From positions 318,001-382,000 of the forward strand of contig NZ_CP019980.1 in the NCBI RefSeq assembly GCF_002982115.1: DNA of 64,000 nucleotides. Reading direction: 5' to 3'. A program made the position numbers and the translations under genes. Shown piece after piece: positions 1-64,000 of this stretch. The notes beneath the pieces were generated by a model. The model was not told the DNA's origin. It did not search any database and saw nothing but the letters and a program-made list of their open reading frames with translations. Within the stretch, counting starts at the first letter, position 1, and each line of letters begins with the position of its first letter. This DNA comes from Lysinibacillus sphaericus (GTDB lineage: Bacteria > Bacillota > Bacilli > Bacillales_A > Planococcaceae).

Positions 1-74
1 TGATTCTTTTTTTGGCTATGTAGTCATTAAATAAAATAGAGAGAGCCTTTTGTAAAACGAAGGGAGAGGAAGAG

Positions 75-272
75 ATGCATCTCTTTATAGAGAATATAAA
101 AGATATCACTTTTTTGATAATCTTACTTTCTAGTTTTATTTACCGACGACAACTTAAATTAACGAAGTGGAAACGAAAGCTTACTAAAGGTGAAATGTTG
201 ATGTATTTTCTTACATCTATCGCACTTCCTATTTATGGGGTTATCTATTGTGTGCAGCTTTTGGCAACATAG
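75..272 (+). CDS. Small putative membrane protein
   Basis: A 65-residue protein with two hydrophobic segments (about residues 10-24 and 42-62) separated by a strongly basic stretch of Lys/Arg, the pattern of a small two-pass membrane protein. A good ribosome site (GGGAGAGG) lies just before the ATG, and a terminator-like hairpin follows at about 301-347. I recognise no family. It lies upstream of the Fur-controlled siderophore importer but is separated from it by the terminator and by that operon's own promoter, so a shared role is not indicated. Confidence 0.5.
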   Translation: MHLFIENIKDITFLIILLSSFIYRRQLKLTKWKRKLTKGEMLMYFLTSIALPIYGVIYCVQLLAT

Positions 273-300
273 CAATGATGTATAGGAAAAGGACAATAAA

Positions 301-347
301 AGTAGCTGGAGAGAAACATGTCTGTTTTTCTTAGGCTACTAATTTTT
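301..347 (+). terminator. Probable intrinsic terminator
   Basis: Imperfect hairpin: outer arms AGTAGC/GCTACT, inner arms AGAGAAACA/TGTTTTTCT, then AATTTTT. It closes the small upstream gene. Confidence 0.55.
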
Positions 348-424
348 ATGCCTTTATTCATTACGATTTTTCAATAATACATACAAAAGGAAAAAATAAA
401 CATCCTAAATATTCTAAAAATATA

Positions 425-453
425 TTGAAATTCATGCTTTACATAATTATAAT
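425..453 (+). promoter_or_regulatory. Sigma-A promoter of the siderophore importer
   Basis: TTGAAA at 425-430, a 17-base spacer, and a consensus TATAAT at 448-453. The Fur box begins one base downstream, so Fur would block RNA polymerase here. Confidence 0.75.
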
Positions 454-472
454 GATAATGATTATCATTATC
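454..472 (+). promoter_or_regulatory. Fur box (perfect)
   Basis: GATAATGATTATCATTATC is a perfect 9-1-9 palindrome matching the classical Fur consensus. It lies directly after the -10 box of the importer operon, so the genes should be repressed in iron-replete cells. Confidence 0.9.
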
Positions 473-506
473 GGTCATTTAATTATTTGATTGGAGGAAA
501 ATTATA

Positions 507-1514
507 GTGAACTCTATTAAATTTATAAGCTTTAGAAAGATGGTCATGTTTTTAGTATTGTTATTTGCATTGGTGTTAGTCGGATGTGGAAATAAGGAAT
601 CTGAAGATGCTTCGAATGCGGATGACAATAATACAACGCAAGAAAGTAGTACTGAAAATAGCAGTCGAGAAGTTACACATTCCTTGGGTACAACAACAAT
701 CGAAGGGACACCTACGAAAATCGTTACGCTTTATCAAGGTGCTACGGATGTTGCTGTAGCGATGGGCATCAAACCTGTAGGAGTTGTAGAATCTTGGGCA
801 GATACACCATATTATGAGTATTTACAAAAGGACTTAGAAGGTATTCCTCTTTTAGGGGAAGAAACACAGCCTAACTTAGAGGAAATTGCAAAACTTCAGC
901 CGGATTTAATTATTGCTTCGAAAAATCGTCATGAGGAAATTTATGAACAATTATCACAAATCGCACCGACAGTTGTTCATCAAGATGTATTTGATTTTAA
1001 AGGGACAATCAATTTAATCGGAGAATCGACTGGTAAAGAAGATAAAGCAAAAGAATTACTTGCAGAATGGGAAAGTCGTGTAGCTGATTTCCAAACAAAA
1101 ATTAAAGATAAGCTAGGGGATAAATGGCCAATTAGTGCTTCGGTTGTCAATTTTAGAGCTGACCATGCACGTGTTTATCCAGCCGGTTATGCAGGTGAAA
1201 TTTTAACAGAGCTTGGCTTTAAAGGACCAAAAAATATAACGGAAAATCCGCTACCTATCGTTTTAAGGTTTACAGATAAAGAAAGCATTCCGCAAATGGA
1301 TGCAGATGTCATTTATATGTTTTATATCGAAGATGAAGCAACGAAAAAAACATTAGAAGAATGGACAAGCCATCCATTATGGAAAGAGCTTGAAGCGGTT
1401 AAAAATGACCAAGTATATCGTGTGGAAGAGGTGTACTGGAATTTTGCAGGTGGTATTTTAAGTGCACATATTATGTTGGATGATATTTATAACAGATTTG
1501 AGCTAGAAAAGTAA
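507..1514 (+). CDS. Ferric-siderophore ABC transporter, substrate-binding lipoprotein (YfmC/FecB-like)
   Basis: Extracytoplasmic receptor that captures a ferric siderophore and delivers it to the FecCD-type permeases encoded next. It has a signal peptide with lipobox LVGC (acylated Cys27), a low-complexity Ser/Asn/Glu linker to about residue 55, then a class-III periplasmic-binding fold: an early lobe around KIVTLYQGATDVAVAMG and the typical LEEIAKLQPDLIIASK segment. The GTG start follows GGAGGAAA. Its length (335 aa) is normal for the family. Control is by the Fur box just upstream. Position next to a citrate-type siderophore operon suggests it is the cognate receptor, resembling ferric-citrate-type YfmC; that ligand is inferred from context. 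Confidence 0.88.
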   Translation: MNSIKFISFRKMVMFLVLLFALVLVGCGNKESEDASNADDNNTTQESSTENSSREVTHSLGTTTIEGTPTKIVTLYQGATDVAVAMGIKPVGVVESWADTPYYEYLQKDLEGIPLLGEETQPNLEEIAKLQPDLIIASKNRHEEIYEQLSQIAPTVVHQDVFDFKGTINLIGESTGKEDKAKELLAEWESRVADFQTKIKDKLGDKWPISASVVNFRADHARVYPAGYAGEILTELGFKGPKNITENPLPIVLRFTDKESIPQMDADVIYMFYIEDEATKKTLEEWTSHPLWKELEAVKNDQVYRVEEVYWNFAGGILSAHIMLDDIYNRFELEK

Positions 1515-1569
1515 GAAAGCAGATAAAGTCGATTAAGGTATCGCAAGGAATGCTATTCTTTGCATCAAA

Positions 1570-1600
1570 AAGGGGGCTCTAAAGCGATGAGCCCCTTCAT
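1570..1600 (+). terminator. Attenuator-like hairpin between receptor and permeases
   Basis: AAGGGGGCTC pairs with GAGCCCCTT (one bulged G) followed by CATTTC, a weak T-tract. It would favour more receptor than permease transcript, or simply stabilise the upstream 3' end. Confidence 0.55.
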
Positions 1601-1689
1601 TTCTAAATAATGCTTCATCTATTGTATATGGGAAGATGCAAGAGGTGGCTAGAAAAAGACATAAATAAGGTTAAGAAAGTAGGAGTTCA

Positions 1690-2706
1690 ATGCAAAATTT
1701 GCTTACCAGTACCTCAATGAAAAAAAGTGTCTTTATTATTTGTTGTGTGTTGCTGATAGTGGCATTTATGTTAAGTGTAGCTCTTGGTCAAACATCAATT
1801 CCATTTCGATTAGTGTATGATGCTTTTTTCAACTATGATGCATCAAATGCGGAGCATGTAATCATTCGGACATCTCGTTTCACTAGAGCTGTTGTTGCTA
1901 CTGTAGTTGGAGCAAGTCTTGCAATAGCAGGGGCTTTAATGCGTGCTTTGACGAGAAATCCTTTAGCCGCACCAGATATTTTAGGTGTTAACGCAGGCGC
2001 ATTATTTTTTATTGTTTGTGCAATTACATTTTTTTCTATGGACTCGTTAATCCATTATATGTGGGTTGCTTTTTTAGGAGCTGGTGTTGCGGGTGTTCTT
2101 GTGTTTTTCTTAGGGTCTTTAGGAAGAGACGGCTTAACGCCAATCAAAATTGTGCTAGCGGGTGCTGCTATTTCGGCATTATTTGTCTCATTTACACAGG
2201 GATTGTTGGTAATCGATGAGCAGGGCATACAAAGTGTGCTTTTTTGGCTTGCGGGTTCTGTTTCAGGGAGAGATTTGAATATGTTATTACCTGTATTACC
2301 ATTCATCGTAATAGGTAGCAGTGTGGCCTTTTTAATGGGGCGTTCCATCAATATTTTGCAGTCAGGAGATGATATTGCGAAAGGCTTAGGGCAACGCACG
2401 ATTTTAACAAAGGTTGTTATGGGTATTATTGTTATCTTGCTTGCTGGGGGATCAGTCGCAGTTGCTGGCTCCATTGGCTTTATCGGCTTAATCGTGCCTC
2501 ATATGGCGATGGGCTTAGTAGGTACAGATTACCGCTGGATAATTCCGTTTAGTGCAGTCATTGGTTCAACATTATTACTGTTGGCAGATATTGCAGCTCG
2601 CTTTGTGATTATGCCGTTAGAAATGCCCATCGGTGTTATGACAGCATTTATTGGTGCACCCTTCTTCATTTATATAGCGCGAAGGGGGTTAGCGAAAAAT
2701 GCATAA
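1690..2706 (+). CDS. Ferric-siderophore ABC transporter permease (FecCD family)
   Basis: Integral membrane subunit of the importer, with about nine to ten hydrophobic segments over 338 residues. The FecCD hallmark RNPLAAPDILGVNAGA lies near residues 88-103, and the C-terminal GSIGFIGLIVPH segment (about 257-268) includes the region that contacts the ATPase. It starts 175 bases after the receptor gene, behind a weak hairpin, and overlaps the next permease gene by 8 bases. Together the two permeases form the heterodimeric channel, as in YfmD/YfmE. Confidence 0.9.
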   Translation: MQNLLTSTSMKKSVFIICCVLLIVAFMLSVALGQTSIPFRLVYDAFFNYDASNAEHVIIRTSRFTRAVVATVVGASLAIAGALMRALTRNPLAAPDILGVNAGALFFIVCAITFFSMDSLIHYMWVAFLGAGVAGVLVFFLGSLGRDGLTPIKIVLAGAAISALFVSFTQGLLVIDEQGIQSVLFWLAGSVSGRDLNMLLPVLPFIVIGSSVAFLMGRSINILQSGDDIAKGLGQRTILTKVVMGIIVILLAGGSVAVAGSIGFIGLIVPHMAMGLVGTDYRWIIPFSAVIGSTLLLLADIAARFVIMPLEMPIGVMTAFIGAPFFIYIARRGLAKNA

Positions 2707-3739
2707 TTATATAACGGTAAGAACGAAATCAAATAAAATATCTTTTCAACTATCAAAAAAAGTAGCAATGGTTACTATCCTTCTTTGTATATTGCTATGC
2801 GGCATGATTATGCTTGCGCTTTCGGTAGGGAGTGATTTTATACATCCAGTGACTGTACTAAAGGAATTGTTTGGCTACGGTACAGGTGAATATCTATTTA
2901 CAATCCAAACGTTACGACTTCCTAGAGTATTACTTGCCGTGCTAGTTGGGATGGCGCTTGCTGTATCAGGGTTAATATTACAGGGCATTATTCGAAATCC
3001 TTTAGCTGCACCGGATATTATAGGTGTAACAAGTGGTGCATCAGTAGGTGCAATGTTATTTCTTACGTATGCAACGGTGAGCATACACTACTTACCATTA
3101 GCAGCCATTATAGGAGCGGGAGTAGTATCGGCTATTATCTATCTCTTGTCTTGGAATAAGGGTGTCACACCTATACGAATGGTGTTAATCGGTATTGGGA
3201 TTTCGGCACTTACGAAAGGGATAGTGACAATGCTAATTGTCATGGGTGAAGAAGTACGCACAACAAGAGCTTACATATGGCTTACAGGTAGTTTGTATGG
3301 GGCCAATATGCAGGATGTTTACTTATTACTCCCATGGGTGATTGTTTTAAGTATCTTCACTTTTGTCATGGCAAGAGTCATTAATGTAAAAGAATTAGGT
3401 GATGATGTTGCAGTAGGTGTAGGAGTTAAAGTACAAGTTTACCGAGTATTGTTCTTGTTGATTAGTGTTATGTTAGCTGGCACAGCCGTTGCCTTTGTAG
3501 GAGGAATAGCATTCGTCGGATTAGTAGCACCTCATATTAGTAGAATGCTGGTAGGCCGTTCATTTGCCGCACTTATTCCGATTTCTGCAATGGTCGGAGC
3601 CATTATCGTAATTTTTGCAGACATTGTTGGTCGTACACTATTTTTGCCAAAAGATTTACCAGCAGGTGTATTTACTGCTGCAATTGGTGCGCCATTTTTT
3701 ATTTATTTACTGTTCCGTACAAGAAATCAACATTCATAA
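2699..3739 (+). CDS. Ferric-siderophore ABC transporter permease (FecCD family)
   Basis: Second channel subunit, 346 residues, paralogous to the preceding gene. It carries the matching RNPLAAPDIIGVTSGAS motif (about 99-115) and a C-terminal GGIAFVGLVAPHISRMLVG segment. The N-terminus has a basic cytoplasmic stretch before the first membrane helix. Its ATG overlaps the previous stop region by 8 bases, so translational coupling is likely. It is followed after 86 bases by the ATPase gene. Confidence 0.9.
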   Translation: MHNYITVRTKSNKISFQLSKKVAMVTILLCILLCGMIMLALSVGSDFIHPVTVLKELFGYGTGEYLFTIQTLRLPRVLLAVLVGMALAVSGLILQGIIRNPLAAPDIIGVTSGASVGAMLFLTYATVSIHYLPLAAIIGAGVVSAIIYLLSWNKGVTPIRMVLIGIGISALTKGIVTMLIVMGEEVRTTRAYIWLTGSLYGANMQDVYLLLPWVIVLSIFTFVMARVINVKELGDDVAVGVGVKVQVYRVLFLLISVMLAGTAVAFVGGIAFVGLVAPHISRMLVGRSFAALIPISAMVGAIIVIFADIVGRTLFLPKDLPAGVFTAAIGAPFFIYLLFRTRNQHS

Positions 3740-3825
3740 CACGTTTAGAAATGAACGATACATAAGGAACATTTATATATAGATTCTTATGTAGCAGTAC
3801 AATATGAGAAAGAGGTGTAACAATT

Positions 3826-4632
3826 TTGAATAATGTACTAGAGGCGAATGCATTAACAGTTACCTATGGGAATGCCAACATACTTGAGGATTTACATTTA
3901 CAAATACCAAAGGGGAAAATTACGGTTTTAGTTGGTGCAAATGGCTGTGGCAAGTCGACATTATTACGGACATTTGCACGCCTAATTAAACCGAAAGATG
4001 GACATGTATTATTAGACGGTGAAAAAATACGAGATTTGTCGACAAAAGCAGTTGCGAAACGATTAGCGATATTGCCACAAGGACCAATAGCGCCTGAAGG
4101 ATTAACAGTTTTACAATTGATTAAACAAGGTCGGTACCCGCATCAAAGCTGGATCAAGCAATGGTCAAAAGAAGACGAGCAGATTGTCAATCAAGCATTG
4201 GAAGCAACACAGATGACATCATTTGCGAATAGCCCTGTCAATGCATTATCTGGAGGTCAACGCCAGCGGGCATGGATTGCAATGACATTGGCACAAAAGA
4301 CAGACTTGATTTTATTGGATGAGCCAACGACCTACTTAGATATGGCACACCAAGTAGAAATTTTAGATTTATTGTTCGATTTAAATAGCAAAGAAAATCG
4401 TACGGTTGTTATGGTTTTGCATGACTTAAATTTAGCTTGTCGTTATGCCCATCATATCGTGGCAGTGCGCGATAAAAAAATTTATGCACAAGGAAGGCCA
4501 GAGGATATTATAACAATTGATTTAGTGAAGGATGTATTTGGCATGGGTTGCACGATTATGAACGATCCTCTTTTTGGCACACCTTTATGTGTACCGCATG
4601 GAAAGGGCATCAAGTGCTGTCTTAGAGCCTAA
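3826..4632 (+). CDS. Ferric-siderophore ABC transporter ATP-binding protein (FecE/YfmF-like)
   Basis: ATPase that powers the importer from the cytoplasm. It has Walker A GANGCGKST at residues 37-45, signature LSGGQRQRAW near 141-150, Walker B LILLDEPT near 161-168 and a switch His in MVLHDLN. Length (268 aa) is normal. The start is TTG after AGAGGTG; no better start lies nearby. The family is shared by ferric-citrate, hydroxamate and catecholate importers, so the ligand cannot be read from this subunit. Confidence 0.92.
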   Translation: MNNVLEANALTVTYGNANILEDLHLQIPKGKITVLVGANGCGKSTLLRTFARLIKPKDGHVLLDGEKIRDLSTKAVAKRLAILPQGPIAPEGLTVLQLIKQGRYPHQSWIKQWSKEDEQIVNQALEATQMTSFANSPVNALSGGQRQRAWIAMTLAQKTDLILLDEPTTYLDMAHQVEILDLLFDLNSKENRTVVMVLHDLNLACRYAHHIVAVRDKKIYAQGRPEDIITIDLVKDVFGMGCTIMNDPLFGTPLCVPHGKGIKCCLRA

Positions 4633-4647
4633 GCAGGAGGAACTTTT

Positions 4648-5424
4648 ATGTTACATGTACCGAATAATAACCGACTAACGCCGACAGATATTGCTATTCT
4701 AACAGAGAACTATCGTTTTACGGAGACAAATTTGCCTGCTTCGCCCTATTCAATTTCATCCAAGAATTTGCTGTGTGGAGAGCACTGTCGTCAATATCTA
4801 CAAACCATTTCGCCAATTTTTAATTCTACTTCTTTAATCACTACAGCTTCTTTATTCGGAAAGCGCTATAGCGTATTAACAATGGCGGCACCTCTGTTTG
4901 CTATGTCGATGCTCCAAAAGGGGATAAATGCGTCGATTGACAATGTTCGTGTGGAGTCAAGCTATCAGGAAGATTTATGGCTCCCAAAAATAGCATTGGT
5001 TGATGCACAAGTGTTTCTACCCATAAGCAGAGCGGAATGGAGAGATCAAATTCTCCAATCGTTATTTGCGGATAATATAACAAAGGTATGGAAGGCGCTG
5101 TCGACTACTGCTAAAGTTTCAAAAGCGGTTTTATGGGAGCATGCGGCTATGTATGTGCACTGGTTTTATGAAACGCAATTTCGCCAAGGGGCAAGTGAAA
5201 GGGAAATCGCCTTTTTAGAAGAAGACTATCAGTACATTATGACGGAAGCTCCAGGTGAAATTTTTGGCGAACGTAAAAATCCGTTTACGCGATATAATAC
5301 GCCAAAGGTTATGACTAGAGGCACCGACAAGCCTATAAGACTACGTAAAACTTGCTGTTATTATTATTTAACCTCTGAAGAAGAACATGATTATTGTATA
5401 TCATGCCCCAAAATGCCAACGTAA
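4648..5424 (+). CDS. FhuF-like [2Fe-2S] ferric-siderophore reductase
   Basis: Probably reduces or releases iron from the imported ferric siderophore in the cytoplasm. The C-terminus has four cysteines (236, 237, 250, 253) arranged C-C-x12-C-x2-C; E. coli FhuF uses C-C-x10-C-x2-C for its [2Fe-2S] cluster, so this is the same design with a slightly longer loop. The N-terminal body resembles the helical IucA/IucC C-terminal/FhuF-like fold. AGGAGG precedes the ATG, 15 bases after the ATPase gene, so it is the last gene of the importer operon. The family call is firm from the cysteine pattern and context; the exact substrate is inferred. Confidence 0.78.
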   Translation: MLHVPNNNRLTPTDIAILTENYRFTETNLPASPYSISSKNLLCGEHCRQYLQTISPIFNSTSLITTASLFGKRYSVLTMAAPLFAMSMLQKGINASIDNVRVESSYQEDLWLPKIALVDAQVFLPISRAEWRDQILQSLFADNITKVWKALSTTAKVSKAVLWEHAAMYVHWFYETQFRQGASEREIAFLEEDYQYIMTEAPGEIFGERKNPFTRYNTPKVMTRGTDKPIRLRKTCCYYYLTSEEEHDYCISCPKMPT

Positions 5425-5483
5425 AATAAATGGTTTTCGGCTCTATTGTAGAGTGAATGAAACTTTCCTTTCTTTAAAAGTCG

Positions 5484-5538
5484 ATAATTGATGCTAAGGC
5501 ACAAGAAAAATGCCACCTTGTGCCCGTGCATTAATTAT
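5484..5538. other. Strong intergenic stem-loop
   Basis: ATAATTGATGC (5484-5494) and GGCACAAG (5498-5505) pair with CTTGTGCC (5517-5524) and GCATTAATTAT (5528-5538), about 19 base pairs with small internal loops. No T-run follows, so this may be an mRNA 3'-end stabiliser or a degenerate terminator behind the reductase gene. Confidence 0.45.
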
Positions 5539-5670
5539 AGCAAGTAAGCGTTGTAATCCCCAAATTCCTTGAATTTAACCATGCATTAATAGTAAGAGTT
5601 TTCTTTCCTCTCCTAAATTGTGGATTATTTTTTAACATTAACTTGTAAATTGAAGCATACATTGTTATTA

Positions 5671-5696
5671 TATAATTGATAATGATAATCGTTCTC
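5671..5696 (+). promoter_or_regulatory. -10 box plus Fur box of the siderophore biosynthesis operon
   Basis: TATAAT at 5671-5676 is followed by GATAATGATAATCGTTCTC at 5678-5696, which matches the 19-base Fur consensus at 17 positions. The -35 is weak (TTGAAG at 5650-5655 with a short spacer). The operon should be induced by iron limitation together with the importer upstream. Confidence 0.82.
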
Positions 5697-5723
5697 AATT
5701 ATTTTTCCGTGGGAGGAGTAGGT

Positions 5724-6728
5724 TTGACACAACAGCAAATAAGCAATTTACAAAATCAAATCATTATACAGAAAGCAAAGGAAATGGGCATAGTTTGTAC
5801 ACCATTACTTGCAGATTGTGAGGATTTTTTAGAGCTATCTTATAAAGACAAAACAGTTATTATCAATAAATCAAGGTCTCATCAGTTGTTGTTGATAAGC
5901 GGATTGTTAGCACAAAATAAGGAAGCAACAAACAAATTATTAGCAAGAAATAAACTACCTATTACCGATACGCTTATCGTAGAGGAAGTTGGAGAACCAG
6001 CTATTCAATTTTTAACAAACAATAAAACCGTTGTAGTGAAACCTATTAATGCTAAATGTAGTTTAGGTGTAACCATTGGCATTAAAACGCTAGAGCAATT
6101 AGAGCAAGCAGTGATAGTTGCTAAACAATATAGTCAAAAGATTATGCTTCAAAGATATGTAGTTGGACATGATTATCGCGTGTTAGTAATAGATGGTGAG
6201 ATGATTGGTGTTTTAGAATATCGATCAGCTTTTATAGAAGGTGACGGCTATTCGACTATTCGTCAATTGCTAGAGAATTTAAAAGATAAGCAATTGAAAA
6301 AAAACACGCTTGAGCCTGAAAATGATCAAGCAATCGAAGCGGAATCGATAGACTTGCAAAATATATTACATCGGAATGGGCTTACGCTTGATGATGTTTT
6401 AGTAAAGGGTCAACAAGTAGAGTTATTTGTGGATGACAATATGTTAGTAACGGACTTTTATGATGTTATAACAGATCGCACAGCAGATATTTGTCCTGAA
6501 AATATTGAGATGGCGATTCGTGCAGCCAAAGCATTGCAAATTGATGTGGCAGGCATCGACATTCGATGTTTACATATTGATAAACCGTTAGATCAAACAA
6601 ATGGCGTCATCCTAGAAGTAAATGCCTTGCCAGATTTGGTGGACCCCTCGAATTATTTTGCAAATAGTACTAAAAATGCAGCTGAATCATATTTAACCTA
6701 TCTATTAGAAATAGAAAAGGAGCAGTGA
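5724..6728 (+). CDS. ATP-grasp carboxylate-amine ligase of the siderophore operon (PvsA-like role)
   Basis: First gene of the biosynthetic operon. ATP-grasp enzymes join a carboxylate to an amine through an acyl-phosphate. Visible elements are the nucleotide-binding KTVVVKPINAKCSLGVTIG, the central LQRYVVGHDYRVLVIDGE and the metal-site EVNALPDLVDPSNY near the C-terminus, closest in style to the cyanophycin-synthetase/glutathione-synthetase group. The start is TTG with GGGAGGAG seven bases upstream; an apparent earlier start at 5676 would lie inside the Fur box. Length is 334 aa. Vibrioferrin assembly also needs an ATP-grasp enzyme (PvsA), but staphyloferrin B and achromobactin do not, so it may add an amino acid to the scaffold. 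Its substrate is unknown. Confidence 0.78.
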   Translation: MTQQQISNLQNQIIIQKAKEMGIVCTPLLADCEDFLELSYKDKTVIINKSRSHQLLLISGLLAQNKEATNKLLARNKLPITDTLIVEEVGEPAIQFLTNNKTVVVKPINAKCSLGVTIGIKTLEQLEQAVIVAKQYSQKIMLQRYVVGHDYRVLVIDGEMIGVLEYRSAFIEGDGYSTIRQLLENLKDKQLKKNTLEPENDQAIEAESIDLQNILHRNGLTLDDVLVKGQQVELFVDDNMLVTDFYDVITDRTADICPENIEMAIRAAKALQIDVAGIDIRCLHIDKPLDQTNGVILEVNALPDLVDPSNYFANSTKNAAESYLTYLLEIEKEQ

Positions 6729-6732
6729 CAAC

Positions 6733-8088
6733 ATGGCAACAGAGAATGTTCAAGAAGAATATTTGATGTTTCAAAGGGAGCGTGAATCAAATGCACGAGC
6801 ATATTCACGGCATTTCCCATTTGTTTTACAAAAAGCACAAGGTGTAGTTGTGACAGATGTAGCAGGCAAACAGTATTATGATTGTTTAGCTGGAGCGGGT
6901 ACATTGGCCTTAGGGCATAATCATGATGTCATCATAGCAGCTATCAGGGAAGTATTGGATCAACAAATACCACTTCATACATTGGATTTAGCAACACCGT
7001 TAAAAATAGAATTTATGAAAGAAATCTTCTCGGCATTGCCAGCGGAAATGAAACATACCGCAAAAATACAATTTTGTGGCCCCACTGGCGCAGATGCGGT
7101 CGAAGCGGCTATTAAATTAGTGAAACATTCTACAAAAGGCAAATCTATTTTAGCTTTTCAAGGGGGATATCATGGCTCCACACAAGCAACGATGTCCATG
7201 AGCGGTAATTTATCTAAAAAACAGCATTTGCAAAGCTTACTGCCAGATGTACATTTTCTACCTTTCCCTTATGAATTTAGATGCCCATTTGGTGTGGGAA
7301 ATGGTATGACTGCAACGATTAGTGCACAATATATCGAACATTTATTGGATGATTGTGAAAGTGGTGTAGCTAATCCATGCTGTGTAATTGTAGAAACGGT
7401 GCAAGGAGAGGGAGGTGTTATTCCAGCGGATGTAATTTGGCTACAGCAATTGCGAAAAATAACTGCAGAACGAAATATCCCATTAATTATTGACGAAGTA
7501 CAAGCAGGGATAGGGAGGACTGGGAAGATGTTTTCATTTGAGCATGCGGGCATTATTCCAGATGTAATTATATGCTCAAAAGCGATTGGTGGTAGTTTGC
7601 CAATGTCTGTCGTCATTTATCAGGAAGCTTTAGATCAATGGCAGGCAGGTGCGCATACAGGCACTTTCCGAGGAAATCAATTAGCAATGGCGACGGGATT
7701 AGCAACATTAAAATATGTGCGCGAACAGCGTGTATTGCAAAATGTTGAAGAAAGAAGTGCTCAATTTTTTGAAGGGTTGCAACAATTGCGACGATTGTAC
7801 AGTGAAATTGGCGATGTGCGTGGAAGAGGATTAATGATAGGTGTAGAAATTGTTAATCCTAATAAGTCGTTCGATCGTCTTGGACACTATCCTCCAGATG
7901 GCGAATTAGCCGCTATGATTCAGAAAAGATGCTTTGAAAATGGATTAATTATTGAAGTGGGTGGACGTAAGGGGGCAGTACTAAGATTTTTACCACCTCT
8001 TATCATCAATAAAACTGAAACCGAAAAAGTATTAGATATATTTGCCGAGTCTGTACAACAAGCGGTTGAGCTGTATGCATTATGTTAA
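6733..8088 (+). CDS. L-2,4-diaminobutyrate:2-oxoglutarate aminotransferase
   Basis: Class-III, fold-type-I PLP aminotransferase of 451 residues that should make L-2,4-diaminobutyrate from aspartate semialdehyde with glutamate as amino donor. It shows the family's FCGPTGADAVEAAIKLVKH, GGYHGSTQATMSMSG, IDEVQAGIGRTGKMF and the PLP-lysine segment CSKAIGGSLP (Lys283). Relatives include RhbA (rhizobactin) and AcsF (achromobactin). EctB is the alternative, but no ectoine genes accompany it. It starts four bases after the ATP-grasp gene with AAGGAG in front, and overlaps the exporter gene by 7 bases. Its presence in place of sbnA/sbnB points to diaminobutyrate, not diaminopropionate, as the diamine block. 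Confidence 0.87.
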   Translation: MATENVQEEYLMFQRERESNARAYSRHFPFVLQKAQGVVVTDVAGKQYYDCLAGAGTLALGHNHDVIIAAIREVLDQQIPLHTLDLATPLKIEFMKEIFSALPAEMKHTAKIQFCGPTGADAVEAAIKLVKHSTKGKSILAFQGGYHGSTQATMSMSGNLSKKQHLQSLLPDVHFLPFPYEFRCPFGVGNGMTATISAQYIEHLLDDCESGVANPCCVIVETVQGEGGVIPADVIWLQQLRKITAERNIPLIIDEVQAGIGRTGKMFSFEHAGIIPDVIICSKAIGGSLPMSVVIYQEALDQWQAGAHTGTFRGNQLAMATGLATLKYVREQRVLQNVEERSAQFFEGLQQLRRLYSEIGDVRGRGLMIGVEIVNPNKSFDRLGHYPPDGELAAMIQKRCFENGLIIEVGGRKGAVLRFLPPLIINKTETEKVLDIFAESVQQAVELYALC

Positions 8089-9494
8089 ACATTCAAGCTA
8101 TGAAGAAACATTCAGCCTTACTTGCCGTTTTTATCGCTGCCTTTTCACTCGTACTTACAAATAGTTCCTTTAATATTTTATTACCGAGCTTTATGCAGCT
8201 ATATGGCATTAGTGCAAGTTCGGCAGGTTGGGTCATTTTGGCATATCTCTTGTCAATGACCATTACTATGCCTCTCACACCATTAGTCGTAGACCGCTTA
8301 GGTAGGAAAAGGGCGTATATTGCGGGTGTTGCAATATACGGACTTTCTTCTATCATAGGTGGATTATTCGATCAATATGTTCAAGTGGTGTTGATTGTCC
8401 GCAGTCTTCATGGCATTGCAGGTGGCATAATGATTCCACTATCCCTTAGTTTATTGTTTGATGTTTACGAGAAAGAAGTACATGGACGAGTGGCGGGGAT
8501 TTGGGGAATACAGCTAACAGTAGCGTCTATTATTGGTCCAACTGTTGGAGGGCTTATTATTCAATTTGGTCAATTACAATATCTATTTTGGCTGAATGTT
8601 CCTTTTGCCATCGTATCGTTATGTCTATGTGCTACTCAAATTAATTCATATCAAGTTATGCGCAAAAAAGAGATGGATTTGTTTGGCATTATTTACATGG
8701 TACTAAGTATTTTAATGCTAAGTGTCAGCATTCAACTGTTTCTAAAGCAGGTTCTTCCTACGTGGCTAGTAGTCATGATGCTAGTAGGTGGTTTGCTTTT
8801 ATTAATTCGATTTATTCAGTTAGAAAATAAGAAAATCGAACCGCTATTAAATTATAAGTTATTACAACGTAAAACAATCTTCGCCATCACAGTGCTAATT
8901 GCTGCAATACAAGATGTCGTGATGCTTGGGGCAGTTTTTGTATTGCCCCTACTATTTCAGGAAGTATATCAACTCCCGTCTTCCGCGGTAGGTGCGATGT
9001 TCATTCCGACAGCCATTTTTACAAGTTTGTTTATGTGGTTGGGAGGACATTGGATGGATAAAGGGAAATCTAAAAATTTTATAGTAGTCGGCATCGTGAT
9101 TGTCGCCATATCTATTATATCCTTTTCTTTTTTACCAAAGTCTGTATCCATATTCGTATTGATTTTGTTGATGATTGGCAGGGGGATAGGTGGAGGTCTT
9201 TCGAATATGACTGTCACAACAATTGGTCTTCATACACTTTCACAAGAGGAGTTACACGAAGGCTCAGCTTTAGCTAGTACGATTGAACGCTTTTCTTCGT
9301 CGTTTGCAGTCATGTTATTAACGATTTATTATGACTTCAGATGGAGCATGTTAATAAATGCAGGTCTTTCCGTAGCAGACGCAAAATGGATGGCAATCAA
9401 AGAAGAATGTGTGATTTTAGGGAGCATCATGTTGGTTACTGTTCCTTTTGTATTATATATAACAAGAAAGAGAGTTGACATTGGTGTTCATTAA
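8082..9494 (+). CDS. MFS exporter of the siderophore operon (SbnD/YhcA-like)
   Basis: Multi-pass major-facilitator protein, 470 residues, likely exporting the finished siderophore. It has about 12-14 hydrophobic segments, a loop-2/3 motif of the form DRLGRKR (about residues 70-76) and the antiporter-type GIWGIQLTVASIIGPTVGG in segment 5, placing it in the EmrB/QacA-like drug:H+ antiporter group. The start overlaps the aminotransferase stop by 7 bases; an internal ATG at 8100 is an alternative. The same kind of exporter is embedded in sbn and acs operons, which supports the role. Confidence 0.85.
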   Translation: MLNIQAMKKHSALLAVFIAAFSLVLTNSSFNILLPSFMQLYGISASSAGWVILAYLLSMTITMPLTPLVVDRLGRKRAYIAGVAIYGLSSIIGGLFDQYVQVVLIVRSLHGIAGGIMIPLSLSLLFDVYEKEVHGRVAGIWGIQLTVASIIGPTVGGLIIQFGQLQYLFWLNVPFAIVSLCLCATQINSYQVMRKKEMDLFGIIYMVLSILMLSVSIQLFLKQVLPTWLVVMMLVGGLLLLIRFIQLENKKIEPLLNYKLLQRKTIFAITVLIAAIQDVVMLGAVFVLPLLFQEVYQLPSSAVGAMFIPTAIFTSLFMWLGGHWMDKGKSKNFIVVGIVIVAISIISFSFLPKSVSIFVLILLMIGRGIGGGLSNMTVTTIGLHTLSQEELHEGSALASTIERFSSSFAVMLLTIYYDFRWSMLINAGLSVADAKWMAIKEECVILGSIMLVTVPFVLYITRKRVDIGVH

Positions 9495-11178
9495 AGAAGG
9501 AGCTTTGCAAAGTCATCATGAAAAGCAAGCCGCTATTTATAGTTGTAAAGTGTTGTTAAATTGTTATTTGCGAGAATGCTGTGAAGATCAAAGAAAGCTA
9601 TTGAAGGTTAATAGGCAGGATCATACATTTTCTCTACATTTTCAAGCAAGTCACGAAACGATTATTGGCAAGTTTACTTTTTATTCGCCGAATGGTGAGC
9701 ATGAATATGCATATTTTTTCTTGCAAAATGGCCAAGCTTTAACCTTGACCTTCCTTGCTTCATTAATTGTTCAGGAATACTTGCAACACAATAAAGCCAT
9801 CACACATGACCATGTACAAAATTTTATAGCTAGAGTGGAAAATAGCTATCAAAACATGGCTGTATTTTTGAAACATGCGACAAGCAGCCTTATTAACGAC
9901 TACTTGTCTTCTGAACAATCACTCCTATATGGTCATCCTTTCCATCCATATCCCAAAAACACGGTGGGCTTTACATCACAGGAAGTAGCGACCTATTGCC
10001 CAGAATTACGTACTTCATTTCCGCTTTGTTACCTTGCTGTTCGATATGACATCTTTCAAGAAACGTGGGTTACTGAAAGTGCAGCACATGAATTTTTGCA
10101 AAAGTTTGAATACGATATTCGCCAGCAATTAAAATTTGATGATGATAATTATCGCATATTGCCGATGCATCCTTGGCAATATGCTTATGTGCAAACATTA
10201 GAGGCAGTGCAAAAATTTGAAAGACAACAAAAAATAAGATTTTTGGGAAGTAGCGGTCCTGTTTGTTATCCAACATCATCTGTTCGAACAGTCTATATTC
10301 CACAATTTAAATGTAATTTGAAGTTGTCTCTGTCAATTCAAATTACCAATATGCTTAGGATTAATAGCCAAGAGCAAATGACAAGAACTCTAGATGCGGC
10401 GCATTATTTGTTAGCACATGATTGTTTTGTAGAAGAGCACTATACAAAGGTTCTGTATGAAACAGGTGTCTGTACGTGCCGTTTTGAAGAGGAAGCATTA
10501 ACAGCTTTATTTACGATGGCTTATCGACCAATGGTGCTAGACGAAAAATCAACCTATGTTGTTGCTAGTTTAGTAGAAGCGCCCATTCAAGGGAAGCCTT
10601 GTCGACTTTATGATTGGTTGAAAGGACAGAATGTAGAGCAATGGTTTCGACAATATATAACGATTTCTTTATTGCCAATTGTTAGACTCGCGGATAAAAA
10701 GGGCATTCACTTTGAAGCGCATTTACAAAATACGCTTATAACGCTTCGGGATGGTAAACCACATATTTTTTGGATACGGGATTTAGAAGGCGTAAGTATC
10801 GAACAAGAAAAAGTAGCTACACATAGACAAGCACAGGGACCCTTGTTTTATGAAAAAGAACAGGCGTGGTCAAGGACAAAATATTATTTCATGGTAAATC
10901 ATCTAGGGTCATTTATACATGCGCTTGCAAGAGATTTTCAGTTAAGCGAAGCTCATTTTTGGCAAATTGTACGAGAAATGCTACTTGAAGAATGGGAACA
11001 AACACAGAATGAGCTAGTAGCCCATCTGTTAACGACATCTGTATTTTATGCTAAGAAAAATTTGTATAGCTGTTTAATTGGCAAAAGTGAAATACCAGAA
11101 TATGTTGCAGTTAAAAATGCTTTGTATAAGGGGAATGAATTGTATGAAATTGATGACAGCTTTCATGCCAGTAAGTGA
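9475..11178 (+). CDS. NIS siderophore synthetase (IucA/IucC family), copy 1
   Basis: ATP-dependent ligase that adenylates a citrate-type carboxylate and couples it to an amine or alcohol. Family marks: GHPFHPYPKNTVGF (about 165-178), MHPWQ (231-235), the ATP-contacting TSSVR, KLSLSIQITNM, EAHLQN and RDLEGV. It ends with the IucA/IucC C-terminal FhuF-like domain. Length is 567 aa, slightly short for the family. Translation begins inside the exporter's end; TTG 9475, TTG 9481 or GTG 9484 are all possible. Its position just after the MFS gene equals that of SbnE in staphyloferrin B loci, but substrate type (A, B or C) cannot be settled by eye. Confidence 0.88.
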   Translation: MTLVFIKEGALQSHHEKQAAIYSCKVLLNCYLRECCEDQRKLLKVNRQDHTFSLHFQASHETIIGKFTFYSPNGEHEYAYFFLQNGQALTLTFLASLIVQEYLQHNKAITHDHVQNFIARVENSYQNMAVFLKHATSSLINDYLSSEQSLLYGHPFHPYPKNTVGFTSQEVATYCPELRTSFPLCYLAVRYDIFQETWVTESAAHEFLQKFEYDIRQQLKFDDDNYRILPMHPWQYAYVQTLEAVQKFERQQKIRFLGSSGPVCYPTSSVRTVYIPQFKCNLKLSLSIQITNMLRINSQEQMTRTLDAAHYLLAHDCFVEEHYTKVLYETGVCTCRFEEEALTALFTMAYRPMVLDEKSTYVVASLVEAPIQGKPCRLYDWLKGQNVEQWFRQYITISLLPIVRLADKKGIHFEAHLQNTLITLRDGKPHIFWIRDLEGVSIEQEKVATHRQAQGPLFYEKEQAWSRTKYYFMVNHLGSFIHALARDFQLSEAHFWQIVREMLLEEWEQTQNELVAHLLTTSVFYAKKNLYSCLIGKSEIPEYVAVKNALYKGNELYEIDDSFHASK

Positions 11179-12937
11179 AGCATCCTATAAGACAGTACAG
11201 GAGAGATTGAAGTGCCAAACATTAGAGGCATTGCTTTTTGAAGAAATTATTCCAGTAACGAAAAATGGAAAATATTATAGCTTCCAAGGACAAAATGTTC
11301 AAGGAGAGGCGGTCCTTTATACATGTGAAGTAGTAGAAAAATGGTCATTCGGTCGAGTGAAAGTGAAACCGAATTCCATTCAAAGAGACGGAGATGCCAA
11401 TGTAAGTATCTATACTTTTCTGGAAGAAGTCGTTCAGCAGACGTTAGACGGTCAGCATACAAAGACATTTGTTCAGGAGTTATTGGAGACCTTTGTGAAG
11501 GATAGTCAGGCAAAGAGCAATCAGCCACCGTCTATACCGGCAGAGGATTTGCACTATGAGGCGTTGGAAAGCCACATGATTGATGGTCATCCGTATCATC
11601 CAAGCTATAAATCCCGAGTTGGTTTTACTTTGGCAGATAATCATTTGTATGGTCCTGAATTTAATCAGGATATAGCGTTAACTTGGCTTGCTGTTCGTCG
11701 GCATTTTGTAGATATTGCCGTATTAGAACCAACTGCAATCAATAAGATGTATCAGCATCATTTACAGCCAGAGGAGTTAGCACATTTTACACAACAATTA
11801 CGAGCGCAAATAGATGAAGATGAACAAGCTTATGTTTTTCTCCCCGTTCATCCGTGGCAATTTGAACATATTATAGCGACCGTATTTTACCCACAAATCG
11901 CTGATAAGACGATTATTATATTAGGGAAATCGGAAAGCTCATATCGAGCACAGCAATCCATTCGCTCGTTATCAAATCGCCATAGTGCACAAGCGAGTTA
12001 TTTAAAATTACCTCTTAGCATTACAAATACATCTACTAGCCGTATTTTAGCGCATCATACGACACAAAATGCGCCTATTATTAGCGCTTGGCTAGATCGA
12101 GTTATTAAAAGTGATGAATACTTAAAAAATTGCCAGTTTGAAATTTTAAAAGAGACAATCGGGGTATCTTTCCGCTATCAAAAATTATCTGTTATCCAAT
12201 ATGCAGTGGCTTATGGAACATTAGGCGTCATCCATCGAGAAAATATTGCGCAATATTTGCAAGAGGATGAACAAGCGTGGCCATTAAATGCATTGATGCA
12301 TAAGCAAAAAAATGGCGAGGCGTTTATTCAGCAGGCGATTGCATTGTATGGGGTAGAAAAATGGAGCCGAGCCTTAATCGAAACGCTTGTAACGCCAATT
12401 GTTCATTTACTCTATGTCCACGGAATTGCGTTAGAATCTCATGCGCAAAATATTATTCTCGTATTAAAAAATAATTTTCCGCATCGAATCATTATTAAGG
12501 ACTTACATGATGGTGTGAGGTTTTGTTCTTCAGAGCTCCTTCATCCGGAATGGGAGCCAAAGTTAAATCCAGAGCCAGCCACACATCGACAATTTAATCG
12601 GTATTCATTTTTAAAAACAGCTAAAGTTTCAGAAGTAAGAGATTATACATTCGATGCTTTCTTCTTTATCTGTATGACTGAACTTTGTTTTACGCTTGAG
12701 GAATTTGGATTGCGGGAAGAGGATTTTTGGCGCACCTGTACGGAAGTTATTTTAGCTTATCAGCAACAACATCCTCAATATAAAGACCGTTTTCAAACGT
12801 TTGATTTATTTGCAGCGGATGCTTTAATCGAGGAAATGACAAAAAGACGTATTTATGGTGATCAAACATTGTATTTTAGAAAGGCTCAAAATCCTTTACT
12901 ACAGGCATTGGAGTTTTTGAAAAATGAAGAGAAATAA
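11144..12937 (+). CDS. NIS siderophore synthetase (IucA/IucC family), copy 2
   Basis: Second synthetase, 597 residues from ATG 11144, chosen because AAGGGG lies ten bases upstream; the frame stays open back to 11078. It overlaps copy 1 by 35 bases. Family marks: DGHPYHPSYKSRVGF, LPVHPWQFEHII, QQSIRSLSNR (ATP site), YLKLPLSITNTSTSRIL, ESHAQN and KDLHDGVRF. The LPLSITN/SRIL pattern is typical of enzymes acting on citrate-derived intermediates. By gene order it corresponds to SbnF. It is followed by the citrate-synthase-like gene, overlapping it by 14 bases. Confidence 0.89.
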   Translation: MKLMTAFMPVSEASYKTVQERLKCQTLEALLFEEIIPVTKNGKYYSFQGQNVQGEAVLYTCEVVEKWSFGRVKVKPNSIQRDGDANVSIYTFLEEVVQQTLDGQHTKTFVQELLETFVKDSQAKSNQPPSIPAEDLHYEALESHMIDGHPYHPSYKSRVGFTLADNHLYGPEFNQDIALTWLAVRRHFVDIAVLEPTAINKMYQHHLQPEELAHFTQQLRAQIDEDEQAYVFLPVHPWQFEHIIATVFYPQIADKTIIILGKSESSYRAQQSIRSLSNRHSAQASYLKLPLSITNTSTSRILAHHTTQNAPIISAWLDRVIKSDEYLKNCQFEILKETIGVSFRYQKLSVIQYAVAYGTLGVIHRENIAQYLQEDEQAWPLNALMHKQKNGEAFIQQAIALYGVEKWSRALIETLVTPIVHLLYVHGIALESHAQNIILVLKNNFPHRIIIKDLHDGVRFCSSELLHPEWEPKLNPEPATHRQFNRYSFLKTAKVSEVRDYTFDAFFFICMTELCFTLEEFGLREEDFWRTCTEVILAYQQQHPQYKDRFQTFDLFAADALIEEMTKRRIYGDQTLYFRKAQNPLLQALEFLKNEEK

Positions 12938-13706
12938 GTTGAAGGACAAAATAAAACGTCATCAAACGGTATATGGGTTATTTGTTTCGATTCCTCATCC
13001 TAGTGTAATCGAATTAATTGGTCACGCTGAATTTGATTTTGTCATTATTGATTTAGAGCACACGACAATTGATTTAGAAATATTGGAAAATATGATTCGT
13101 GCGGCAGAGCTACTCGAGATAACCCCACTTGTAAGAATTGCAGAAATAGATCGTACTTCAATCTTAAAAGTATTGGATTGTGGGGCACAGGGTATTGTCA
13201 TTCCACATGTAAGTTGCAAAGAGCAAGTCAAACAGGTTATTGAGTATAGTTATTATCATCCGATTGGGCATCGGAGTTTGAATAGTGGCCGCCCTGCAGC
13301 TTTTGCCAAAGAACCTTTAACTGAGTATATTGCTGCAGCCAATGAAGAAATTATGATGATTCCAATGATTGAAAGCATAGAAGGCATTCGTAATTGTAAG
13401 GATATTTTATCACTACCACAAATCGGATTTGTTTTGGAAGGAGCGGCAGATTTATCGCAATCATTAGCCGTACCTTGGCAAATTGAACATCCCCAAGTGC
13501 AGAATGCGATCGAAGCGTTATATGACATTGTAAAAACATGCCATATACCGTATGCGACTGTTTCAAGAGAGATGCATCAGCATCGACGATATGCTGACAA
13601 AGGTGTACGCATCTTTGTGTTAGGGGATGACCGAAATACAGCGTTTCGAGCATATCGACAAAAGAAAATGGACTATCAAAATATAACAGGAGGCCAATAT
13701 GAGTGA
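12924..13706 (+). CDS. SbnG/AcsB-like HpcH/HpaI-family citrate synthase
   Basis: Cytoplasmic TIM-barrel enzyme of 260 residues related to class-II metal aldolases. S. aureus SbnG makes citrate from oxaloacetate and acetyl-CoA for staphyloferrin B, independent of the TCA cycle. Visible: DLEHTTID with His46, PLVR with Arg71, PMIES with probable metal ligand Glu150, and EGAADLSQSLAVPWQ with Asp176, which is very SbnG-like. It overlaps copy 2 of the synthetases by 14 bases and the decarboxylase by 8. In-operon citrate supply means the siderophore can be made when aconitase/TCA flux is altered by iron starvation. Aldolase activity remains a formal alternative. Confidence 0.86.
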   Translation: MKRNKLKDKIKRHQTVYGLFVSIPHPSVIELIGHAEFDFVIIDLEHTTIDLEILENMIRAAELLEITPLVRIAEIDRTSILKVLDCGAQGIVIPHVSCKEQVKQVIEYSYYHPIGHRSLNSGRPAAFAKEPLTEYIAAANEEIMMIPMIESIEGIRNCKDILSLPQIGFVLEGAADLSQSLAVPWQIEHPQVQNAIEALYDIVKTCHIPYATVSREMHQHRRYADKGVRIFVLGDDRNTAFRAYRQKKMDYQNITGGQYE

Positions 13707-14916
13707 TTCGTTACTAGCTGTTATTCAGTCATTAAATACTAATAAAACAGCGCCTGTTTGTGCTTATATTTACGACTTAGATGGTATTCAAGCACATGTA
13801 AACCGAATGCTTGAAACTTTGCCAAAGCAAATATTTTTGTTTTATGCGATTAAAGCAAATCCTGATCAACGAATCATTAAGGCCCTTTTACCATATGTTC
13901 GTGGCTTTGAAGTTGCTTCTATCGGAGAATTAGTAAATGTGCGTGCAGTGTCTGAGGATGTACCAATCTTATTTGGCGGACCTGGAAAAAAGGATGCCGA
14001 ATTGGAGATGGCTATACGCCAAAAGGTCTCATATATTCATGTTGAAAGTTTATTAGAATTACGACGTATTCAAATGCTCGCACAAAAGTTAAATAAAAAG
14101 GTCGATATTTTATTACGCATAAATTTACGTACAAATGCACTTCCTGAAACAAAAATTACGATGGGAGGTACTGCGAGTCCATTTGGCTTGGACGAGTCAG
14201 ATATTCAACAAGCGGTGGCACTTGTACGACAAGACCCACTACAGCTTGTACAAATTAAAGGTTTCCATTTTCACTCATTATCGAATAATGTGCATGCATC
14301 ATTGCATGTAGAAATGGTACGACTTTATGTGCAAAAAGCACTTGACTGGCAACGCTTGTATCAATTAGATGTGAAAGTACTGAATGCCGGAGGTGGATTT
14401 GGTGTTTCCTATAATGAAAATGAAGAACCATCTTTTAACTGGCAACAATTTATGTCCTCATTACAAGCTAGTGATATTTTGCAGGATTTAAATGGCATCC
14501 AACTCTTTTTTGAGCCAGGGAGATTTCTTGTTGCTGATTATGGCTTTTATGCTACAGAAATACTAGATATTAAACAGTCCCATCAACAGTATTTTGCCGT
14601 TGTAAGAGGTGGCACACATCATAATAGATTGCCAGCCTCATGGGGACATAATCAACCATTTCAGCTTTATGCTAGTGAAACGTGGACATATCCATTCCAA
14701 CGACCTAGCTTGCACAATAAGAAGGTCCATCTAGTTGGGGAATTATGCACGCCAAAGGATCGATTGCATACAGATGCTTTTATGTCTTCCGTTCGTGTAG
14801 GTGATATTGTCATCTTTGAAAAATCAGGTGCATATTGTTGGACAATTTCACATCATGATTTTCTGGGTCATCCTCATCCAGCATTTTATTATATCCAAGG
14901 AGGCCATATTCAATGA
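13699..14916 (+). CDS. SbnH/AcsE-like PLP-dependent decarboxylase
   Basis: Fold-type-III (alanine-racemase-like) PLP decarboxylase, 405 residues, related to SbnH, AcsE, PvsE and meso-diaminopimelate decarboxylase. PLP lysine Lys52 is in FYAIKANPD; a glycine-rich phosphate loop GGGFGVSY, FEPGRFLVAD, and the partner-subunit ELCTPKD and GAYCWTISHHDFLGHPHP follow. In known NIS pathways this enzyme decarboxylates a citryl-amino-acid intermediate, leaving an amine (ethylenediamine from diaminopropionate; ethanolamine from serine). AGGAGG precedes the ATG. Its partner synthetase is probably the next gene. Confidence 0.88.
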   Translation: MSDSLLAVIQSLNTNKTAPVCAYIYDLDGIQAHVNRMLETLPKQIFLFYAIKANPDQRIIKALLPYVRGFEVASIGELVNVRAVSEDVPILFGGPGKKDAELEMAIRQKVSYIHVESLLELRRIQMLAQKLNKKVDILLRINLRTNALPETKITMGGTASPFGLDESDIQQAVALVRQDPLQLVQIKGFHFHSLSNNVHASLHVEMVRLYVQKALDWQRLYQLDVKVLNAGGGFGVSYNENEEPSFNWQQFMSSLQASDILQDLNGIQLFFEPGRFLVADYGFYATEILDIKQSHQQYFAVVRGGTHHNRLPASWGHNQPFQLYASETWTYPFQRPSLHNKKVHLVGELCTPKDRLHTDAFMSSVRVGDIVIFEKSGAYCWTISHHDFLGHPHPAFYYIQGGHIQ

Positions 14917-16736
14917 TTGTACAGCAAAGTGTATCAGCAAGAGAAAGAGCTACAGAAATTATTAAGAAGGACTTAATGGATGCATTTTTAGTCGAGCAGT
15001 TCTTTGACGGAGATACGTATTCAAAGCAATCTCTTCAAGATGCAGCGAAAGAAATAAGTGCTTTATTTGCCCATTACCATTCGCATGAAGTAGAGGTCTA
15101 CATAGGAAACTTTTGTTTTCTTGTTGAAAAAAGCTATAAGCAGGGTGAGCAATGGGTGCGTCATTCTCCTATTTATCGACAAGTGGCTGGACAGTGGCAG
15201 TTAATCGTGTCAATTGAAGAGCTTGCCACATCCATTTTGCAGACTAGTCTCTCTGCCAAAGCCTGTCAGCATCCAGCAGTGGCAGATTTTTTAAAGGGGC
15301 TACTAGTAGCTGTTGAGCAATTAACATTGAGTATAGAACAAATGAATAATTATGATGCATCAGCTCCTCAAACACCATACCAATGGCATGTCAAAGGAGA
15401 GCTGATTGCCTCGTTTCGAGATCGGCCATTTCATCCGCTTGCGAAAGCTAAAATTGGACTTTCAGCGCAAGATTATCAACAATATATGGCGGAATTTGGT
15501 CAACCCATCTCACTTCGTTGGGTCGCCATTCGTCATGATGTGGTAGTAAAAGGGAATGAGCAAACACCCATCCAATGTTTTGATTTACTTGAGGAAAAAC
15601 AAAAGTATGAGATAGCGCAAGAATTTGAACGACGAGGTTTACGGCAAAGTGAGTACACGATGATGCCTGTGCATCCATGGCAGTTACAAAACATTATTTT
15701 AAAAGATTTTGAGCAGGAACTAGCCGATGGAATGATTGTTATATTAACAGCAAAAGCAGGCGATTTATGTGCGACTTCATCCTTACGTTCTTTAGCATTT
15801 AATCAACCGTCTAGCAGGATGCTAAAACTACCAGTAAGTGTACTTTCTTTAGGTGCATCGAGATATTTGCCTGTTGTTAAGTTGTTAAATGGTCTAGCAG
15901 GTGAAAAGTTGCTGCGACAAGCCATTTCTTGCGACCCTATATTAACGGAAAAGGTTATTTTATGTGAGGAACAAAATTGGTGGGGGTATATGCCTGAAAC
16001 GATGGGGCTGTTTGATGACCATCCCCGTCATCTAGCGGCGCAAATACGCATTTATCCAAAGCAGCTTTTAGATGCGAACTATAAAATCATTCCGATGTCA
16101 TCTTTAGCCGTAAATTTAAAGGGTCATCATTATTTAGATGAACTCTTCGGCCAAACTTTAACAAAACAGCAAGTAATAGATTTTTATACAGAAATGGTAA
16201 CGATGTTTTATGAAATTGCCATGAGGTTATTCAAAGTAGGGGTTTTGCCTGAAATACATGGTCAAAATTGCTGTCTGGTATTAAAGAATAATCAAATCCA
16301 TCGTTTATTGTTCAGAGACCATGACTCAGTTCGTCTTCATATGCCTTATTTAGAACGCCATCATATTCAAGATCCGCAATATTATATTCGACCAGGTTAT
16401 TCCAATAGCTTATATAATGAAAGTGTGGAGAAGCTGATTTTTTATATTCAATCATTAGGGACACAAGTAAATTTAGCTTCCATTATGGAGGCACTTGCAC
16501 AAGTATATTCTATTTCTGAGCGAACTTTATGGTATACGACGAAGCAGGCGTTAATGAAGGCTGTAACAGTTGTTGATATTCCAGCAGCAGATAAAGTAAG
16601 GTTATGGAAAGTTTTATTTGAGCAAAAACAATGGCCAGTAAAACTGATTATTCGACCGCTGTTAGAGGCGGATGGTGTGCCAGGAGCGATGCCTTCTGGA
16701 AAAGGGCAAGGGTATAATCCATTTTGGAATTTATAA
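14913..16736 (+). CDS. NIS siderophore synthetase (IucA/IucC family), copy 3
   Basis: Third synthetase, 607 residues, overlapping the decarboxylase by an ATGA and preceded by AAGGAGG. Marks: DRPFHPLAKAKIGLS, MPVHPWQLQNII, TSSLRSLAF (ATP site), MLKLPVSVLSLGASRYL, EIHGQN and RDHDSVRLH. It is the most divergent of the three. By adjacency to the SbnH/AcsE-type decarboxylase it could correspond to AcsD (acs loci place acsD beside acsE) or to SbnC, which has no other counterpart here. It is the last gene of the operon: the next gene has its own promoter. Confidence 0.88.
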   Translation: MIVQQSVSARERATEIIKKDLMDAFLVEQFFDGDTYSKQSLQDAAKEISALFAHYHSHEVEVYIGNFCFLVEKSYKQGEQWVRHSPIYRQVAGQWQLIVSIEELATSILQTSLSAKACQHPAVADFLKGLLVAVEQLTLSIEQMNNYDASAPQTPYQWHVKGELIASFRDRPFHPLAKAKIGLSAQDYQQYMAEFGQPISLRWVAIRHDVVVKGNEQTPIQCFDLLEEKQKYEIAQEFERRGLRQSEYTMMPVHPWQLQNIILKDFEQELADGMIVILTAKAGDLCATSSLRSLAFNQPSSRMLKLPVSVLSLGASRYLPVVKLLNGLAGEKLLRQAISCDPILTEKVILCEEQNWWGYMPETMGLFDDHPRHLAAQIRIYPKQLLDANYKIIPMSSLAVNLKGHHYLDELFGQTLTKQQVIDFYTEMVTMFYEIAMRLFKVGVLPEIHGQNCCLVLKNNQIHRLLFRDHDSVRLHMPYLERHHIQDPQYYIRPGYSNSLYNESVEKLIFYIQSLGTQVNLASIMEALAQVYSISERTLWYTTKQALMKAVTVVDIPAADKVRLWKVLFEQKQWPVKLIIRPLLEADGVPGAMPSGKGQGYNPFWNL

Positions 16737-16793
16737 AGTGCATTTTATTGCTGAAAATTGGTTGAGGTTTTGCATATTCTCCTACGATTGGGT

Positions 16794-16821
16794 ACATTTT
16801 GACAATAAGTTGCATAGAATA
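16794..16821 (+). promoter_or_regulatory. Putative sigma-K (late mother-cell) promoter
   Basis: An ACA at 16794-16796 and CATAGAATA at 16813-16821 are 16 bases apart, matching the sigma-K pattern AC / CATAnnnTA. It lies 30 bases before the Tyr-rich cupin gene. Seen by eye only; no sigma-A pair with proper spacing is evident. Confidence 0.45.
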
Positions 16822-16850
16822 ATTTTAGAATCTGTGAGAGGATTGAGAAA

Positions 16851-17414
16851 ATGTACTATGCTCCTTATTATGCCAATATACCAATGTATAGCTATGGAAA
16901 TCAGTCTGTTCACTGGCCTGTTCCATATGAAGTAGTACTACCGAATAGTGCCTATCCATATCAAGCTGTCAACGGAAATAACAGTCAAATGAGTACCGAT
17001 TATGGGCAACAGCCTTTTGTTGTAAATATGGAGGAGGCAACCAAGCGGAACAATACGTACCGTACTGCTCTATGGACAGGAAGCCATTTGCAAATTACGT
17101 TAATGAGTCTCAATATTGGTGAGGATGTAGGTTTAGAAATGCATCCATATGTCGATCAGTTTGTCTATATTGAACAAGGGCATGGGACTGTGCAAATGGG
17201 GTCGAGTAAAGAAAATTTAAGCTTTACACAAAATGTCCATGATGATTACGCGATCGTAATACCTGCTGGAACTTGGCATAATTTAACCAATATAGGGAAT
17301 GTGCCATTAAAGCTGTTTTCAATCTATGCTCCTCCTAACCATCCATTCGGAACTGTCCATGCTACAAAGGCGGATGCAATGGCTTCGCACGGAGGCTATG
17401 GTCAACACAATTAA
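16851..17414 (+). CDS. Cupin-domain protein with Tyr-rich N-terminus, likely spore-associated
   Basis: 187 residues. The first 45 are rich in Tyr, Pro and Asn, like spore-coat proteins; residues about 75-165 form a cupin barrel with metal-site pattern GLEMHPYVDQFVYIEQGHG (motif 1) and VIPAGTWHNLTNIGN (motif 2), giving two His, one Gln/Glu and a later His. The ATG has GAGAGGATTGAG upstream. A sigma-K-like promoter in front and a terminator behind make it a single-gene unit, so I do not assign it to the siderophore operon despite following it. The substrate is unknown; mannose-6-phosphate-isomerase-like sugar binding is one possibility. Confidence 0.75.
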   Translation: MYYAPYYANIPMYSYGNQSVHWPVPYEVVLPNSAYPYQAVNGNNSQMSTDYGQQPFVVNMEEATKRNNTYRTALWTGSHLQITLMSLNIGEDVGLEMHPYVDQFVYIEQGHGTVQMGSSKENLSFTQNVHDDYAIVIPAGTWHNLTNIGNVPLKLFSIYAPPNHPFGTVHATKADAMASHGGYGQHN

Positions 17415-17431
17415 TCACGATAATAATTTTT

Positions 17432-17481
17432 CATAGTAGAAGCAGAGTTGTTGATGTATAGCAGCTCTGCTTTTACTATGC
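17432..17481 (+). terminator. Intrinsic terminator after the cupin gene
   Basis: CATAGTA...AAGCAGAG pairs with CTCTGCTT...TACTATG, with TTTT inside the outer arms. It separates the cupin gene from the MhqR-controlled pair. Confidence 0.7.
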
Positions 17482-17538
17482 CAAGCTAAACTCAATTTTT
17501 TGGATGATATATTGACGAAATTAAAATTTACGTGTTAT

Positions 17539-17577
17539 AATTATCTCGAATTCAAGATATATTAATTCGAGATAATT
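17539..17577 (+). promoter_or_regulatory. MhqR-type operator with nested inverted repeats
   Basis: TATCTCGAATTCAAGATAT at 17542-17560 closely matches the B. subtilis MhqR operator tATCTcgaAtTCgAGATaa. A second half-site makes a larger perfect repeat: AATTATCTCGAATT (17539-17552) and AATTCGAGATAATT (17564-17577). It lies about 100 bases before the dioxygenase gene. Confidence 0.8.
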
Positions 17578-17680
17578 AAATCGAATGTGCAAAGCATTCT
17601 CTAATTAGAAGTTTGAAGTTGCACGTAGTTAGAAAACATATACAAAGAAAATAATTTATTTATGAAGGGGAACTGTTACT

Positions 17681-18622
17681 ATGAACAAACATACAGAAGG
17701 AATTCACCACATCACAGCTATTGTAGGGCATCCACAAGAGAATATTGATTTTTATGCGGGGATTTTAGGTTTACGGTTAGTAAAACAAACAGTTAACTTT
17801 GACGACCCAGGCACGTATCATCTTTATTTTGGTAACCATGCTGGTAAGCCAGGAACAATTATGACGTTCTTTCCTTGGCCGAATGCTTATCAAGGGCGTA
17901 TCGGCGACGGTCAAGTTGGTGTAACAACATACGTTGTACCAGAAGGAGCACTACCTTTCTGGATTAATCGCCTTACAAAATTTTCTATTCCATTTAAAAA
18001 AGCTGAACGCTTTGGAGAACAAGTCGTTCAATTTGATGACCCACATGGGCTTCATATTGAATTAGTAGCTCGTGCAGAAGGTGAACGAAATAATTGGACA
18101 TTTGGTGAAGTTACACCGGAAGTTGCCATTAAAGGTTTTGGTGGTGCAACGCTTTATTCAAGCCATCCACAAGAAACAGAAAAGGTATTAGTAGATGTGA
18201 TGGGGCTTGAAAAAATTGCAACAGAAGGCGAATATGCTCGATTCAAATCAAGCGCTGACATCGGAAATATTATAGACTTGAAAACGGTATTAGGCGTACG
18301 AGGCCACATGGGGGTCGGCACAGTCCATCATATTGCTTGGAGAGCAAAGGATAATGCAGATCATTTAGCGTGGCAAGAGCATGTGATGAATCATGGGCAG
18401 CATGTGACGGAAGTAAAGGATCGTAACTATTTTAACGCTATTTATTTCCGTGAAGCAGGTGAAATTTTATTTGAAATTGCGACAGATCCACCAGGATTCG
18501 CGCATGATGAACCATTGGAGACAATGGGGAGTCAATTAATGTTACCGTTGCAATATGAACAACATCGAGAACAGTTAGAAAGCGCGTTAATCCCGATTCA
18601 AGTACGTTCATTAGATGAATAA
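17681..18622 (+). CDS. Ring-cleaving dioxygenase, MhqO/MhqA type (VOC superfamily)
   Basis: Two tandem vicinal-oxygen-chelate halves over 313 residues. Metal-site candidates are HHITAIVG near the N-terminus, HIELVAR at the end of half one, VHHIAWRAKD at the start of half two and a Glu in EILFEIATDPPGF. Family members protect against quinones and catechols, probably by cleaving the hydroquinone ring. GAAGGGGAA precedes the ATG. It forms an operon with the flavin-reductase-like gene 15 bases on. The MhqR-type operator upstream predicts induction by 2-methylhydroquinone, catechol or similar electrophiles. No mhqR regulator gene is in the window. Confidence 0.87.
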   Translation: MNKHTEGIHHITAIVGHPQENIDFYAGILGLRLVKQTVNFDDPGTYHLYFGNHAGKPGTIMTFFPWPNAYQGRIGDGQVGVTTYVVPEGALPFWINRLTKFSIPFKKAERFGEQVVQFDDPHGLHIELVARAEGERNNWTFGEVTPEVAIKGFGGATLYSSHPQETEKVLVDVMGLEKIATEGEYARFKSSADIGNIIDLKTVLGVRGHMGVGTVHHIAWRAKDNADHLAWQEHVMNHGQHVTEVKDRNYFNAIYFREAGEILFEIATDPPGFAHDEPLETMGSQLMLPLQYEQHREQLESALIPIQVRSLDE

Positions 18623-18637
18623 AAAGGGGGGAGTTAT

Positions 18638-19246
18638 TTGATTTCGATTGATCCGAAGAAAAATACAGAACGTGAAAACTATAAATTATTAGTTGGCAGC
18701 ATTATTCCTAGACCTGTTGCCTTTGTCACGACTTTGTCCGAGCAGGGCATTATAAATGGCGCACCGTTTAGTTACTTTAATATCGTGTCATCGAATCCAC
18801 CGATGATTTCCCTTGCAATTCAAAGAGCAACAGGGCGTTTAAAGGATACCGCTCGTCATATTTTGTATCAAGAACAATTTGTAGTGCATATTGTAGATGA
18901 GGACAATGTTAACCAGGTAAATGAAACAGCTGCTTCGTTACCAGTAACAGAGAGTGAAATTGAAAGAGCTAACTTTACAGTAATCGACAGTCAGCGAATA
19001 ATTGTTCCAGGTGTGAAAGAGGCGAAAGTCCGAATGGAATGTCGCTTAGTACAAAGTGTTCCTTTAATGAATAAAGAACAGCAGACAGGCGATTTGTTTA
19101 TTGGTGAAATTGTACAATTTCATTTAGATGATGTGATTTATCATGAAGGACGAATAGACGCTAGCGCATTAAAGGCAGTAAGCCGATTAGCTGGAGCGAG
19201 TTATGCAAAAATCGGCGATATTTTTGACATAGAACGCCCTCAATAA
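18638..19246 (+). CDS. Flavin reductase-like FMN-binding split-barrel protein
   Basis: 202 residues with the family start PRPVAFVTTLSEQGIINGAPFSYF and FNIVSSNPPMISLAI, which form the FMN-binding split barrel. It probably reduces FMN or acts as a flavoredoxin-like partner of the ring-cleaving enzyme ahead. The TTG start follows GGGGGGAG. It shares the MhqR-type control of the upstream gene and ends at a strong terminator. No direct partner is known; the pairing is from synteny. Confidence 0.82.
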   Translation: MISIDPKKNTERENYKLLVGSIIPRPVAFVTTLSEQGIINGAPFSYFNIVSSNPPMISLAIQRATGRLKDTARHILYQEQFVVHIVDEDNVNQVNETAASLPVTESEIERANFTVIDSQRIIVPGVKEAKVRMECRLVQSVPLMNKEQQTGDLFIGEIVQFHLDDVIYHEGRIDASALKAVSRLAGASYAKIGDIFDIERPQ

Positions 19247-19279
19247 AGTAAATAAGCAAAATTTTTGAAAAGATATATG

Positions 19280-19336
19280 GCTCGTGAATGGCTTACTACA
19301 GAAAATAGTCGCCATTCACGAGCATTTCCTGTTTTT
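19280..19336 (+). terminator. Intrinsic terminator
   Basis: GCTCGTGAATGGC (19280-19292) and GCCATTCACGAGC (19311-19323) form a perfect 13-bp stem, followed by a T-rich tract ending in TTTTTT. It ends the dioxygenase operon and may also serve the convergent RidA gene. Confidence 0.85.
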
Positions 19337-19361
19337 TAAATGGTAAATCCTTTTGCACCTT

Positions 19362-19754
19362 TTATACGATTTCCTGACATGCCCACGCATCAATTTCTAC
19401 TTTTAATACGGGCGAAGCAAGTGCTACTACATATACCATTGTCATACAAGGGCAGTGATCACCAAAAAAGTCACCCATCACGTGCTTTCTTTGTGCTGTG
19501 TCAAATTCTCCAACTAAATAAAATACAACCTTTGTTAAATCTGCAACAGTCATGCCAGCACACTCAAGATTTTTTTTAATATTGTTAAGCGCTAGTTGCA
19601 ATTGAATGATTGGATCTTCAGGTACAGTTCCGTCTAACGCCATCCCGATTTGACCTGAAAATGTTAGCCATCTGTTTGGACCAGTTATTTCAATTTGGTG
19701 TACATATGGAGCTACAGGCGGGTGAATTTCCTTTGGATTTCTTGAGATTTTCAT
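19362..19754 (-). CDS. RidA-family (YjgF/L-PSP) protein
   Basis: 130 residues, the normal RidA length. Family members hydrolyse reactive enamine/imine intermediates released by PLP enzymes. Visible segments are LTFSGQIGMALDGTV, LQLALNNIKKNLECAGMTVADLTKVVFYL, and a C-terminal LKVEIDAWA where typical RidA proteins have a catalytic Arg followed by VEIEAIA. Here the corresponding region reads SPVLKVEIDA, so the usual Arg appears absent and the enzyme may belong to a RidA subfamily without imine deaminase activity. AAGGAATG precedes the ATG. Confidence 0.82.
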   Translation of the reverse strand: MKISRNPKEIHPPVAPYVHQIEITGPNRWLTFSGQIGMALDGTVPEDPIIQLQLALNNIKKNLECAGMTVADLTKVVFYLVGEFDTAQRKHVMGDFFGDHCPCMTMVYVVALASPVLKVEIDAWACQEIV

Positions 19755-20173
19755 CGAATCATTCCTTACCTATTCTATTTTGGAGATACTTCCGAAATAT
19801 CGTACTGAAATTAACATAAAACAAAAGAAGTTGCTTTGGATATGATAGTTTATAAGGGTATAATAGAATTATTAAAATTTTGGCTATAACGCTGATGTAG
19901 CTTTCAATACACATTAATCGTATTGTCTTTCATTCTAATTCGAAAAGTAAAAAAAATCTATTTTACAATGGATTGAACTTCTTGAAAAAGGGTTGTTGAA
20001 CGGAGTAATGGAAATACGCTGTCTAGACAGAGGTTTTTATCCCCCTAAACTCAAAGGACCATGAAAATGATAAATATTGATAACTAATAATTTTGTCTAC
20101 TTGCTTAATATATTTCGCGTTCTGTAAGTTGGCAGTAGAGGCAGCGAAGCCGTTTTGTAGAAGGAGTGAATGC
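19755..20173 (+). promoter_or_regulatory. Intergenic region with promoter and long 5' leader of the AI-2E family gene
   Basis: TTGGAT at 19836-19841, a 17-base spacer and TATAAT at 19859-19864 make a good sigma-A promoter. The ATG lies about 300 bases on, giving an unusually long leader. The leader holds a 12-base palindrome CTGTCTAGACAG (20019-20030) followed by AGGTTTTT, a weak terminator-like element. I recognise no riboswitch class. Confidence 0.5.
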
Positions 20174-21217
20174 ATGAGTAATTTTTTTCGAAGTAATGGA
20201 TTTAAACGTTTTGTTATTCTAGCTGGGATCGCTGTTGCACTTTATTTAATGCGGAGTATGATTAACCTTATTCTTCTGACATTCATTATAACCTACTTAA
20301 TGAATGAGCTTTCTACTAAGGCGACAAAAGAGTTTAAACGAATCGCACCCATCAATGAAAAAGCGATGATTGTCTCCCTTTACCTCTTACTTGTAGCTGC
20401 TATTATTGCAGTGATCTATAAGTATTTGCCGGTTGTAACCCAACAAATTACACAGCTTTTTGATTTGATTGCAGCTTTTAATCTCAATCCGAACGATAAT
20501 GAGGTTGCGAGATATTTGGCGCCGACATTTGAGAAAATTGAACTTGGAAAATATTTAGAACAAGGTGTTGACCTTACGTTAAAAAATTTAACGAACATTG
20601 GGAAAGTCATTTTGCACGTGTTCATTGCACTTATTTTAAGTTTGTTCATCCTTTTGGAGAAGAAACGAATTATTGAATTTACTGCAAAATTTAAAGATAG
20701 TAAAATTGGTCCGCTTTACGACGAGTTAACATATTTTTCTAAAATATTTATTCGTTCTTTTGGAAAAGTAATTGAAGCGCAATTTATCATTGCTGCGGTA
20801 AACTGTGTTTTATCCGTTATTGCTCTTTCTATTATGGGCTTCCCACACTTAATTGCACTTGGAATCATGCTTTTTATTCTTGGTTTAATTCCTGTAGCAG
20901 GCGTAATTATTTCATTGGTACCGCTAAGCATTATTGCTTACAGCATCGGTGGACCGATGTACATTGCTTACATTCTGATTATTGTCGTGGTGTTACATGC
21001 GATTGAAGCTTATTTCTTAAATCCAAAGCTCATGTCTGCCAAAACAAATCTTCCTATTTTTTATACATTTATCGTCATCCTATTCTCGGAGCAATTCCTC
21101 GGGGTATGGGGATTAATTATCGGTATTCCATTGTTTATGTTCCTGCTCGATATTTTAGGTGTCACGTCTTTAGAGGAGGAAACCCAACGATCTGTAGCTA
21201 TCAATGACCATAAGTAA
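20174..21217 (+). CDS. AI-2E family transporter (YdbI/TqsA-like)
   Basis: 347 residues with about seven to eight membrane segments and the domain's characteristic C-terminal GVWGLIIGIPLFMFLLDILG. Family members are exporters or Na+/H+ antiporters; autoinducer-2 export applies only to a few. I chose ATG 20174 because AAGGAG lies nine bases ahead and the membrane-anchored MSNFFRSNGFKRF start is typical; the frame is open to 20093 but without a ribosome site. A terminator follows at once, so it is a single-gene unit. Confidence 0.83.
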   Translation: MSNFFRSNGFKRFVILAGIAVALYLMRSMINLILLTFIITYLMNELSTKATKEFKRIAPINEKAMIVSLYLLLVAAIIAVIYKYLPVVTQQITQLFDLIAAFNLNPNDNEVARYLAPTFEKIELGKYLEQGVDLTLKNLTNIGKVILHVFIALILSLFILLEKKRIIEFTAKFKDSKIGPLYDELTYFSKIFIRSFGKVIEAQFIIAAVNCVLSVIALSIMGFPHLIALGIMLFILGLIPVAGVIISLVPLSIIAYSIGGPMYIAYILIIVVVLHAIEAYFLNPKLMSAKTNLPIFYTFIVILFSEQFLGVWGLIIGIPLFMFLLDILGVTSLEEETQRSVAINDHK

Positions 21218-21220
21218 ACT

Positions 21221-21258
21221 AAAAGGAAGCATCGCTTTATGCGTATGCTTCCTTTTTT
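21221..21258 (+). terminator. Intrinsic terminator
   Basis: AAAAGGAAGCAT pairs with ATGCTTCCTTTT, with an inner CGC/GCG and a run of six T. Confidence 0.85.
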
Positions 21259-21333
21259 GGTGCCTGCGGTTCTCGCAGGAGTCGAGCAACCCCTCACTAC
21301 AATCAACAAGGAGGCACGCACACAATTTACCCA

Positions 21334-22668
21334 CTAGTTTGAATAAACCGCGCGTGGCTTTCTTTTAATAAATATGAGAATGAGCAATGCTGTAATGCCT
21401 TCAGCAACCGGGAAAGTCCACCAAATTGCTTGCGCGCCGAATAATTTAGGTAGCAATAGGAGTGCTGGAATAAATAAAATAATACTGCGTAGTAACATAA
21501 TCGTTGTTGCAAGACGGATTTTTTCAATTGATTGGAAAAATTCTGCAAGCACCATATTCATACCTAAGAAAACGTAGCCAATTGCAAAATGGACAAAGCC
21601 TTGTGTTGCCATTGTGCGAATTTCAATTTTACTATCTCCAAACAGTTCCATTAATTGAGAAGGAAATAGCATCGCAATAATGGCAATGCTTAAACCGAGT
21701 ATGAGAGCGGTAGCTAAGCCGATCTTCAAAAGCTCGAGTAAACGTTTTTTTAATCTGGCACCGTGGTGGTAACTGACTAGAGGTTGGAGAGCCATACCAA
21801 TGCCTAAGAACACAGTTAATAATACCGTATGAATATAGTTAACCATTGCATAGGCTGTCACACCGTTTGCTCCTAAATAGTGCAGAAACGACACATTATA
21901 TAAAATCACGATTAACGCCATAGAGGCTTCTACAATAAAGCTAGGTAAACCAATGGCGAATATTTTTTTCAAATCGGATACGTTGAAAAAAGTAGAGACA
22001 AATTTTAATTCAGACTGCTTTCGGAAGAAATGGAGACATAGTACCGACATGCCGATGATAGTAGAGATTGCCGTCGCTAACGCGCAACCCTTTACACCAT
22101 AATGGAGTACGAAAATAAATACGTAGTTTAAAAGGATATTTAAAATGGATGTTGTGATTAAACCCATCATAGCAAGCTTTGGGTTTCCATCATTTCGGAT
22201 GAAAATGCTTAATAAATTTTCGATTGTGTAAAAGACACCGAATATCAAAATGACATGCAAGTATTCTTGGACATAAGGATAAGTCACATCACTTGCCCCA
22301 AAAATATAGGCAATTTCCTTTAAATTTAATAAAAGTAATAGCACTAAAGTTAAAACTACCGCCAGCATCGTTGTAAACGAAAGTGTAAAAAGTTGATGTG
22401 CGCGTTTTTTATTACCTTCTCCAAGTGAAATGGAGTACAATGTTGCACCGCCCATACCAATCCACAGAGATATGGATAATAAGATGGAGAAAATCGGCAC
22501 AGCAATATTGACGCCTGCTAGAGCAGTTGGGCCAACGCCATGACTGACAAAAATACCATCGACTAAAATATTTACTGACATCAGTAGCATACCAATCATC
22601 GCTGGGAATAAATAAGAAAGAAATAATGGTCTTAATGGTCTTGTTTCAATTGGATTAATGGTCGTCAT
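21334..22668 (-). CDS. MATE family efflux transporter
   Basis: 444 residues, 12 membrane segments arranged as two similar halves, each starting with the MATE pattern (SYLFPAMIGMLLMSVNILVDGIFVSHGVGPTALAGVNIAVP in half one; GLPSFIVEASMALIVILYNV in half two). It exports cationic compounds in exchange for Na+ or H+. Translation starts inside the upstream GNAT gene (14-base overlap), and both are probably transcribed from the promoter shared with the divergent MerR regulator. Confidence 0.88.
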   Translation of the reverse strand: MTTINPIETRPLRPLFLSYLFPAMIGMLLMSVNILVDGIFVSHGVGPTALAGVNIAVPIFSILLSISLWIGMGGATLYSISLGEGNKKRAHQLFTLSFTTMLAVVLTLVLLLLLNLKEIAYIFGASDVTYPYVQEYLHVILIFGVFYTIENLLSIFIRNDGNPKLAMMGLITTSILNILLNYVFIFVLHYGVKGCALATAISTIIGMSVLCLHFFRKQSELKFVSTFFNVSDLKKIFAIGLPSFIVEASMALIVILYNVSFLHYLGANGVTAYAMVNYIHTVLLTVFLGIGMALQPLVSYHHGARLKKRLLELLKIGLATALILGLSIAIIAMLFPSQLMELFGDSKIEIRTMATQGFVHFAIGYVFLGMNMVLAEFFQSIEKIRLATTIMLLRSIILFIPALLLLPKLFGAQAIWWTFPVAEGITALLILIFIKRKPRAVYSN

Positions 22669-23122
22669 GAGTACGTACCTCTCTTACCATTACTTTTTCG
22701 CCCTTTTCATCGAGTTCCCCATTAAAGACGAACCCAAATAGTTGATAGAGATGGATGGCTACTTTATTGTTGTCATAAACACTTAAAAATATTTTTTCGC
22801 AATTGTATGTTGCCTGTAAAAAATCGATTAGCTGTTGCAAAAAGTATTTCCCGAGCCCTTTATGCTGATAACGTTCATCGATTAAATAACGGTCAAGCCA
22901 TACTCGCTGTGATCCATCCTCATGAGGAAACAGACCATACATTGCGAAGCCGACTACGGTATCCTCCCTATATAAGCCAACGGGTATAAAGCGTTGGTCA
23001 GACGCTGCTTCGTCTAGGCATTGCTGTGTCGTTTCAATAAAGTCCTGCTGATTAGCAGCAATGTGTAATGCTAATACGTTTTGTTTGTTTAAAGCTGTGA
23101 TGTCACGTATTTCCGTGAACAT
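22655..23122 (-). CDS. GNAT family N-acetyltransferase (diamine/polyamine type)
   Basis: 155 residues with an acetyl-CoA-binding RYQHKGLGKYFLQQLIDFL segment and the late NNKVAIHLYQLFGFVFNGE typical of spermidine/diamine acetyltransferases such as BltD. It overlaps the MATE gene by 14 bases and lies divergent from the MerR gene. The set resembles the B. subtilis blt locus: MerR regulator, efflux pump, acetyltransferase. That analogy suggests the two enzymes handle a shared cationic substrate; the substrate itself is unknown. Confidence 0.82.
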   Translation of the reverse strand: MFTEIRDITALNKQNVLALHIAANQQDFIETTQQCLDEAASDQRFIPVGLYREDTVVGFAMYGLFPHEDGSQRVWLDRYLIDERYQHKGLGKYFLQQLIDFLQATYNCEKIFLSVYDNNKVAIHLYQLFGFVFNGELDEKGEKVMVREVRTHDDH

Positions 23123-23169
23123 AATGTCAAAACCTTTCTAAATTTATTGTGGATAGCTACAATCTAAAG

Positions 23170-23186
23170 TATATAGTAACTATATA
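23170..23186. promoter_or_regulatory. Candidate MerR-family operator in the divergent promoter
   Basis: TATATAGTAACTATATA is a perfect 8-1-8 palindrome placed between the GNAT/MATE and MerR genes. MerR regulators bind such dyads between -35 and -10. Confidence 0.5.
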
Positions 23187-23206
23187 GTCAAGAAAGGAAA
23201 TTTAAA

Positions 23207-24040
23207 ATGCTTAATAAAAATGTAAAATATTTTACAACTGGCGAATTTGCCAAACTGTGTAAGGTTAATAAACAAACACTGATTTACTATGATCAAATCG
23301 GCCTGTTATCACCTATTATGAAAGATCATAAAGATTATCGTTATTATACAATTGCCCAGTATGATTTTTTTAGCGTCATCGAATTGTTAAAGACTGTCGG
23401 TATGTCGTTAAAAGATATTCAAAAGTATATGGCAGATAAATCACCTGAAAATTTTTTAGAGTTAATGCATCAGCAAAAAGCGCTTGTAGCAAAGAAGCGG
23501 CAAGAGCTCGAAATGATAGAGAGTATTATAGAAGTGAAAATTGAAACAACAGAGGACGCCTTGCAGACAGATTTTGATAGTATTACGATTGGTCATTTTC
23601 CAGAGGAAACATTGTATTTAAGTAAAAATATTGAAGATTCCACTGAAGAACAGTTTGTTAAGGCGGTCTCGGATTTTATTGATGAATTGGATCGCTCGCA
23701 GCTTGATACAGGTTATCCGATTGGTGGCATTACTAGAAGAGAGCAAGTTTTAGCAGGGAACTATGATAATTATTGTTACTTGTATATGGAGCAACCACAT
23801 CCGCAGGAAGGGCATCCTTATTTTAAGGCGATTGAAGGGGACTTTATTATTGGCTATCATCTCGGGTTATCAACAGAACTTGGACAAACGTACGAACGAT
23901 TATTTAAGGTTATGGCTGAAAGAGGCTACGAGCTGGGGCAGTATGTATATGAGGAATATATTTATGATGCGGTGATTAAAAATCGAGAAGAAGAGTATGT
24001 AACAAAAATTATGATGGAAATAACAAAAAAGGCGAACTAG
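23207..24040 (+). CDS. MerR-family multidrug-type regulator (BltR/BmrR-like)
   Basis: 277 residues. N-terminal winged helix KYFTTGEFAKLCKVNKQTLIYYDQIGLLSP and a coiled dimer helix to about residue 120, then a GyrI-like ligand-binding barrel. It should bind a hydrophobic or cationic ligand and activate the divergent GNAT-MATE genes. AGAAAGGAAA precedes the ATG. Length matches BltR/BmrR, and a terminator follows the gene. Confidence 0.87.
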   Translation: MLNKNVKYFTTGEFAKLCKVNKQTLIYYDQIGLLSPIMKDHKDYRYYTIAQYDFFSVIELLKTVGMSLKDIQKYMADKSPENFLELMHQQKALVAKKRQELEMIESIIEVKIETTEDALQTDFDSITIGHFPEETLYLSKNIEDSTEEQFVKAVSDFIDELDRSQLDTGYPIGGITRREQVLAGNYDNYCYLYMEQPHPQEGHPYFKAIEGDFIIGYHLGLSTELGQTYERLFKVMAERGYELGQYVYEEYIYDAVIKNREEEYVTKIMMEITKKAN

Positions 24041-24053
24041 CATAATGGCTGCT

Positions 24054-24119
24054 TACATAAAAAGAATCTACGACACTGCGGCCGCTGACCCGCAAAGTGA
24101 GTAGATTCTTTTTATATGT
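24054..24119 (+). terminator. Terminator-like hairpin, possibly bidirectional
   Basis: Arms around AAAAAGAATCTAC and GTAGATTCTTTTT enclose a GC-rich loop. It lies between the convergent MerR and zinc-ribbon genes. Confidence 0.7.
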
Positions 24120-24146
24120 AAAAGCCCTTAGCAGTTGCATGCAAGT

Positions 24147-24500
24147 TTATTTGTAATGGTAAGCGTTCGCTCTTGGATTGTTGCGTTGAATTTTATTAAA
24201 CCATGCTTCGTCTTTTTCTTCTTGTTTTAAGGTATTAACGATGGTTGAGGCACAGTTAACACAAATTTTAGCTTGTGTAATTTTACCGCAACGTTCACAT
24301 GGTGCACCAAGATTAGGGAAGATAGATGTTTTTAATTTTCCTGTCTTTACCCATTTATATAGTAAGTCAGATGAAATACCTGTTAATGCAACAATTTCAT
24401 CATTTGTTAATTGACGATTATTTTTCCGTAGTAAAAAATGATGTAATTCCGAGAAAATATCCTCTTCTCGAGCGTCTATTTTTTTTTCGAAAAGTAGCAT
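24147..24500 (-). CDS. Zinc-ribbon/HTH protein resembling flagellar-operon protein YvyF
   Basis: 117 residues. A helix-turn-helix-like stretch (LTNDEIVALTGISSDLLYKWVKTGKL) is followed by a four-cysteine ribbon, CERCGK-x5-CVNC, and a basic tail. The layout resembles the YvyF (TIGR03826) family, but no flagellar genes are nearby. AAGGAGAGG precedes the ATG. It lies 22 bases after the DUF2225 gene and is probably co-transcribed with it. Function unknown; a nucleic-acid-binding role is inferred from the fold. Confidence 0.6.
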   Translation of the reverse strand: MLLFEKKIDAREEDIFSELHHFLLRKNNRQLTNDEIVALTGISSDLLYKWVKTGKLKTSIFPNLGAPCERCGKITQAKICVNCASTIVNTLKQEEKDEAWFNKIQRNNPRANAYHYK

Positions 24501-24522
24501 TTTATTCCTCTCCTTTATCTAG

Positions 24523-25215
24523 TTATTTAATGATTTCTTTATTTTCAATGACATTGTGAGGGTGTTCGTCATATTTGTAGTTTTCCCAACGATTGCGTGC
24601 TAATTTTCGATATTTATTTGAAACACTGCGATCCCCAATCAAGCGTGAGAATCCTTTTTTGGCTTCTCCAATATCGCCGAGGCGAAGGCTTAATTCTGCA
24701 TGTAAATATAGAATTCGCTCGCTGCCTTCTTGATTGGATGCAAAAGATTTACTGTAAAAATCTCTCGCAGCATATAAATAGTGAATTTCAGATTCGCTTT
24801 CATTTTTTAAACGGTAAAGCCAGGCTATTTTCAGTGCGATATTAGCCATTAATAGTGCCTCTTCCATAGAAGCCTTTGCAACGAGGTAGGCTAATTTGTA
24901 GCTTATGATAGCATCTTCGATAGTCCGTTCTTGACAGATGTTCATGGGCTTTTGTAGTTCTTTAATATATAGTTCGTCGATTAGTAGCATGAAAGGTCCG
25001 TAAGTTCTCGTCATAGATTTATGGTAGGCATATCCGCAATGTGGGCATACAGCAACTTCATACAGCAATGGATTTAAACCTTCATAAACAGGCATAAAAT
25101 CCGTTTGTTCTTCGACTACTTTATAACGATTCGGACGTACTTTATATGTTGTATATTGCTTTTTACAAAATTTGCAATCCACATTACTTTCGTAGTAGTA
25201 AATATTAAAACCCAT
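24523..25215 (-). CDS. DUF2225 domain protein with N-terminal zinc-ribbon
   Basis: 230 residues from ATG 25215, chosen because GAGGAG lies nine bases ahead (a TTG at 25224 is too close). N-terminal cysteine pairs CKFC and CPHC, 40 residues apart, make a zinc site; the remainder is helical with TPR-like repeats (for example YLYAARDFYSKSFASNQEG and LSLRLGDIGEAKKGFSRL). DUF2225 proteins are widespread in Firmicutes with unknown function. It is the first gene of a two-gene unit. Confidence 0.78.
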   Translation of the reverse strand: MGFNIYYYESNVDCKFCKKQYTTYKVRPNRYKVVEEQTDFMPVYEGLNPLLYEVAVCPHCGYAYHKSMTRTYGPFMLLIDELYIKELQKPMNICQERTIEDAIISYKLAYLVAKASMEEALLMANIALKIAWLYRLKNESESEIHYLYAARDFYSKSFASNQEGSERILYLHAELSLRLGDIGEAKKGFSRLIGDRSVSNKYRKLARNRWENYKYDEHPHNVIENKEIIK

Positions 25216-25690
25216 ATGAATCAACTCCTCTGTGTCGAGTTTTTAACATTTCTTTAGTTCTACTTAAATGGACATAACACTCGTTCAATATATTTAATGG
25301 ATTTTCGACTATTTTAGCAATTCTATGTTTTTTGATATAATCCTTTAGCATTATTAAAGTAGTGTCAAATGAATGGTTTTATTTTTATGTAAAGAGAATG
25401 TTAGATTAAATACACTAGCAATAGTATGTATCGGTGGTATATGTGGAAAAGTTAAATAGTTATGCCTACATTGTTAAAATTACGTCAGACATACCTAGAG
25501 AGCTTTTTGTTATTCATCTTTTAGTAGGTTTATTATAATACATGTAGGATAATTTTACTATTCATTAATATGCTGAATATAAAGTAACTTTGTGAACGGC
25601 TAAAAAGATTAAGGATGTTTCGGTTATGCTCTTTTTGGTGTAAAATAATTGAAATTATTGATAGTTAATTTAAAAGGAGCGCATACATGT
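25216..25690. other. Intergenic region, nothing recognised
   Basis: A+T-rich spacer between divergent genes. I see no ORF with a ribosome site, no repeat and no named regulatory motif. It must hold the two outward promoters. Confidence 0.5.
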
Positions 25691-26464
25691 ATGGATTGCA
25701 AAATCGTCTTTTTTGATGTAGATGGTACATTGATCAATTATGAGGATGGTTGTATTGAAAGTAGTACCAAGAATGCTTTACATACACTAAAAAACAAAGG
25801 GATTCGATTAGTCGCTGCAACTGGTAGACCACTATCTATGTGTCAGGACTTACATAAAATAGGGATTGATACATTTATTACGGCGAATGGTGCTTATGTT
25901 CGGCACGGAGACCAAATCATCTATGCCAGCCCCATCGCTCAAACTATTGTACAAAGTGTTAAAGCTTTTGCTGACGACCATCAAAATAGCTTGTCATTTT
26001 TCACTGAACAATTATCGATGAATAGTGTGCAGCACCCTGCAACACTAAAGGCAATGAATGAGACATTGTCTTTAAGACAATATCCGCCCGTCAATAAAAA
26101 TATTTTAAATGAGCAAGTTTACTTAATGTGTTTATATGTAAATGAACAGGTAGAGAAAAAGTATAGAACACAATTTCCAAATTTGAAGTTTGAAAGATGG
26201 CATCCTATGATTACGAATGTTTTACAAGAGGATGTATCAAAAGCAATTGCTGTTGAAGCTGTACTTAGTTATTTCAATTTACATCCAAAAGAGGCGATTG
26301 CTTTTGGGGATGGAGATAATGATATGGATATGCTAAAGCAAGTTGGATATGGTATTGCAATGGGCAATGGAAGTGTAGCCTTAAAAAATATTGCGGATGA
26401 GGTCACGATGGCATCGAATAAAGGCGGCATTGATTACGCCTTGCGCAAACTACAGTTGATCTAA
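25691..26464 (+). CDS. HAD-superfamily Cof-type sugar/FMN phosphatase
   Basis: 257 residues from ATG 25691, with AAGGAG eleven bases ahead; the frame is open to 25649 but without a ribosome site. HAD motif I is FFDVDGTL (Asp9, Asp11), motif II AATGRP, motif III Lys near the C-terminal third, motif IV AFGDGDNDMDML. The inserted C2-type cap between motifs II and III fits the Cof group, which dephosphorylates sugar phosphates or flavin mononucleotide. Substrate unknown. Single gene. Confidence 0.85.
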   Translation: MDCKIVFFDVDGTLINYEDGCIESSTKNALHTLKNKGIRLVAATGRPLSMCQDLHKIGIDTFITANGAYVRHGDQIIYASPIAQTIVQSVKAFADDHQNSLSFFTEQLSMNSVQHPATLKAMNETLSLRQYPPVNKNILNEQVYLMCLYVNEQVEKKYRTQFPNLKFERWHPMITNVLQEDVSKAIAVEAVLSYFNLHPKEAIAFGDGDNDMDMLKQVGYGIAMGNGSVALKNIADEVTMASNKGGIDYALRKLQLI

Positions 26465-26678
26465 AAAGAAATGTCAATAGTCAGTAAATATCAAATAATT
26501 TGAAATATCAGCAAATTAATATAAATCTTATATAGTAATTAATAATTCGGTAAATATATTTATTTTGCATTATTTTGAAAATTGTAGTTAAATAACCCTG
26601 ATTTTTAGCTTAATTATTGAAATGTTATCTGTGATTATTTAGAATAATTTTAAATAGATTTGAGGGGGGTGTGATACG

Positions 26679-26837
26679 ATGGCACAACAGATTCTATGTG
26701 AAGTCAATAACTGCACGTATTGGGGTTCAGGAAACAAATGTACTGCAGAGGCTATTTACGTTGTTAGTCAAAAAGGTCAGCGGGCATCCAATAGTGAAGA
26801 AACAGGATGCAAAACATTTACACCTGAAGAGCATTAA
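26679..26837 (+). CDS. DUF1540 protein, copy A
   Basis: 52 residues, too short for most gene finders. It reads MAQQILCEVNNCTYWGSGNK at the start and has four cysteines (7, 12, 21, 44) in the DUF1540 metal-binding pattern C-x4-C-x8-C-x22-C. GAGGGGGGTGTG precedes the ATG. It is nearly identical to copy B at 28886 (differences R/Q at 35 and G/D at 43). The domain is common in Firmicutes, often in tandem; its role is unknown. A strong terminator follows. Confidence 0.88.
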   Translation: MAQQILCEVNNCTYWGSGNKCTAEAIYVVSQKGQRASNSEETGCKTFTPEEH

Positions 26838-26867
26838 GGCCGGTAGAAGCCGGGGCACAAGAGAAAA

Positions 26868-26904
26868 AGTGTTAGATTGACGACAATCAATCTAACACTT
26901 TTTT
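26868..26904 (+). terminator. Intrinsic terminator after DUF1540 copy A
   Basis: AGTGTTAGATTGA (26868-26880) and TCAATCTAACACT (26887-26899) form a perfect 13-bp stem with a T-run. The same stem sequence recurs twice elsewhere in the window. Confidence 0.9.
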
Positions 26905-26941
26905 GCTTTGCGTTAATGTATGCTATGGAGGATGTTTTCAA

Positions 26942-27016
26942 ATGTCGTAATTGGTTATATCTATTTGAACAATAGGGTAGGTGCATTTTTTCTTTTTACT
27001 CCACATAATCCAATGA
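26942..27016 (-). pseudogene. Remnant of the 3' end of a duplicated gene (paralogue of 29128-29382)
   Basis: About 75 bases align with the last 26 codons of the intact gene downstream of DUF1540 copy B. Read on the minus strand the remnant begins like DYVE, then hits a TAA where the intact gene has a sense codon, and it has lost several bases. The rest of the gene is missing. Confidence 0.7.
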
Positions 27017-27100
27017 GTGATACCAGCTATTTTAGCATAATCATCTATTGTTTATAAGTTCTGTCGGAATATATAGATACGAAAATAGCAAGTCTCTTAG

Positions 27101-27517
27101 TCACCAATATAACACTAACGCTAAACTACAACACCCACCTTCTCTCAAAACAATACGAATATTATCTGGCGTATATTTCGCTTCAAACTTCGTTGTAATT
27201 CCAGCAGAAGAAATAAGTTTTTGGACTTCATCTTGATTGGATAGCTGTGCGGCGTTTTTAAGATCATGTGCAAATTGATCAGAACCCTCAATTTTCTCTG
27301 TCAGTAATTGCACTTGTTGCATAATTGTTTGCATCCCTTTTGCTGACGTCTTTAACTTTATGGTATTAATAGGCGGATAAGGGCTTGTTGTCGTGGTAGG
27401 CATGGCAAGTTGTCTAGGGACATGATGGGGTGTAGGTGGGATAGACATTCCCCAATTTGGATAATGGTTATAAACATAATACGGATAAGGATTGTAATAC
27501 AGCGGATTTCCTCCCAT
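27101..27517 (-). CDS. Hypothetical Tyr/Pro-rich protein
   Basis: 138 residues. The first 50 are rich in Tyr, Pro, Asn and His, a composition common in spore-coat proteins; residues 55-110 look helical, with KMQTIMQQVQLLTEKIEG-like amphipathic patterns; a Gly-Gly-Cys-Cys lies near the end. The ribosome site is weak. I recognise no family. A spore or coat association is only suggested by composition. Confidence 0.6.
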   Translation of the reverse strand: MGGNPLYYNPYPYYVYNHYPNWGMSIPPTPHHVPRQLAMPTTTTSPYPPINTIKLKTSAKGMQTIMQQVQLLTEKIEGSDQFAHDLKNAAQLSNQDEVQKLISSAGITTKFEAKYTPDNIRIVLREGGCCSLALVLYW

Positions 27518-27680
27518 CCATTTGCTAATCTCTTATGTATCTTATGTAGTTACATAACGTTTTGTGTGAGGCTGTTCTTCTTTCAAGACGGAGCATAAGG
27601 CATATATAATGATTTGCATTAAAGGGAATTAAAGAAAAAAATAGAATAAGTAATAGATATTGAGAAAAGGGGGTTATTGC

Positions 27681-28121
27681 ATGAATCGTTTAAATTTAAT
27701 TACATTGGGTGTAAAAAGTATGGTTGAGTCGCTTGCATTTTATCGTGAAGGGCTTGGTTTTGAGGCGGTTGTCTATGGAGATGAAACAAATCCTGATGTG
27801 ATTTTCTTCAATAATGGAGGAACAAAAATTTCTCTATTTCCTATAGAACGATTAGCAAAGGATATAAATGAAGAAAACCCACCAAAAGCAGGCACCGACT
27901 TTACGGGCTTTACGCTTGCCTATAATGGAAAATCTAAAGAAGAAGTCGATGCAATCTTTTCCCTAGCAAAAAAAGCTGGAGCAAACATTGTGAAAGAGCC
28001 TGAAACGGTGTTTTGGGGAGGGTATAGCGGTTATTTCCAAGATCCCAACGGTTATTATTGGGAAGTTGCATATGGAGATACGTGGGAATTTGATGAAACG
28101 GATATGTTAATTATTAAATAA
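27681..28121 (+). CDS. VOC-family (glyoxalase/bleomycin-resistance-like) protein
   Basis: 146 residues from ATG 27681 with AAGGGGG ahead. Two beta-alpha-beta-beta-beta units are visible: LNLITLGVKSMVESLAFYREGLGF at the start and a closing GGYSGYFQDPNGYYWEVAYGD. The closing Glu is the usual metal ligand, but the first-position His of glyoxalase I is not present, so binding and not isomerase activity is likely. It lies between the two DUF1540 copies. Confidence 0.82.
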   Translation: MNRLNLITLGVKSMVESLAFYREGLGFEAVVYGDETNPDVIFFNNGGTKISLFPIERLAKDINEENPPKAGTDFTGFTLAYNGKSKEEVDAIFSLAKKAGANIVKEPETVFWGGYSGYFQDPNGYYWEVAYGDTWEFDETDMLIIK

Positions 28122-28166
28122 TAAATAGCGTGCGTAAAATTTAACTAGTTGGACAGAGGGGTTGAG

Positions 28167-28781
28167 ATGGTGCAGCAACCATTTTGGGAGAAAGAGTACT
28201 TAGCAGATACGCATTTCGCTTTTGGTAATCCTAGTGAGGAAGTAGTGGAATGGGCAAAAAAATTACCAGCGGATGCACGCATTTTAGATATAGGATGTGG
28301 CGATGGTAGACATGCCGTTTATTTAGCACAGCTGGGGTTTAAGGTAGAAGCCATTGATATTTCAGAGGCAGGTATTGCTAAAATAAATAGATACAAAGCG
28401 TCGCACCAGCTACATAATTTACAGGCAGATGTTCAAGATATTATTACATATCAGTTTAGCGATACGTATGATTGCATCATTTCACATGGCCTATTTCATT
28501 TTTTAGCGCGCGAAGATTGGCATCGCATTATTCAGTTAATGCAAGATTATACCAAGATAGAGGGCATCAATATTATTACTGTATTTACAGACGAAGTTGA
28601 CATTCCAGAAGATTTAGCACCGTTTGTCAAAGGCATATGTCAAGAAGGTGAGATTAGAGAATTATACGAGCAATGGTCCATTGCATTTTATCGCTCCTAT
28701 CAATTTGAAGATCAGCATGAAAATAATATAAGACATTGTCACGCAGCCAATAAACTAGTCGCTATAAAAAGAGCATTGTAA
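28167..28781 (+). CDS. Class I SAM-dependent methyltransferase (TehB-like)
   Basis: 204 residues from ATG 28167 (AGAGGG ahead). SAM-binding motif I is ILDIGCGDGRHAVYLAQLGF, followed by the acidic VEAIDIS and LQADVQDI. The layout resembles TehB/UbiE-type small-molecule methyltransferases. Substrate unknown. It begins 45 bases after the VOC gene and could be co-transcribed with it. Confidence 0.83.
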   Translation: MVQQPFWEKEYLADTHFAFGNPSEEVVEWAKKLPADARILDIGCGDGRHAVYLAQLGFKVEAIDISEAGIAKINRYKASHQLHNLQADVQDIITYQFSDTYDCIISHGLFHFLAREDWHRIIQLMQDYTKIEGINIITVFTDEVDIPEDLAPFVKGICQEGEIRELYEQWSIAFYRSYQFEDQHENNIRHCHAANKLVAIKRAL

Positions 28782-28885
28782 ATACAGTGATAGTTTTACT
28801 TTAGGTTAATTTTGGGTTTATTTCTTAGCTGAAGTATTGAATACACCAATTTTGTTAAGGATAACAAAAGAGGAGGTGTGATACG

Positions 28886-29044
28886 ATGGCACAACAGATT
28901 TTATGTGAAGTCAATAACTGCACGTATTGGGGCTCTGGAAACAAATGTACGGCAGAAGCTATTTACGTTGTTAGTCAAAAGGGTCAGCAGGCATCCAATA
29001 GTGAAGAAACAGATTGCAAAACATTTACACCTGAAGAGCATTAA
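28886..29044 (+). CDS. DUF1540 protein, copy B
   Basis: 52 residues with the same four-cysteine pattern as copy A, preceded by GAGGAGGTGTG. The two genes are nearly identical in DNA through the coding region and into the terminator, so the duplication is recent or is being homogenised. The first residues are MAQQILCEVNNCTYWGSGNK. Confidence 0.88.
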   Translation: MAQQILCEVNNCTYWGSGNKCTAEAIYVVSQKGQQASNSEETDCKTFTPEEH

Positions 29045-29074
29045 GGACGGTAGAAGCCGGGGCACAAGAGAAAA

Positions 29075-29110
29075 AGTGTTAGATTGATTGAGGTCATTCT
29101 AACACTTTTT
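29075..29110 (+). terminator. Intrinsic terminator after DUF1540 copy B
   Basis: AGTGTTAGA (29075-29083) pairs with TCTAACACT (29098-29106), then TTTTT. It is a slightly degraded version of the copy A terminator. Confidence 0.8.
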
Positions 29111-29127
29111 GCGATGGCGAAAATTTT

Positions 29128-29382
29128 CTAATGTCGTAATTGGTACATATCTATTTTGTCTCTCTTGAACAATAGGGTATGTGCATTTTTTACTTTTTCC
29201 TCTACATAATCCAATGAATAATTGCCAAATGCATCCGTTAAGTCACCAATGGCGCGCGATAAATTATCAATCACAGGAATTAATGTATCAAGCTCCATTG
29301 GTTCTTTCCTAGTGTTCATTTCATCCATAATTTCATGAGCAAGATGTTGAATTATTCGCAGGCGTTTGTTTTCAGCTTGCAT
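29128..29382 (-). CDS. Small helical protein of unknown function
   Basis: 84 residues from ATG 29382, chosen because AAAGGAGG lies five bases ahead; upstream in-frame codons lack a site. It is largely helical and charged (AENKRLRIIQHLAHEIMDEM at the start, YVEEKVKNAHTLLFKRDK near the end). No family is recognised. Its 3' end was duplicated with the neighbouring DUF1540 gene and survives as a remnant near 26942. Confidence 0.62.
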   Translation of the reverse strand: MQAENKRLRIIQHLAHEIMDEMNTRKEPMELDTLIPVIDNLSRAIGDLTDAFGNYSLDYVEEKVKNAHTLLFKRDKIDMYQLRH

Positions 29383-29498
29383 CATATCCTCCTTTAAACA
29401 GCAACTTTTTACACTCAATAAATATATGAAGGTCGTTTACAGTTCATGAGTGATTACTTTCGCTTGAACGTATATGGCACACATAACAAGACAAGGAA

Positions 29499-29531
29499 AA
29501 AGCCAGACTTCATCAAATGGAGTCTGGCTTT
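29499..29531. terminator. Bidirectional intrinsic terminator
   Basis: AAAGCCAGACT and AGTCTGGCTTT form an 11-bp stem with T-rich sequence on both strands; it closes the SIMPL gene. Confidence 0.8.
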
Positions 29532-29536
29532 GTTTT

Positions 29537-30187
29537 TTAGTATTGAAATGTAACGCGAACAGCTGCACTAATGGTTAGTTGACCTTGCTCAATGGGGGTT
29601 GTCATAGATGAATCAGCCATTGCCATTGATTTATAAAGCACAGGGGCATGATCGTTTTCTTCGATGATTTCAATCGGTTGTGGCTGTACAGATAAGTGCA
29701 TCGTTTGAGCGATTGTTTTCGCCTTCATTTGTGCATTATGAAGTGCTAAGCTGAGAGCCTGCTGATAGTATTCATCCGCATGCTCAATTTTAAATTGGAT
29801 GGAGGAAATCTGATTTGCACCATTTTCGACAGCTGTATCAATAACAGCTCCTACTAGATTGGTATCAGGTATTTTTACCGTGATAGCATTTACTACTTCA
29901 TAGCCTTTAAACATTTGTTTACCTTCTACATAATCATAAATAGGTGTAATCGTATAGGCGGCGGTCTGAATGTTTTCTCTTGGGATAGATAACGCCAAAA
30001 GAGCATGAATAACACGATTCATAGAGCTAGCATTTTGGTGCTGCGCTTGTTGTACACTTTCGCCTTGTGTCGTGACCTCTATTTGAAGCTGGACATAACT
30101 AGCGTTAGCGACTACTTTTCCATTTCCGCTAACAGTCATTACTCGCGATGTGTGGGGTACTTGTGCCTGGGCATGTGTGTAATACAT
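29537..30187 (-). CDS. SIMPL (DUF541) domain protein
   Basis: 216 residues. The domain runs from VMTVSGNGKVVANASYVQLQIEV to the C-terminal LTISAAVRVTFQY, with the family's repeated AxTxxPxY (TAAYTITPIYDY) and the YEVVNAITVKI strand. No clear signal peptide is present, unlike many SIMPL proteins, so it may be cytoplasmic or spore-associated. GGGAGGTGGG precedes the ATG. The family has no settled biochemical function. The YunC gene lies 33 bases upstream and may be in the same operon. Confidence 0.83.
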   Translation of the reverse strand: MYYTHAQAQVPHTSRVMTVSGNGKVVANASYVQLQIEVTTQGESVQQAQHQNASSMNRVIHALLALSIPRENIQTAAYTITPIYDYVEGKQMFKGYEVVNAITVKIPDTNLVGAVIDTAVENGANQISSIQFKIEHADEYYQQALSLALHNAQMKAKTIAQTMHLSVQPQPIEIIEENDHAPVLYKSMAMADSSMTTPIEQGQLTISAAVRVTFQY

Positions 30188-30220
30188 TTGAATCCCACCT
30201 CCCGACTGGTTTCTAGCATG

Positions 30221-30523
30221 TTAAATCATTTTTAACAATGCTTCTACACCAGTCATTCCTGCAAATATACCTAGTTGCTCCGCTTCAAATGTAACAGATT
30301 CAAGAGGGGCGGTTAATAGCTCATCTATCGTCTTCACGCCAACCGCTCGACCTGCCACAATTTTTCGATCTAATAAGCGACTATTTAAAAGACCGACATC
30401 TAATGCACCACACATGATGTAGCCTGTATCATTAGATATAGTTAATAACGTTGTTTTTGGTAAATGCACAATCACAGCAGTGAAAAAATGACCTTTAATC
30501 ATAATAGGTTCAATTGTCACCAT
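30221..30523 (-). CDS. YunC family protein (DUF1805)
   Basis: 100 residues from ATG 30523, with AAAGGAG eight bases ahead. It is almost a textbook YunC: PIMIKGHFFTAVIVHLPKTT, then NDTGYIMCGALDVGLLN, KIVAGRAVGVKTIDELL and APLESVT. The family is small, conserved in Bacillales and structurally a compact alpha/beta fold; its biochemical role is not established. Confidence 0.87.
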   Translation of the reverse strand: MVTIEPIMIKGHFFTAVIVHLPKTTLLTISNDTGYIMCGALDVGLLNSRLLDRKIVAGRAVGVKTIDELLTAPLESVTFEAEQLGIFAGMTGVEALLKMI

Positions 30524-30606
30524 GAACATCACTCCTTTTCTCTCTATACATATGGCAATAGATAAAAAGGTGTTCAATATTTCTACTAAAATTCTAAAGC
30601 GAAAAA

Positions 30607-30714
30607 AATCCACTGCGCTTTTGCGTGCACGAAGTAAGCCGCAACCTTCGCTAGCGTGAGGCCTGTTGCGTCTTACGTAGGGTGCATTTTTGCAGAAAGC
30701 TACGTGGATTTTAA
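30607..30714. repeat. Long imperfect hairpin element
   Basis: Outer arms AAAATCCAC / GTGGATTTT flank inner arms GTGCACGAAGTAAGCCGCAA and its near-complement TTGCGTCTTACGTAGGGTGC, with a smaller central stem. It has no ORF and looks like a REP/MITE-type palindromic unit or a structured RNA. Confidence 0.4.
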
Positions 30715-30752
30715 TTTCTCAATAGATAAATTGTGTCAGTGTCAGGCACTGA

Positions 30753-30875
30753 TTATTTTGTATATGAAAGCATAGCTGTTTGTTTTATATTTTTTAGCGC
30801 TAATTTAGCCTCATCTTGCGTAGTGTACTCGAACATACGGAATGTATCTTGCTCAAAAACAGTAATAACCCACAT
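30753..30875 (-). CDS. Small conserved-looking 40-aa protein
   Basis: The reading frame gives MWVITVFEQDTFRMFEYTTQ followed by DEAKLALKNIKQTAMLSYTK. AAAGGGG lies nine bases before the ATG, and the sequence has a plausible beta-strand/helix pattern, not random composition. I recall similar short MWVxTxFE proteins in Bacilli but cannot verify it here. It occupies an otherwise gene-free region. Confidence 0.55.
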   Translation of the reverse strand: MWVITVFEQDTFRMFEYTTQDEAKLALKNIKQTAMLSYTK

Positions 30876-30948
30876 TGTAAAATCCCCTTTGTTGTCAATT
30901 TGTAGTATAACAGTTGTGTTATTTTGAATAATTGTTATATATCAGTTA

Positions 30949-30993
30949 TGCCCTTTATTTTACACTGATTTTCAAAAAAATAAAGGGCTAAAT
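30949..30993. other. Intergenic stem-loop
   Basis: GCCCTTTATTTT pairs with AAAATAAAGGGC. It lies upstream of the 40-aa gene and the deacetylase gene; no T-run follows on the plus strand. The remaining bases to 31240 hold no other ORF with a ribosome site. Confidence 0.4.
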
Positions 30994-31240
30994 GAAAGGT
31001 TTCACATTTCGTTCAAAATTTGACGTTGCGTAAATGAAAATTATTTAAAAATAAAGATGGGCGAAATAAATTTAAGTAAAAACTGTGAATGATGAAGAAA
31101 TTGTTTGTTAATTGGTTTTTTAACATATCTTTTTAAAGGGTTTAAGTAAAAACAGGTAGCACCTCAATAGTATAATTTAGCGGCTTTCGTAAATAGTAAG
31201 ATGAGCTGAAATATGCGAATGAAACATGGGAGGTGATACT

Positions 31241-31978
31241 GTGATACGTAAAAATGTATTGTTTTTGACGGTTTGCTTATTATTCATGTCGATATGTTTA
31301 ACAGACATGCGTACCTCTGCAGAAAAAGGACGTAGTGAATATGAGAAGACTGGTGAAGTTGTTTGGGATATAGATACAAAGGATAAAATCGTTGCCTTAA
31401 CTTTTGACGATGGTCCACATCCAAAATACACCGCAAAAATACTAGATACTTTAGCTAAGTATGAAGCAAAGGCTACATTTTTTATTATTGGTCAAAATGC
31501 AGAAAAGTATCCAGAGCTTGTTTCACGAACTTATAAAGAGGGGCATGAATTAGCCAATCATACGTACTCTCACCCGTATAAAGTTTCAATTCCTGATTTA
31601 CAGGAAGAACTAAGGCAGACAAACCAGATGATTTATAGTATTACTGGCTTTTCTCCTGTTTTATTCCGTCCTGTGGGTGGCAATTATACTGAAAAGATGA
31701 TCAATACTGCTGTAAACAACGGTTATAAAGTAGTCATGTGGTCTTGGCATCAAGATACACAGGATTGGAAAGAGCCAGGGGCGAATAAAATCGTCCAAAA
31801 GGTGTTAGGGGGAACAAAACCAGGAGATGTGATTTTGTTTCATGATGGAGGCGGCAACCGCACTCAAACGATTAAAGCCCTAGAAGAAATCATACCAACC
31901 TTAAAAAAACAGGGCTATACATTTGTAACAGTATCAGAATTAATTGAAAAAAAGCAGCAACAAGAGAAAATTCAATAA
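31241..31978 (+). CDS. Polysaccharide deacetylase, NodB/CE4 family
   Basis: 245 residues from GTG 31241 (GGGAGGTGAT ahead). Residues 4-26 form a signal peptide or membrane anchor, so it acts outside the membrane. CE4 motifs: TFDDGPH (Asp56, Asp57), HTYSH (His107, His111), RPVGGNY (motif 3), and ILFHDGGG with the catalytic His near the end. These metal-dependent enzymes de-N-acetylate peptidoglycan or chitooligosaccharide; length and layout resemble PdaA/PdaB-like sporulation/germination enzymes, but the target is unproven. Single-gene unit with terminator. Confidence 0.86.
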   Translation: MIRKNVLFLTVCLLFMSICLTDMRTSAEKGRSEYEKTGEVVWDIDTKDKIVALTFDDGPHPKYTAKILDTLAKYEAKATFFIIGQNAEKYPELVSRTYKEGHELANHTYSHPYKVSIPDLQEELRQTNQMIYSITGFSPVLFRPVGGNYTEKMINTAVNNGYKVVMWSWHQDTQDWKEPGANKIVQKVLGGTKPGDVILFHDGGGNRTQTIKALEEIIPTLKKQGYTFVTVSELIEKKQQQEKIQ

Positions 31979-31980
31979 AA

Positions 31981-32014
31981 AATAAGCCATTTCATTATAT
32001 TGAAATGGCTTATT
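31981..32014. terminator. Intrinsic terminator, convergent genes
   Basis: AATAAGCCATTTCA pairs perfectly with TGAAATGGCTTATT, followed by TTTTCTC. Confidence 0.87.
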
Positions 32015-32052
32015 TTTCTCTATAAGAAGCGGATATTCTAGGTATTTATAGA

Positions 32053-32319
32053 TTAGAAAAATAATAAAGGTGCCAACGCAATACCAGCAATTGCTCCAAA
32101 TGCAAAACCAATGCCAAGTCCAGCGCCAAATCCTGGTCTAAATCCCCAACCCCAAAGACCTAAGCCGTATCCTCTATATTGTCTATCAGGTAGAACCCAT
32201 ACCTGTTTTCTATCCACTTTCGTTATTTTTCCAACATGAACATTGCCAGATGTATCAGTAATTCTTACACGTTTACCGTGATATTTACAGCAAAGATTAT
32301 AACAATCAGTTGGATTCAC
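32053..32319 (-). CDS. Small hydrophobic-tailed hypothetical protein
   Basis: 88 residues, GTG start with AAAGGAGGA eight bases ahead. The N-terminal half (RVRITDTSGNVHVGKITKVD) looks like a small Sm/SH3-like barrel; the C-terminal half is Gly/Trp/Phe-rich and ends in a membrane-like GFAFGAIAGIALAPLLFF. Two adjacent cysteines lie near the start (NLCCKYHG). The family occurs in spore formers, but I do not recognise a named member. Confidence 0.62.
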   Translation of the reverse strand: MNPTDCYNLCCKYHGKRVRITDTSGNVHVGKITKVDRKQVWVLPDRQYRGYGLGLWGWGFRPGFGAGLGIGFAFGAIAGIALAPLLFF

Positions 32320-32428
32320 AAGAATCTCCTCCTTTCTACGTCCTTACAAGTTAATATATGCCGTTGCATACATTTATCACTAGCCGATTGTCTATTGGAA
32401 ACATAAGCTATCGTAAGGGGGTGCGTGA

Positions 32429-33220
32429 ATGTCGGTAATATCAACAGATGATTGGCTACATGAGTTCAAAACTAGTCGGAAATTGAAGCATAGTAGAGAG
32501 TTTGAAGATTTACAATGTACGATTCTTTGTAGCCGATTACTAGACCATTTTAAAGGTGGAACGCCACAACAAATCCAATTTGAACTACAACAACAAGGGT
32601 TGTTTCGAGCGCATGAAAATATCGATATAAAAAGCCTGCAAGCGCAAAATGCTTGGCAAATTATACGAGAGGAATTGTTCTATTTAAAGAAGAAATGGAG
32701 CGGGCCTGATATACCCATCTATATTTTTCCTCTAACACAGGAGCAAAGTGTCACAAATAAAAATGGAGTTGCCTATCCAGATGCTCTATTTTTATTTATA
32801 GGAGAATTAGAAAGGCAAGAGTTACAGGCGTTATTTGCACATGAGTATAATCATGTTTGTCGACTGCACTACTTAAACAAATCATTAGAGGAAGTAACGC
32901 TATTAGATTCATTAATTATAGAGGGCTTAGCGGAATGTGCAGTGGATGAATTATACGGTGCGAAATGGTTAGCGCCTTGGTTGAAAGATTATTCTACGGA
33001 CAAAATGTTAGCTATATGGAAGACATACTTTTTGCCTAACATGAATGTTAAAGGTTTAGATCATCATATTGAGTTTTTATATGGTGGGAGGCTTCCTTCA
33101 CATATAGGATACTGTATTGGTTATGAAATGGTCCGAACATATATACAAAAGCATGCATCAAATAAGTTACATGAAAAACATTCTGAAGAAATACTTAAGG
33201 GTTCTATATTTTCGGTATAA
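32429..33220 (+). CDS. DUF2268 family putative Zn-metalloprotease (YjaZ-like)
   Basis: 263 residues. A gluzincin-type HEYNH lies at 138-142 with a downstream Glu in LIIEGLAEC (about 168-176) as likely third ligand, matching DUF2268 proteins such as YjaZ. No signal peptide is seen, so it is probably cytoplasmic. Substrates are unknown. GGGGGTG precedes the ATG. It converges on the citrate transporter gene through a shared terminator. Confidence 0.8.
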   Translation: MSVISTDDWLHEFKTSRKLKHSREFEDLQCTILCSRLLDHFKGGTPQQIQFELQQQGLFRAHENIDIKSLQAQNAWQIIREELFYLKKKWSGPDIPIYIFPLTQEQSVTNKNGVAYPDALFLFIGELERQELQALFAHEYNHVCRLHYLNKSLEEVTLLDSLIIEGLAECAVDELYGAKWLAPWLKDYSTDKMLAIWKTYFLPNMNVKGLDHHIEFLYGGRLPSHIGYCIGYEMVRTYIQKHASNKLHEKHSEEILKGSIFSV

Positions 33221-33225
33221 CTAAA

Positions 33226-33259
33226 AACCAGTTGTCGATACACAAATCGACAACTGGTT
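33226..33259. terminator. Bidirectional intrinsic terminator
   Basis: AACCAGTTGTCGA and TCGACAACTGGTT form a perfect 13-bp stem between the convergent DUF2268 and CitMHS genes. Confidence 0.82.
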
Positions 33260-33268
33260 ACTGCTAAT

Positions 33269-34591
33269 TTAAATGGTAATAATCCCTATTGCTATTGCAA
33301 TGCCTAGTAAAACAATGCTTAAACCCCACATCCAAAAGAAAGAGTATTTTAGGTGTTTTCCCATCTCTAAACCAGATAAGCCTAAAGCTAACCAGACAGC
33401 AGGGGCAAGTGGTGAAACAAACGTACCGACAATATTACCAATAATCATGGCATATGCAGTGGAGAGAGAGTCAATACCAAAAGATAAACCAATCTGTTCA
33501 ACTACAGGAAGCAAGGCGAAATAATAGGCATCCGTACTTAATAATAAATCAAAGGGTACACCTAATATACCGATAATAATATGCAAATAAGATGATAGTC
33601 CTGCCGGTAAAATATTGACAGCATTATTGGCAATAGCATTTAACATGCCTGTGCCATTTAGTATGCCCAAAAATAAGCCCGCTGCAATAATAATCGACGC
33701 CATCGTTAACGCATTCGGAGCATGTGTCCGCACGCGCTCCATTTGTTCTTTAGGTGTACGATAATTAATGGGCAGAGCAATAGCTACCCCGATTAAAAAG
33801 GCTAATGCTGCCGGTACAATACCCGCGACTAAAACCCCGATTACCATGACAGCAATTACTGCATTCACCCACAATAGTTTTGGTCGTCGTAAAGATAGGT
33901 CTACTTCGGATGACACAACACCTTGTGTAATATGTTGGTCGTCATGCGTAAAATCAAGTGTGCCGTATTGCTTCAGAATACGGTGCTTTTCTCTAAAGCC
34001 AAGGTATAAGGCTAAAGCTAACATTGATAGAACACCAATGATTTGAATGGGTATTAACGGATACCAAAGTTCAGTGATATCCACCTCTAACACGGAAGCC
34101 ACCCGCCCTAATGGACCTCCCCAAGGAACCATGTTCACCACTGCTGCAGCTCCAGCAATTAATAAAAGTAATAAGTATGGATTCATGCGCAAGCGTAAAT
34201 ATAAAGGCAATAGTGCTGGAATCGTAATTAAAAATGTAGAAGCACCAGACCCGTCTAGTTGAGCCACAACAGCAATTAGTACAGTTACAATAGCAACGAC
34301 AACAATACGCCCCTTTGTAAGCGCAATCATTTTGTTGATCAATGGCTCAAATAATCCAACGTCCTGCATAATACCAAAGAAGATAATAGCAAAGATAAAC
34401 ATTACCGCTACGTTCATCACAGAACTTAGTCCGGAACTAAAGAATTCCCCTAATTCCTCGAAACGAAAGCCAGCGATAAAAGTAGCGATTATCGGTGGAA
34501 TAACCATTGCAACAAGCGGCGAGACACGCCCACTTATTAATAAGGCAATAATAACGATAATGGTGATGAAACCAAGGATACTTAAGCTCAA
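33269..34591 (-). CDS. CitMHS-family metal-citrate transporter
   Basis: 440 residues from TTG 34591, chosen because AAAGGGAGGGG lies about eight bases ahead; the frame is open to 34639. It has 11-12 membrane segments, with the family-typical GSGASTFLITIPALLPLYLRLRMNP and VNMVPWGGPLGRVASVL early, and DLLLSTDAYYFALLPVVE late. CitM imports Mg-citrate and CitH Ca-citrate; which metal is used here cannot be read off. It follows the CitST-like two-component genes by about 100 bases and should be controlled by them; see the broken sensor gene. Confidence 0.87.
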   Translation of the reverse strand: MSLSILGFITIIVIIALLISGRVSPLVAMVIPPIIATFIAGFRFEELGEFFSSGLSSVMNVAVMFIFAIIFFGIMQDVGLFEPLINKMIALTKGRIVVVAIVTVLIAVVAQLDGSGASTFLITIPALLPLYLRLRMNPYLLLLLIAGAAAVVNMVPWGGPLGRVASVLEVDITELWYPLIPIQIIGVLSMLALALYLGFREKHRILKQYGTLDFTHDDQHITQGVVSSEVDLSLRRPKLLWVNAVIAVMVIGVLVAGIVPAALAFLIGVAIALPINYRTPKEQMERVRTHAPNALTMASIIIAAGLFLGILNGTGMLNAIANNAVNILPAGLSSYLHIIIGILGVPFDLLLSTDAYYFALLPVVEQIGLSFGIDSLSTAYAMIIGNIVGTFVSPLAPAVWLALGLSGLEMGKHLKYSFFWMWGLSIVLLGIAIAIGIITI

Positions 34592-34689
34592 AAAAACCCC
34601 TCCCTTTAATTGAGTATTCTGACTACTAAAAGGTAGCATGCTGAAAATAGGGAGGGAATAATATGGTCATAAGTTAGATAAGATACATA

Positions 34690-35400
34690 CTATTCATTTT
34701 GTTCATAAGTTCCATAGTATATATATTTTCTTTCAGGTCTACCAATTGTTCCGTATATCGGTTTGATGTACAAAAACTGTTCACCAACTAAGTATTCTAA
34801 ATAGCGGCGGGCAGTTGAACGACTAGAACCGATGATTTCACTCAATTGTGAGGCTGTAAGTTCCTTGGTTTTTATTTTTTCGAAGACCTCTTTAACTGCT
34901 TGTAATGTGTGTAAATCAATGCCTTTTACAAAGGTATCTTCTGTAGCAGTAGATTCACGATAAAATATGGAATCAAGGTCAACTTGCGTGAAGTTTGATG
35001 TGTGTCGAAATAAATGAAATGTATGCAAATATTTTTTAAACGCTTGATGAAGTCGTTGTTGTTCAAAAGGTTTAATTAAGTAATCTAAAATGCCTAAATC
35101 TATGACATCTTTTATTAAATCTCTTTCTGTTGCAGCAGAAATAACGATTATGTTGATGGCAGGATAATGATGCCGTATATGGTGTACTAAAGAGCTCCCT
35201 TCGACATCAGGAATATACAAATCGGTTAAAATAATCGCTGGTAAGTTGGTGGATTGTTTTAGCTTTTCAATCGTTTCTTGCCCAGTCCGTAAATTTTCAG
35301 TAACGGTAAAACCACCTATTGTATGAACATAATCTGCATGAATGTTTGCTACTCTAAAGTCATCTTCTATAATCCATACACTTGTGCAGGCTGTTGTCAT
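34690..35400 (-). CDS. Response regulator, CitT/DcuR (CitB) family
   Basis: 236 residues. Receiver domain with acidic pocket in IIEDD, phospho-Asp in ILTDLYIPDVEG (about residue 59) and Lys in LIKPFEQQ (about 112); a linker; then a C-terminal helix-turn-helix ELTASQLSEIIGSSRSTARRYLEYL. The family controls transport of citrate or C4-dicarboxylates, and the CitMHS gene downstream supports citrate. It overlaps the sensor gene by an ATGA. With the sensor interrupted, its phosphorylation is in doubt. Confidence 0.86.
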   Translation of the reverse strand: MTTACTSVWIIEDDFRVANIHADYVHTIGGFTVTENLRTGQETIEKLKQSTNLPAIILTDLYIPDVEGSSLVHHIRHHYPAINIIVISAATERDLIKDVIDLGILDYLIKPFEQQRLHQAFKKYLHTFHLFRHTSNFTQVDLDSIFYRESTATEDTFVKGIDLHTLQAVKEVFEKIKTKELTASQLSEIIGSSRSTARRYLEYLVGEQFLYIKPIYGTIGRPERKYIYYGTYEQNE

Positions 35401-36956
35401 AAGCGCTTACCTCCTTTAGGAACGATTATTAAAAAGCACGCTCCTGATAAATCTCCAGCATCTAATAAAATATCTCCATTTATTTTTTCGAGAGCTTTTT
35501 TGCTGATTGTTAGGCCATGTCCTCGATCTAAGCCTTCCTTTGTTGAAAAACCTTTCGCAAAAATTTTATCGGTCAGCTTGTGGTCAATACCGGGGCCGTT
35601 ATCTTGAATCTCCAATAAATAATGATTTTTATAATCGTTAATAGATAATTGAATTATTTTATCGGAGGACGGCAAGTTTTTTAAAGATTCAATAGCGTTT
35701 TGAAGAACATTGCCAAGTGCTGTAAGAATAGCATCCTCCTGAAGTTTAGATAATTTCATAGATGGGGGAATTTCCTTCAGCTCGAGTTTAATGCCCAGTT
35801 CCGTTGCTTCTGCCAGCTTCCCTTGAATTAATGCTAGGAGTAGAGGGGATGTGCCATTATTATTTAGAAAAGCTTGATGTTTAAGATGAATATTTCGTTG
35901 TTCTTTAATGTACTCAATTGCCTGATTGTAATGTTTAGAAAATAGCAAACCTAGAATAATATGAAGCTTATTCGCAAATTCATGTGTATAGGCGCGTTGC
36001 ATATTGGCATAATGTTTGACTTGTTTCAGTTCATCAATAATTTTTTGGATGTCTACTTTTTTTCTAAATGTATATAAAGAACCTATTTTCCTTTTCTTTT
36101 CCACTAAAGGCGCTTTATTTAAGATGATAATATGTTCATTGAGTGTTAGCTCTAAGTTATGAATATGTTGTTCTGCAACGATTTTAGGTGTGAAAATGTG
36201 CTCGATTTTAGTTCCCATCCATGCTGAAATGGATTGATTGTGAGTAGAATCTAGCATTCCGTATGCACTTTTATTAATAGTGGTAATTTGATTTAAATGA
36301 TCGACAGCAATAATCCCTTCTTCCGTCGTTTCTAAAATCACTTTGTTTTGTTGATATAATTTAGCAATTTGGATTGGTTCCATATTAAATAATAATTTTT
36401 TAATATAAAGAGAGATGGCGATTGCCCCAAGTATACCTATGAAAAGAATAATAATTGTGTAATTGAGCCACTTCATAAGATGGTCTTTGATGATTGTATC
36501 GATATGCGCGGTTAAAAAACCGACAGAAACAACACCGATAATGTTTTCGTCTATCATAATAGGGGCTTTACCTCGGATTGATTCACCTAAGGAACCAACC
36601 GTTTTAGAAATATAGGCTTGTTTATTTAGTAATGCAGCATCATTGTCCCCACCGACCATGGGATGTCCTATTCGATCTTTTGCGGGATGGGAATAACGAA
36701 CACCTTGTGCATTGCCAACTACGATAAATGCTGCATTTATCTCCTCTCTTAAAGGTTCGACGATTGGTTGGATAATGTCACTTGGATTTTCATGCTCGAA
36801 TGCTGTAATAATCTCCTCCATAGAAGCGATTGTTTTAGCAATATTCAATGCTTCCACGCCTATTTGCTTTTCTGTTGTATCACGTATATGTTCTTGCAAT
36901 AGATACATAAAGAGCCCACATATCATTAAAATTAAAATCGACATTAAAAAAATCAT
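35397..36956 (-). CDS. CitS/DcuS-family sensor kinase, 5' end cut off by IS element
   Basis: The remaining frame codes 519 residues: membrane helix 1 (about 1-20), an extracytoplasmic PASTA-unrelated CitAP-type sensor (about 30-145), helix 2 (about 155-175), a PAS domain, the phospho-His segment AYTHEFANKLHIILGLL (His about 329) and an HATPase domain (NVLQNAIES, DNGPGIDH, GHGLTISKKAL). The original start lay beyond the IS: joining both flanks restores MRSLFQSLTVKMIFLMS with AGAGGTGAA ahead. The IS splits codon 9. The residual ATG at 36956 has no ribosome site, so the kinase is probably poorly made or absent. Reinitiation from IS transcription is possible. Confidence 0.82.
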   Translation of the reverse strand: MIFLMSILILMICGLFMYLLQEHIRDTTEKQIGVEALNIAKTIASMEEIITAFEHENPSDIIQPIVEPLREEINAAFIVVGNAQGVRYSHPAKDRIGHPMVGGDNDAALLNKQAYISKTVGSLGESIRGKAPIMIDENIIGVVSVGFLTAHIDTIIKDHLMKWLNYTIIILFIGILGAIAISLYIKKLLFNMEPIQIAKLYQQNKVILETTEEGIIAVDHLNQITTINKSAYGMLDSTHNQSISAWMGTKIEHIFTPKIVAEQHIHNLELTLNEHIIILNKAPLVEKKRKIGSLYTFRKKVDIQKIIDELKQVKHYANMQRAYTHEFANKLHIILGLLFSKHYNQAIEYIKEQRNIHLKHQAFLNNNGTSPLLLALIQGKLAEATELGIKLELKEIPPSMKLSKLQEDAILTALGNVLQNAIESLKNLPSSDKIIQLSINDYKNHYLLEIQDNGPGIDHKLTDKIFAKGFSTKEGLDRGHGLTISKKALEKINGDILLDAGDLSGACFLIIVPKGGKRL

Positions 36957-37007
36957 TTTAACTGTTAGGGACTGACCCCGATATATAAGACAGTAATCAA
37001 AAAAGCA

Positions 37008-37856
37008 TTACCCAACCAGTTGTCGGTATTGAACCGGCGACTGGTTGTTTAGTTTCGTTTGAATTCGGTTATTGTTATAATAGTTTATATAGTCTTTGAC
37101 AGTTTGTTCTACGATGGCCGTCGTAGTACTGTTCAAATTGTCTAAGTAGAATGTTTCAGACTTTAACACAGAATGAAACGATTCGATTGGGGCATTATCA
37201 GCGGGCGTACCTTTACGGGACATGCTCATGGTAATGCCTTTTGCTTTTACGGCCTGTTGATAATCATACGATGTGTATACCGCCCCTTGGTCACTGTGCA
37301 ACGTACACCCTTCGGGCAAATGATGAAGTTGAGCTAATGTATCCAGCACAAAATCAGTATCTTGGCAGTCTCCAATCGAATAGGCAATAATTTCACCATT
37401 ATATAAATCTTGAATACTTGAAAGATACAACTGTTTTTGACCAAATGGCAAGTAAGTAATATCAGTTACGAGCTTCTGTAACGGTGCGGTGGCTTCAAAA
37501 TCGCGATTTAATAAATTTGCTGCGATTGCATAAGGTTGTCCTGTTCGTTTCCGTTTTTTCACTTTCACGCGACATTGCCAACCATATTTTTGCATGATAC
37601 GTTGAACCACTTTATGATTGACGCACATTTCTTGACGTAAGAGTGCTGTAATTTTTCTGTAGCCATAGCGAAATTTATTTGCTCGACAGAGTTCACCGAT
37701 ACGTCTCTCTATTGCTTGACGAGACCTTGCATCGGTTGATGCCTGTTTCCAACGATAGTAGGTAGATCGTGCAATCCCAAAGTGTTTACAAATGTCCTTT
37801 ACAGACATCATGCTTCTTAGTGACGCAACTAACTGTACTGCTACTTCTCCAACCAC
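37008..37856 (-). CDS. IS3-family transposase OrfB (DDE integrase domain), copy 1
   Basis: 282 residues as a separate frame. HTH_21 region (KFRYGYRKITALL), then the rve core with catalytic Asp in LVTDITYLPFG, Asp in TLHSDQGAVYTS and Glu in APIESFHSVLKSE. It is normally made as an OrfAB fusion by -1 frameshifting in orfA. Intact in both copies, so the element may be active. Confidence 0.92.
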   Translation of the reverse strand: MVGEVAVQLVASLRSMMSVKDICKHFGIARSTYYRWKQASTDARSRQAIERRIGELCRANKFRYGYRKITALLRQEMCVNHKVVQRIMQKYGWQCRVKVKKRKRTGQPYAIAANLLNRDFEATAPLQKLVTDITYLPFGQKQLYLSSIQDLYNGEIIAYSIGDCQDTDFVLDTLAQLHHLPEGCTLHSDQGAVYTSYDYQQAVKAKGITMSMSRKGTPADNAPIESFHSVLKSETFYLDNLNSTTTAIVEQTVKDYINYYNNNRIQTKLNNQSPVQYRQLVG

Positions 37857-38158
37857 TTCCTCTCCAACTCTGCGTACTTTTTTAGCACCTCAATTTGTTG
37901 CTTTAAATAACGGTTTTCCAATGCTAATTTCGTTTGTTCATTGTCCGGTTCAGGACCCTTATTAAAGATATATTGTTTGCCTACAGGTTGTTTCAAACGA
38001 TTGACTTCACCATTTCTATACCAACGCACCCATGTTTCGACCTGTGTTTTATGGCGTATATTTAATTCCAATAGAATCTGTTTGACAGGTACACCCGCTA
38101 ATCGCATCTTAATCGCTTTCATTTTTACTTCATAGGGATAACTCACTCTTGTTCCCAT
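37841..38158 (-). CDS. IS3-family transposase OrfA (helix-turn-helix), copy 1
   Basis: 105 residues: a helix-turn-helix (MKAIKMRLAGVPVKQILLEL and HKTQVETWVRWY), then a leucine-zipper-like coiled coil near the end. It overlaps orfB by 16 bases and contains the slippery AAAAAAG. GGAGG precedes the ATG. Confidence 0.9.
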   Translation of the reverse strand: MGTRVSYPYEVKMKAIKMRLAGVPVKQILLELNIRHKTQVETWVRWYRNGEVNRLKQPVGKQYIFNKGPEPDNEQTKLALENRYLKQQIEVLKKYAELERKWLEK

Positions 38159-38255
38159 AGAAAAAACACCTCCAAATTGAAATTTAAGTATCTATACCCG
38201 AATTTCAATCGAAGATGCTTTTTTTATTTGTCTATACCTATTGGGGTCAGTTCCT

Positions 38256-38279
38256 TAGAGACTGGAATAAACTTCTCAT
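38256..38279 (-). pseudogene. Severed 5' end of the citrate sensor kinase gene
   Basis: ATG at 38279 followed by codons for R-S-L-F-Q-S-L, with AGAGGTGAA ahead. It is continuous with the kinase frame once the 1287-bp element and one target copy are removed. Confidence 0.8.
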
Positions 38280-38450
38280 ATTTCACCTCTAGATAGTTTT
38301 CGTTTGCCATCTTGTAAAAAGAGCGTATTTGGGAATAGAATAGCATACACCAAATAAAGAGTTCGAGTCATTTTATAGTGGCTAAATTAATCATAAAAAG
38401 AATTTTGCTGTAAATACTTAGCGTTACAATAAAAGCAAGGGGTGATGGCT

Positions 38451-38960
38451 ATGTCAAATGAAGTGAAAAATGTACTGCCACCTGTTGTTGATGCTTCAAC
38501 AAAGGTGCTTATTGTTGGCTCAATGCCAGGAAAGCTCTCATTAGAGAAACAGCAATATTATGGCAATCCGCGCAATCACTTTTGGGCTATTATTGGGCAA
38601 ATAGTAAATAGAACAATACCGGAAGATTATAAAATGCGAATAGAGTTGCTAAAGGAAAATGGGATTGGTCTTTGGGATACCATCGAATCGTGTGAGCGCA
38701 AGGGTAGCTTAGATGCCGCCATTCGCAATGAAAAACCAAATGATTTTAAAACGCTTTTTAAACAGTATCCAAATATAGAACTTGTGCTTTTTAATGGTGG
38801 GAAAGCTTTTGAAGTGTTTAAAAAGCATATTGGTGTTGAGGTTTTAGATGGACGAGCCTATCAAAAGATGCCATCGACTAGCCCAATCCCTGGAAAAAAT
38901 ATAAAATCCTTCGACGAAAAGTTAGCGGATTGGCGAGTGATGCAATCGTATTTAACGTAA
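38451..38960 (+). CDS. DNA-deoxyinosine (hypoxanthine) glycosylase, UDG superfamily
   Basis: 169 residues from ATG 38451 (AAGGGG eight bases ahead). The UDG fold is shown by KVLIVGSMPGKLSLEKQQYYGNP (motif 1 of the hypoxanthine group, with GNPRNHFW) and the late PSTSPIPGKN (motif 2 in place of the HPSP loop). The family removes deaminated adenine (hypoxanthine) from DNA. Length is typical. It is divergent from the interrupted kinase gene and single. Confidence 0.82.
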   Translation: MSNEVKNVLPPVVDASTKVLIVGSMPGKLSLEKQQYYGNPRNHFWAIIGQIVNRTIPEDYKMRIELLKENGIGLWDTIESCERKGSLDAAIRNEKPNDFKTLFKQYPNIELVLFNGGKAFEVFKKHIGVEVLDGRAYQKMPSTSPIPGKNIKSFDEKLADWRVMQSYLT

Positions 38961-39000
38961 ACGAGGTCATATGGTAGGCTAATTGCTCAAGCGACTTTCG

Positions 39001-39039
39001 CCCCCTTACATATAGTGAAATATGTAAAAGGGGGGGGAG
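39001..39039 (+). promoter_or_regulatory. Hairpin that covers the ribosome site of the next gene
   Basis: CCCCCTTACATAT pairs with ATATGTAAAAGGGGG (two bulged bases). The right arm contains the purine-rich GGGGGGGAG ribosome site of the gene at 39046, so translation could be gated by folding. No T-run follows. Confidence 0.4.
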
Positions 39040-39045
39040 TTTGTA

Positions 39046-39426
39046 TTGAATTTATATCCAAATAATAATTATGGGGAAAATTTCAGAGGTCCGAGTTGGA
39101 ATGTTCCAGGTATTCCGCCAGTTGGACCACCACCAAATATGGGCCAACCACCAAACTTTGGACCACCGTCTTCTGGGCAAATGCCAATGAGTGCTCCACC
39201 AAACTTTGCTCCACCTATGCCCGCGTGGCATGGTGGCTCAAATGGCATTCAATCGTGTTTATTTAGAAACACGTATTTATGGATGAACAACGGAAGAAAT
39301 TTTTGGTTTTTCCCTACAGTCATAGGTAGAGAATTTATTGCGGGATTCCGATGGAGTAATAGATATGGATGGCGTTTCCGTACATTAGCAAGAGACCATA
39401 TTCTTTCGTTTGAATGTTTTAGATAA
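39046..39426 (+). CDS. Pro-rich hypothetical protein, possibly spore-associated
   Basis: 126 residues, TTG start seven bases after GGGGGGAG. The first 60 residues are Pro/Gly/Asn/Met-rich (PPPNMGQPPNFGPPSSG); the last 65 form a compact Trp/Phe/Arg-rich domain with two cysteines (C71 in QSCLFRNTYLW and near the C-terminus). This composition is common among spore-coat proteins in Bacillales. I recognise no named family, and the role is open. Confidence 0.58.
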   Translation: MNLYPNNNYGENFRGPSWNVPGIPPVGPPPNMGQPPNFGPPSSGQMPMSAPPNFAPPMPAWHGGSNGIQSCLFRNTYLWMNNGRNFWFFPTVIGREFIAGFRWSNRYGWRFRTLARDHILSFECFR

Positions 39427-39565
39427 TGGATTTAAATCGTAGGGATTCGAATGGAGCATGTAGAAAACTGCCGAAATTTAAGTGGGCATTGTGCCATAGC
39501 GATTTTCTAAAAGGCGCGAGATGAAAATACGAAGCGAATGTATTCTGTTTTTAAGTAATTGATGT

Positions 39566-39907
39566 TACAATAATTGTAACTAAACATGAAGGGACGATGG
39601 GTGGCTAATGATTAACTAATCTTATTTTTTGCACATGAAATGTATATTTCAATGAATCAAAAATAGGATTAGTCTGCCCATTTTCCATAAAGTGCACGAT
39701 TGTAGGCTCAAACGCCTGCTATTGTTGAACGTATACTAAAAATGCAAATTACCGTACGAACGCGCTTGGTGTGGCATTTTTAGTATTGGAGCATCTCATA
39801 ATAAGGCTCAAACATTGAGCTTTTTTGTGTTTGATATTTCGCGACTAATCCTTCCAAAATAATTGGAGGGATTTTTTTGTCCCTCTATATAGAGAGGAAC
39901 GGATGAA
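39566..39907 (+). promoter_or_regulatory. Attenuator-type leader of the ABC-F gene
   Basis: An extended -10 (TGTTACAAT, 39563-39571) is followed by a leader with four hairpins: ACTAATCTTATTTTT/AAAAATAGGATTAGT (39615-39673), a perfect 13-bp stem ATACTAAAAATGC/GCATTTTTAGTAT (39733-39786), a terminator GCTCAA/TTGAGC plus T-run (39803-39826), and a second terminator AATCCTTCC/GGAGGGATT plus seven T (39847-39879) only 29 bases before the ATG. This is the layout of ribosome-mediated attenuation known for vmlR and related ABC-F genes. Short candidate upstream ORFs start at 39586 (nine codons) and 39597 (three codons). Confidence 0.65.
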
Positions 39908-41539
39908 ATGAAAGAACTTTTAAAAATACAGAATGTACAGTATGAGGTAGGAGACATACGGATTTTTGAACAGGTGACAGCAACAGTAAAACAAGGCGAA
40001 GTCATTGGTATTATAGGAAAGAATGGAGCTGGCAAATCGACATTATTACAGCTTATTCAAGGCATCCTAACTCCTACGGCAGGACAGCTAGTGCCGTTGC
40101 AGCATGTTAAAATGGCCTATGTGGAACAAGAGCAAGCAACTATAGACAGTTGGGAAGTAAGCGCAGAAGAAGCGGATTTACTTGCCAAATGGCATGTACC
40201 AAACATCGAGTTTGCAGCATTAAGCGGTGGAGAAAAGCTGAAAAGGCGACTAGCAAGAGGTTTTTCACAACATGCGCAATTACTACTGTTGGATGAACCG
40301 ACAAATCATTTAGATGAAACAAGTACAGCGATGCTTATCGCTCAAGTAAAAAAATATGATGGTACAATTATTGTTGTTTCTCATGATCGTTATTTTTTAG
40401 ACGAAGTTGCCACTAAAATATGGTCTTTGGAAGATGGTAAACTGCTCGAACATAGCGGGCATTATACAAGTTATATAGCGGCTAGAGAGCAACAAAGGCT
40501 AGCGCAACAACGCGCCTATGATAAGCAGCAAAAGAATATTGAACGGATTGAAGCGCAGATGAACGAGCTATCCTCTTGGTCGCAAAAGGCACATGCACAA
40601 TCGACCAAGCAGGAGAGCTTTAAAGAGTTTTACCGAGTAAAAGCAAAACGAATGGATGCACAAGTAAAATCAAAGAAAAAGCGCTTGGAAAAAGAGTTAG
40701 CAAAGAACAAAGTTGAGCCGCCTAAGCAAGAAGAGGAAGTGCGGTTTTCAGTAGAGACAAACCAGCGAGTAGGCAAACGATTTTTAGAATGTAAGCATGT
40801 AACAAAATCTTTTGGTCAGCGTCTTATATTTCAAGATCTAACAATGACAATACAATTTGGTGATAAAATTGCCATTACAGGTCCAAATGGTAGTGGCAAA
40901 ACGACTTTATTGAAGGTGCTGACAGGACAAGAAAAAGCAGATGGTGATTTGTGGATTTCACCGGCAGCTACTATCGGCTATTTAACGCAGGATGTATTCG
41001 ATTTGCCATTGAATCTTACACCAGAGCAATATTTTCACAAGGAGACATTCGAGGAAAGAGGGAAAGTCCGCAATGTCATGAAACATTTAGGGTTTACTGC
41101 AAGTCATTGGACAGCACCTATTGGCAATATGAGTATGGGCGAGCGTGTGAAGTGTAAGTTGATGGCGTATATTTTAGAAGAAAAGAATGTTCTAATTTTA
41201 GATGAGCCAACGAATCATCTTGATTTGCCTTCAAGAGAGCAATTAGAGAAAACGTTGGAGCTATATACAGGTACATTGCTCGTTGTGTCGCATGACCGCT
41301 ATTTTATTGAGAAAACAACAAATATTGTGTGGCAGCTTGAAAATAAAGGAATCGTGAAAAAATGGAGAGAGAGCATACCACAGCAACAAAATGATACAAG
41401 TGCACAACGGCTAAAGTTAGAAAATGAAAGACAAGAAATACTTGGCAAACTTAGCTTTCTAACCGCCAAAGATAAGGAATATGCTGTGCTTGATCGGAAA
41501 TTTAATGAGTTGACGAAGCAAATTAATGAACTCCGCTAG
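39908..41539 (+). CDS. vmlR: VmlR-type ABC-F ribosome-protection ATPase
   Basis: 543 residues, two ABC ATPase domains in one chain and no membrane segments. Walker A GKNGAGKST at 37-45 and GPNGSGKT near 325; signatures LSGGEKLKRRLARG and MSMGERVKCKLMA; Walker B LLLLDEPTNHLDE and VLILDEPTNHLDLP; between them a long interdomain helix pair (about 180-275) with the VmlR-like KAHAQSTKQESFKEFYRVKAKRMDAQ. Length and sequence agree closely with B. subtilis VmlR (547 aa), which dislodges lincosamides, streptogramin A and pleuromutilins from the ribosome. The exact drug range here is inferred. The terminator-rich leader predicts drug-inducible expression. Confidence 0.88.
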   Translation: MKELLKIQNVQYEVGDIRIFEQVTATVKQGEVIGIIGKNGAGKSTLLQLIQGILTPTAGQLVPLQHVKMAYVEQEQATIDSWEVSAEEADLLAKWHVPNIEFAALSGGEKLKRRLARGFSQHAQLLLLDEPTNHLDETSTAMLIAQVKKYDGTIIVVSHDRYFLDEVATKIWSLEDGKLLEHSGHYTSYIAAREQQRLAQQRAYDKQQKNIERIEAQMNELSSWSQKAHAQSTKQESFKEFYRVKAKRMDAQVKSKKKRLEKELAKNKVEPPKQEEEVRFSVETNQRVGKRFLECKHVTKSFGQRLIFQDLTMTIQFGDKIAITGPNGSGKTTLLKVLTGQEKADGDLWISPAATIGYLTQDVFDLPLNLTPEQYFHKETFEERGKVRNVMKHLGFTASHWTAPIGNMSMGERVKCKLMAYILEEKNVLILDEPTNHLDLPSREQLEKTLELYTGTLLVVSHDRYFIEKTTNIVWQLENKGIVKKWRESIPQQQNDTSAQRLKLENERQEILGKLSFLTAKDKEYAVLDRKFNELTKQINELR

Positions 41540-41699
41540 TTTGACGTTTAAGACAGCAAAAAGTGGGGAACATTAACGTAATTTCAGTAAACAATTGCTC
41601 GCTTTTATAAGTTGGAGACTCTTATGAATGTCATAAATCTTCGGGCACACTCGAAAAATTAGGACGTAATAGATAAAAAGCAAATATTGAGGTGTCTAG

Positions 41700-42485
41700 A
41701 TGAAAAAATTATTTTTTATAACTATACTAACGATTAGTATCATTAGCGCATGTACTGAAAGAGATACGAATAGTAAGCAAGATACACAACAAGACCATCA
41801 ATGGAACGAAAATAAACTTTGTATTTCTGAAACAACATCTAAAGACACAGTCTCTTCTTTAACGCAGGCAGAAGCATTGAAAACCATAAAGGAGCAACTT
41901 GGAACAAAACTAGCCATTGTTTTGCCAACGAATGTTCCACTAACGGAAGGAGCTTTTTTAACCGCAACAACTAAAAGTGAAGAACAACAAGCTGAAGTTC
42001 TATTTCTAGAAAGTAAAGAGTATCTTCCGGTTAATGATGTAAAGCTAAAAAATGCAACGGCCGCAACTGCGATTGCCAAACTTACTGTAAAGCTCTATGA
42101 CAGTATAGATGAGGCAAGCGAACAGATTGCTTATGAAGAATTTAGTAAAAATGGAGGGCAACAAGTTCCGCTTGGCTTCAATATGACTGGTTATCAGGAT
42201 GCAGGCGCAGGCTCGTTATGGATTGGTTGGAATGAAGGAAGATGGGCAATAGCAACTCATACCCGAACAGATAATCCAGAAGCTGGAGTAGAGCTGGCAA
42301 AACAAGCAGTACAATATTTAGAATCCCATACACTTCCAATCCCACACGAACACGGTATGGTACATTTAGATGTTTATAAAACAGGAAACTTAATCGTATG
42401 GCAGGATGGAAAGCTTGTCTATACGCTTGATTCCATTAAGGACCCGATGAAGGCACTTGCAATGGCAACAGCTTTTAAGCAATAA
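41700..42485 (+). CDS. Lipoprotein of unknown function
   Basis: 261 residues. Signal peptide with lipobox ISAC (Cys18) after a Lys-rich start, then a Glu/Gln/Asp linker and a soluble domain, including GFNMTGYQDAGAGSLWIGWNEGRWAIATH and a C-terminal VWQDGKLVYTLDS. It should be anchored outside the membrane. No family recognised. A TTGAGG ribosome site precedes the ATG weakly. A strong terminator follows. Confidence 0.72.
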   Translation: MKKLFFITILTISIISACTERDTNSKQDTQQDHQWNENKLCISETTSKDTVSSLTQAEALKTIKEQLGTKLAIVLPTNVPLTEGAFLTATTKSEEQQAEVLFLESKEYLPVNDVKLKNATAATAIAKLTVKLYDSIDEASEQIAYEEFSKNGGQQVPLGFNMTGYQDAGAGSLWIGWNEGRWAIATHTRTDNPEAGVELAKQAVQYLESHTLPIPHEHGMVHLDVYKTGNLIVWQDGKLVYTLDSIKDPMKALAMATAFKQ

Positions 42486-42490
42486 TAAGT

Positions 42491-42523
42491 AACCCCTGAG
42501 CGCAAGTACGCTCAGGGGTTTTT
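42491..42523 (+). terminator. Intrinsic terminator
   Basis: AACCCCTGAGCG pairs perfectly with CGCTCAGGGGTT, then TTT. Confidence 0.9.
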
Positions 42524-42624
42524 AATGACTTATTAGCTTTTGTAATAGCCATGTTAATTATGCATTTTACCAATTCAAATGCGACAAGTTATGCGAACTT
42601 GGTGTTAAGAGCATTCATTTCTTT

Positions 42625-44016
42625 TTACTTATGAAAGATTGCACGAAATAAACGCGTTATGCCTTCTTGTATTTCATCTTTCTTTAAATGTCCGAATCCT
42701 AAAATAATTTGATTGTTATGTTTCCCTTTACTAATGGAATGATCTTCTACGGGATATACTTTCACACCAAATTGCTCAATTTTTTGGAGTAATGCGCTTG
42801 AGAAATGAATGTTTTGCATTTCTACAACGAGGTGCAATCCAGTGGAATAGCCTAAAATTTTTATTTTATTTGAAAAAGTTGTATGTAAACAATCGATAAG
42901 AAAATCTCTATTATTCTTATAATACTTTTTCATTTTTGCAATATGTCGTTCTAAGTAACCCTCTTTAATAAAACGAGCAAGAATAAGCTGATCTATCGAA
43001 GGTGTGTGTAAGTCAGAAAACCATTTAAGCTGACGGCATTTTTCAACAAGGTCTATTGGGAGAACCAAATAACCAATTCTTAATGCGGGTGAAAGAATTT
43101 TACTAAAAGATCCAATGTAAAGCACACGATGGGGGTCTAATCCTTGCAATGAACTTACAGGAGGACCTTCATACCTAAATTCACTATCATAATCGTCCTC
43201 TACCAAATAACATTCTTTGTGCCTTGCATAGTTTATTAATTGAATTCTGCGTTGGATTGGTAAAGTACCCCCTAATGGAAACTGATGAGAAGGGGTAATA
43301 AAGATGAATTTTGGCTGTCGATCTTGCGGTAGTAAGGCTGTTCGCATACCGCATTGATCGACAGGAATAGCATAAATAGAAGCTCCAGAAGATTTAAATA
43401 TCGTTTGAATATCATTTGTAATGGGGTCTTCCATAATCGCTTCATCATTTGCTAACAAAAATAATCGAGTGATAACAGTCAATGCTTGTGTAGCGCCTGA
43501 GGTGATAACAATTTGATCTGGATGACAGTCAACACCCCTCGTTCGTAGTAAATAGTTGGCTAATTCTTCTCTTAATTCATATCGACCTTCGGGTTGATCG
43601 TAACCAAAAATGGCAGGATTCGTATCGTTCCAGATATTATGGGATAATTTAGCCCATGTTTTCCGGGGAAATAAGTCTAACGCAGGTATGCCCGAACGAA
43701 AATCAATTTTTGGTGCTGTTGTTTTGTTTACTATCTTTTTTTGAACAGTTTCTTTGCTAGATAGAGTTAAGTGGGCGCCATCTGCAACAAATGTACCTGA
43801 GCCCCTATGGGAAACTAAAAATCCTTCTGCCACGAGTTGCTCATAGGCTTCTAATATGACATTTCTGGAAACATTTAATTCAGAACAAAGTTTACGTGTG
43901 GAAGCCAATCTCTCCCCGCTTTGTAATGTTCCATTTAAAATTTTTTCACGAATTTGTCGATAGACCTGTTTATTTAATGGTATATCTAACGCTCTATTTA
44001 TAGGTATCCATAACAT
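42625..44016 (-). CDS. MocR/GntR-type regulator with aminotransferase-like domain
   Basis: 463 residues from ATG 44016 (AAGGAG ten bases ahead). N-terminal GntR winged helix (LNKQVYRQIREKILNGTLQSGERLASTRKL and NVSRNVILEAYEQL), then a fold-type-I aminotransferase-like domain with IVITSGATQAL, YDSEFRYEG and the PLP-lysine segment IGSFSKILSPALRIGYL. MocR proteins sense PLP or an amino compound and usually regulate an adjacent divergent gene, here the proline dehydrogenase. The effector is unknown; PdxR and GabR are relatives. Confidence 0.87.
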   Translation of the reverse strand: MLWIPINRALDIPLNKQVYRQIREKILNGTLQSGERLASTRKLCSELNVSRNVILEAYEQLVAEGFLVSHRGSGTFVADGAHLTLSSKETVQKKIVNKTTAPKIDFRSGIPALDLFPRKTWAKLSHNIWNDTNPAIFGYDQPEGRYELREELANYLLRTRGVDCHPDQIVITSGATQALTVITRLFLLANDEAIMEDPITNDIQTIFKSSGASIYAIPVDQCGMRTALLPQDRQPKFIFITPSHQFPLGGTLPIQRRIQLINYARHKECYLVEDDYDSEFRYEGPPVSSLQGLDPHRVLYIGSFSKILSPALRIGYLVLPIDLVEKCRQLKWFSDLHTPSIDQLILARFIKEGYLERHIAKMKKYYKNNRDFLIDCLHTTFSNKIKILGYSTGLHLVVEMQNIHFSSALLQKIEQFGVKVYPVEDHSISKGKHNNQIILGFGHLKKDEIQEGITRLFRAIFHK

Positions 44017-44038
44017 GTTTGCTTTACTCCTTCTTAAA

Positions 44039-44084
44039 ATTGGTACCGTCAAAATGTATAATAAGTGGCTCTATTTTTACCAAT
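44039..44084 (-). promoter_or_regulatory. MocR promoter with inverted repeat
   Basis: On the minus strand TTGGTA (44083-44078), a 17-base spacer and TATACA (44060-44055) form the promoter. ATTGGTA (44039-44045) and TACCAAT (44078-44084) are an inverted repeat 32 bases apart, possible regulator half-sites serving both directions. Confidence 0.5.
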
Positions 44085-44130
44085 ATTACCATGATAGAGT
44101 AATTTTAAATAATACACAGGAGATGAATAG

Positions 44131-45090
44131 ATGAAAAAACCACAAGAGTTAGTTATGGAAGCATTGAAGTCGGCTGCAAGAAATAATCAAATGAAAGATG
44201 CATTTCAACAATCGAAAGAGCTGTATCCATTATTGTTGAAAGCCGCAAAAAGATATGTGGCAGGGGAAGTTAGAGCAGACGCCATTGCTGTAGCAGAAAA
44301 TTTATTAGCGAAAGATTATCAAGTTTCACTGGAGTTTATAGGCGAAAATACTGTGCATCTTGAGGAATGTCAAAAGGCTGTGAAGGAATTTATGACGCTA
44401 ATTGATGAAATGGGTACGCTGTCTTTGAAGCAAACCGTATCGTTTGATTTGTCGCATATAGGACTGTCTATAGACAAGGAAATTGCTTATAAACACTTGC
44501 TTCAACTTGTTCAGCATGCTAATACGCATGGCATTATTTTAATGGTTAGTATGGAGGAATCTTCAAAGACAGATGCTATTCTCGACATTTATAAAAAGAT
44601 AACGGCGCAATACGACAATATCGGAATAACCGTACAAGCTCATTTATACCGCACTGAAATGGATTTACAAGAGCTTGTTCAATATCCTGGAAAGATACGA
44701 ATAGTCAAAGGGGCATTTCAAGAGCCAAGTACTATGGCGATGGAGAGGTCAGAAGCATTGAATCGTCGCTATCTACAATTTATAGATCAGTTAATCAAGT
44801 GGAATCATCCTTTTTCAATAGCAACCCATGATGAAGCCCTTATACAAGAGATGGAACAACGTCACTATTTTCACCAATCAAATGTAGAAATCGAGATGCT
44901 TTATGGCATTCGTCCAGATTTAATTCGAAGTTTACAGCGAAAGGGATATAACTGTAAGGTATATCTGCCATATGGGCAAGAGTGGTATTTATACTTGTGT
45001 CATCGTCTTGCTGAAAACCCAGAAAACTTATATTTAGCAGTAACAGATATGTTAAGTACATCATTACTAGATAGCAATCAAGGCTATTGA
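44131..45090 (+). CDS. Proline dehydrogenase family protein
   Basis: 319 residues, monofunctional PutB/FadM size. The TIM barrel shows VSLEFIGENTVH, VSFDLSHIGL, ITVQAHLYRT, IRIVKGAFQEP and FSIATHDEAL, and ends with LPYGQEWYLYLCHRLAENPENL, the proline-binding helix. Classical enzymes have two adjacent Arg there; this one has His291-Arg292, so substrate binding may differ. ACAGGAGATG precedes the ATG. It is divergent from the MocR regulator. No P5C dehydrogenase gene lies nearby. Confidence 0.83.
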   Translation: MKKPQELVMEALKSAARNNQMKDAFQQSKELYPLLLKAAKRYVAGEVRADAIAVAENLLAKDYQVSLEFIGENTVHLEECQKAVKEFMTLIDEMGTLSLKQTVSFDLSHIGLSIDKEIAYKHLLQLVQHANTHGIILMVSMEESSKTDAILDIYKKITAQYDNIGITVQAHLYRTEMDLQELVQYPGKIRIVKGAFQEPSTMAMERSEALNRRYLQFIDQLIKWNHPFSIATHDEALIQEMEQRHYFHQSNVEIEMLYGIRPDLIRSLQRKGYNCKVYLPYGQEWYLYLCHRLAENPENLYLAVTDMLSTSLLDSNQGY

Positions 45091-45275
45091 TGAAACAAAT
45101 TATTTCAGAGGGTGTTTTGAAAGTTGAAACATAGGAGAAAAGTGCATTGAATGGATGGGATTTTACAATGACGTTATAGAATAATATGTATCGTTAAACG
45201 CCCGTGCAACCGCAAGGACGCTCATATGTTCATAGAATATTATGTTTTGCAAGTATGTTTAGACTATGTAGATAC

Positions 45276-45659
45276 TCACACACTATATGAAGAATCCGAC
45301 TGTAAAGGTTTTTGGCTTGGACCCCAACGATTTGTCTGTGGCTGACTATCAAGCACTGTAAATACAAATAGTACGATTGCTCCAAAGGGGATGAAAATGA
45401 TTAAAATCCATGCTCCACTGCGCCCTATATCATGAAGACGGCGGACCGTCACAGACAAACTAGGAATCATAAAGATTATTCCAAACAACGTGCTGAGTAT
45501 TCCCACCTCTGGTGAAAATTTGAGATTTAGCATCTCTTCAATCATTACTATTACAAATGAAATAATAATTCCGAAAAGGTAGTACATCCAATATTCTTGT
45601 CGTCGAGCGCGACCACTAAAATTGAATGTGTTCTTCAAGGCATGTACAAACCACTTCAT
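45276..45659 (-). CDS. DUF805 family membrane protein
   Basis: 127 residues from ATG 45659 (AAGGAGA seven bases ahead). FNFSGRARRQEYWMYYLF and a later TVRRLHDIGRSGAWIL are the DUF805 hallmarks, with four membrane segments. The family is sometimes linked to phage or stress loci, with no defined activity. Single gene here. Confidence 0.85.
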   Translation of the reverse strand: MKWFVHALKNTFNFSGRARRQEYWMYYLFGIIISFVIVMIEEMLNLKFSPEVGILSTLFGIIFMIPSLSVTVRRLHDIGRSGAWILIIFIPFGAIVLFVFTVLDSQPQTNRWGPSQKPLQSDSSYSV

Positions 45660-46226
45660 CAAAATGTCTCCTTACTAGAAATCTAAAATAGTTTATATTT
45701 AAGAGAGAAGGATGTATAGAGAATTTAATTGATTCATCTAACATAAGACTTTTCACTGTTGTTGTTCCCAAAGGTTGTTAATCATTATTTTTAATGGTTG
45801 AAATTCAATAAATCAACTTCTTTCTTAATCTTAATAATGCTTGTTATGAAATAGGTTGCATTTTTTCCTTAATATGTATTATATGTTATACTAAATACAA
45901 TATAAGTCAATTAGAATAATGTTGAAGAACTACTAGAATACCATGTATCTATTACAGTAGATACATGGTTAGAAAACCGTTTCTAGTGCTCATGTTTTTC
46001 TTTGCTATATAGTAAAATGGTTATTTAGAAGTAGATGGTGATAGTAAAATTGAGCTTAAACTAGTTTAAGGCGAAGAGGTACATGAAAACAGAGAACGAA
46101 GAATAAAAATGAGTTTTAGTATCAACAGTAAAAAATTGTTGAATGAATAATTCTTGAACAAGTAACTACTTTGTCAGAACACAACTCAGTTATACCCTAC
46201 ACAACTTCGCAGAAGGAGGTATAAAA
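45660..46226. other. Intergenic region with a structured palindrome
   Basis: Contains a perfect 12-bp stem ACCATGTATCTA / TAGATACATGGT (45940-45951 and 45958-45969) framed by ACTAGAA (45932-45938) and TTCTAGT (45981-45987). No coding frame with a ribosome site and no T-run are seen; the gene at 46227 is about 240 bases further on. It may be a protein-binding palindrome or a small structured RNA. Confidence 0.45.
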
Positions 46227-46586
46227 ATGGGCTATCAACAAGCTTTATCACGTTATATTGACGCAACAAATACACATGATTTTAACAACGTCAAAGCATT
46301 ATTACATCCACAGGCGGTTTATTGGTTTACGGATCGAACATGCACGTCGCTAGAAGAAATAGAAGCTTATTTCAAGCATGCATGGCATGTTATTCAAGAT
46401 GAGGTTTATCGTGCAACCAATGTACAATGGCTTACTGCTGATGAAAATGCCGCTACATGTATCTATACATACCATTATGAAGGCTATCACAACGGCACAT
46501 TTGTATCAGGTAGCGGGAGAGCAACGAATATTTTTACTGTTATGAATAATGAGTGGAAACTTATTCACGAACATTTAAGTAGCTAA
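46227..46586 (+). CDS. NTF2-like (SnoaL/DUF4440-type) protein
   Basis: 119 residues folding as a single NTF2-like cone: an N-terminal helix YQQALSRYIDATNTHDFNNVK, a strand pair around QAVYWFTDRT, and a closing sheet ATNIFTVMNNEWKLIHEHLSS. Such proteins are small enzymes or ligand binders; no catalytic set is evident. AGAAGGAGG precedes the ATG. Confidence 0.78.
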   Translation: MGYQQALSRYIDATNTHDFNNVKALLHPQAVYWFTDRTCTSLEEIEAYFKHAWHVIQDEVYRATNVQWLTADENAATCIYTYHYEGYHNGTFVSGSGRATNIFTVMNNEWKLIHEHLSS

Positions 46587-46640
46587 GGTGACCTTAAAAC
46601 CACTTGAATTAGTAGCAATGCCAATTGCCTAGCACCCTTT

Positions 46641-47096
46641 TTAATCTAGCTTTACCGCATAAATGCGAGAGCTTTCTCCCCAAGGATGATAGCCAGTACC
46701 GATATAGGAAAAGCCATAGCGCTCATATAGACCGATATGATCTGTACAAAGATAGAGCTGTGGAAAACCATGTTGCTTTGCATCCTTCTTAGCTTGCTCT
46801 AATAGCAATGCACCATAGGCATGACCACGATGGCTTTCCTCAATATACACCGCACAGACCCAAGGATATAAATCCATCCGACTTATAAAGTCATTGGTAA
46901 TTAAACCAGCACAGCCGATGATTTCATCATTATTCATTAATACATACCACTGTGGGAGCGGTACCTGTGCATCGATGCAATGGGCAATACAATCCTCATA
47001 GAGCATCATACTTTCCTCACTTGCCCATTTGCTCTGAATATAACGGGTCGCCATTTCAGCATAGCTTGGCTCCTTGCGTATGGAAATAATCTTCAT
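46641..47096 (-). CDS. GNAT family N-acetyltransferase
   Basis: 151 residues from ATG 47096 (AAAGGGGTGG ahead). Acetyl-CoA-binding motif A is VYIEESHRGHAYGALLLEQAKKDAK, followed by LYLCTDHIGLYERYGFSYIG. The early MATRYIQSKWASEES resembles acetyltransferases acting on small amines or antibiotics; substrate unknown. Divergent from the hydrolase gene. Confidence 0.82.
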   Translation of the reverse strand: MKIISIRKEPSYAEMATRYIQSKWASEESMMLYEDCIAHCIDAQVPLPQWYVLMNNDEIIGCAGLITNDFISRMDLYPWVCAVYIEESHRGHAYGALLLEQAKKDAKQHGFPQLYLCTDHIGLYERYGFSYIGTGYHPWGESSRIYAVKLD

Positions 47097-47189
47097 TTTC
47101 GCCACCCCTTTGAAAAGTTAATAGATACGGTTATTATTGTAATTAATGGAAACATCAATAAGCAATAATAACTTGGGGAGGCTATAAAC

Positions 47190-48008
47190 TTGCAGCAAGA
47201 AATCTATCAATGGGGACACGCCCAACATCCCACTTTAGTTTTTTTTCACGGTCTTGGTAGTACAGGTCTAGCATTTGGCGAACTAGCAAATTATTTACCA
47301 GCACATCATATCGTATCATTTGATTTACCTGGACATGGGTATGCATCAGCCTTGACAGAAGAAGCGGCTTATCTCCCATCAAATGTCATAGCATTAATCG
47401 AAAAGATGCTAACACAAAAGTTAGGTAATAAAAAATTTTATCTTATCGGACATTCTTTAGGTGCAGATTTAGCTTTACATTACGCAGCTACTTTTCCAAA
47501 GCAAATAGCTGGTCTTATTTTATTAGATGGTGGCTATTTAAGTTCACAAGATATGGGGATGACAGTAGAAATGGAGTTGCAGAACATTGAAAGTTTCTGT
47601 AACGATGTTAGATTCTCCTCTTGGGATGAATTTTTTCAATCGGAAAAAGAGGAGCTTTCGCGCTGGTCTACTGAACTGGAAGCTGCTTCGCGTGCACAAG
47701 TAAAAGCATTGGATGGCGAAATTAGACTAGCTCTTTCCACGTTTACAGCACAATCGCTAATTAAAGGGCTTGATGCTGAACCCATTCGTCACAAACTTCA
47801 GCATGTGAAGTGTCCAACTTTATTGGTAAGTGCTACAAAACCTATTGAACTGGAACAAATAAGAAATAAAAGTATAGCGGATTTCCAAGCAAAAGTAAGC
47901 AATGTTCAGGTAGAGCCTGTCCCGAATGCAGGGCATGATATTTTCCGCGATGCACCTGAGCAGGTAGCAGAAAAAATAACTGCATGGCTTGCTAATAATA
48001 ATGGCTAA
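47190..48008 (+). CDS. Alpha/beta hydrolase
   Basis: 272 residues, TTG start after GGGGAGG. Oxyanion loop FFHGLGSTGLAF, nucleophile elbow GHSLGADLALHYAA (Ser about 95), acid in the LVSATKPIELEQ region and catalytic His in PNAGHDIFRDAPEQ. General esterase/lipase-type fold; substrate unknown. First of four genes in the same direction (nucleotidyltransferase, DinB, AraC) with short gaps. Confidence 0.83.
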   Translation: MQQEIYQWGHAQHPTLVFFHGLGSTGLAFGELANYLPAHHIVSFDLPGHGYASALTEEAAYLPSNVIALIEKMLTQKLGNKKFYLIGHSLGADLALHYAATFPKQIAGLILLDGGYLSSQDMGMTVEMELQNIESFCNDVRFSSWDEFFQSEKEELSRWSTELEAASRAQVKALDGEIRLALSTFTAQSLIKGLDAEPIRHKLQHVKCPTLLVSATKPIELEQIRNKSIADFQAKVSNVQVEPVPNAGHDIFRDAPEQVAEKITAWLANNNG

Positions 48009-48051
48009 AGAATAATCGAAGCTGTACATTTAAAATAGGGGTTTAAATTAC

Positions 48052-48621
48052 ATGAAAAGGTTACGAACAGAACGAGATTTAATAACGTTGATTGAATCTG
48101 ATACGTGGATGATGGAAATTTTGCGCTGTGTGGAACAACAACAGTTACCCGACAGTTGGGTTTGTGCTGGCTTTATTCGTTCCAAGGTGTGGGATTATTT
48201 ACATGACTATCAAGACAGAACGCCCTTAGCGGATATTGATGTTATTTATTTTGATAAGCAGCTAATTTCAGAAGAACAAGAGAAGCAATATGAACAGCGT
48301 TTATTGGAACTTTTACCAAAAGAACCGTGGTCTGTGAAAAATCAGGCGAGAATGCATATCGTAAACGCTAGTGAACCTTATCAATCTTCCGTTGATGGCA
48401 TGGCACATTTTCCGGAAATCCCAACAGCGATTGGTGTAAGGCTTACAAAAGGTGTACTGGAATTGGCTGCACCTTATGGCATACAGCATTTACTGTCGGG
48501 TATTGTGACACCGACCCCTTTTTTTTATAAACATACACATTTACATGAGATTTATCAAAAGAGAATTTATAATAAACAGTGGCAATCTAACTGGCCAAAA
48601 CTATTTATAACGACACGATAG
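48052..48621 (+). CDS. Nucleotidyltransferase family protein (NTP_transf_6)
   Basis: 189 residues. The nucleotidyltransferase fold is shown by VCAGFIRSKVWDYLHDY and PLADIDVIYFD, with the Asp pair that binds metal, then RMHIVNAS and a long C-terminal HLHEIYQKRIYNKQWQSNWPKL typical of the group. Substrate unknown. It lies 43 bases after the hydrolase gene. Confidence 0.82.
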   Translation: MKRLRTERDLITLIESDTWMMEILRCVEQQQLPDSWVCAGFIRSKVWDYLHDYQDRTPLADIDVIYFDKQLISEEQEKQYEQRLLELLPKEPWSVKNQARMHIVNASEPYQSSVDGMAHFPEIPTAIGVRLTKGVLELAAPYGIQHLLSGIVTPTPFFYKHTHLHEIYQKRIYNKQWQSNWPKLFITTR

Positions 48622-48641
48622 GCTAAAGGGGCGAAAAGAGA

Positions 48642-49118
48642 TTGCAACAAGAAAAAAAGCAAATACTTATGCATTATGAAAAATCTATATTGTGGTTAGA
48701 GCACCTGTTAGATGTTACGGAGCAACAGTGGCGCATGCCAATCCAGCAAGGGAAGTGGACAGTAGCAGAGGTTATTGGACATCTAATTCCTTGGGATCAA
48801 TTTGTATTAAACGAACGTTTGCCCTTTTTATTTTCAAGAAATCAGCTACCAAAGGGGCCAAATGTAGAACAGATGAATGCTCAAGCTGCAAGTAGTAGCC
48901 GCTTACAAAGCAAAGCGCAAATAGTGCAGACATTGTTGAAGTGTCGGCGTTTACTGTTACAAGCGCTTCACGATTTACCGGATCAACAGTGGCAACAAAG
49001 TTTTAAGATTGGTTGCTCTGAACTTACACTTTACAGCTATTTTGCTGGATTGGTAGAACATGATCAGCATCATTTTTTACAAGTACAAAGTGTGCTAGGT
49101 GAAAAGCAATGGATATAA
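48642..49118 (+). CDS. DinB-family protein
   Basis: 158 residues, TTG start. Four-helix bundle with a likely metal triad from His in VAEVIGHLIPWDQF, and two His in the late FAGLVEHDQHHFLQVQ. Many members of this superfamily transfer small thiols such as bacillithiol; which applies is unknown. It overlaps the AraC regulator by 10 bases. Confidence 0.8.
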   Translation: MQQEKKQILMHYEKSILWLEHLLDVTEQQWRMPIQQGKWTVAEVIGHLIPWDQFVLNERLPFLFSRNQLPKGPNVEQMNAQAASSSRLQSKAQIVQTLLKCRRLLLQALHDLPDQQWQQSFKIGCSELTLYSYFAGLVEHDQHHFLQVQSVLGEKQWI

Positions 49119-49942
49119 ATATAAATCAAATCATTGATTATTATGCACAAGCAACTGTCAATTTTGTTGATATTTTCACAAATACAATGAAACCAGGACG
49201 AAAGGATACAGGACGTACTACTGCGCCTGGGAAATGTGGTTTAGTTTTCCCATTAGCTGGAAGTGCGTCTTTTAGTTTTAATGGGACACCTTATGCGATG
49301 GTGCCTGGAATGGTTGTCCATGCAGGACCACAAATGCCAATTGAAATTCAAGCGACTGGCGATAAGATATGGGAGTACGCAGTGGTTCATTATATACCAT
49401 CAAAAGACATGGTGCCTTTCGCATTAGCCAATCAGCATTTTGCCATTCATACTGGAGATTATTCAAATATTATTAATCTTGTACAACAGTTAAAAGAAAG
49501 CTATGCCATGCCAGGGAGTATGGCGATTTTGAAATCTAAGGCAATATTTATGAATTTAGTGGAAGCTATCTTAATTTCAGCAAAGATGAAGATTCTTGAC
49601 TCGGCAAATGAAATGATGGAACAAGTCGTTCAATACATACACGAGTACTATGCGAGACCACTATCGGTATCCAATATTGCGCAAGCATTCGGTGTCGAGC
49701 GTCGAAGATTAGCTTATCTTTTTGAACAACATACGGGCATGAATCCAAGTAGCTATTTAACAGAATATCGCATACGGCGGGCAAAAGACTTGCTAAGATA
49801 TTGCAATTTTACGGTGGCAGAAATTGCTGAATGTGTAGGCTATGTTGATAGCTTTTATTTTAGTCGGGTATTTAAAAAAAACACAGGCATGTCTCCAACA
49901 GCATTTCGAAAATTAATGATGGAAGAAGCCAAATATGTATAA
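49109..49942 (+). CDS. AraC-family transcriptional regulator
   Basis: 277 residues. An N-terminal cupin-like sensor (residues about 30-110, including GMVVHAGPQMPIEIQATG) and a C-terminal pair of helix-turn-helices (LSVSNIAQAFGVERRRLAYLFEQ and FTVAEIAECVGYVDSFYFSRVFKKNTGMSPTAFR). It overlaps the DinB gene. It lies upstream of a FeuABC-like importer, as Btr does in B. subtilis, but lacks Btr's binding-protein-like C-terminal domain, so it may respond to a different signal. Control of the importer is inferred from position only. An IS element now separates it from that operon. Confidence 0.83.
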   Translation: MDININQIIDYYAQATVNFVDIFTNTMKPGRKDTGRTTAPGKCGLVFPLAGSASFSFNGTPYAMVPGMVVHAGPQMPIEIQATGDKIWEYAVVHYIPSKDMVPFALANQHFAIHTGDYSNIINLVQQLKESYAMPGSMAILKSKAIFMNLVEAILISAKMKILDSANEMMEQVVQYIHEYYARPLSVSNIAQAFGVERRRLAYLFEQHTGMNPSSYLTEYRIRRAKDLLRYCNFTVAEIAECVGYVDSFYFSRVFKKNTGMSPTAFRKLMMEEAKYV

Positions 49943-50007
49943 AGCAGACGAGGGAAACCGCCAATAAAAGCACATGAATCGCCAGTACACCTGCGCGCAA
50001 CAAAAGT

Positions 50008-50022
50008 GTTAGATTGATTGCA
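50008..50022 (+). terminator. Left half of a terminator split by IS copy 2
   Basis: AGTGTTAGATTGA (50006-50018 region) lies left of the element and TCAATCTAACACTTTTTC right of it at about 51314-51331. Removing the IS and one target copy restores a 13-bp stem with loop TTGCAG and a T-run, the terminator of the AraC unit. Confidence 0.8.
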
Positions 50023-50118
50023 GGAACTGACCCCAATAGGTATAGACAAATAAAAAAAGCATCTTCGATTGAAATTCGGGTATAGATACTTAAATTTCAA
50101 TTTGGAGGTGTTTTTTCT

Positions 50119-50436
50119 ATGGGAACAAGAGTGAGTTATCCCTATGAAGTAAAAATGAAAGCGATTAAGATGCGATTAGCGGGTGTACCTGTCAAACAGA
50201 TTCTATTGGAATTAAATATACGCCATAAAACACAGGTCGAAACATGGGTGCGTTGGTATAGAAATGGTGAAGTCAATCGTTTGAAACAACCTGTAGGCAA
50301 ACAATATATCTTTAATAAGGGTCCTGAACCGGACAATGAACAAACGAAATTAGCATTGGAAAACCGTTATTTAAAGCAACAAATTGAGGTGCTAAAAAAG
50401 TACGCAGAGTTGGAGAGGAAGTGGTTGGAGAAGTAG
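50119..50436 (+). CDS. IS3-family transposase OrfA, copy 2
   Basis: 105 residues, identical in translation to copy 1: N-terminal helix-turn-helix and C-terminal coiled coil. GGAGG precedes the ATG. Confidence 0.9.
   Translation: MGTRVSYPYEVKMKAIKMRLAGVPVKQILLELNIRHKTQVETWVRWYRNGEVNRLKQPVGKQYIFNKGPEPDNEQTKLALENRYLKQQIEVLKKYAELERKWLEK
50394..50400 (+). other. Programmed -1 frameshift site in orfA
   Basis: A_AAA_AAG in the orfA frame. Slipping back one base joins orfA to the orfB frame, which is open from here onward, giving the OrfAB transposase used by IS3-family elements. The equivalent site is on the minus strand of copy 1. Confidence 0.8.
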
Positions 50437-51269
50437 CAGTACAGTTAGTTGCGTCACTAAGAAGCATGATGTCTGTAAAGGACATTTGTAAACACTTTGG
50501 GATTGCACGATCTACCTACTATCGTTGGAAACAGGCATCAACCGATGCAAGGTCTCGTCAAGCAATAGAGAGACGTATCGGTGAACTCTGTCGAGCAAAT
50601 AAATTTCGCTATGGCTACAGAAAAATTACAGCACTCTTACGTCAAGAAATGTGCGTCAATCATAAAGTGGTTCAACGTATCATGCAAAAATATGGTTGGC
50701 AATGTCGCGTGAAAGTGAAAAAACGGAAACGAACAGGACAACCTTATGCAATCGCAGCAAATTTATTAAATCGCGATTTTGAAGCCACCGCACCGTTACA
50801 GAAGCTCGTAACTGATATTACTTACTTGCCATTTGGTCAAAAACAGTTGTATCTTTCAAGTATTCAAGATTTATATAATGGTGAAATTATTGCCTATTCG
50901 ATTGGAGACTGCCAAGATACTGATTTTGTGCTGGATACATTAGCTCAACTTCATCATTTGCCCGAAGGGTGTACGTTGCACAGTGACCAAGGGGCGGTAT
51001 ACACATCGTATGATTATCAACAGGCCGTAAAAGCAAAAGGCATTACCATGAGCATGTCCCGTAAAGGTACGCCCGCTGATAATGCCCCAATCGAATCGTT
51101 TCATTCTGTGTTAAAGTCTGAAACATTCTACTTAGACAATTTGAACAGTACTACGACGGCCATCGTAGAACAAACTGTCAAAGACTATATAAACTATTAT
51201 AACAATAACCGAATTCAAACGAAACTAAACAACCAGTCGCCGGTTCAATACCGACAACTGGTTGGGTAA
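50421..51269 (+). CDS. IS3-family transposase OrfB, copy 2
   Basis: 282 residues, identical in translation to copy 1, with the same D-D-E residues (TDITY, HSDQG, PIESFH). Its 3' end folds as CAACCAGTCGCCGGT / ACCGACAACTGGTTG followed by six T, a possible internal terminator. Confidence 0.92.
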   Translation: MVGEVAVQLVASLRSMMSVKDICKHFGIARSTYYRWKQASTDARSRQAIERRIGELCRANKFRYGYRKITALLRQEMCVNHKVVQRIMQKYGWQCRVKVKKRKRTGQPYAIAANLLNRDFEATAPLQKLVTDITYLPFGQKQLYLSSIQDLYNGEIIAYSIGDCQDTDFVLDTLAQLHHLPEGCTLHSDQGAVYTSYDYQQAVKAKGITMSMSRKGTPADNAPIESFHSVLKSETFYLDNLNSTTTAIVEQTVKDYINYYNNNRIQTKLNNQSPVQYRQLVG

Positions 51270-51439
51270 TGCTTTTTTGATTACTGTCTTATATATCGGG
51301 GTCAGTCCCGCAGTCAATCTAACACTTTTTCTTTTTTTGTGCAGGCTTTTTGATAATTATTTTCGGCAAAAGTCCATATAGAAAACGAAATTGTCCATTC
51401 ACAACTATTTTTCTCTTTGGTAGGATAGAACACGTAAAT

Positions 51440-51458
51440 GATAATGACTATCAATTAA
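51440..51458 (+). promoter_or_regulatory. Partial Fur-like site
   Basis: GATAATGACTATCAATTAA keeps the left half of the Fur consensus but little of the right. It lies 46 bases before the full box and may extend Fur binding. Confidence 0.4.
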
Positions 51459-51472
51459 TTAGTGGATTGCTA

Positions 51473-51504
51473 TTGACTTATTAATGAAAATGATTATCAT
51501 TATC
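51473..51504 (+). promoter_or_regulatory. Promoter and Fur box of the Feu-like operon
   Basis: TTGACT (51473-51478), 16 bases, TATCAT (51495-51500), overlapped by the Fur box GAAAATGATTATCATTATC (51486-51504), which matches the consensus with one change. Confidence 0.82.
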
Positions 51505-51538
51505 GTTGATAGATGACCATGATGAGGAGAGATTTAAT

Positions 51539-52519
51539 GTGAATAAATATATCAAAATGTGTGCGCCTGCACTTTTAGCACTATCCCTTGCTGCTTGTAA
51601 TACCGATAAAGCGGCAGAGTCTACAGCAGTAAAAAATGAAGCGGTTACAAGTTCTACAGAAACACAAACAGAACAAGCAACAACACAGAACATTACATAT
51701 TTAGGCGAAACGTATGAACTACCAGCAAAGGTAGAAAATATTGTAGCGGCAAGTTTAGAGTCTATGGAAGATGCTGCAATGCTGGGTATTAAACCAGTGG
51801 GTGTACTCGATATTGGTGGCAAAATTCCATCCTATCTTACAAAGGAATTAGCAGGAGCCCAACTTGTAGGCAATAAAATGGAGCCAAATGCAGAGGCCAT
51901 TTTAGCACTGGATCCTGACGTTATTATTGGGACATCCAAGTTCCCAGAAGAAACGGCGGAAAAGCTCAATAAAATTCAAACAATGATTCCTTACTCGCAT
52001 ATTTCAACAAATTGGAAGGAAAACTTAACATTGCTCGCACAGCTTACTGGGAAAGAAGAGGATGCTAAAAAAATCATTGCAGACTATGAAACGAAGGTTG
52101 CCGATGCTCAAATGAAATCAAAAGAGCAACTAGCAGACAAACAGGTGTTAATTGTTCGTTTGCGTGGTGGCGTTATGTATATCTATCCTGCGGGTGTTTA
52201 CTTAAATCCTGTGCTTTATGAAGACTTAGGGGCACCAGTTCCTGAAATCGTAACAACGACGAAGGCACAAGCGGAACTTTCACTTGAAACGTTAGCGGAT
52301 ATCAACCCGGATGCAATTTTCCTGCAATTTGAGGAATCTGAAAATACAGATGCTCCGAAAGCATTAGAAGATCTGCAAAAAAACCCAATCTTTGCAAGCC
52401 TAAAGGCAACTAAAAATGAACAAATTTTTGTTAATGCCATTGAGCCTCTAGCTCAAGGTGGTACTGCTTGGTCTAAAGTGAAATTCCTAGATGTTGCAAC
52501 GGAGAAATTACTTAAATAG
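51539..52519 (+). CDS. Siderophore ABC transporter substrate-binding lipoprotein (FeuA-like)
   Basis: 326 residues from GTG 51539 (AGGAGAG ahead). Signal peptide with lipobox LAAC (Cys19 by this start), Thr/Glu-rich linker, then the two-lobe binding fold with ENIVAASLESMEDAAMLGIKPVGV and AEAILALDPDVIIGTSKF. It captures ferric siderophore outside the membrane. The operon order, lipoprotein/two permeases/ATPase/esterase, matches feuABC-ybbA plus its ATPase, which imports catecholates in B. subtilis; ligand inferred from the esterase neighbour. Confidence 0.87.
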   Translation: MNKYIKMCAPALLALSLAACNTDKAAESTAVKNEAVTSSTETQTEQATTQNITYLGETYELPAKVENIVAASLESMEDAAMLGIKPVGVLDIGGKIPSYLTKELAGAQLVGNKMEPNAEAILALDPDVIIGTSKFPEETAEKLNKIQTMIPYSHISTNWKENLTLLAQLTGKEEDAKKIIADYETKVADAQMKSKEQLADKQVLIVRLRGGVMYIYPAGVYLNPVLYEDLGAPVPEIVTTTKAQAELSLETLADINPDAIFLQFEESENTDAPKALEDLQKNPIFASLKATKNEQIFVNAIEPLAQGGTAWSKVKFLDVATEKLLK

Positions 52520-52526
52520 ATGAAAT

Positions 52527-52576
52527 AGGCTGGTAGTAGAATTGGTGGAATCACCGGGCTATTACCAGCCTTTTCA
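52527..52576 (+). terminator. Hairpin between receptor and permease genes
   Basis: AGGCTGGTA pairs with TACCAGCCT, followed by TTTTC. As in the first importer, a hairpin after the receptor gene should limit permease transcript. Confidence 0.65.
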
Positions 52577-52610
52577 TAAGATAACGAATAAATAGAAAAA
52601 GGTGTCGCAG

Positions 52611-53618
52611 TTGAAAAAAACAAACATAGTATCATTTTCTATATTGGTAGCTTCACCTTTCCTCATTGTGATTGTGGCTTTAATGTCTATTATGTACGGG
52701 ACAAAGGATATTAGTGCCTTAACAGTGTGGCAAGCCATAACAGTATTTGATCCTGCAAATATTGACCACCAAATTATAAGGACTAGCCGTATGCCTAGAA
52801 TGTGCGCCGTATTGCTAGTAGGTGCGTTTTTAGCAGTAGCGGGTGCAGTTATGCAAGGTATTACTCGAAACTATTTAGCATCGCCATCCTTAATGGGCGT
52901 TAACGATGGTTCAGCCTTTGTTATTACATTAGCCATTGTATTCTTTCCTGGACTCCCAAACTATCAAATGATATTGCTATCGATGCTCGGCTCAGCATTA
53001 GGTGCTGGCATTGTTTTCGGCTTCGGTTCCCTTATTCGAGATGGGCTATCGCCAGTTCGATTAGCCATTATAGGGACGGTTATAGGGACATTTTTAAGTA
53101 GTATAGCGACAGCAATTGCAATGTATTTCCAAGTATCACAAACGGTTAGCGCTTGGTATAACACAAAGGTACATATGGTCGACAATAGTATGCTCTTACT
53201 ATCCATTCCTTTTGGCTTAATTGGTCTAATGCTGGCGTTATTTTCGGCAAGGGCCATTACAATCACCGCATTAGGTGATGATATTGCTATAGGTCTCGGA
53301 CAAAAAACAAAAGCAGTAAAAATGGTTAGTATGCTCGCCGTCGTATGTTTAACAGGAACTGCGGTTGCACTTGTAGGAAAAATTGCTTTTGTAGGGCTTG
53401 TTATTCCACACATTACACGTTTTCTTGTTGGCGTGGATTACCGTTTTATTATCCCATGTGCAGCACTAATAGGTGCATTCTTCTTAGCGCTTTGCGATGT
53501 GCTCAGTCGTTTCGTTAATTATCCATTCGAAACGCCCATTGGTGTATTAACTGCACTGGTCGGTGTTCCATTCTTCTTATATTTAGTTCGTAAGCACGGA
53601 GGTGAAAAGCGTGCATAG
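52611..53618 (+). CDS. Siderophore ABC transporter permease (FeuB-like, FecCD family)
   Basis: 335 residues from TTG 52611 (AAAAAGGTG ahead; GTG 52602 is an alternative). About nine membrane segments, with ITRNYLASPSLMGVNDGSAF where the family usually has RNPLA-P, and the C-terminal GKIAFVGLVIPHITRFLVG coupling segment. The next permease begins 8 bases before its end. Confidence 0.88.
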   Translation: MKKTNIVSFSILVASPFLIVIVALMSIMYGTKDISALTVWQAITVFDPANIDHQIIRTSRMPRMCAVLLVGAFLAVAGAVMQGITRNYLASPSLMGVNDGSAFVITLAIVFFPGLPNYQMILLSMLGSALGAGIVFGFGSLIRDGLSPVRLAIIGTVIGTFLSSIATAIAMYFQVSQTVSAWYNTKVHMVDNSMLLLSIPFGLIGLMLALFSARAITITALGDDIAIGLGQKTKAVKMVSMLAVVCLTGTAVALVGKIAFVGLVIPHITRFLVGVDYRFIIPCAALIGAFFLALCDVLSRFVNYPFETPIGVLTALVGVPFFLYLVRKHGGEKRA

Positions 53619-54642
53619 TAGAGCTTCCCATGTAGTCATTACGGTCATCACTATACTTCTTTTATTAATTTTAGGGGCAAGCTATCTCCATTTGACAAAT
53701 GGTGTTTTTGATATGTCCGTAATGGATGTACTAAAAACACTCTTGCGAATTGAACCCAACCCGAAATTTGATCTTGTTATTTTTGAATTTCGTCTCCCAC
53801 GAATAGTCATCGCGGCACTTGTTGGGGTAGGGCTAGGAATGGCGGGTGTCGTGTTACAGGGTATTACACGCAATGGCTTAGCAGACCCTGGAATTTTAGG
53901 CATTAATGCTGGCGCGGGTGCAGCAGTTGTTATTTTTATGTTTTTCTTTCAGTTACGTGTGGTCACAGCGGATATCAGTAGCTGGTTATCCATTTTAATG
54001 ATGCCGATTTTTGGTTTTGTTGGTGGTACGATGGCCGCGGCTTTAATTTTCTCCTTTGCGATGAAAAATGGTCATTTAGATATGCAACGTTTGATTTTAA
54101 CAGGGATTGCTATTAATAGTGGTTTTGGCGCGTTATCGCTGTTTCTATCATTAAAAATGAATGCACAAGATTATGAGTCCGCTGCCGTTTGGATGGCTGG
54201 TTCTATCTACAATGCCAATTGGATTTTTGTCGTGTCGATGTTGCCATGGCTCCTATTGTTAGGTTTTTATGTTTATCGAAAATCGTATTTACTCGATTAT
54301 TTTCAATTGGAAGAAGACAGTATTACGAGCTTAGGCATAGCGCTGGAAAAGGAAAAAATGAAGTTATTATTGGCGAGTGTCGGCTTAGTGAGTGCCTGTG
54401 TATCCGTTTCGGGGAGTATTGGCTTTATAGGCTTAATGGCGCCACATATTGCAAAACAGCTTGTCGGTATTCAACATCGTTATGTTATGCCGGTAAGTGC
54501 GCTTATAGGGGCTTGTTTACTAGTGCTAGCAGACTTTATTGGTAAGACGGTGTTTGCACCTTCAGAGTTGGCTGTAGGCATTGTTGTGTCCATTATTGGT
54601 ATACCTTACTTTTTGTATTTGTTAGTAAAGTCAAAAGCTTAG
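53611..54642 (+). CDS. Siderophore ABC transporter permease (FeuC-like, FecCD family)
   Basis: 343 residues from GTG 53611 (GGAGGTG six bases ahead; GTG 53602 also possible). Membrane subunit with GITRNGLADPGILGINAGAG and the C-terminal GSIGFIGLMAPHIAKQLVG. It pairs with the previous gene to form the channel. It lies 11 bases before the ATPase gene. Confidence 0.88.
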   Translation: MHSRASHVVITVITILLLLILGASYLHLTNGVFDMSVMDVLKTLLRIEPNPKFDLVIFEFRLPRIVIAALVGVGLGMAGVVLQGITRNGLADPGILGINAGAGAAVVIFMFFFQLRVVTADISSWLSILMMPIFGFVGGTMAAALIFSFAMKNGHLDMQRLILTGIAINSGFGALSLFLSLKMNAQDYESAAVWMAGSIYNANWIFVVSMLPWLLLLGFYVYRKSYLLDYFQLEEDSITSLGIALEKEKMKLLLASVGLVSACVSVSGSIGFIGLMAPHIAKQLVGIQHRYVMPVSALIGACLLVLADFIGKTVFAPSELAVGIVVSIIGIPYFLYLLVKSKA

Positions 54643-54653
54643 GGGGAAATCGT

Positions 54654-55454
54654 GTGCAAACTGCATTTAGAATGGAAAATTTATCTTCAGGTTATGAGCA
54701 TGTCCGTGTATTTGAAGGGTTGAATTTAACGATAGAAGAGGGCAAAGTGACAACGATAATAGGACCAAATGGTTGTGGCAAATCAACATTATTGAAAACA
54801 ATTGGGCGCATTTTAAAGAAGCAACAGGGAATCGTTTATTTGCAGGAACAAAATATGCAAAATTTATCGACCAAAGAAATTGCAAAAAAGTTAGCGATCT
54901 TATCCCAAACACCGATTGCACCAGGACAGTTAAAGGTAGAGGAGCTAATTGCATACGGTCGTTATCCACATCGTCATAATGTCAATCGTTTAACGAAGAA
55001 GGATGAAAAAATGATTGAGTGGGCCTTAACAGTTACAAATACATTGGAGTATCGCAGTCGTGAACTCGCACAACTTTCAGGAGGGCAACGACAGCGTGTC
55101 TGGTTAGCAATGGCATTGGCGCAAGAAACGAGTATTTTGTTGCTAGACGAGCCCACGACTTATTTGGATATGGCACATCAGCTAGAAGTGCTTGATATCG
55201 TAAAAAATTTAAATGAACAACATGGCTGTACGATTGTGATGGTTTTACATGATATTAACCATGCAGCGCGCTATTCAGACCATTTAATCGCTATGCGTCA
55301 AGGTGTTGTAGTGGAAACAGGTACTCCACAGGAAATTTTATGCGCGGATGTGATGCGCAAGGTATTTAATATTTCTGCGAGAATTATGGAAGATCCAGCA
55401 ACAAACACCCCTGTATGTTATGGCTATGATGTGTTAAAGGAGGGAGACAAATGA
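54654..55454 (+). CDS. Siderophore ABC transporter ATP-binding protein (FecE/YusV-like)
   Basis: 266 residues, GTG start after AGGGGGAAA. Walker A GPNGCGKST (about 37-45), signature LSGGQRQRVWLAMA, Walker B ILLLDEPTTYLD, switch His in MVLHDIN. In B. subtilis the Feu permeases borrow the unlinked ATPase YusV; here the ATPase is encoded in the operon, so the system is self-contained. It overlaps the esterase by 4 bases. Confidence 0.91.
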   Translation: MQTAFRMENLSSGYEHVRVFEGLNLTIEEGKVTTIIGPNGCGKSTLLKTIGRILKKQQGIVYLQEQNMQNLSTKEIAKKLAILSQTPIAPGQLKVEELIAYGRYPHRHNVNRLTKKDEKMIEWALTVTNTLEYRSRELAQLSGGQRQRVWLAMALAQETSILLLDEPTTYLDMAHQLEVLDIVKNLNEQHGCTIVMVLHDINHAARYSDHLIAMRQGVVVETGTPQEILCADVMRKVFNISARIMEDPATNTPVCYGYDVLKEGDK

Positions 55455-56230
55455 TTGTTGGACAAGTAGACAGTGTATCTGATTTTTTTTGCTATGAAAT
55501 GACGTCGATGTTTACAGATTATACGTATTCGATAAATGTTTATGTCCCTCAAGGGCAAGCACCTAAAGAAGGCTTTCCTATAATCTATGTATTAGATGGT
55601 TCGTCCTATTTCCAGTACGTGAAGGAAGCCATCCGTCTACAAAGTCGTAACGCACCTAAAACGGGAGTATTACCTGCCATTGTTGTCGGTATCGGTCATC
55701 TAGCTGATATGCATGAACGCCGTTTCTACGACTTTACAGCACCTGCAAAAACGTATAGTTATCCTGCCAGATTTAAAGGCAAAGGTTATCATCAGCATGG
55801 AGGGGCAGAAAACTTTAGTCGCTTTTTACAGGAGGAATTAAAGCCACGACTTTCTGCACAATTTCATGTAAATGAACAGCAACAAACATTATTTGGTCAT
55901 TCGTTAGCAGGTTATTTCGCACTATGGCAATTATTAAATAATAGAGGTAGTTACCAACATTATATCGCTATTAGCCCCTCAATCTGGTGGAATGAACATG
56001 AGTTGTTTGCTAGAGTAAAGGCTTTTATGGAAGCGCATCAACATGTGAAGGAAACCATATTTATTGGCGTAGGAGAACTGGAAACGTTTATGGTAGAAGA
56101 TGCGCGACAAATAGCGGATCAGTTAGAGAAAGTAATGGACATAGTCTTTTATGAGGCATTAAGCGAAAACCATGCATCTGTAGTCCCTACTGTTATGAGT
56201 AGAGCTATACGTTTTGTGCATAAAAATTAA
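55451..56230 (+). CDS. Siderophore esterase (BesA/YbbA/IroE-like alpha/beta hydrolase)
   Basis: 259 residues. The esterase-D-like fold shows a strand FPIIYVLDGSSYFQYV, the nucleophile elbow LFGHSLAGYFALW (Ser about 154), WWNEHELF and a C-terminal catalytic His in ENHASVVPTVMSR. Relatives hydrolyse the trilactone backbone of bacillibactin or enterobactin inside the cell to release iron; YbbA occupies the same place after feuABC. Its start overlaps the ATPase stop by an ATGA. Triscatechol substrate is inferred. A strong terminator ends the operon. Confidence 0.84.
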   Translation: MIVGQVDSVSDFFCYEMTSMFTDYTYSINVYVPQGQAPKEGFPIIYVLDGSSYFQYVKEAIRLQSRNAPKTGVLPAIVVGIGHLADMHERRFYDFTAPAKTYSYPARFKGKGYHQHGGAENFSRFLQEELKPRLSAQFHVNEQQQTLFGHSLAGYFALWQLLNNRGSYQHYIAISPSIWWNEHELFARVKAFMEAHQHVKETIFIGVGELETFMVEDARQIADQLEKVMDIVFYEALSENHASVVPTVMSRAIRFVHKN

Positions 56231-56236
56231 ATTTGC

Positions 56237-56270
56237 AACCGCATTATCTTAGGTAATGCGGTTTACTTTT
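56237..56270 (+). terminator. Intrinsic terminator of the Feu-like operon
   Basis: AACCGCATTA pairs with TAATGCGGTT, then TACTTTTG. Confidence 0.8.
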
Positions 56271-56320
56271 GGATAAAAATACAATAATATGTATTTAAAA
56301 TCAAAAAAGGTGTGATAAAA

Positions 56321-56788
56321 GTGGGCGTTATTTTAGCAGATAGTCAACATGCACACGTAGTGCATAAAGTCATGATGCAAGCTTTTAAAGAATATGAACA
56401 TGCAACACCGCCGTCTAGCGCATTAAGCGAAACAGTGAGCTCAATTGAACTGGCACTACAAAATGGCGAGCAAGCTTTTATTAGTTATATGGAAAATGAA
56501 CCAGTCGCGATGGTTCGATTTACATTGAATGATGAGGGGATATATTTCTTCCGATTATCTGTAGTTCCGGAAAAGCAAGGTCAAGGTTTGGCCAAGATGT
56601 TAATAGCTGAAGTTGAAAATTATGCGCGTGCTCAAGGCAAAAGTGTAAGCGAATGTAAAGTCCGTATGAGTGTACCACGTAATATTGCATTGTATCGTGC
56701 ATTGGGATATGTTATTACGAAAGAAACGATGGCAGAAAATCTTAACGGTATTTCGCTTCCTGTTGTAACAATGGAGAAGACACTGTAG
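56321..56788 (+). CDS. GNAT family N-acetyltransferase
   Basis: 155 residues from GTG 56321 (AAAGGTG seven bases ahead). Motif A is RLSVVPEKQGQGLAKMLIAEVENYARAQG, followed by RNIALYRALGYVITKE. N-terminal helix around MMQAFKEYEHATPPSSALSE. Substrate unknown. It precedes the racemase-like gene by 12 bases, likely one transcript. Confidence 0.82.
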   Translation: MGVILADSQHAHVVHKVMMQAFKEYEHATPPSSALSETVSSIELALQNGEQAFISYMENEPVAMVRFTLNDEGIYFFRLSVVPEKQGQGLAKMLIAEVENYARAQGKSVSECKVRMSVPRNIALYRALGYVITKETMAENLNGISLPVVTMEKTL

Positions 56789-56800
56789 GGGGGCATGTAT

Positions 56801-57469
56801 TTGAAAAAAAGAATAGGCTGTTTGCATGCACATCATTCAAATATAGACTACATAGAGCAAGCATTTAATGGTTTTCAAGAGATAGAGCTAGTGCACTTTG
56901 TTGACCCGGGACTCATTCAGCATGTGACAAAGGGTACTGATCATTTGTCCTTAAAGGTAAAAGAGCAATTGGAGTGGATAGCAAGCTGTAATATCGATGT
57001 CATTTTGATTACATGTACAAATTACATTGCATTGTTAAAAGAAGAGCAACTGTTATTATCTATACCGATTATAAAAATGGATGAACCTTTTTTTCAAATG
57101 ATATGTGAAGAGACACAGCCCCAATTTATTCTTTTTACAAACCCTGCAACGGTAGATGGAACGATGGAGAGACTTTACCAATATGCGAAGCGCCATAAGA
57201 AGGCCATCAATGTGCAGGTGAAGGTACTAGACAATACATTTGACCTCATTATGCAAGGGAATAAGGCAGCGTATAACAATGCAATTATCCAATATTTCCG
57301 GGAAATAATGAATGATGGGCTGCGGATTGCTGTTGCACAGCTTTCGATGGTTGAGGCCGCACAACAATTTGAAGAGGAGTTCGGTGTAGCCATTACACAC
57401 CCATTGCTATCGTTAGTGGAATTTTGGAGACTCGTTGATACAAAATGTGCAAATCCCGATAAAAAATAA
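56801..57469 (+). CDS. Aspartate/glutamate racemase-like protein
   Basis: 222 residues from TTG 56801 (GGGGGG eight bases ahead). The fold is suggested by the start RIGCLHAHHSNIDYIEQAF and the first catalytic-type site LITCTNYIALL (Cys72). Asp/Glu/hydantoin racemases use two cysteines; the second, expected in a motif near residue 175, is replaced by IAVAQLSMVEAA, with no Cys there. It may therefore be a one-cysteine decarboxylase-like or binding member. Substrate unknown. Confidence 0.65.
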   Translation: MKKRIGCLHAHHSNIDYIEQAFNGFQEIELVHFVDPGLIQHVTKGTDHLSLKVKEQLEWIASCNIDVILITCTNYIALLKEEQLLLSIPIIKMDEPFFQMICEETQPQFILFTNPATVDGTMERLYQYAKRHKKAINVQVKVLDNTFDLIMQGNKAAYNNAIIQYFREIMNDGLRIAVAQLSMVEAAQQFEEEFGVAITHPLLSLVEFWRLVDTKCANPDKK

Positions 57470-57539
57470 AATGAAAATGAAATGAAACTTTTAAATTGGT
57501 AGTATAATGAATTTAGAAATAGAAACGGGGGCGAGCTAA

Positions 57540-58052
57540 ATGAACGATTTACGCTATCCAATTGGACAATTTCGATTTCCAGAAGTAGTGACCGCACAGC
57601 ATGTACAGAAATGGATTGATGATGTCCGTCTATTGCCGAGGCAATTAGCGGAAGCATTAAGTGGAGCAAGTGAACAATCATTAGCAAAATCCTATCGAGA
57701 GAACGGTTGGACAGTCACGCAATTAGTCCATCATCTAGCGGATAGTCATATGAATAGTTTTATTCGCTTTAAGTTAGCTTTAACTGAAGATACACCGACA
57801 ATTAAGCCCTATAACGAAGAACATTGGGCAATGCTCCCTGATTCAGATATGCCAGTTGCGACTTCCTACAAGTTGCTAGAAAGTTTACACGAACGTTGGG
57901 TCTATTTGCTGACAAGTTTAACCGATGAGCAATTACAAAGTGCATTTCACCATCCAGACAACGGGGTCATGACGCTTGAAAAAGCACTCGCTCTGTATGC
58001 ATGGCATGGAAAGCATCATCTTGCGCATATACACAATGCTCTTGCAAAATAG
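57540..58052 (+). CDS. YfiT-type DinB-superfamily putative metal-dependent hydrolase/bacillithiol transferase
   Basis: 170 residues. YfiT hallmarks: LRYPIGQFRFPEVVTAQHVQKWI at the start, then LVHHLADSHMNSFIRFKLAL and the late YAWHGKHHLAHI, whose three His bind metal. YfiT/BstA relatives transfer bacillithiol to electrophiles; activity here is not proven. CGGGGGCGAG precedes the ATG. A terminator follows. Confidence 0.84.
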   Translation: MNDLRYPIGQFRFPEVVTAQHVQKWIDDVRLLPRQLAEALSGASEQSLAKSYRENGWTVTQLVHHLADSHMNSFIRFKLALTEDTPTIKPYNEEHWAMLPDSDMPVATSYKLLESLHERWVYLLTSLTDEQLQSAFHHPDNGVMTLEKALALYAWHGKHHLAHIHNALAK

Positions 58053-58060
58053 ATAAAATA

Positions 58061-58096
58061 GGCGACTTTTTCTCACGTTTGAGAGAAAGTCGCCTC
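58061..58096. terminator. Intrinsic terminator, convergent genes
   Basis: GGCGACTTTTTCTCA pairs with TGAGAGAAAGTCGCC, followed by a T-rich tract, between YfiT and the exosporium-like gene. Confidence 0.82.
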
Positions 58097-58137
58097 TTAA
58101 TTTTTTTGTTAATGCATGCTACTAAACATGTATCAAA

Positions 58138-58767
58138 TTATACAATTGTTATACCTGCACTTGCAGTACCAGTTAATACTTGTGCAACAGCTACACCAGT
58201 TGTAGTGATTGAGTACACCATTATTAGTTTGTCACCAGCAGAAACTGCTACCGGTGCAAAACTGCCTGAACCAAACGCTGTAGCACCTAATGCTATTGCT
58301 CCTGTAAATGCTGGAGCTAAGTTAACTGTAGCATCTGTAGCAGTATAAGTCGTACTTCCAGCAGGTGCACGATAGATTGTCGCAGTAACTGTAGTAGAGC
58401 CCACTAGAGCAATGGCAACTGTAGCAGAGAATGATGCAGATAAACCTGTAATACTACCAGCACGTGGTACTGTAAATGCTTCTGTTACAACGCCTGATAA
58501 GTCAAGCGTGTTACCTACAAGCGTTACACCAGGAACTGCAGTACCGAATCCGATAAGGGATGGTGTAGCGATTAGCCCAGTAACTAAAGAAGTTAACACA
58601 ACAGGTGTAACCCCAGAAGAGAATGGAATAATGGAACCGCCTGTAGCTGGTTGTGATGGTGTGATACATGCAGCATCAACCGCTAAAAATGGACCTAATG
58701 CATGACATTCCATACCTCTAGATGAGCAACCACATCCGCTATTAGACATAGGATCATTTAAGAACAT
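58138..58767 (-). CDS. Exosporium-type protein with BclB C-terminal domain, no collagen repeats
   Basis: 209 residues from ATG 58767 (AAAGGAGGTG ahead). The first 35 residues hold a Cys/Gly-rich stretch (SGCGCSSRGMECHALG); from SIIPFSSGVTPVVL to TGTASAGITIV it matches the beta-rich C-terminal domain of the B. anthracis/cereus exosporium glycoprotein BclB. The collagen-like GXT repeats that join leader and domain in BclB are absent. It should be exported to the spore surface during sporulation and trimerise. It lies beside other putative spore-surface genes. Confidence 0.78.
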   Translation of the reverse strand: MFLNDPMSNSGCGCSSRGMECHALGPFLAVDAACITPSQPATGGSIIPFSSGVTPVVLTSLVTGLIATPSLIGFGTAVPGVTLVGNTLDLSGVVTEAFTVPRAGSITGLSASFSATVAIALVGSTTVTATIYRAPAGSTTYTATDATVNLAPAFTGAIALGATAFGSGSFAPVAVSAGDKLIMVYSITTTGVAVAQVLTGTASAGITIV

Positions 58768-58974
58768 ATTTACACCTCCTTTCTTCATTATTCTATTCAT
58801 AGAGGAATAGAGTAAAAGGGCTATTAACTACATACATAAAGCTATTTTTATCTTCATTAAAAACTAAAGAAAGGTTATATGGCGTAACATGATAGTCTAT
58901 CGTCTATTTGATAAATGTCACAGCTAAAAATACGCAACCATCAATGTAAATGAGGGGAATGTGGACATGAAAAA

Positions 58975-59005
58975 GTCCAATAGGTATTGTGAATACTTAT
59001 TGGAC
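58975..59005 (-). terminator. Intrinsic terminator for the coiled-coil gene (minus strand)
   Basis: GTCCAATAGGTATT pairs with AATACTTATTGGAC (one G-U); on the minus strand TTTTTCATG follows. The rest of the 58768-59073 spacer holds no clear gene. Confidence 0.75.
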
Positions 59006-59073
59006 CGTTTCATATAGGAATTGTAATGGCTATTTTCATGGTATTGAATGGTTTTTCCTCCGAGGCGTTCAAA

Positions 59074-60090
59074 CTAATTACGTCTACGAAATAGATTGAA
59101 AAATAAAGAATTTTTTTCTTTTTTCTGGTCTACTTCTATTACTTCTTCTATTGCTTCTTCTACCATTACCTTTTCAACAATTTCTAGTTGGTTGCTAGCT
59201 TCTTCATTCGTTGCTATAAGCGGCGTATGTTCTTCTATAACTAAATCATGGTTGTCGAATGTTTCAGCTTCCGTAGCAGGAGGCATAGTTGGAGTATCTA
59301 CCGTTGCCTGAACTAATGACGAAGATTCTGTTAGCACCAAGTCATTAGCTATGGGTGCTGTTAAACTATTCGTTTCCAAGATGCTTACAGGGACTCCCTG
59401 TGTATCTGCTGCATTTTTAAAGTGAAAAGTCGATTCTGCTGTAGTGTTTCGATATAAACCGTTGTAAATATGACTTGGATGGGTATTAATTGATTGAAAA
59501 TAATGTTGGTTAAAATGACGTTCTTCATGTTTTTTATCGGAATTAGGATTAGGTGGAAGATGCATGCCGGTGTTTATATTTGTTGCTTTGCCAGCCAAAC
59601 TTTGAAGAAATTGATAAGTTGGTTCGGTCGTAGTTAATGATGGTTGTACAGCTGTTTGAGCTATTTCTTCTAAAAGCTTTTTTGTAGGGTTGGCAATATT
59701 TTTTAACGAGTTTTCATCAATATTCGTAAAATGAGTATCTGTTGGCGGTGATGCTCCATTGTTATCAACCGTTATTATTTTATTTAATACGGCTAAAATT
59801 TCCTGATTCATTTCTTCTATTGTTTGATTAAGGGATTGTATTTGAATCGAAAGCTGCTTTACTTGTTCCTCGTATTCTTTAATTTGTAAGCTTTGCTTAT
59901 CATCAATTGTTTCAGTTAAGCCCTCTATATGAGCGATTTGCGTTTTCAGCTCCTCAAACTCATTCTTCACAAATAGATAATCTTCAATTGATGTACCCGC
60001 TTTTAAAGTAGTTAACGTCTCTCTATAGGAATCAATTTTTTCTTTCAATTTTTCAATGTCTTGAGTGGAGTACAACTTCGAATCTTCCAT
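59074..60090 (-). CDS. Coiled-coil hypothetical protein of the spore-surface cluster
   Basis: 338 residues, AAAGGGGTG ahead of the ATG. Residues about 1-115 are heptad-like and charged (IEKLKEKIDSYRETLTTLKAG, YEEQVKQLSIQIQSLNQTIEE); the middle is Thr/Asn/Pro-rich and disordered; the C-terminus is acidic then ends in FFNLFRRRN. No signal peptide. Family not recognised. Position between exosporium-type genes suggests a structural or assembly role in the spore. Confidence 0.65.
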   Translation of the reverse strand: MEDSKLYSTQDIEKLKEKIDSYRETLTTLKAGTSIEDYLFVKNEFEELKTQIAHIEGLTETIDDKQSLQIKEYEEQVKQLSIQIQSLNQTIEEMNQEILAVLNKIITVDNNGASPPTDTHFTNIDENSLKNIANPTKKLLEEIAQTAVQPSLTTTEPTYQFLQSLAGKATNINTGMHLPPNPNSDKKHEERHFNQHYFQSINTHPSHIYNGLYRNTTAESTFHFKNAADTQGVPVSILETNSLTAPIANDLVLTESSSLVQATVDTPTMPPATEAETFDNHDLVIEEHTPLIATNEEASNQLEIVEKVMVEEAIEEVIEVDQKKEKNSLFFNLFRRRN

Positions 60091-60264
60091 TGCATTTCAC
60101 CCCTTTCAGTCCATTAGTATTTTATTAAAAAACTCTACTTTCTGTTACAAAACCATGTAAACAGCCGAGAAGAAAGCAACGGTTCTATTCACTACACGAC
60201 AACACCTCTCTTGAATAAATATCCTGTAAATTATTTGTTAGCCCATGCACTTAACGCTAAAAAA

Positions 60265-60273
60265 CATATGCTA
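60265..60273 (+). promoter_or_regulatory. Sigma-K-like -10 element
   Basis: CATATGCTA fits CATAnnnTA and lies 38 bases before the next ATG. The -35 (AC) is uncertain, so this is a weak call. Confidence 0.3.
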
Positions 60274-60311
60274 CAAACGAAAGATAAAAAACTTATGGAG
60301 GTGTCAAAAGG

Positions 60312-60950
60312 ATGCAAGATAATATGCCATCCCAGGCGCGCGAACTAATTTGTATAAATGTCGATAAGGTATATGACTGGATTGTAAAGGAAATGTCATT
60401 TGATATTTCGCCAACAGGTGCCATTACTTTCCCTGGTATAACACCAACGACAGTTTTAACAGGTGCAACTGTTACGTGTAGAGTAATCCCGGCTGCGACA
60501 AACCCAATCGTGATTCTTAATCGTGAGAATCGCCAATTCTCTATTGATGGATCAACAGTTTGTCTGCAACACTTGAATATTCAAAAGAACTTCATTCTTA
60601 CAATTGTAGTTACTTTACCAAATGGTACTGTGTTTACAAGCAGTGAGATTCCGGTATCACGTTGTGAACAAGTTACATTATGTGCACCTAAAGGAACAGA
60701 TGTTGAAATTCTTTATACAGATTTAGATTGCTTCGTGTGCACAACAGGTACGCTTACTGCTGGTACTGGAACAATTACATTTTCTGCGTTAACAATTACA
60801 GTAGCAGTATGTCAAAGTATTCAATCTACGTTCCCAGTTACTGTAGAGTTCTTAGCAAACTACTGCGAACCAAGAGCAGATTTACCATTCTCATGCCCAA
60901 CTGCGGTTCGTCCAAAACAATGTTCCGTTATTTTCCCAACAATGGGGTAA
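60312..60950 (+). CDS. Cys-containing putative spore-surface protein
   Basis: 212 residues, GGAGGTG ahead of the ATG. It starts with MPSQARELICINVDKVYDWI, a signature I associate with Bacilli/Clostridia spore-surface proteins, then a beta-rich, Thr/Val-rich body with about twelve cysteines, several in pairs (CFVCTTG, CPTAVRPKQC), likely disulphide cross-linked. The name and precise family are uncertain. A terminator follows. Confidence 0.62.
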   Translation: MQDNMPSQARELICINVDKVYDWIVKEMSFDISPTGAITFPGITPTTVLTGATVTCRVIPAATNPIVILNRENRQFSIDGSTVCLQHLNIQKNFILTIVVTLPNGTVFTSSEIPVSRCEQVTLCAPKGTDVEILYTDLDCFVCTTGTLTAGTGTITFSALTITVAVCQSIQSTFPVTVEFLANYCEPRADLPFSCPTAVRPKQCSVIFPTMG

Positions 60951-60983
60951 TGGTGCTAACACATAAGAAGTTGTCATAACATA

Positions 60984-61011
60984 AAGAGAGGATTATCCTC
61001 TCTTTTTTATT
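60984..61011 (+). terminator. Intrinsic terminator
   Basis: GAGAGGA-TTA-TCCTCTC followed by TTTTTTATTTT. Confidence 0.85.
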
Positions 61012-61047
61012 TTGGTTACTTATTATATAGGCAAGGGGGCCCTAATT

Positions 61048-61623
61048 ATGAGTATTCATCATGAGTCTGTGCAAGAAAAAATAAGGATGCTGAAAGAACA
61101 AACAACATTATATGTCGATGAAATGAAAAGACTGGTGAAAGAGCTCGACCAGAAAAAGGAAGTAAGTAGCGTTAGTTATTTCACAACGTCACTTAATATT
61201 TCATATGATGCTGATCAAGAAAGCCTATGTCTTGGCTCTTATCATATTCGCAATATCGGTAATCAACCACTAACAAATCCGTATATTTGTATAAAGCTGC
61301 CTGATGATTCTCCTTTTTCATTTTCAGGAAGGTATGTTTATGAGCATTTTAATCAAAATTTAAAAGTTTCCGGTAGCTGGGAACGAATACATGATACTTC
61401 TAACAAAACAGAATTTTGGCTTAAACCAATAGGGAAACAAACAATTGAGCCAAATGAGACGATTTCATTTACTAATTTCCAAATTAAATGGTCCCATCAT
61501 TTATCTTATGCAGGTACAATAACGGGATTTACATATTGTGATGAGCTACAAGACGGTGTCCTAGTAATAAATCCTATTAATCTTAATGGAATGAGCAGTG
61601 TAAAGGAGGGGCAAGATGAGTGA
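61048..61623 (+). CDS. Hypothetical protein with coiled-coil start and beta-rich body
   Basis: 191 residues from ATG 61048 (AAGGGGG ahead; the open frame reaches 61012). The first 45 residues are helical (VQEKIRMLKEQTTLYVDEMKR); the rest is beta-rich, with YDADQESLCLGSYHIRNIGN and LKPIGKQTIEPNETISFTNF, resembling an immunoglobulin-like surface domain. No family recognised. It is the first of three overlapping genes, which suggests they act together. Confidence 0.62.
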   Translation: MSIHHESVQEKIRMLKEQTTLYVDEMKRLVKELDQKKEVSSVSYFTTSLNISYDADQESLCLGSYHIRNIGNQPLTNPYICIKLPDDSPFSFSGRYVYEHFNQNLKVSGSWERIHDTSNKTEFWLKPIGKQTIEPNETISFTNFQIKWSHHLSYAGTITGFTYCDELQDGVLVINPINLNGMSSVKEGQDE

Positions 61624-61918
61624 ATTAGAGGAACAAAAATTAGAGGTAGGGCTTGAGCAAATCGTACGTCAATATATGAAGGATCGGCTGATAAATGTCT
61701 CAGACTTTAAACAGGAGGAAGATAATAGTTTTGCTTTTCTAGAAAAAAACACGTTGCAACTATTGCTTGCCTCCTTGCTATCCGGAGACAAGAGAGTACT
61801 AGTAGAGAATGGCAATGGGCAATTTGAATTGAGTATTGTAAAGCAGCTAGATGAAATGATTGAGGAAACGAAAGTGCAGTTTGAGGAAGTAATAGAACTT
61901 TTGAAAAAGCTATCGTGA
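61616..61918 (+). CDS. Small acidic helical protein
   Basis: 100 residues, AAGGAGGGG ahead of the ATG, overlapping the previous gene by 8 bases. It is acidic and mostly helical (LEVGLEQIVRQYMKDRL and EMIEETKVQFEEVIELLKK). No family recognised. Its partners are the genes on either side. Confidence 0.62.
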   Translation: MSELEEQKLEVGLEQIVRQYMKDRLINVSDFKQEEDNSFAFLEKNTLQLLLASLLSGDKRVLVENGNGQFELSIVKQLDEMIEETKVQFEEVIELLKKLS

Positions 61919-61932
61919 TAGGAGGTACTAAC

Positions 61933-62700
61933 GTGGATAATCAAAGCGTTAAAAATAACGATCCTATACAGCTACAGCAAATGATTATTTTTTTAAGAGC
62001 AGAGCTTGCGAAATATAAAAATGAAATAAATCGACTTAGAGATAGCGATTATTATTCACTCGTACTAAGACTAGAGCGAGAAAATGTCCGACTGACAAGA
62101 CAAAATAAAGAACTTTCAATGGATCGTATGAAGTTAAAGAGAACGTTTGAAAGGGAGTCAAAGACCTATGAAGAAGATAGACAAAAAAGAGAGAGTCAAC
62201 GACAAAAACATATTGCCTCGATAGACCTACTGTTAAAAGAAATAGAGCGCTTACGTACAGAAAATAAACAGTTACAGTATACAAGGAAGCAGACCCATCA
62301 GGATATAGCAGTAGATGATAAGCGTGCTATAGAGAATCTCGAAATACAGTTAAGTACATTTACGAAAGAACTCAATGCAAAAGTGAATTCGATAATGGAT
62401 ACTTTACAGCAAGATGACACAACTAATGTCTATGATTATTTAGTTAAAGAACTAGCAGAGAGAAACGATGAAATCCATAGATTGTCCATAGAGTTAATGG
62501 AAATAAAAAATAAAAAAACAAGTGCGGAAGCCGTATCGAATGAAAAAACCCTATCCGAGTTAAACGCTAAGATTGAAAAAATAATAGCTCAATCGATTGA
62601 TTTTGAAGAGCAACTAGAAAAGAAAGTACGTATACTGGATGACTTAGAGCAACAATTAAACCAGCTCGTTATAGAAATCAATGCCAATCAATCGATGTAA
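61933..62700 (+). CDS. Long coiled-coil protein
   Basis: 255 residues from GTG 61933 (AGGAGG seven bases ahead). Almost entirely coiled coil, with repeated Leu/Ile/charged heptads, for example LRAELAKYKNEINRLRDSD and FEEQLEKKVRILDDLEQQLN, and no membrane segment or signal. A structural or scaffolding role in the same spore-linked unit is inferred. The DNA downstream to 62950 has only a weak terminator (AAGCCGCAACT / AGTTGCGGCTT, 62837-62872). Confidence 0.68.
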   Translation: MDNQSVKNNDPIQLQQMIIFLRAELAKYKNEINRLRDSDYYSLVLRLERENVRLTRQNKELSMDRMKLKRTFERESKTYEEDRQKRESQRQKHIASIDLLLKEIERLRTENKQLQYTRKQTHQDIAVDDKRAIENLEIQLSTFTKELNAKVNSIMDTLQQDDTTNVYDYLVKELAERNDEIHRLSIELMEIKNKKTSAEAVSNEKTLSELNAKIEKIIAQSIDFEEQLEKKVRILDDLEQQLNQLVIEINANQSM

Positions 62701-62953
62701 AATAAGTGCTGGCATCATTTAAGCGGTATGTGGAATCAGGATGGATGTATCCTCTTATGTAAAATCAAAAAATATAGGGGCTCACTAGTAGTTGATTATG
62801 GAGGACATAGAAGTGCTACTCAAAATACTCAAATGGAAGCCGCAACTAACGTGAATCAGCGAGTTGCGGCTTATTGTGTGCCTGCGTACGAACATCATGG
62901 CACAGCCTGAAGCTATTTTTTCTATAAATGTTACGCAAAATTAAGCGCTGTTA

Positions 62954-63103
62954 TTATTTTGTTTCTCGGTGTAATGTAACACGCTTCAAACGGGGTGAAT
63001 ATTTCTTTAATTCCAGTCTTTCAGGATTATTTCGTTTGTTTTTAGTTGTAATGTAATTTTTATCGCCTGTTTCAGTGCAGGCTAAAGTAACTTGAACACG
63101 CAT
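62954..63103 (-). CDS. rpmG: 50S ribosomal protein L33, zinc-independent (C-) form
   Basis: 49 residues: [20 protein letters not shown] and so on to TLHRETK, clearly L33. The zinc-binding form has two CxxC pairs; here only Cys9 remains, with Thr12 and Ser36 in place of Cys, so it cannot hold zinc. Such copies replace the zinc form in starvation and free zinc. AAGGAG precedes the ATG. Its promoter region holds a Zur box, and the divergent neighbour is a zinc-chaperone GTPase, which fits the Zur regulon. Confidence 0.93.
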
Positions 63104-63118
63104 ATTATCGACTCCTTT

Positions 63119-63141
63119 TAAATCGTAATTATTACGCTTTA
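63119..63141. promoter_or_regulatory. Zur box upstream of rpmG
   Basis: The 23-base palindrome with core TCGTAATTATTACG matches the Bacillus Zur consensus, with one change (C for A in the right arm). It lies directly ahead of the L33 ribosome site. Confidence 0.82.
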
Positions 63142-63235
63142 GATAATATGTTGTTTACATACTAATGTCAATGTTTTGCGTTACAAAAAGTTATGCATTG
63201 CATTTTTATATTTTTTATGATTAAATTACAAACTA

Positions 63236-63258
63236 TAAATAGTAATCATTACGATTTA
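63236..63258. promoter_or_regulatory. Zur box upstream of the ZagA-like GTPase gene
   Basis: The 23-base palindrome with core GTAATCATTAC and right arm GATTTA matches the Zur consensus at all but one informative base. It lies 19 bases before the GTPase ATG. Confidence 0.85.
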
Positions 63259-63277
63259 GAATGATGGAGGTTATAAA

Positions 63278-64000
63278 ATGACAAATAAAATTCCAGTGAC
63301 TGTATTAAGTGGTTATTTAGGTTCGGGTAAAACGACGATAATGAATCATGTGTTACAAAATGAAAAAAACATGCGTGTAGCTGTTATTGTCAATGATATG
63401 AGTGAAATTAATATTGATGCAGAGTTGATTGCAAATGGTAGCGGTATTTCTCGGACAGAGGAAAAATTCGTAGAGCTTTCCAATGGCTGTATTTGTTGCA
63501 CACTACGTGAGGATTTACTACAAGAAGTAGAGCGTCTCGCAAAGTTAGGGAATATTGATTATATTTTAATTGAGTCGACAGGTATTAGTGAACCAATACC
63601 AGTTGCACAAACCTTTAGTTATTTAGACGAGGAGCTCGGTATTGATTTAACGAAGTTCTGCAAACTCGATACAATGGTAACTGTAGTCGATGCTAATCGT
63701 TTTTGGCATGATTTTCAGTCAGGTGAAAGTCTATTGGAACGTAAGGAAGCAGTTGGTGAATTAGATGAACGCGATGTAGCAGATTTATTAATTGACCAGA
63801 TTGAATTCTGTGATGTTTTAGTGCTGAACAAGTGTGATCTCGTAACAGAAGAAGAGCTTGAAAGACTAGAACGTATTTTGCGAGCACTACAACCTGAGGC
63901 AAAGCTTATTCGTACCGTTAATGGGGTAATAGAGCCAAGCGAAATTTTAAATACAGGAAGATTCGATTTTGAGAGAGTATCAGAATCGGCAGGCTGGTTA
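63278..64000 (+). CDS. zagA: ZagA/YciC-like COG0523 GTPase (partial, runs off the window)
   Basis: 241 codons visible, the 3' end lies outside. G3E/COG0523 GTPase that hands zinc to client enzymes in zinc starvation. Walker A GYLGSGKTT (12-20), metal motif CICC (71-74), GTP-base motif NKCD (184-187). The sequence agrees closely with B. subtilis ZagA (YciC), including the NGCICCTLREDLL and RFWHDFQSGESLLERKEA segments. GATGGAGG precedes the ATG. Zur box upstream; divergent from the cysteine-poor L33. Confidence 0.9.
   Translation, partial: MTNKIPVTVLSGYLGSGKTTIMNHVLQNEKNMRVAVIVNDMSEINIDAELIANGSGISRTEEKFVELSNGCICCTLREDLLQEVERLAKLGNIDYILIESTGISEPIPVAQTFSYLDEELGIDLTKFCKLDTMVTVVDANRFWHDFQSGESLLERKEAVGELDERDVADLLIDQIEFCDVLVLNKCDLVTEEELERLERILRALQPEAKLIRTVNGVIEPSEILNTGRFDFERVSESAGWL

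Follow-up and report, generated by a model that had tools for sequence, protein, structure and literature searches.

A predicted citrate-based siderophore operon of Lysinibacillus sphaericus with staphyloferrin-B-type and achromobactin-type enzymes and an ATP-grasp ligase

Which siderophore would be made by an operon in which genes resembling those for staphyloferrin B and achromobactin stand beside an ATP-grasp ligase? The operon lies in the window, a 64,000-nucleotide stretch of the Lysinibacillus sphaericus genome. Lysinibacillus has been studied for its promotion of plant growth, and the passages of a report on L. irui include VFDB matches to 'achromobactin biosynthesis and transport' and no cluster analysis (PMC11166776). 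In the literature searched we found no matching operon or siderophore, no description of the product and ligase role predicted here, and no NIS pathway with both ATP-grasp and IucA proteins. More broadly, the choice of one diamino acid over another by siderophore systems has been called an intriguing biological question (PMC3179956).

The biosynthesis operon comprises eight genes (5724-16736, + strand) downstream of a Fur box (Table 1). Six of the seven gene junctions overlap, by 7, 20, about 35, 14, 8 and 4 bp, the exception being a 4-base gap between the ATP-grasp gene and dat. The Fur-controlled run of eight mostly overlapping genes given in the preliminary description was recovered in full, as were the family assignments of all eight ORFs (ATP-grasp, aminotransferase, MFS, three IucA/IucC, HpcH/HpaI and Orn/DAP-type decarboxylase). 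The ATP-grasp protein most likely starts at TTG 5724, since the longest ORF, with its start at 5676, would place the first codon at the Fur box. NisC most likely starts at ATG 11144 rather than at 11078, because a homologue (L026) aligns from residue 23. Four Fur-box matches were observed in the window versus 0.07 expected. Among related loci with the ATP-grasp gene, 16 of 18 have a box within 350 bp that deviates at no more than 2 positions, and none was found within that distance at the other two.

Table 1. Features of the siderophore region, with predicted functions (positions in the window)
Feature	Position	Strand	Remarks
Two overlapping Fur boxes before uptake operon	448..472		448-466 (2 mismatches), 454-472 (0 mismatches)
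Siderophore-binding lipoprotein, ABC transporter	507..1514	+	41% to binding protein, Sodalis pSG1 achromobactin-type locus
FecCD-type permease 1	1690..2706	+	51% to Sodalis
FecCD-type permease 2	2699..3739	+	48% to Sodalis
ABC transporter ATPase	3826..4632	+	60% to Sodalis
FhuF / IucC-C-terminal-domain protein	4648..5424	+	33% to Sodalis 'IucA/IucC family C-terminal-domain containing protein'
Fur box, biosynthesis operon	5678..5696		GATAATGATAATCGTTCTC, 2 mismatches
ATP-grasp ligase	5724..6728	+	RimK-type ATP-grasp by Pfam
dat, predicted L-2,4-diaminobutyrate aminotransferase	6733..8088	+	class III aminotransferase, NF005393
DHA2-type MFS, predicted exporter	8082..9494	+	family match
NisA, SbnE-like NIS synthetase (IucA/IucC)	9475..11178	+	predicted to join citrate and first Dab
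NisC, SbnF/AcsC-like NIS synthetase (IucA/IucC)	11144..12937	+	predicted to add second Dab
SbnG/AcsB-like protein (HpcH/HpaI aldolase-type)	12924..13706	+	predicted citrate synthase
SbnH-like PLP decarboxylase (Orn/DAP-type)	13699..14916	+	predicted to convert citryl-Dab to citryl-1,3-diaminopropane
NisB, SbnC/AcsA-like NIS synthetase (IucA/IucC)	14913..16736	+	predicted 2-oxoglutarate ligation

The locus was compared with others in a set of 76, each a stretch of about 20 kb, so that genes further off would be missed. Within the class, 88 genomes match NisA, and for 63 of them the locus was read (60 fetched, together with the window, G055 and G112); within the family, 12 of 27 matches were examined (10 fetched, the window, and G039, entered as L024). 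A scan of genome contigs with NisA returned one locus, in L. mangiferihumi M-GX18, with contig coordinates that agree with those of G039. Comparison records are called achromobactin-type or baumannoferrin-type here on the strength of gene content and organism.

Trees of its proteins show the operon to be truly chimeric, with NisA and the decarboxylase alongside SbnE and SbnH, and NisC and NisB alongside achromobactin- and baumannoferrin-type synthetases. The mixture of staphyloferrin-B-type and achromobactin-type enzymes proposed earlier thus stands. In the NisA tree (32 rows) 16 rows, 15 with dat plus one without (L068), form a single branch (100/100) among the sbnA/B rows and apart from AcsD-like and schizokinen-type rows; the two AcsD-like rows form a separate, long branch (100/100). 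Rows from sbnA/B loci are split from dat, achromobactin-type and baumannoferrin-type rows in the NisB tree (23 rows; 97/97) and in the NisC tree (25 rows; 100/99), where the achromobactin side is represented by Thalassospira alone; the Sodalis NisC, probably cut at a stop before its start, was left out. The NisB of L064, which is in two pieces, was likewise left out. The NisA and SbnH trees (the latter with 26 rows) draw on the first 33 loci, and the NisB and NisC trees on 25 of the 76, hand-picked to thin near-copies, with proteins below 430 aa dropped. Long branches were flagged for BFN and one sbnA/B row (NisA), Sodalis (SbnH), and BFN and L081 (NisB). A search of a plasmid collection returned no close relative of NisC (best 42%) or of the ATP-grasp protein (rows listed at 25-35%).

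The window decarboxylase groups with SbnH-like rows and retains R304, S308, W309, K347 and H379, residues listed among the citryl contacts of SbnH (PMC7857480). The first four are retained in all 20 Bacillota dat rows and H379 in 17, with three gaps. Two further positions follow the diamino acid genes: SbnH Q342, beside the citryl contacts, is Glu in 20/20 Bacillota dat rows, 0/29 sbnA/B rows and 0/2 achromobactin-type rows, and Q310 is Gly in 20/20, 1/29 and 1/2, respectively, although such locus counts are not independent events, because changes and gene content are inherited within a single clade, and a single genus supplies 11 of the 18 ATP-grasp loci. The link of these changes with Dab is not absolute, since L068 falls within the same clade and carries them, and yet dat is absent from its genome (G462) at E<=1e-80, and the stretch examined contains no sbnA/B.

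The diamino acid itself is probably Dab. The dat product scores 710.8 bits against NF005393, a diaminobutyrate transaminase subfamily (cut-off 671), and 606.3 against NF005386, below the cut-off of 753. It is 49% identical to the Sodalis copy, in keeping with an AcsF-type Dab aminotransferase, and has no near paralogue in its own genome (next best protein 32%, 3.3e-50). Across the 76 loci, dat occurs in 37, the diaminopropionate (Dap) genes sbnA/sbnB in 28, both in none and neither in 11. SbnI accompanies sbnA/B in 25 of 28 loci and is found in 0 of the other 48; the window locus lacks it, as it lacks sbnA and sbnB. Related operons divide into a Dap set, marked by sbnA/B, and a Dab set, marked by dat, and candidate residues for specificity distinguish the two, which makes the choice of diamino acid testable enzyme by enzyme.

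By profile comparison, the best matches of the ATP-grasp protein are cyanophycin synthetase, N-acetylglutaminylglutamine synthetase and GshAB ATP-grasp domains, all below the NCBIfam cut-offs (116-177 bits versus 425-877), and unlike these enzymes it is a stand-alone protein of 334 aa. K106, E298 and N300 are invariant in an alignment of 18 members. The same combination of ATP-grasp, dat, MFS and NIS/SbnG/SbnH-like genes occurs in 18 of the 76 loci and in three Bacillota families (4 loci in Lysinibacillus, 11 in one genus and 3 in others), so the operon is not private to this group, as the earlier term 'new to this group' would have it.

We put at roughly two in three the probability that the product is assembled from citrate, 1,3-diaminopropane derived from citryl-Dab, L-Dab, one or two 2-oxoglutarates and a further residue that the ATP-grasp enzyme attaches, with predicted export and re-import. 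The operon, itself repressed by Fur, would make and export a carboxylate siderophore. The SbnG-like protein (48% to the copies of L028 and Sodalis) would supply citrate, and Dat would make L-Dab and, from glutamate, 2-oxoglutarate. NisA would then join citrate and L-Dab, the SbnH-like enzyme would decarboxylate citryl-Dab to citryl-1,3-diaminopropane, and NisC would couple L-Dab to the remaining arm of citrate. NisB would contribute one or two 2-oxoglutarates. One more amide bond would come from the ATP-grasp enzyme; export would be by the MFS pump and re-import by the upstream cassette. That NIS synthetases can be promiscuous counts against these substrate assignments. For the predicted core, a homologue of staphyloferrin B with Dab, the formula is C18H28N4O11 and the calculated [M+H]+ 477.1827; a second 2-oxoglutarate would give C23H32N4O15, [M+H]+ about 605.194 (by hand). 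An earlier proposal of a citrate-based siderophore with Dab or 1,3-diaminopropane fits in its first part, an NIS pathway that builds on citrate and includes a Dab aminotransferase; free 1,3-diaminopropane is a less likely precursor than 1,3-diaminopropane formed in place by decarboxylation of citryl-Dab.

Several other readings were weighed against this route. The operon could encode authentic staphyloferrin B, with L-Dap obtained otherwise and dat serving another purpose. The MFS-E-F-G-H gene order is that of sbn (Staphylococcus, Ralstonia), NisA and the decarboxylase have SbnE- and SbnH-like rows as their nearest neighbours, and the staphyloferrin B scheme uses citrate, a diamino acid twice and 2-oxoglutarate, as does the proposed route (PMC3179956). 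However, the window has dat in place of sbnA/sbnB, its sbnC-like gene comes last, and the ATP-grasp gene is extra. The genome has no SbnB match and only SbnA-like proteins at 28-38%, and the two gene sets exclude each other over the 76 loci. NisB and NisC sit in the Dab-system branch and miss the curated SbnC and SbnF cut-offs (430.8 versus 700 and 490.1 versus 900 bits), whereas SbnC of the sbn-type locus L079, a positive control, scores 996.2. Lacking Dap genes and falling below these cut-offs, authentic staphyloferrin B is highly improbable and was rejected. An achromobactin operon (acs/cbr) would have NisA join citrate and L-serine, the decarboxylase yield O-citryl-ethanolamine, and Dab and two 2-oxoglutarates be added, the ATP-grasp gene being incidental. 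All biosynthesis genes except ATP-grasp, and the five uptake genes, the one for the FhuF-domain protein among them, have counterparts in Sodalis pSG1; a second achromobactin-type record is Thalassospira pCSC3H3, and NisB and NisC group with AcsA/AcsC-type and baumannoferrin-type rows against sbnA/B rows. Yet NisA shares only 23-27% identity with the two AcsD-like proteins and has its place in the tree among SbnE-like rows, and the decarboxylase keeps the Ser-Trp of SbnH at 308-309, where both achromobactin-type copies have Ala-Gln. With these two enzymes on other branches, plain achromobactin was rejected as unlikely. A TonB-dependent receptor, a further difference, is not expected in a Gram-positive.

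Alternatively, the Dab-citrate core could be as proposed without the ATP-grasp enzyme working on the scaffold itself; it might, for instance, act on a precursor or help to process the complex after import. Two of the 20 Bacillota dat and sbnH loci (L027 and L083) lack the gene, have no match elsewhere in their genomes at 1e-20, and keep dat, three synthetases, SbnG and SbnH. The gene nevertheless directly precedes dat in all 18 loci that carry it and is found in 0 of the 28 sbnA/B loci, an arrangement that speaks for a step in the pathway and leaves a role outside the scaffold rather doubtful. A schizokinen- or baumannoferrin-like hydroxamate was rejected: one query each from a schizokinen-type locus (1e-8) gave no IucD-type hydroxylase or GNAT acetyltransferase match in window positions 1-20000, as the preliminary description had indicated, and the same hydroxylase query matched in 13 other loci.

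Achromobactin and baumannoferrin both contain Dab (PMC3179956, PMC10483418), and the reported building blocks of baumannoferrin, citrate, 1,3-diaminopropane, Dab and 2-oxoglutarate, are those predicted here (PMC10483418). NisB and NisC group with the unannotated baumannoferrin-type record (bfn; Acinetobacter baumannii, L036); that record differs in its IucD- and GNAT-like genes, of which window positions 1-20000 hold none, in a product bearing decenoate, and in a NisA-like protein that groups with schizokinen-type ones. The link to vibrioferrin that had been drawn earlier amounts to no more than the presence of an ATP-grasp gene alike at superfamily level. PvsA is an ATP-grasp enzyme. Passages of one source hint at this indirectly (PMC4431377), and pvs is described as one operon of NIS synthetases, a PLP decarboxylase, an exporter and pvsA (PMC5577590, PMC6836290). 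Unlike the operon in the window, pvs has two NIS synthetases and is not known to include dat or an SbnG-like gene.

Tentatively, and at somewhat less than even odds, these loci may represent a hybrid siderophore class of Bacillota. In it a staphyloferrin-B-type front end and an achromobactin-type back end would build a citrate/1,3-diaminopropane/Dab/2-oxoglutarate core, a free-standing cyanophycin/glutathione-synthetase-like ATP-grasp ligase would add an amino acid, and two replacements in the decarboxylase, Glu for SbnH Q342 together with Gly for Q310, would mark a switch from Dap to Dab.

The preliminary description did not include the five uptake genes (507-5424), which have counterparts beside the achromobactin-type cluster of Sodalis pSG1; the FhuF-domain protein among them perhaps has a role in iron release.

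The + strand of the window carries eight consecutive ORFs, and domain and profile searches bear out the content given in the preliminary description: an ATP-grasp ligase, a diaminobutyrate aminotransferase (dat), an MFS exporter, NisA (SbnE-like), NisC (SbnF/AcsC-like), an SbnG-like protein, an SbnH-like decarboxylase, and NisB (SbnC/AcsA-like). Genes overlap at six of the seven junctions; the ATP-grasp gene and dat are separated by 4 bp. The ATP-grasp gene likely starts at a TTG preceded by a GGAGGAG stretch, and its longest reading would begin at the Fur box. The listed start of nisC is 11078, and the homologue in L026, a locus of the same genus, begins at the position of ATG 11144. Counterparts of all 13 genes, including the uptake genes upstream, occur in three close loci (L024 from L. 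mangiferihumi M-GX18, and L025 and L026, both from this genus). The operon's three synthetases are the only IucA/IucC matches in the genome (4.68 Mb, one contig). At 0.38, the operon's GC content is near that of the window (0.375), so a compositional sign of recent import is absent.

Features of the window and of three compared loci
Feature	Location	Position	Details
Double Fur box	window	448-472	upstream of uptake genes
Uptake genes behind double Fur box	window		upstream of operon; binding protein, two permeases, ATPase, FhuF-domain protein
Fur box of operon	window	5678-5696	2 mismatches; precedes probable TTG start
Siderophore operon	window	5724-16736 (+)	TTG at 5724
Cupin-like gene	window	16851-17414	immediately 3' of operon; by eye
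Transposase ORF	window	37008-37856 (-)	282 aa; IS3-like by eye
Second iron-uptake set	window	49109-56230	AraC-type regulator, binding protein, two permeases, ATPase, esterase-like protein
Transposase ORF	window	50421-51269 (+)	282 aa; protein identical to that at 37008-37856
Fur box of second uptake set	window	51486-51504	1 mismatch
RraA-family gene	L027	16622-17239
RraA-family gene	L035	16944-17579
RraA-family gene	L036	14445-15062

In the family search, NisA was matched at 80% identity or more in four of the 32 genomes of the genus, our own included, and the remaining 23 of 27 family matches were at 54% (G200), 36% (G172), or lower. The same four genomes have the ATP-grasp protein at 84% or more; its other 18 matches are stretches of 25-30% identity within open frames of 761-775 aa, the size of GshF. 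In a class sample of 398 genomes NisA was matched at 1e-40 in 88, with 45-55% identity in G341, G331, G600, G344, G462, and other genomes of genus g44. We compared 76 loci: the window, L024, 70 stretches, and four plasmid-collection records. The ATP-grasp gene was found in 18 (four in Lysinibacillus, 11 in g44, and one each in genera g55, g83, and g73; families f1, f3, and f19), in every case immediately 5' of dat. The order ATP-grasp, dat, MFS, NisA, NisC, SbnG, SbnH, NisB holds in 17, the sole exception being L066, where the MFS gene was undetected. Four ABC genes lie upstream in 15 of the 18 and a FhuF-domain gene was detected in six. Scanning the 350 bp before each ATP-grasp match showed a Fur box with no more than two mismatches in 16 of the 18 loci (all but L084 and L090), versus 1-4.5% of random windows of equal length. 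The cupin-like gene is kept in L024, L025, and L026 and was undetected in the other 14 ATP-grasp loci.

Genes for the two diamino acids never co-occur: sbnA and/or sbnB, for diaminopropionate (Dap), are present in 28 of the 76 loci, dat, for diaminobutyrate (Dab), in 37, both in none, and neither in 11. SbnI goes with sbnA/B (25/28 loci, versus 0/48 others). Of the 20 Bacillota loci that combine dat with an SbnH-like gene, 18 also have the ATP-grasp gene; none of the 28 sbnA/B loci does. The dat loci also include 12 of schizokinen type (hydroxylase but no SbnH; labeled by gene content), two achromobactin-type records (Sodalis pSG1 and Thalassospira pCSC3H3), and three that have neither SbnH nor a hydroxylase. 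A search of our own genome gave no SbnB match and SbnA-like proteins only at 28-38% identity, presumably cysteine-synthase relatives. It contains no second close dat: the runner-up has 32% identity (3.3e-50) and the others 27-36%. One decarboxylase shares 28% identity with the Dab decarboxylase of a schizokinen-type locus, so the genome could conceivably have a source of free 1,3-diaminopropane.

Other gene combinations were also seen. L069, L070, and L072 combine dat and an RraA-like gene with SbnE-, SbnF-, and SbnC-like synthetases, and no SbnH-like decarboxylase was detected in them; perhaps they make a further Dab-citrate siderophore without decarboxylation. Four sbnA/B loci (L037, L071, L077, and L075) carry two SbnF-like synthetases; in the stretches examined of the first three, an SbnC-like synthetase was undetected, which suggests products other than staphyloferrin B. 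RraA-family genes turn up repeatedly among NIS siderophore loci from more than one phylum.

The SbnH residues described near the citryl group in PMC7857480 (R304, S308, W309, K347, and H379) are all retained in the window protein. We aligned 53 SbnH rows (29 sbnA/B, 20 Bacillota dat, two achromobactin-type, and two with neither). R, S, W, and K are retained in all 20 dat rows and H in 17 (three gaps), whereas both achromobactin-type decarboxylases have Ala-Gln in place of Ser-Trp (308-309). Q342 is replaced by Glu in 20/20 dat, 0/29 sbnA/B, and 0/2 achromobactin-type rows, and Q310 by Gly in 20/20, 1/29, and 1/2, respectively. Eight more columns elsewhere in the protein distinguish dat from sbnA/B rows, as expected of two clades, so a functional argument comes only from the positions of Q342 and Q310. 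In our alignment these adjoin the 3-10 helix and cysteine loop, specificity determinants according to PMC7857480. By our own reading, a side chain smaller than that of Gln would be better suited to a longer substrate. L068 has both changes despite the absence of dat from its genome (G462) at 1e-80; the ATP-grasp gene is absent from that genome at 1e-20, and sbnA/B from the stretch examined.

The enzyme trees are unrooted with long branches flagged, so only splits were used. In the NisA tree, a single branch (100/100) amid the sbnA/B rows unites 15 dat rows with L068; the two AcsD-like rows fall outside it, as do the rows of schizokinen and baumannoferrin type. In the SbnH tree, 12 dat rows group with L068 on one branch (98/99), again amid sbnA/B rows; the Sodalis AcsE-like row is on a long branch. 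In the NisB and NisC trees, the sbnA/B rows part (97/97 and 100/99) from a joint group of dat, achromobactin-type, and baumannoferrin-type rows. Read plainly, these sequence relationships would assign first condensation and decarboxylation to enzymes of staphyloferrin B type (NisA and the SbnH-like protein), and addition of the second diamino acid and of 2-oxoglutarate to enzymes of achromobactin/baumannoferrin type (NisC and NisB). Achromobactin contains Dab (PMC3179956) and baumannoferrin consists of citrate, 1,3-diaminopropane, Dab, decenoate, and 2-oxoglutarate (PMC10483418); thus both known-product members of this achromobactin/baumannoferrin group contain Dab.

In the staphyloferrin B scheme given in PMC3179956, SbnE and SbnF each couple citrate with an L-Dap, the first of which SbnH decarboxylates, and SbnC adds 2-oxoglutarate. 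Dab in place of Dap would give C18H28N4O11 (computed, 476.175). The two 2-oxoglutarates of achromobactin suggest that NisB may act twice, which would add C5H4O4 (128.011, by hand). A putative ATP-grasp step would add one residue to the core.

The top NCBIfam match of the ATP-grasp protein is cyanophycin synthetase (176.6 bits; cut-off 877), followed by N-acetylglutaminylglutamine synthetase (123.7; cut-off 569) and GshAB (115.7; cut-off 425), and the best PDB match is a cyanophycin synthase (4e-32). The K106-P107 pair and the motif EVNALPD (298-304) are invariant in the 18 sequences (39-97% identity to the window's), as we would expect of an active ATP-grasp enzyme. Such enzymes activate carboxylates to form amide bonds. 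PvsA of vibrioferrin is given an ester-forming role in two reviews (PMC5577590 and PMC6836290), one of which calls it untested. L027 and L083, the Bacillota loci with dat and sbnH but no ATP-grasp gene, come from genomes without an ATP-grasp match at 1e-20, so a siderophore core without this step should be viable. L027 groups with the ATP-grasp-bearing L064 in the NisA and NisC trees and thus may have lost the gene.

A search of open-access literature on Lysinibacillus siderophores, NIS/ATP-grasp enzymes, staphyloferrin, achromobactin, and Dab/carboxylate siderophores gave no description of the operon or its product in the text covered, and a published match may exist elsewhere. PMC11166776 reports VFDB matches to 'achromobactin biosynthesis and transport' in L. 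irui.

One protein of the window's second iron-uptake set is esterase-like and, judged by eye, similar to siderophore hydrolases. Of the two identical transposases, the one at 50421-51269 separates the AraC-type regulator of this set from the uptake genes behind its Fur box.
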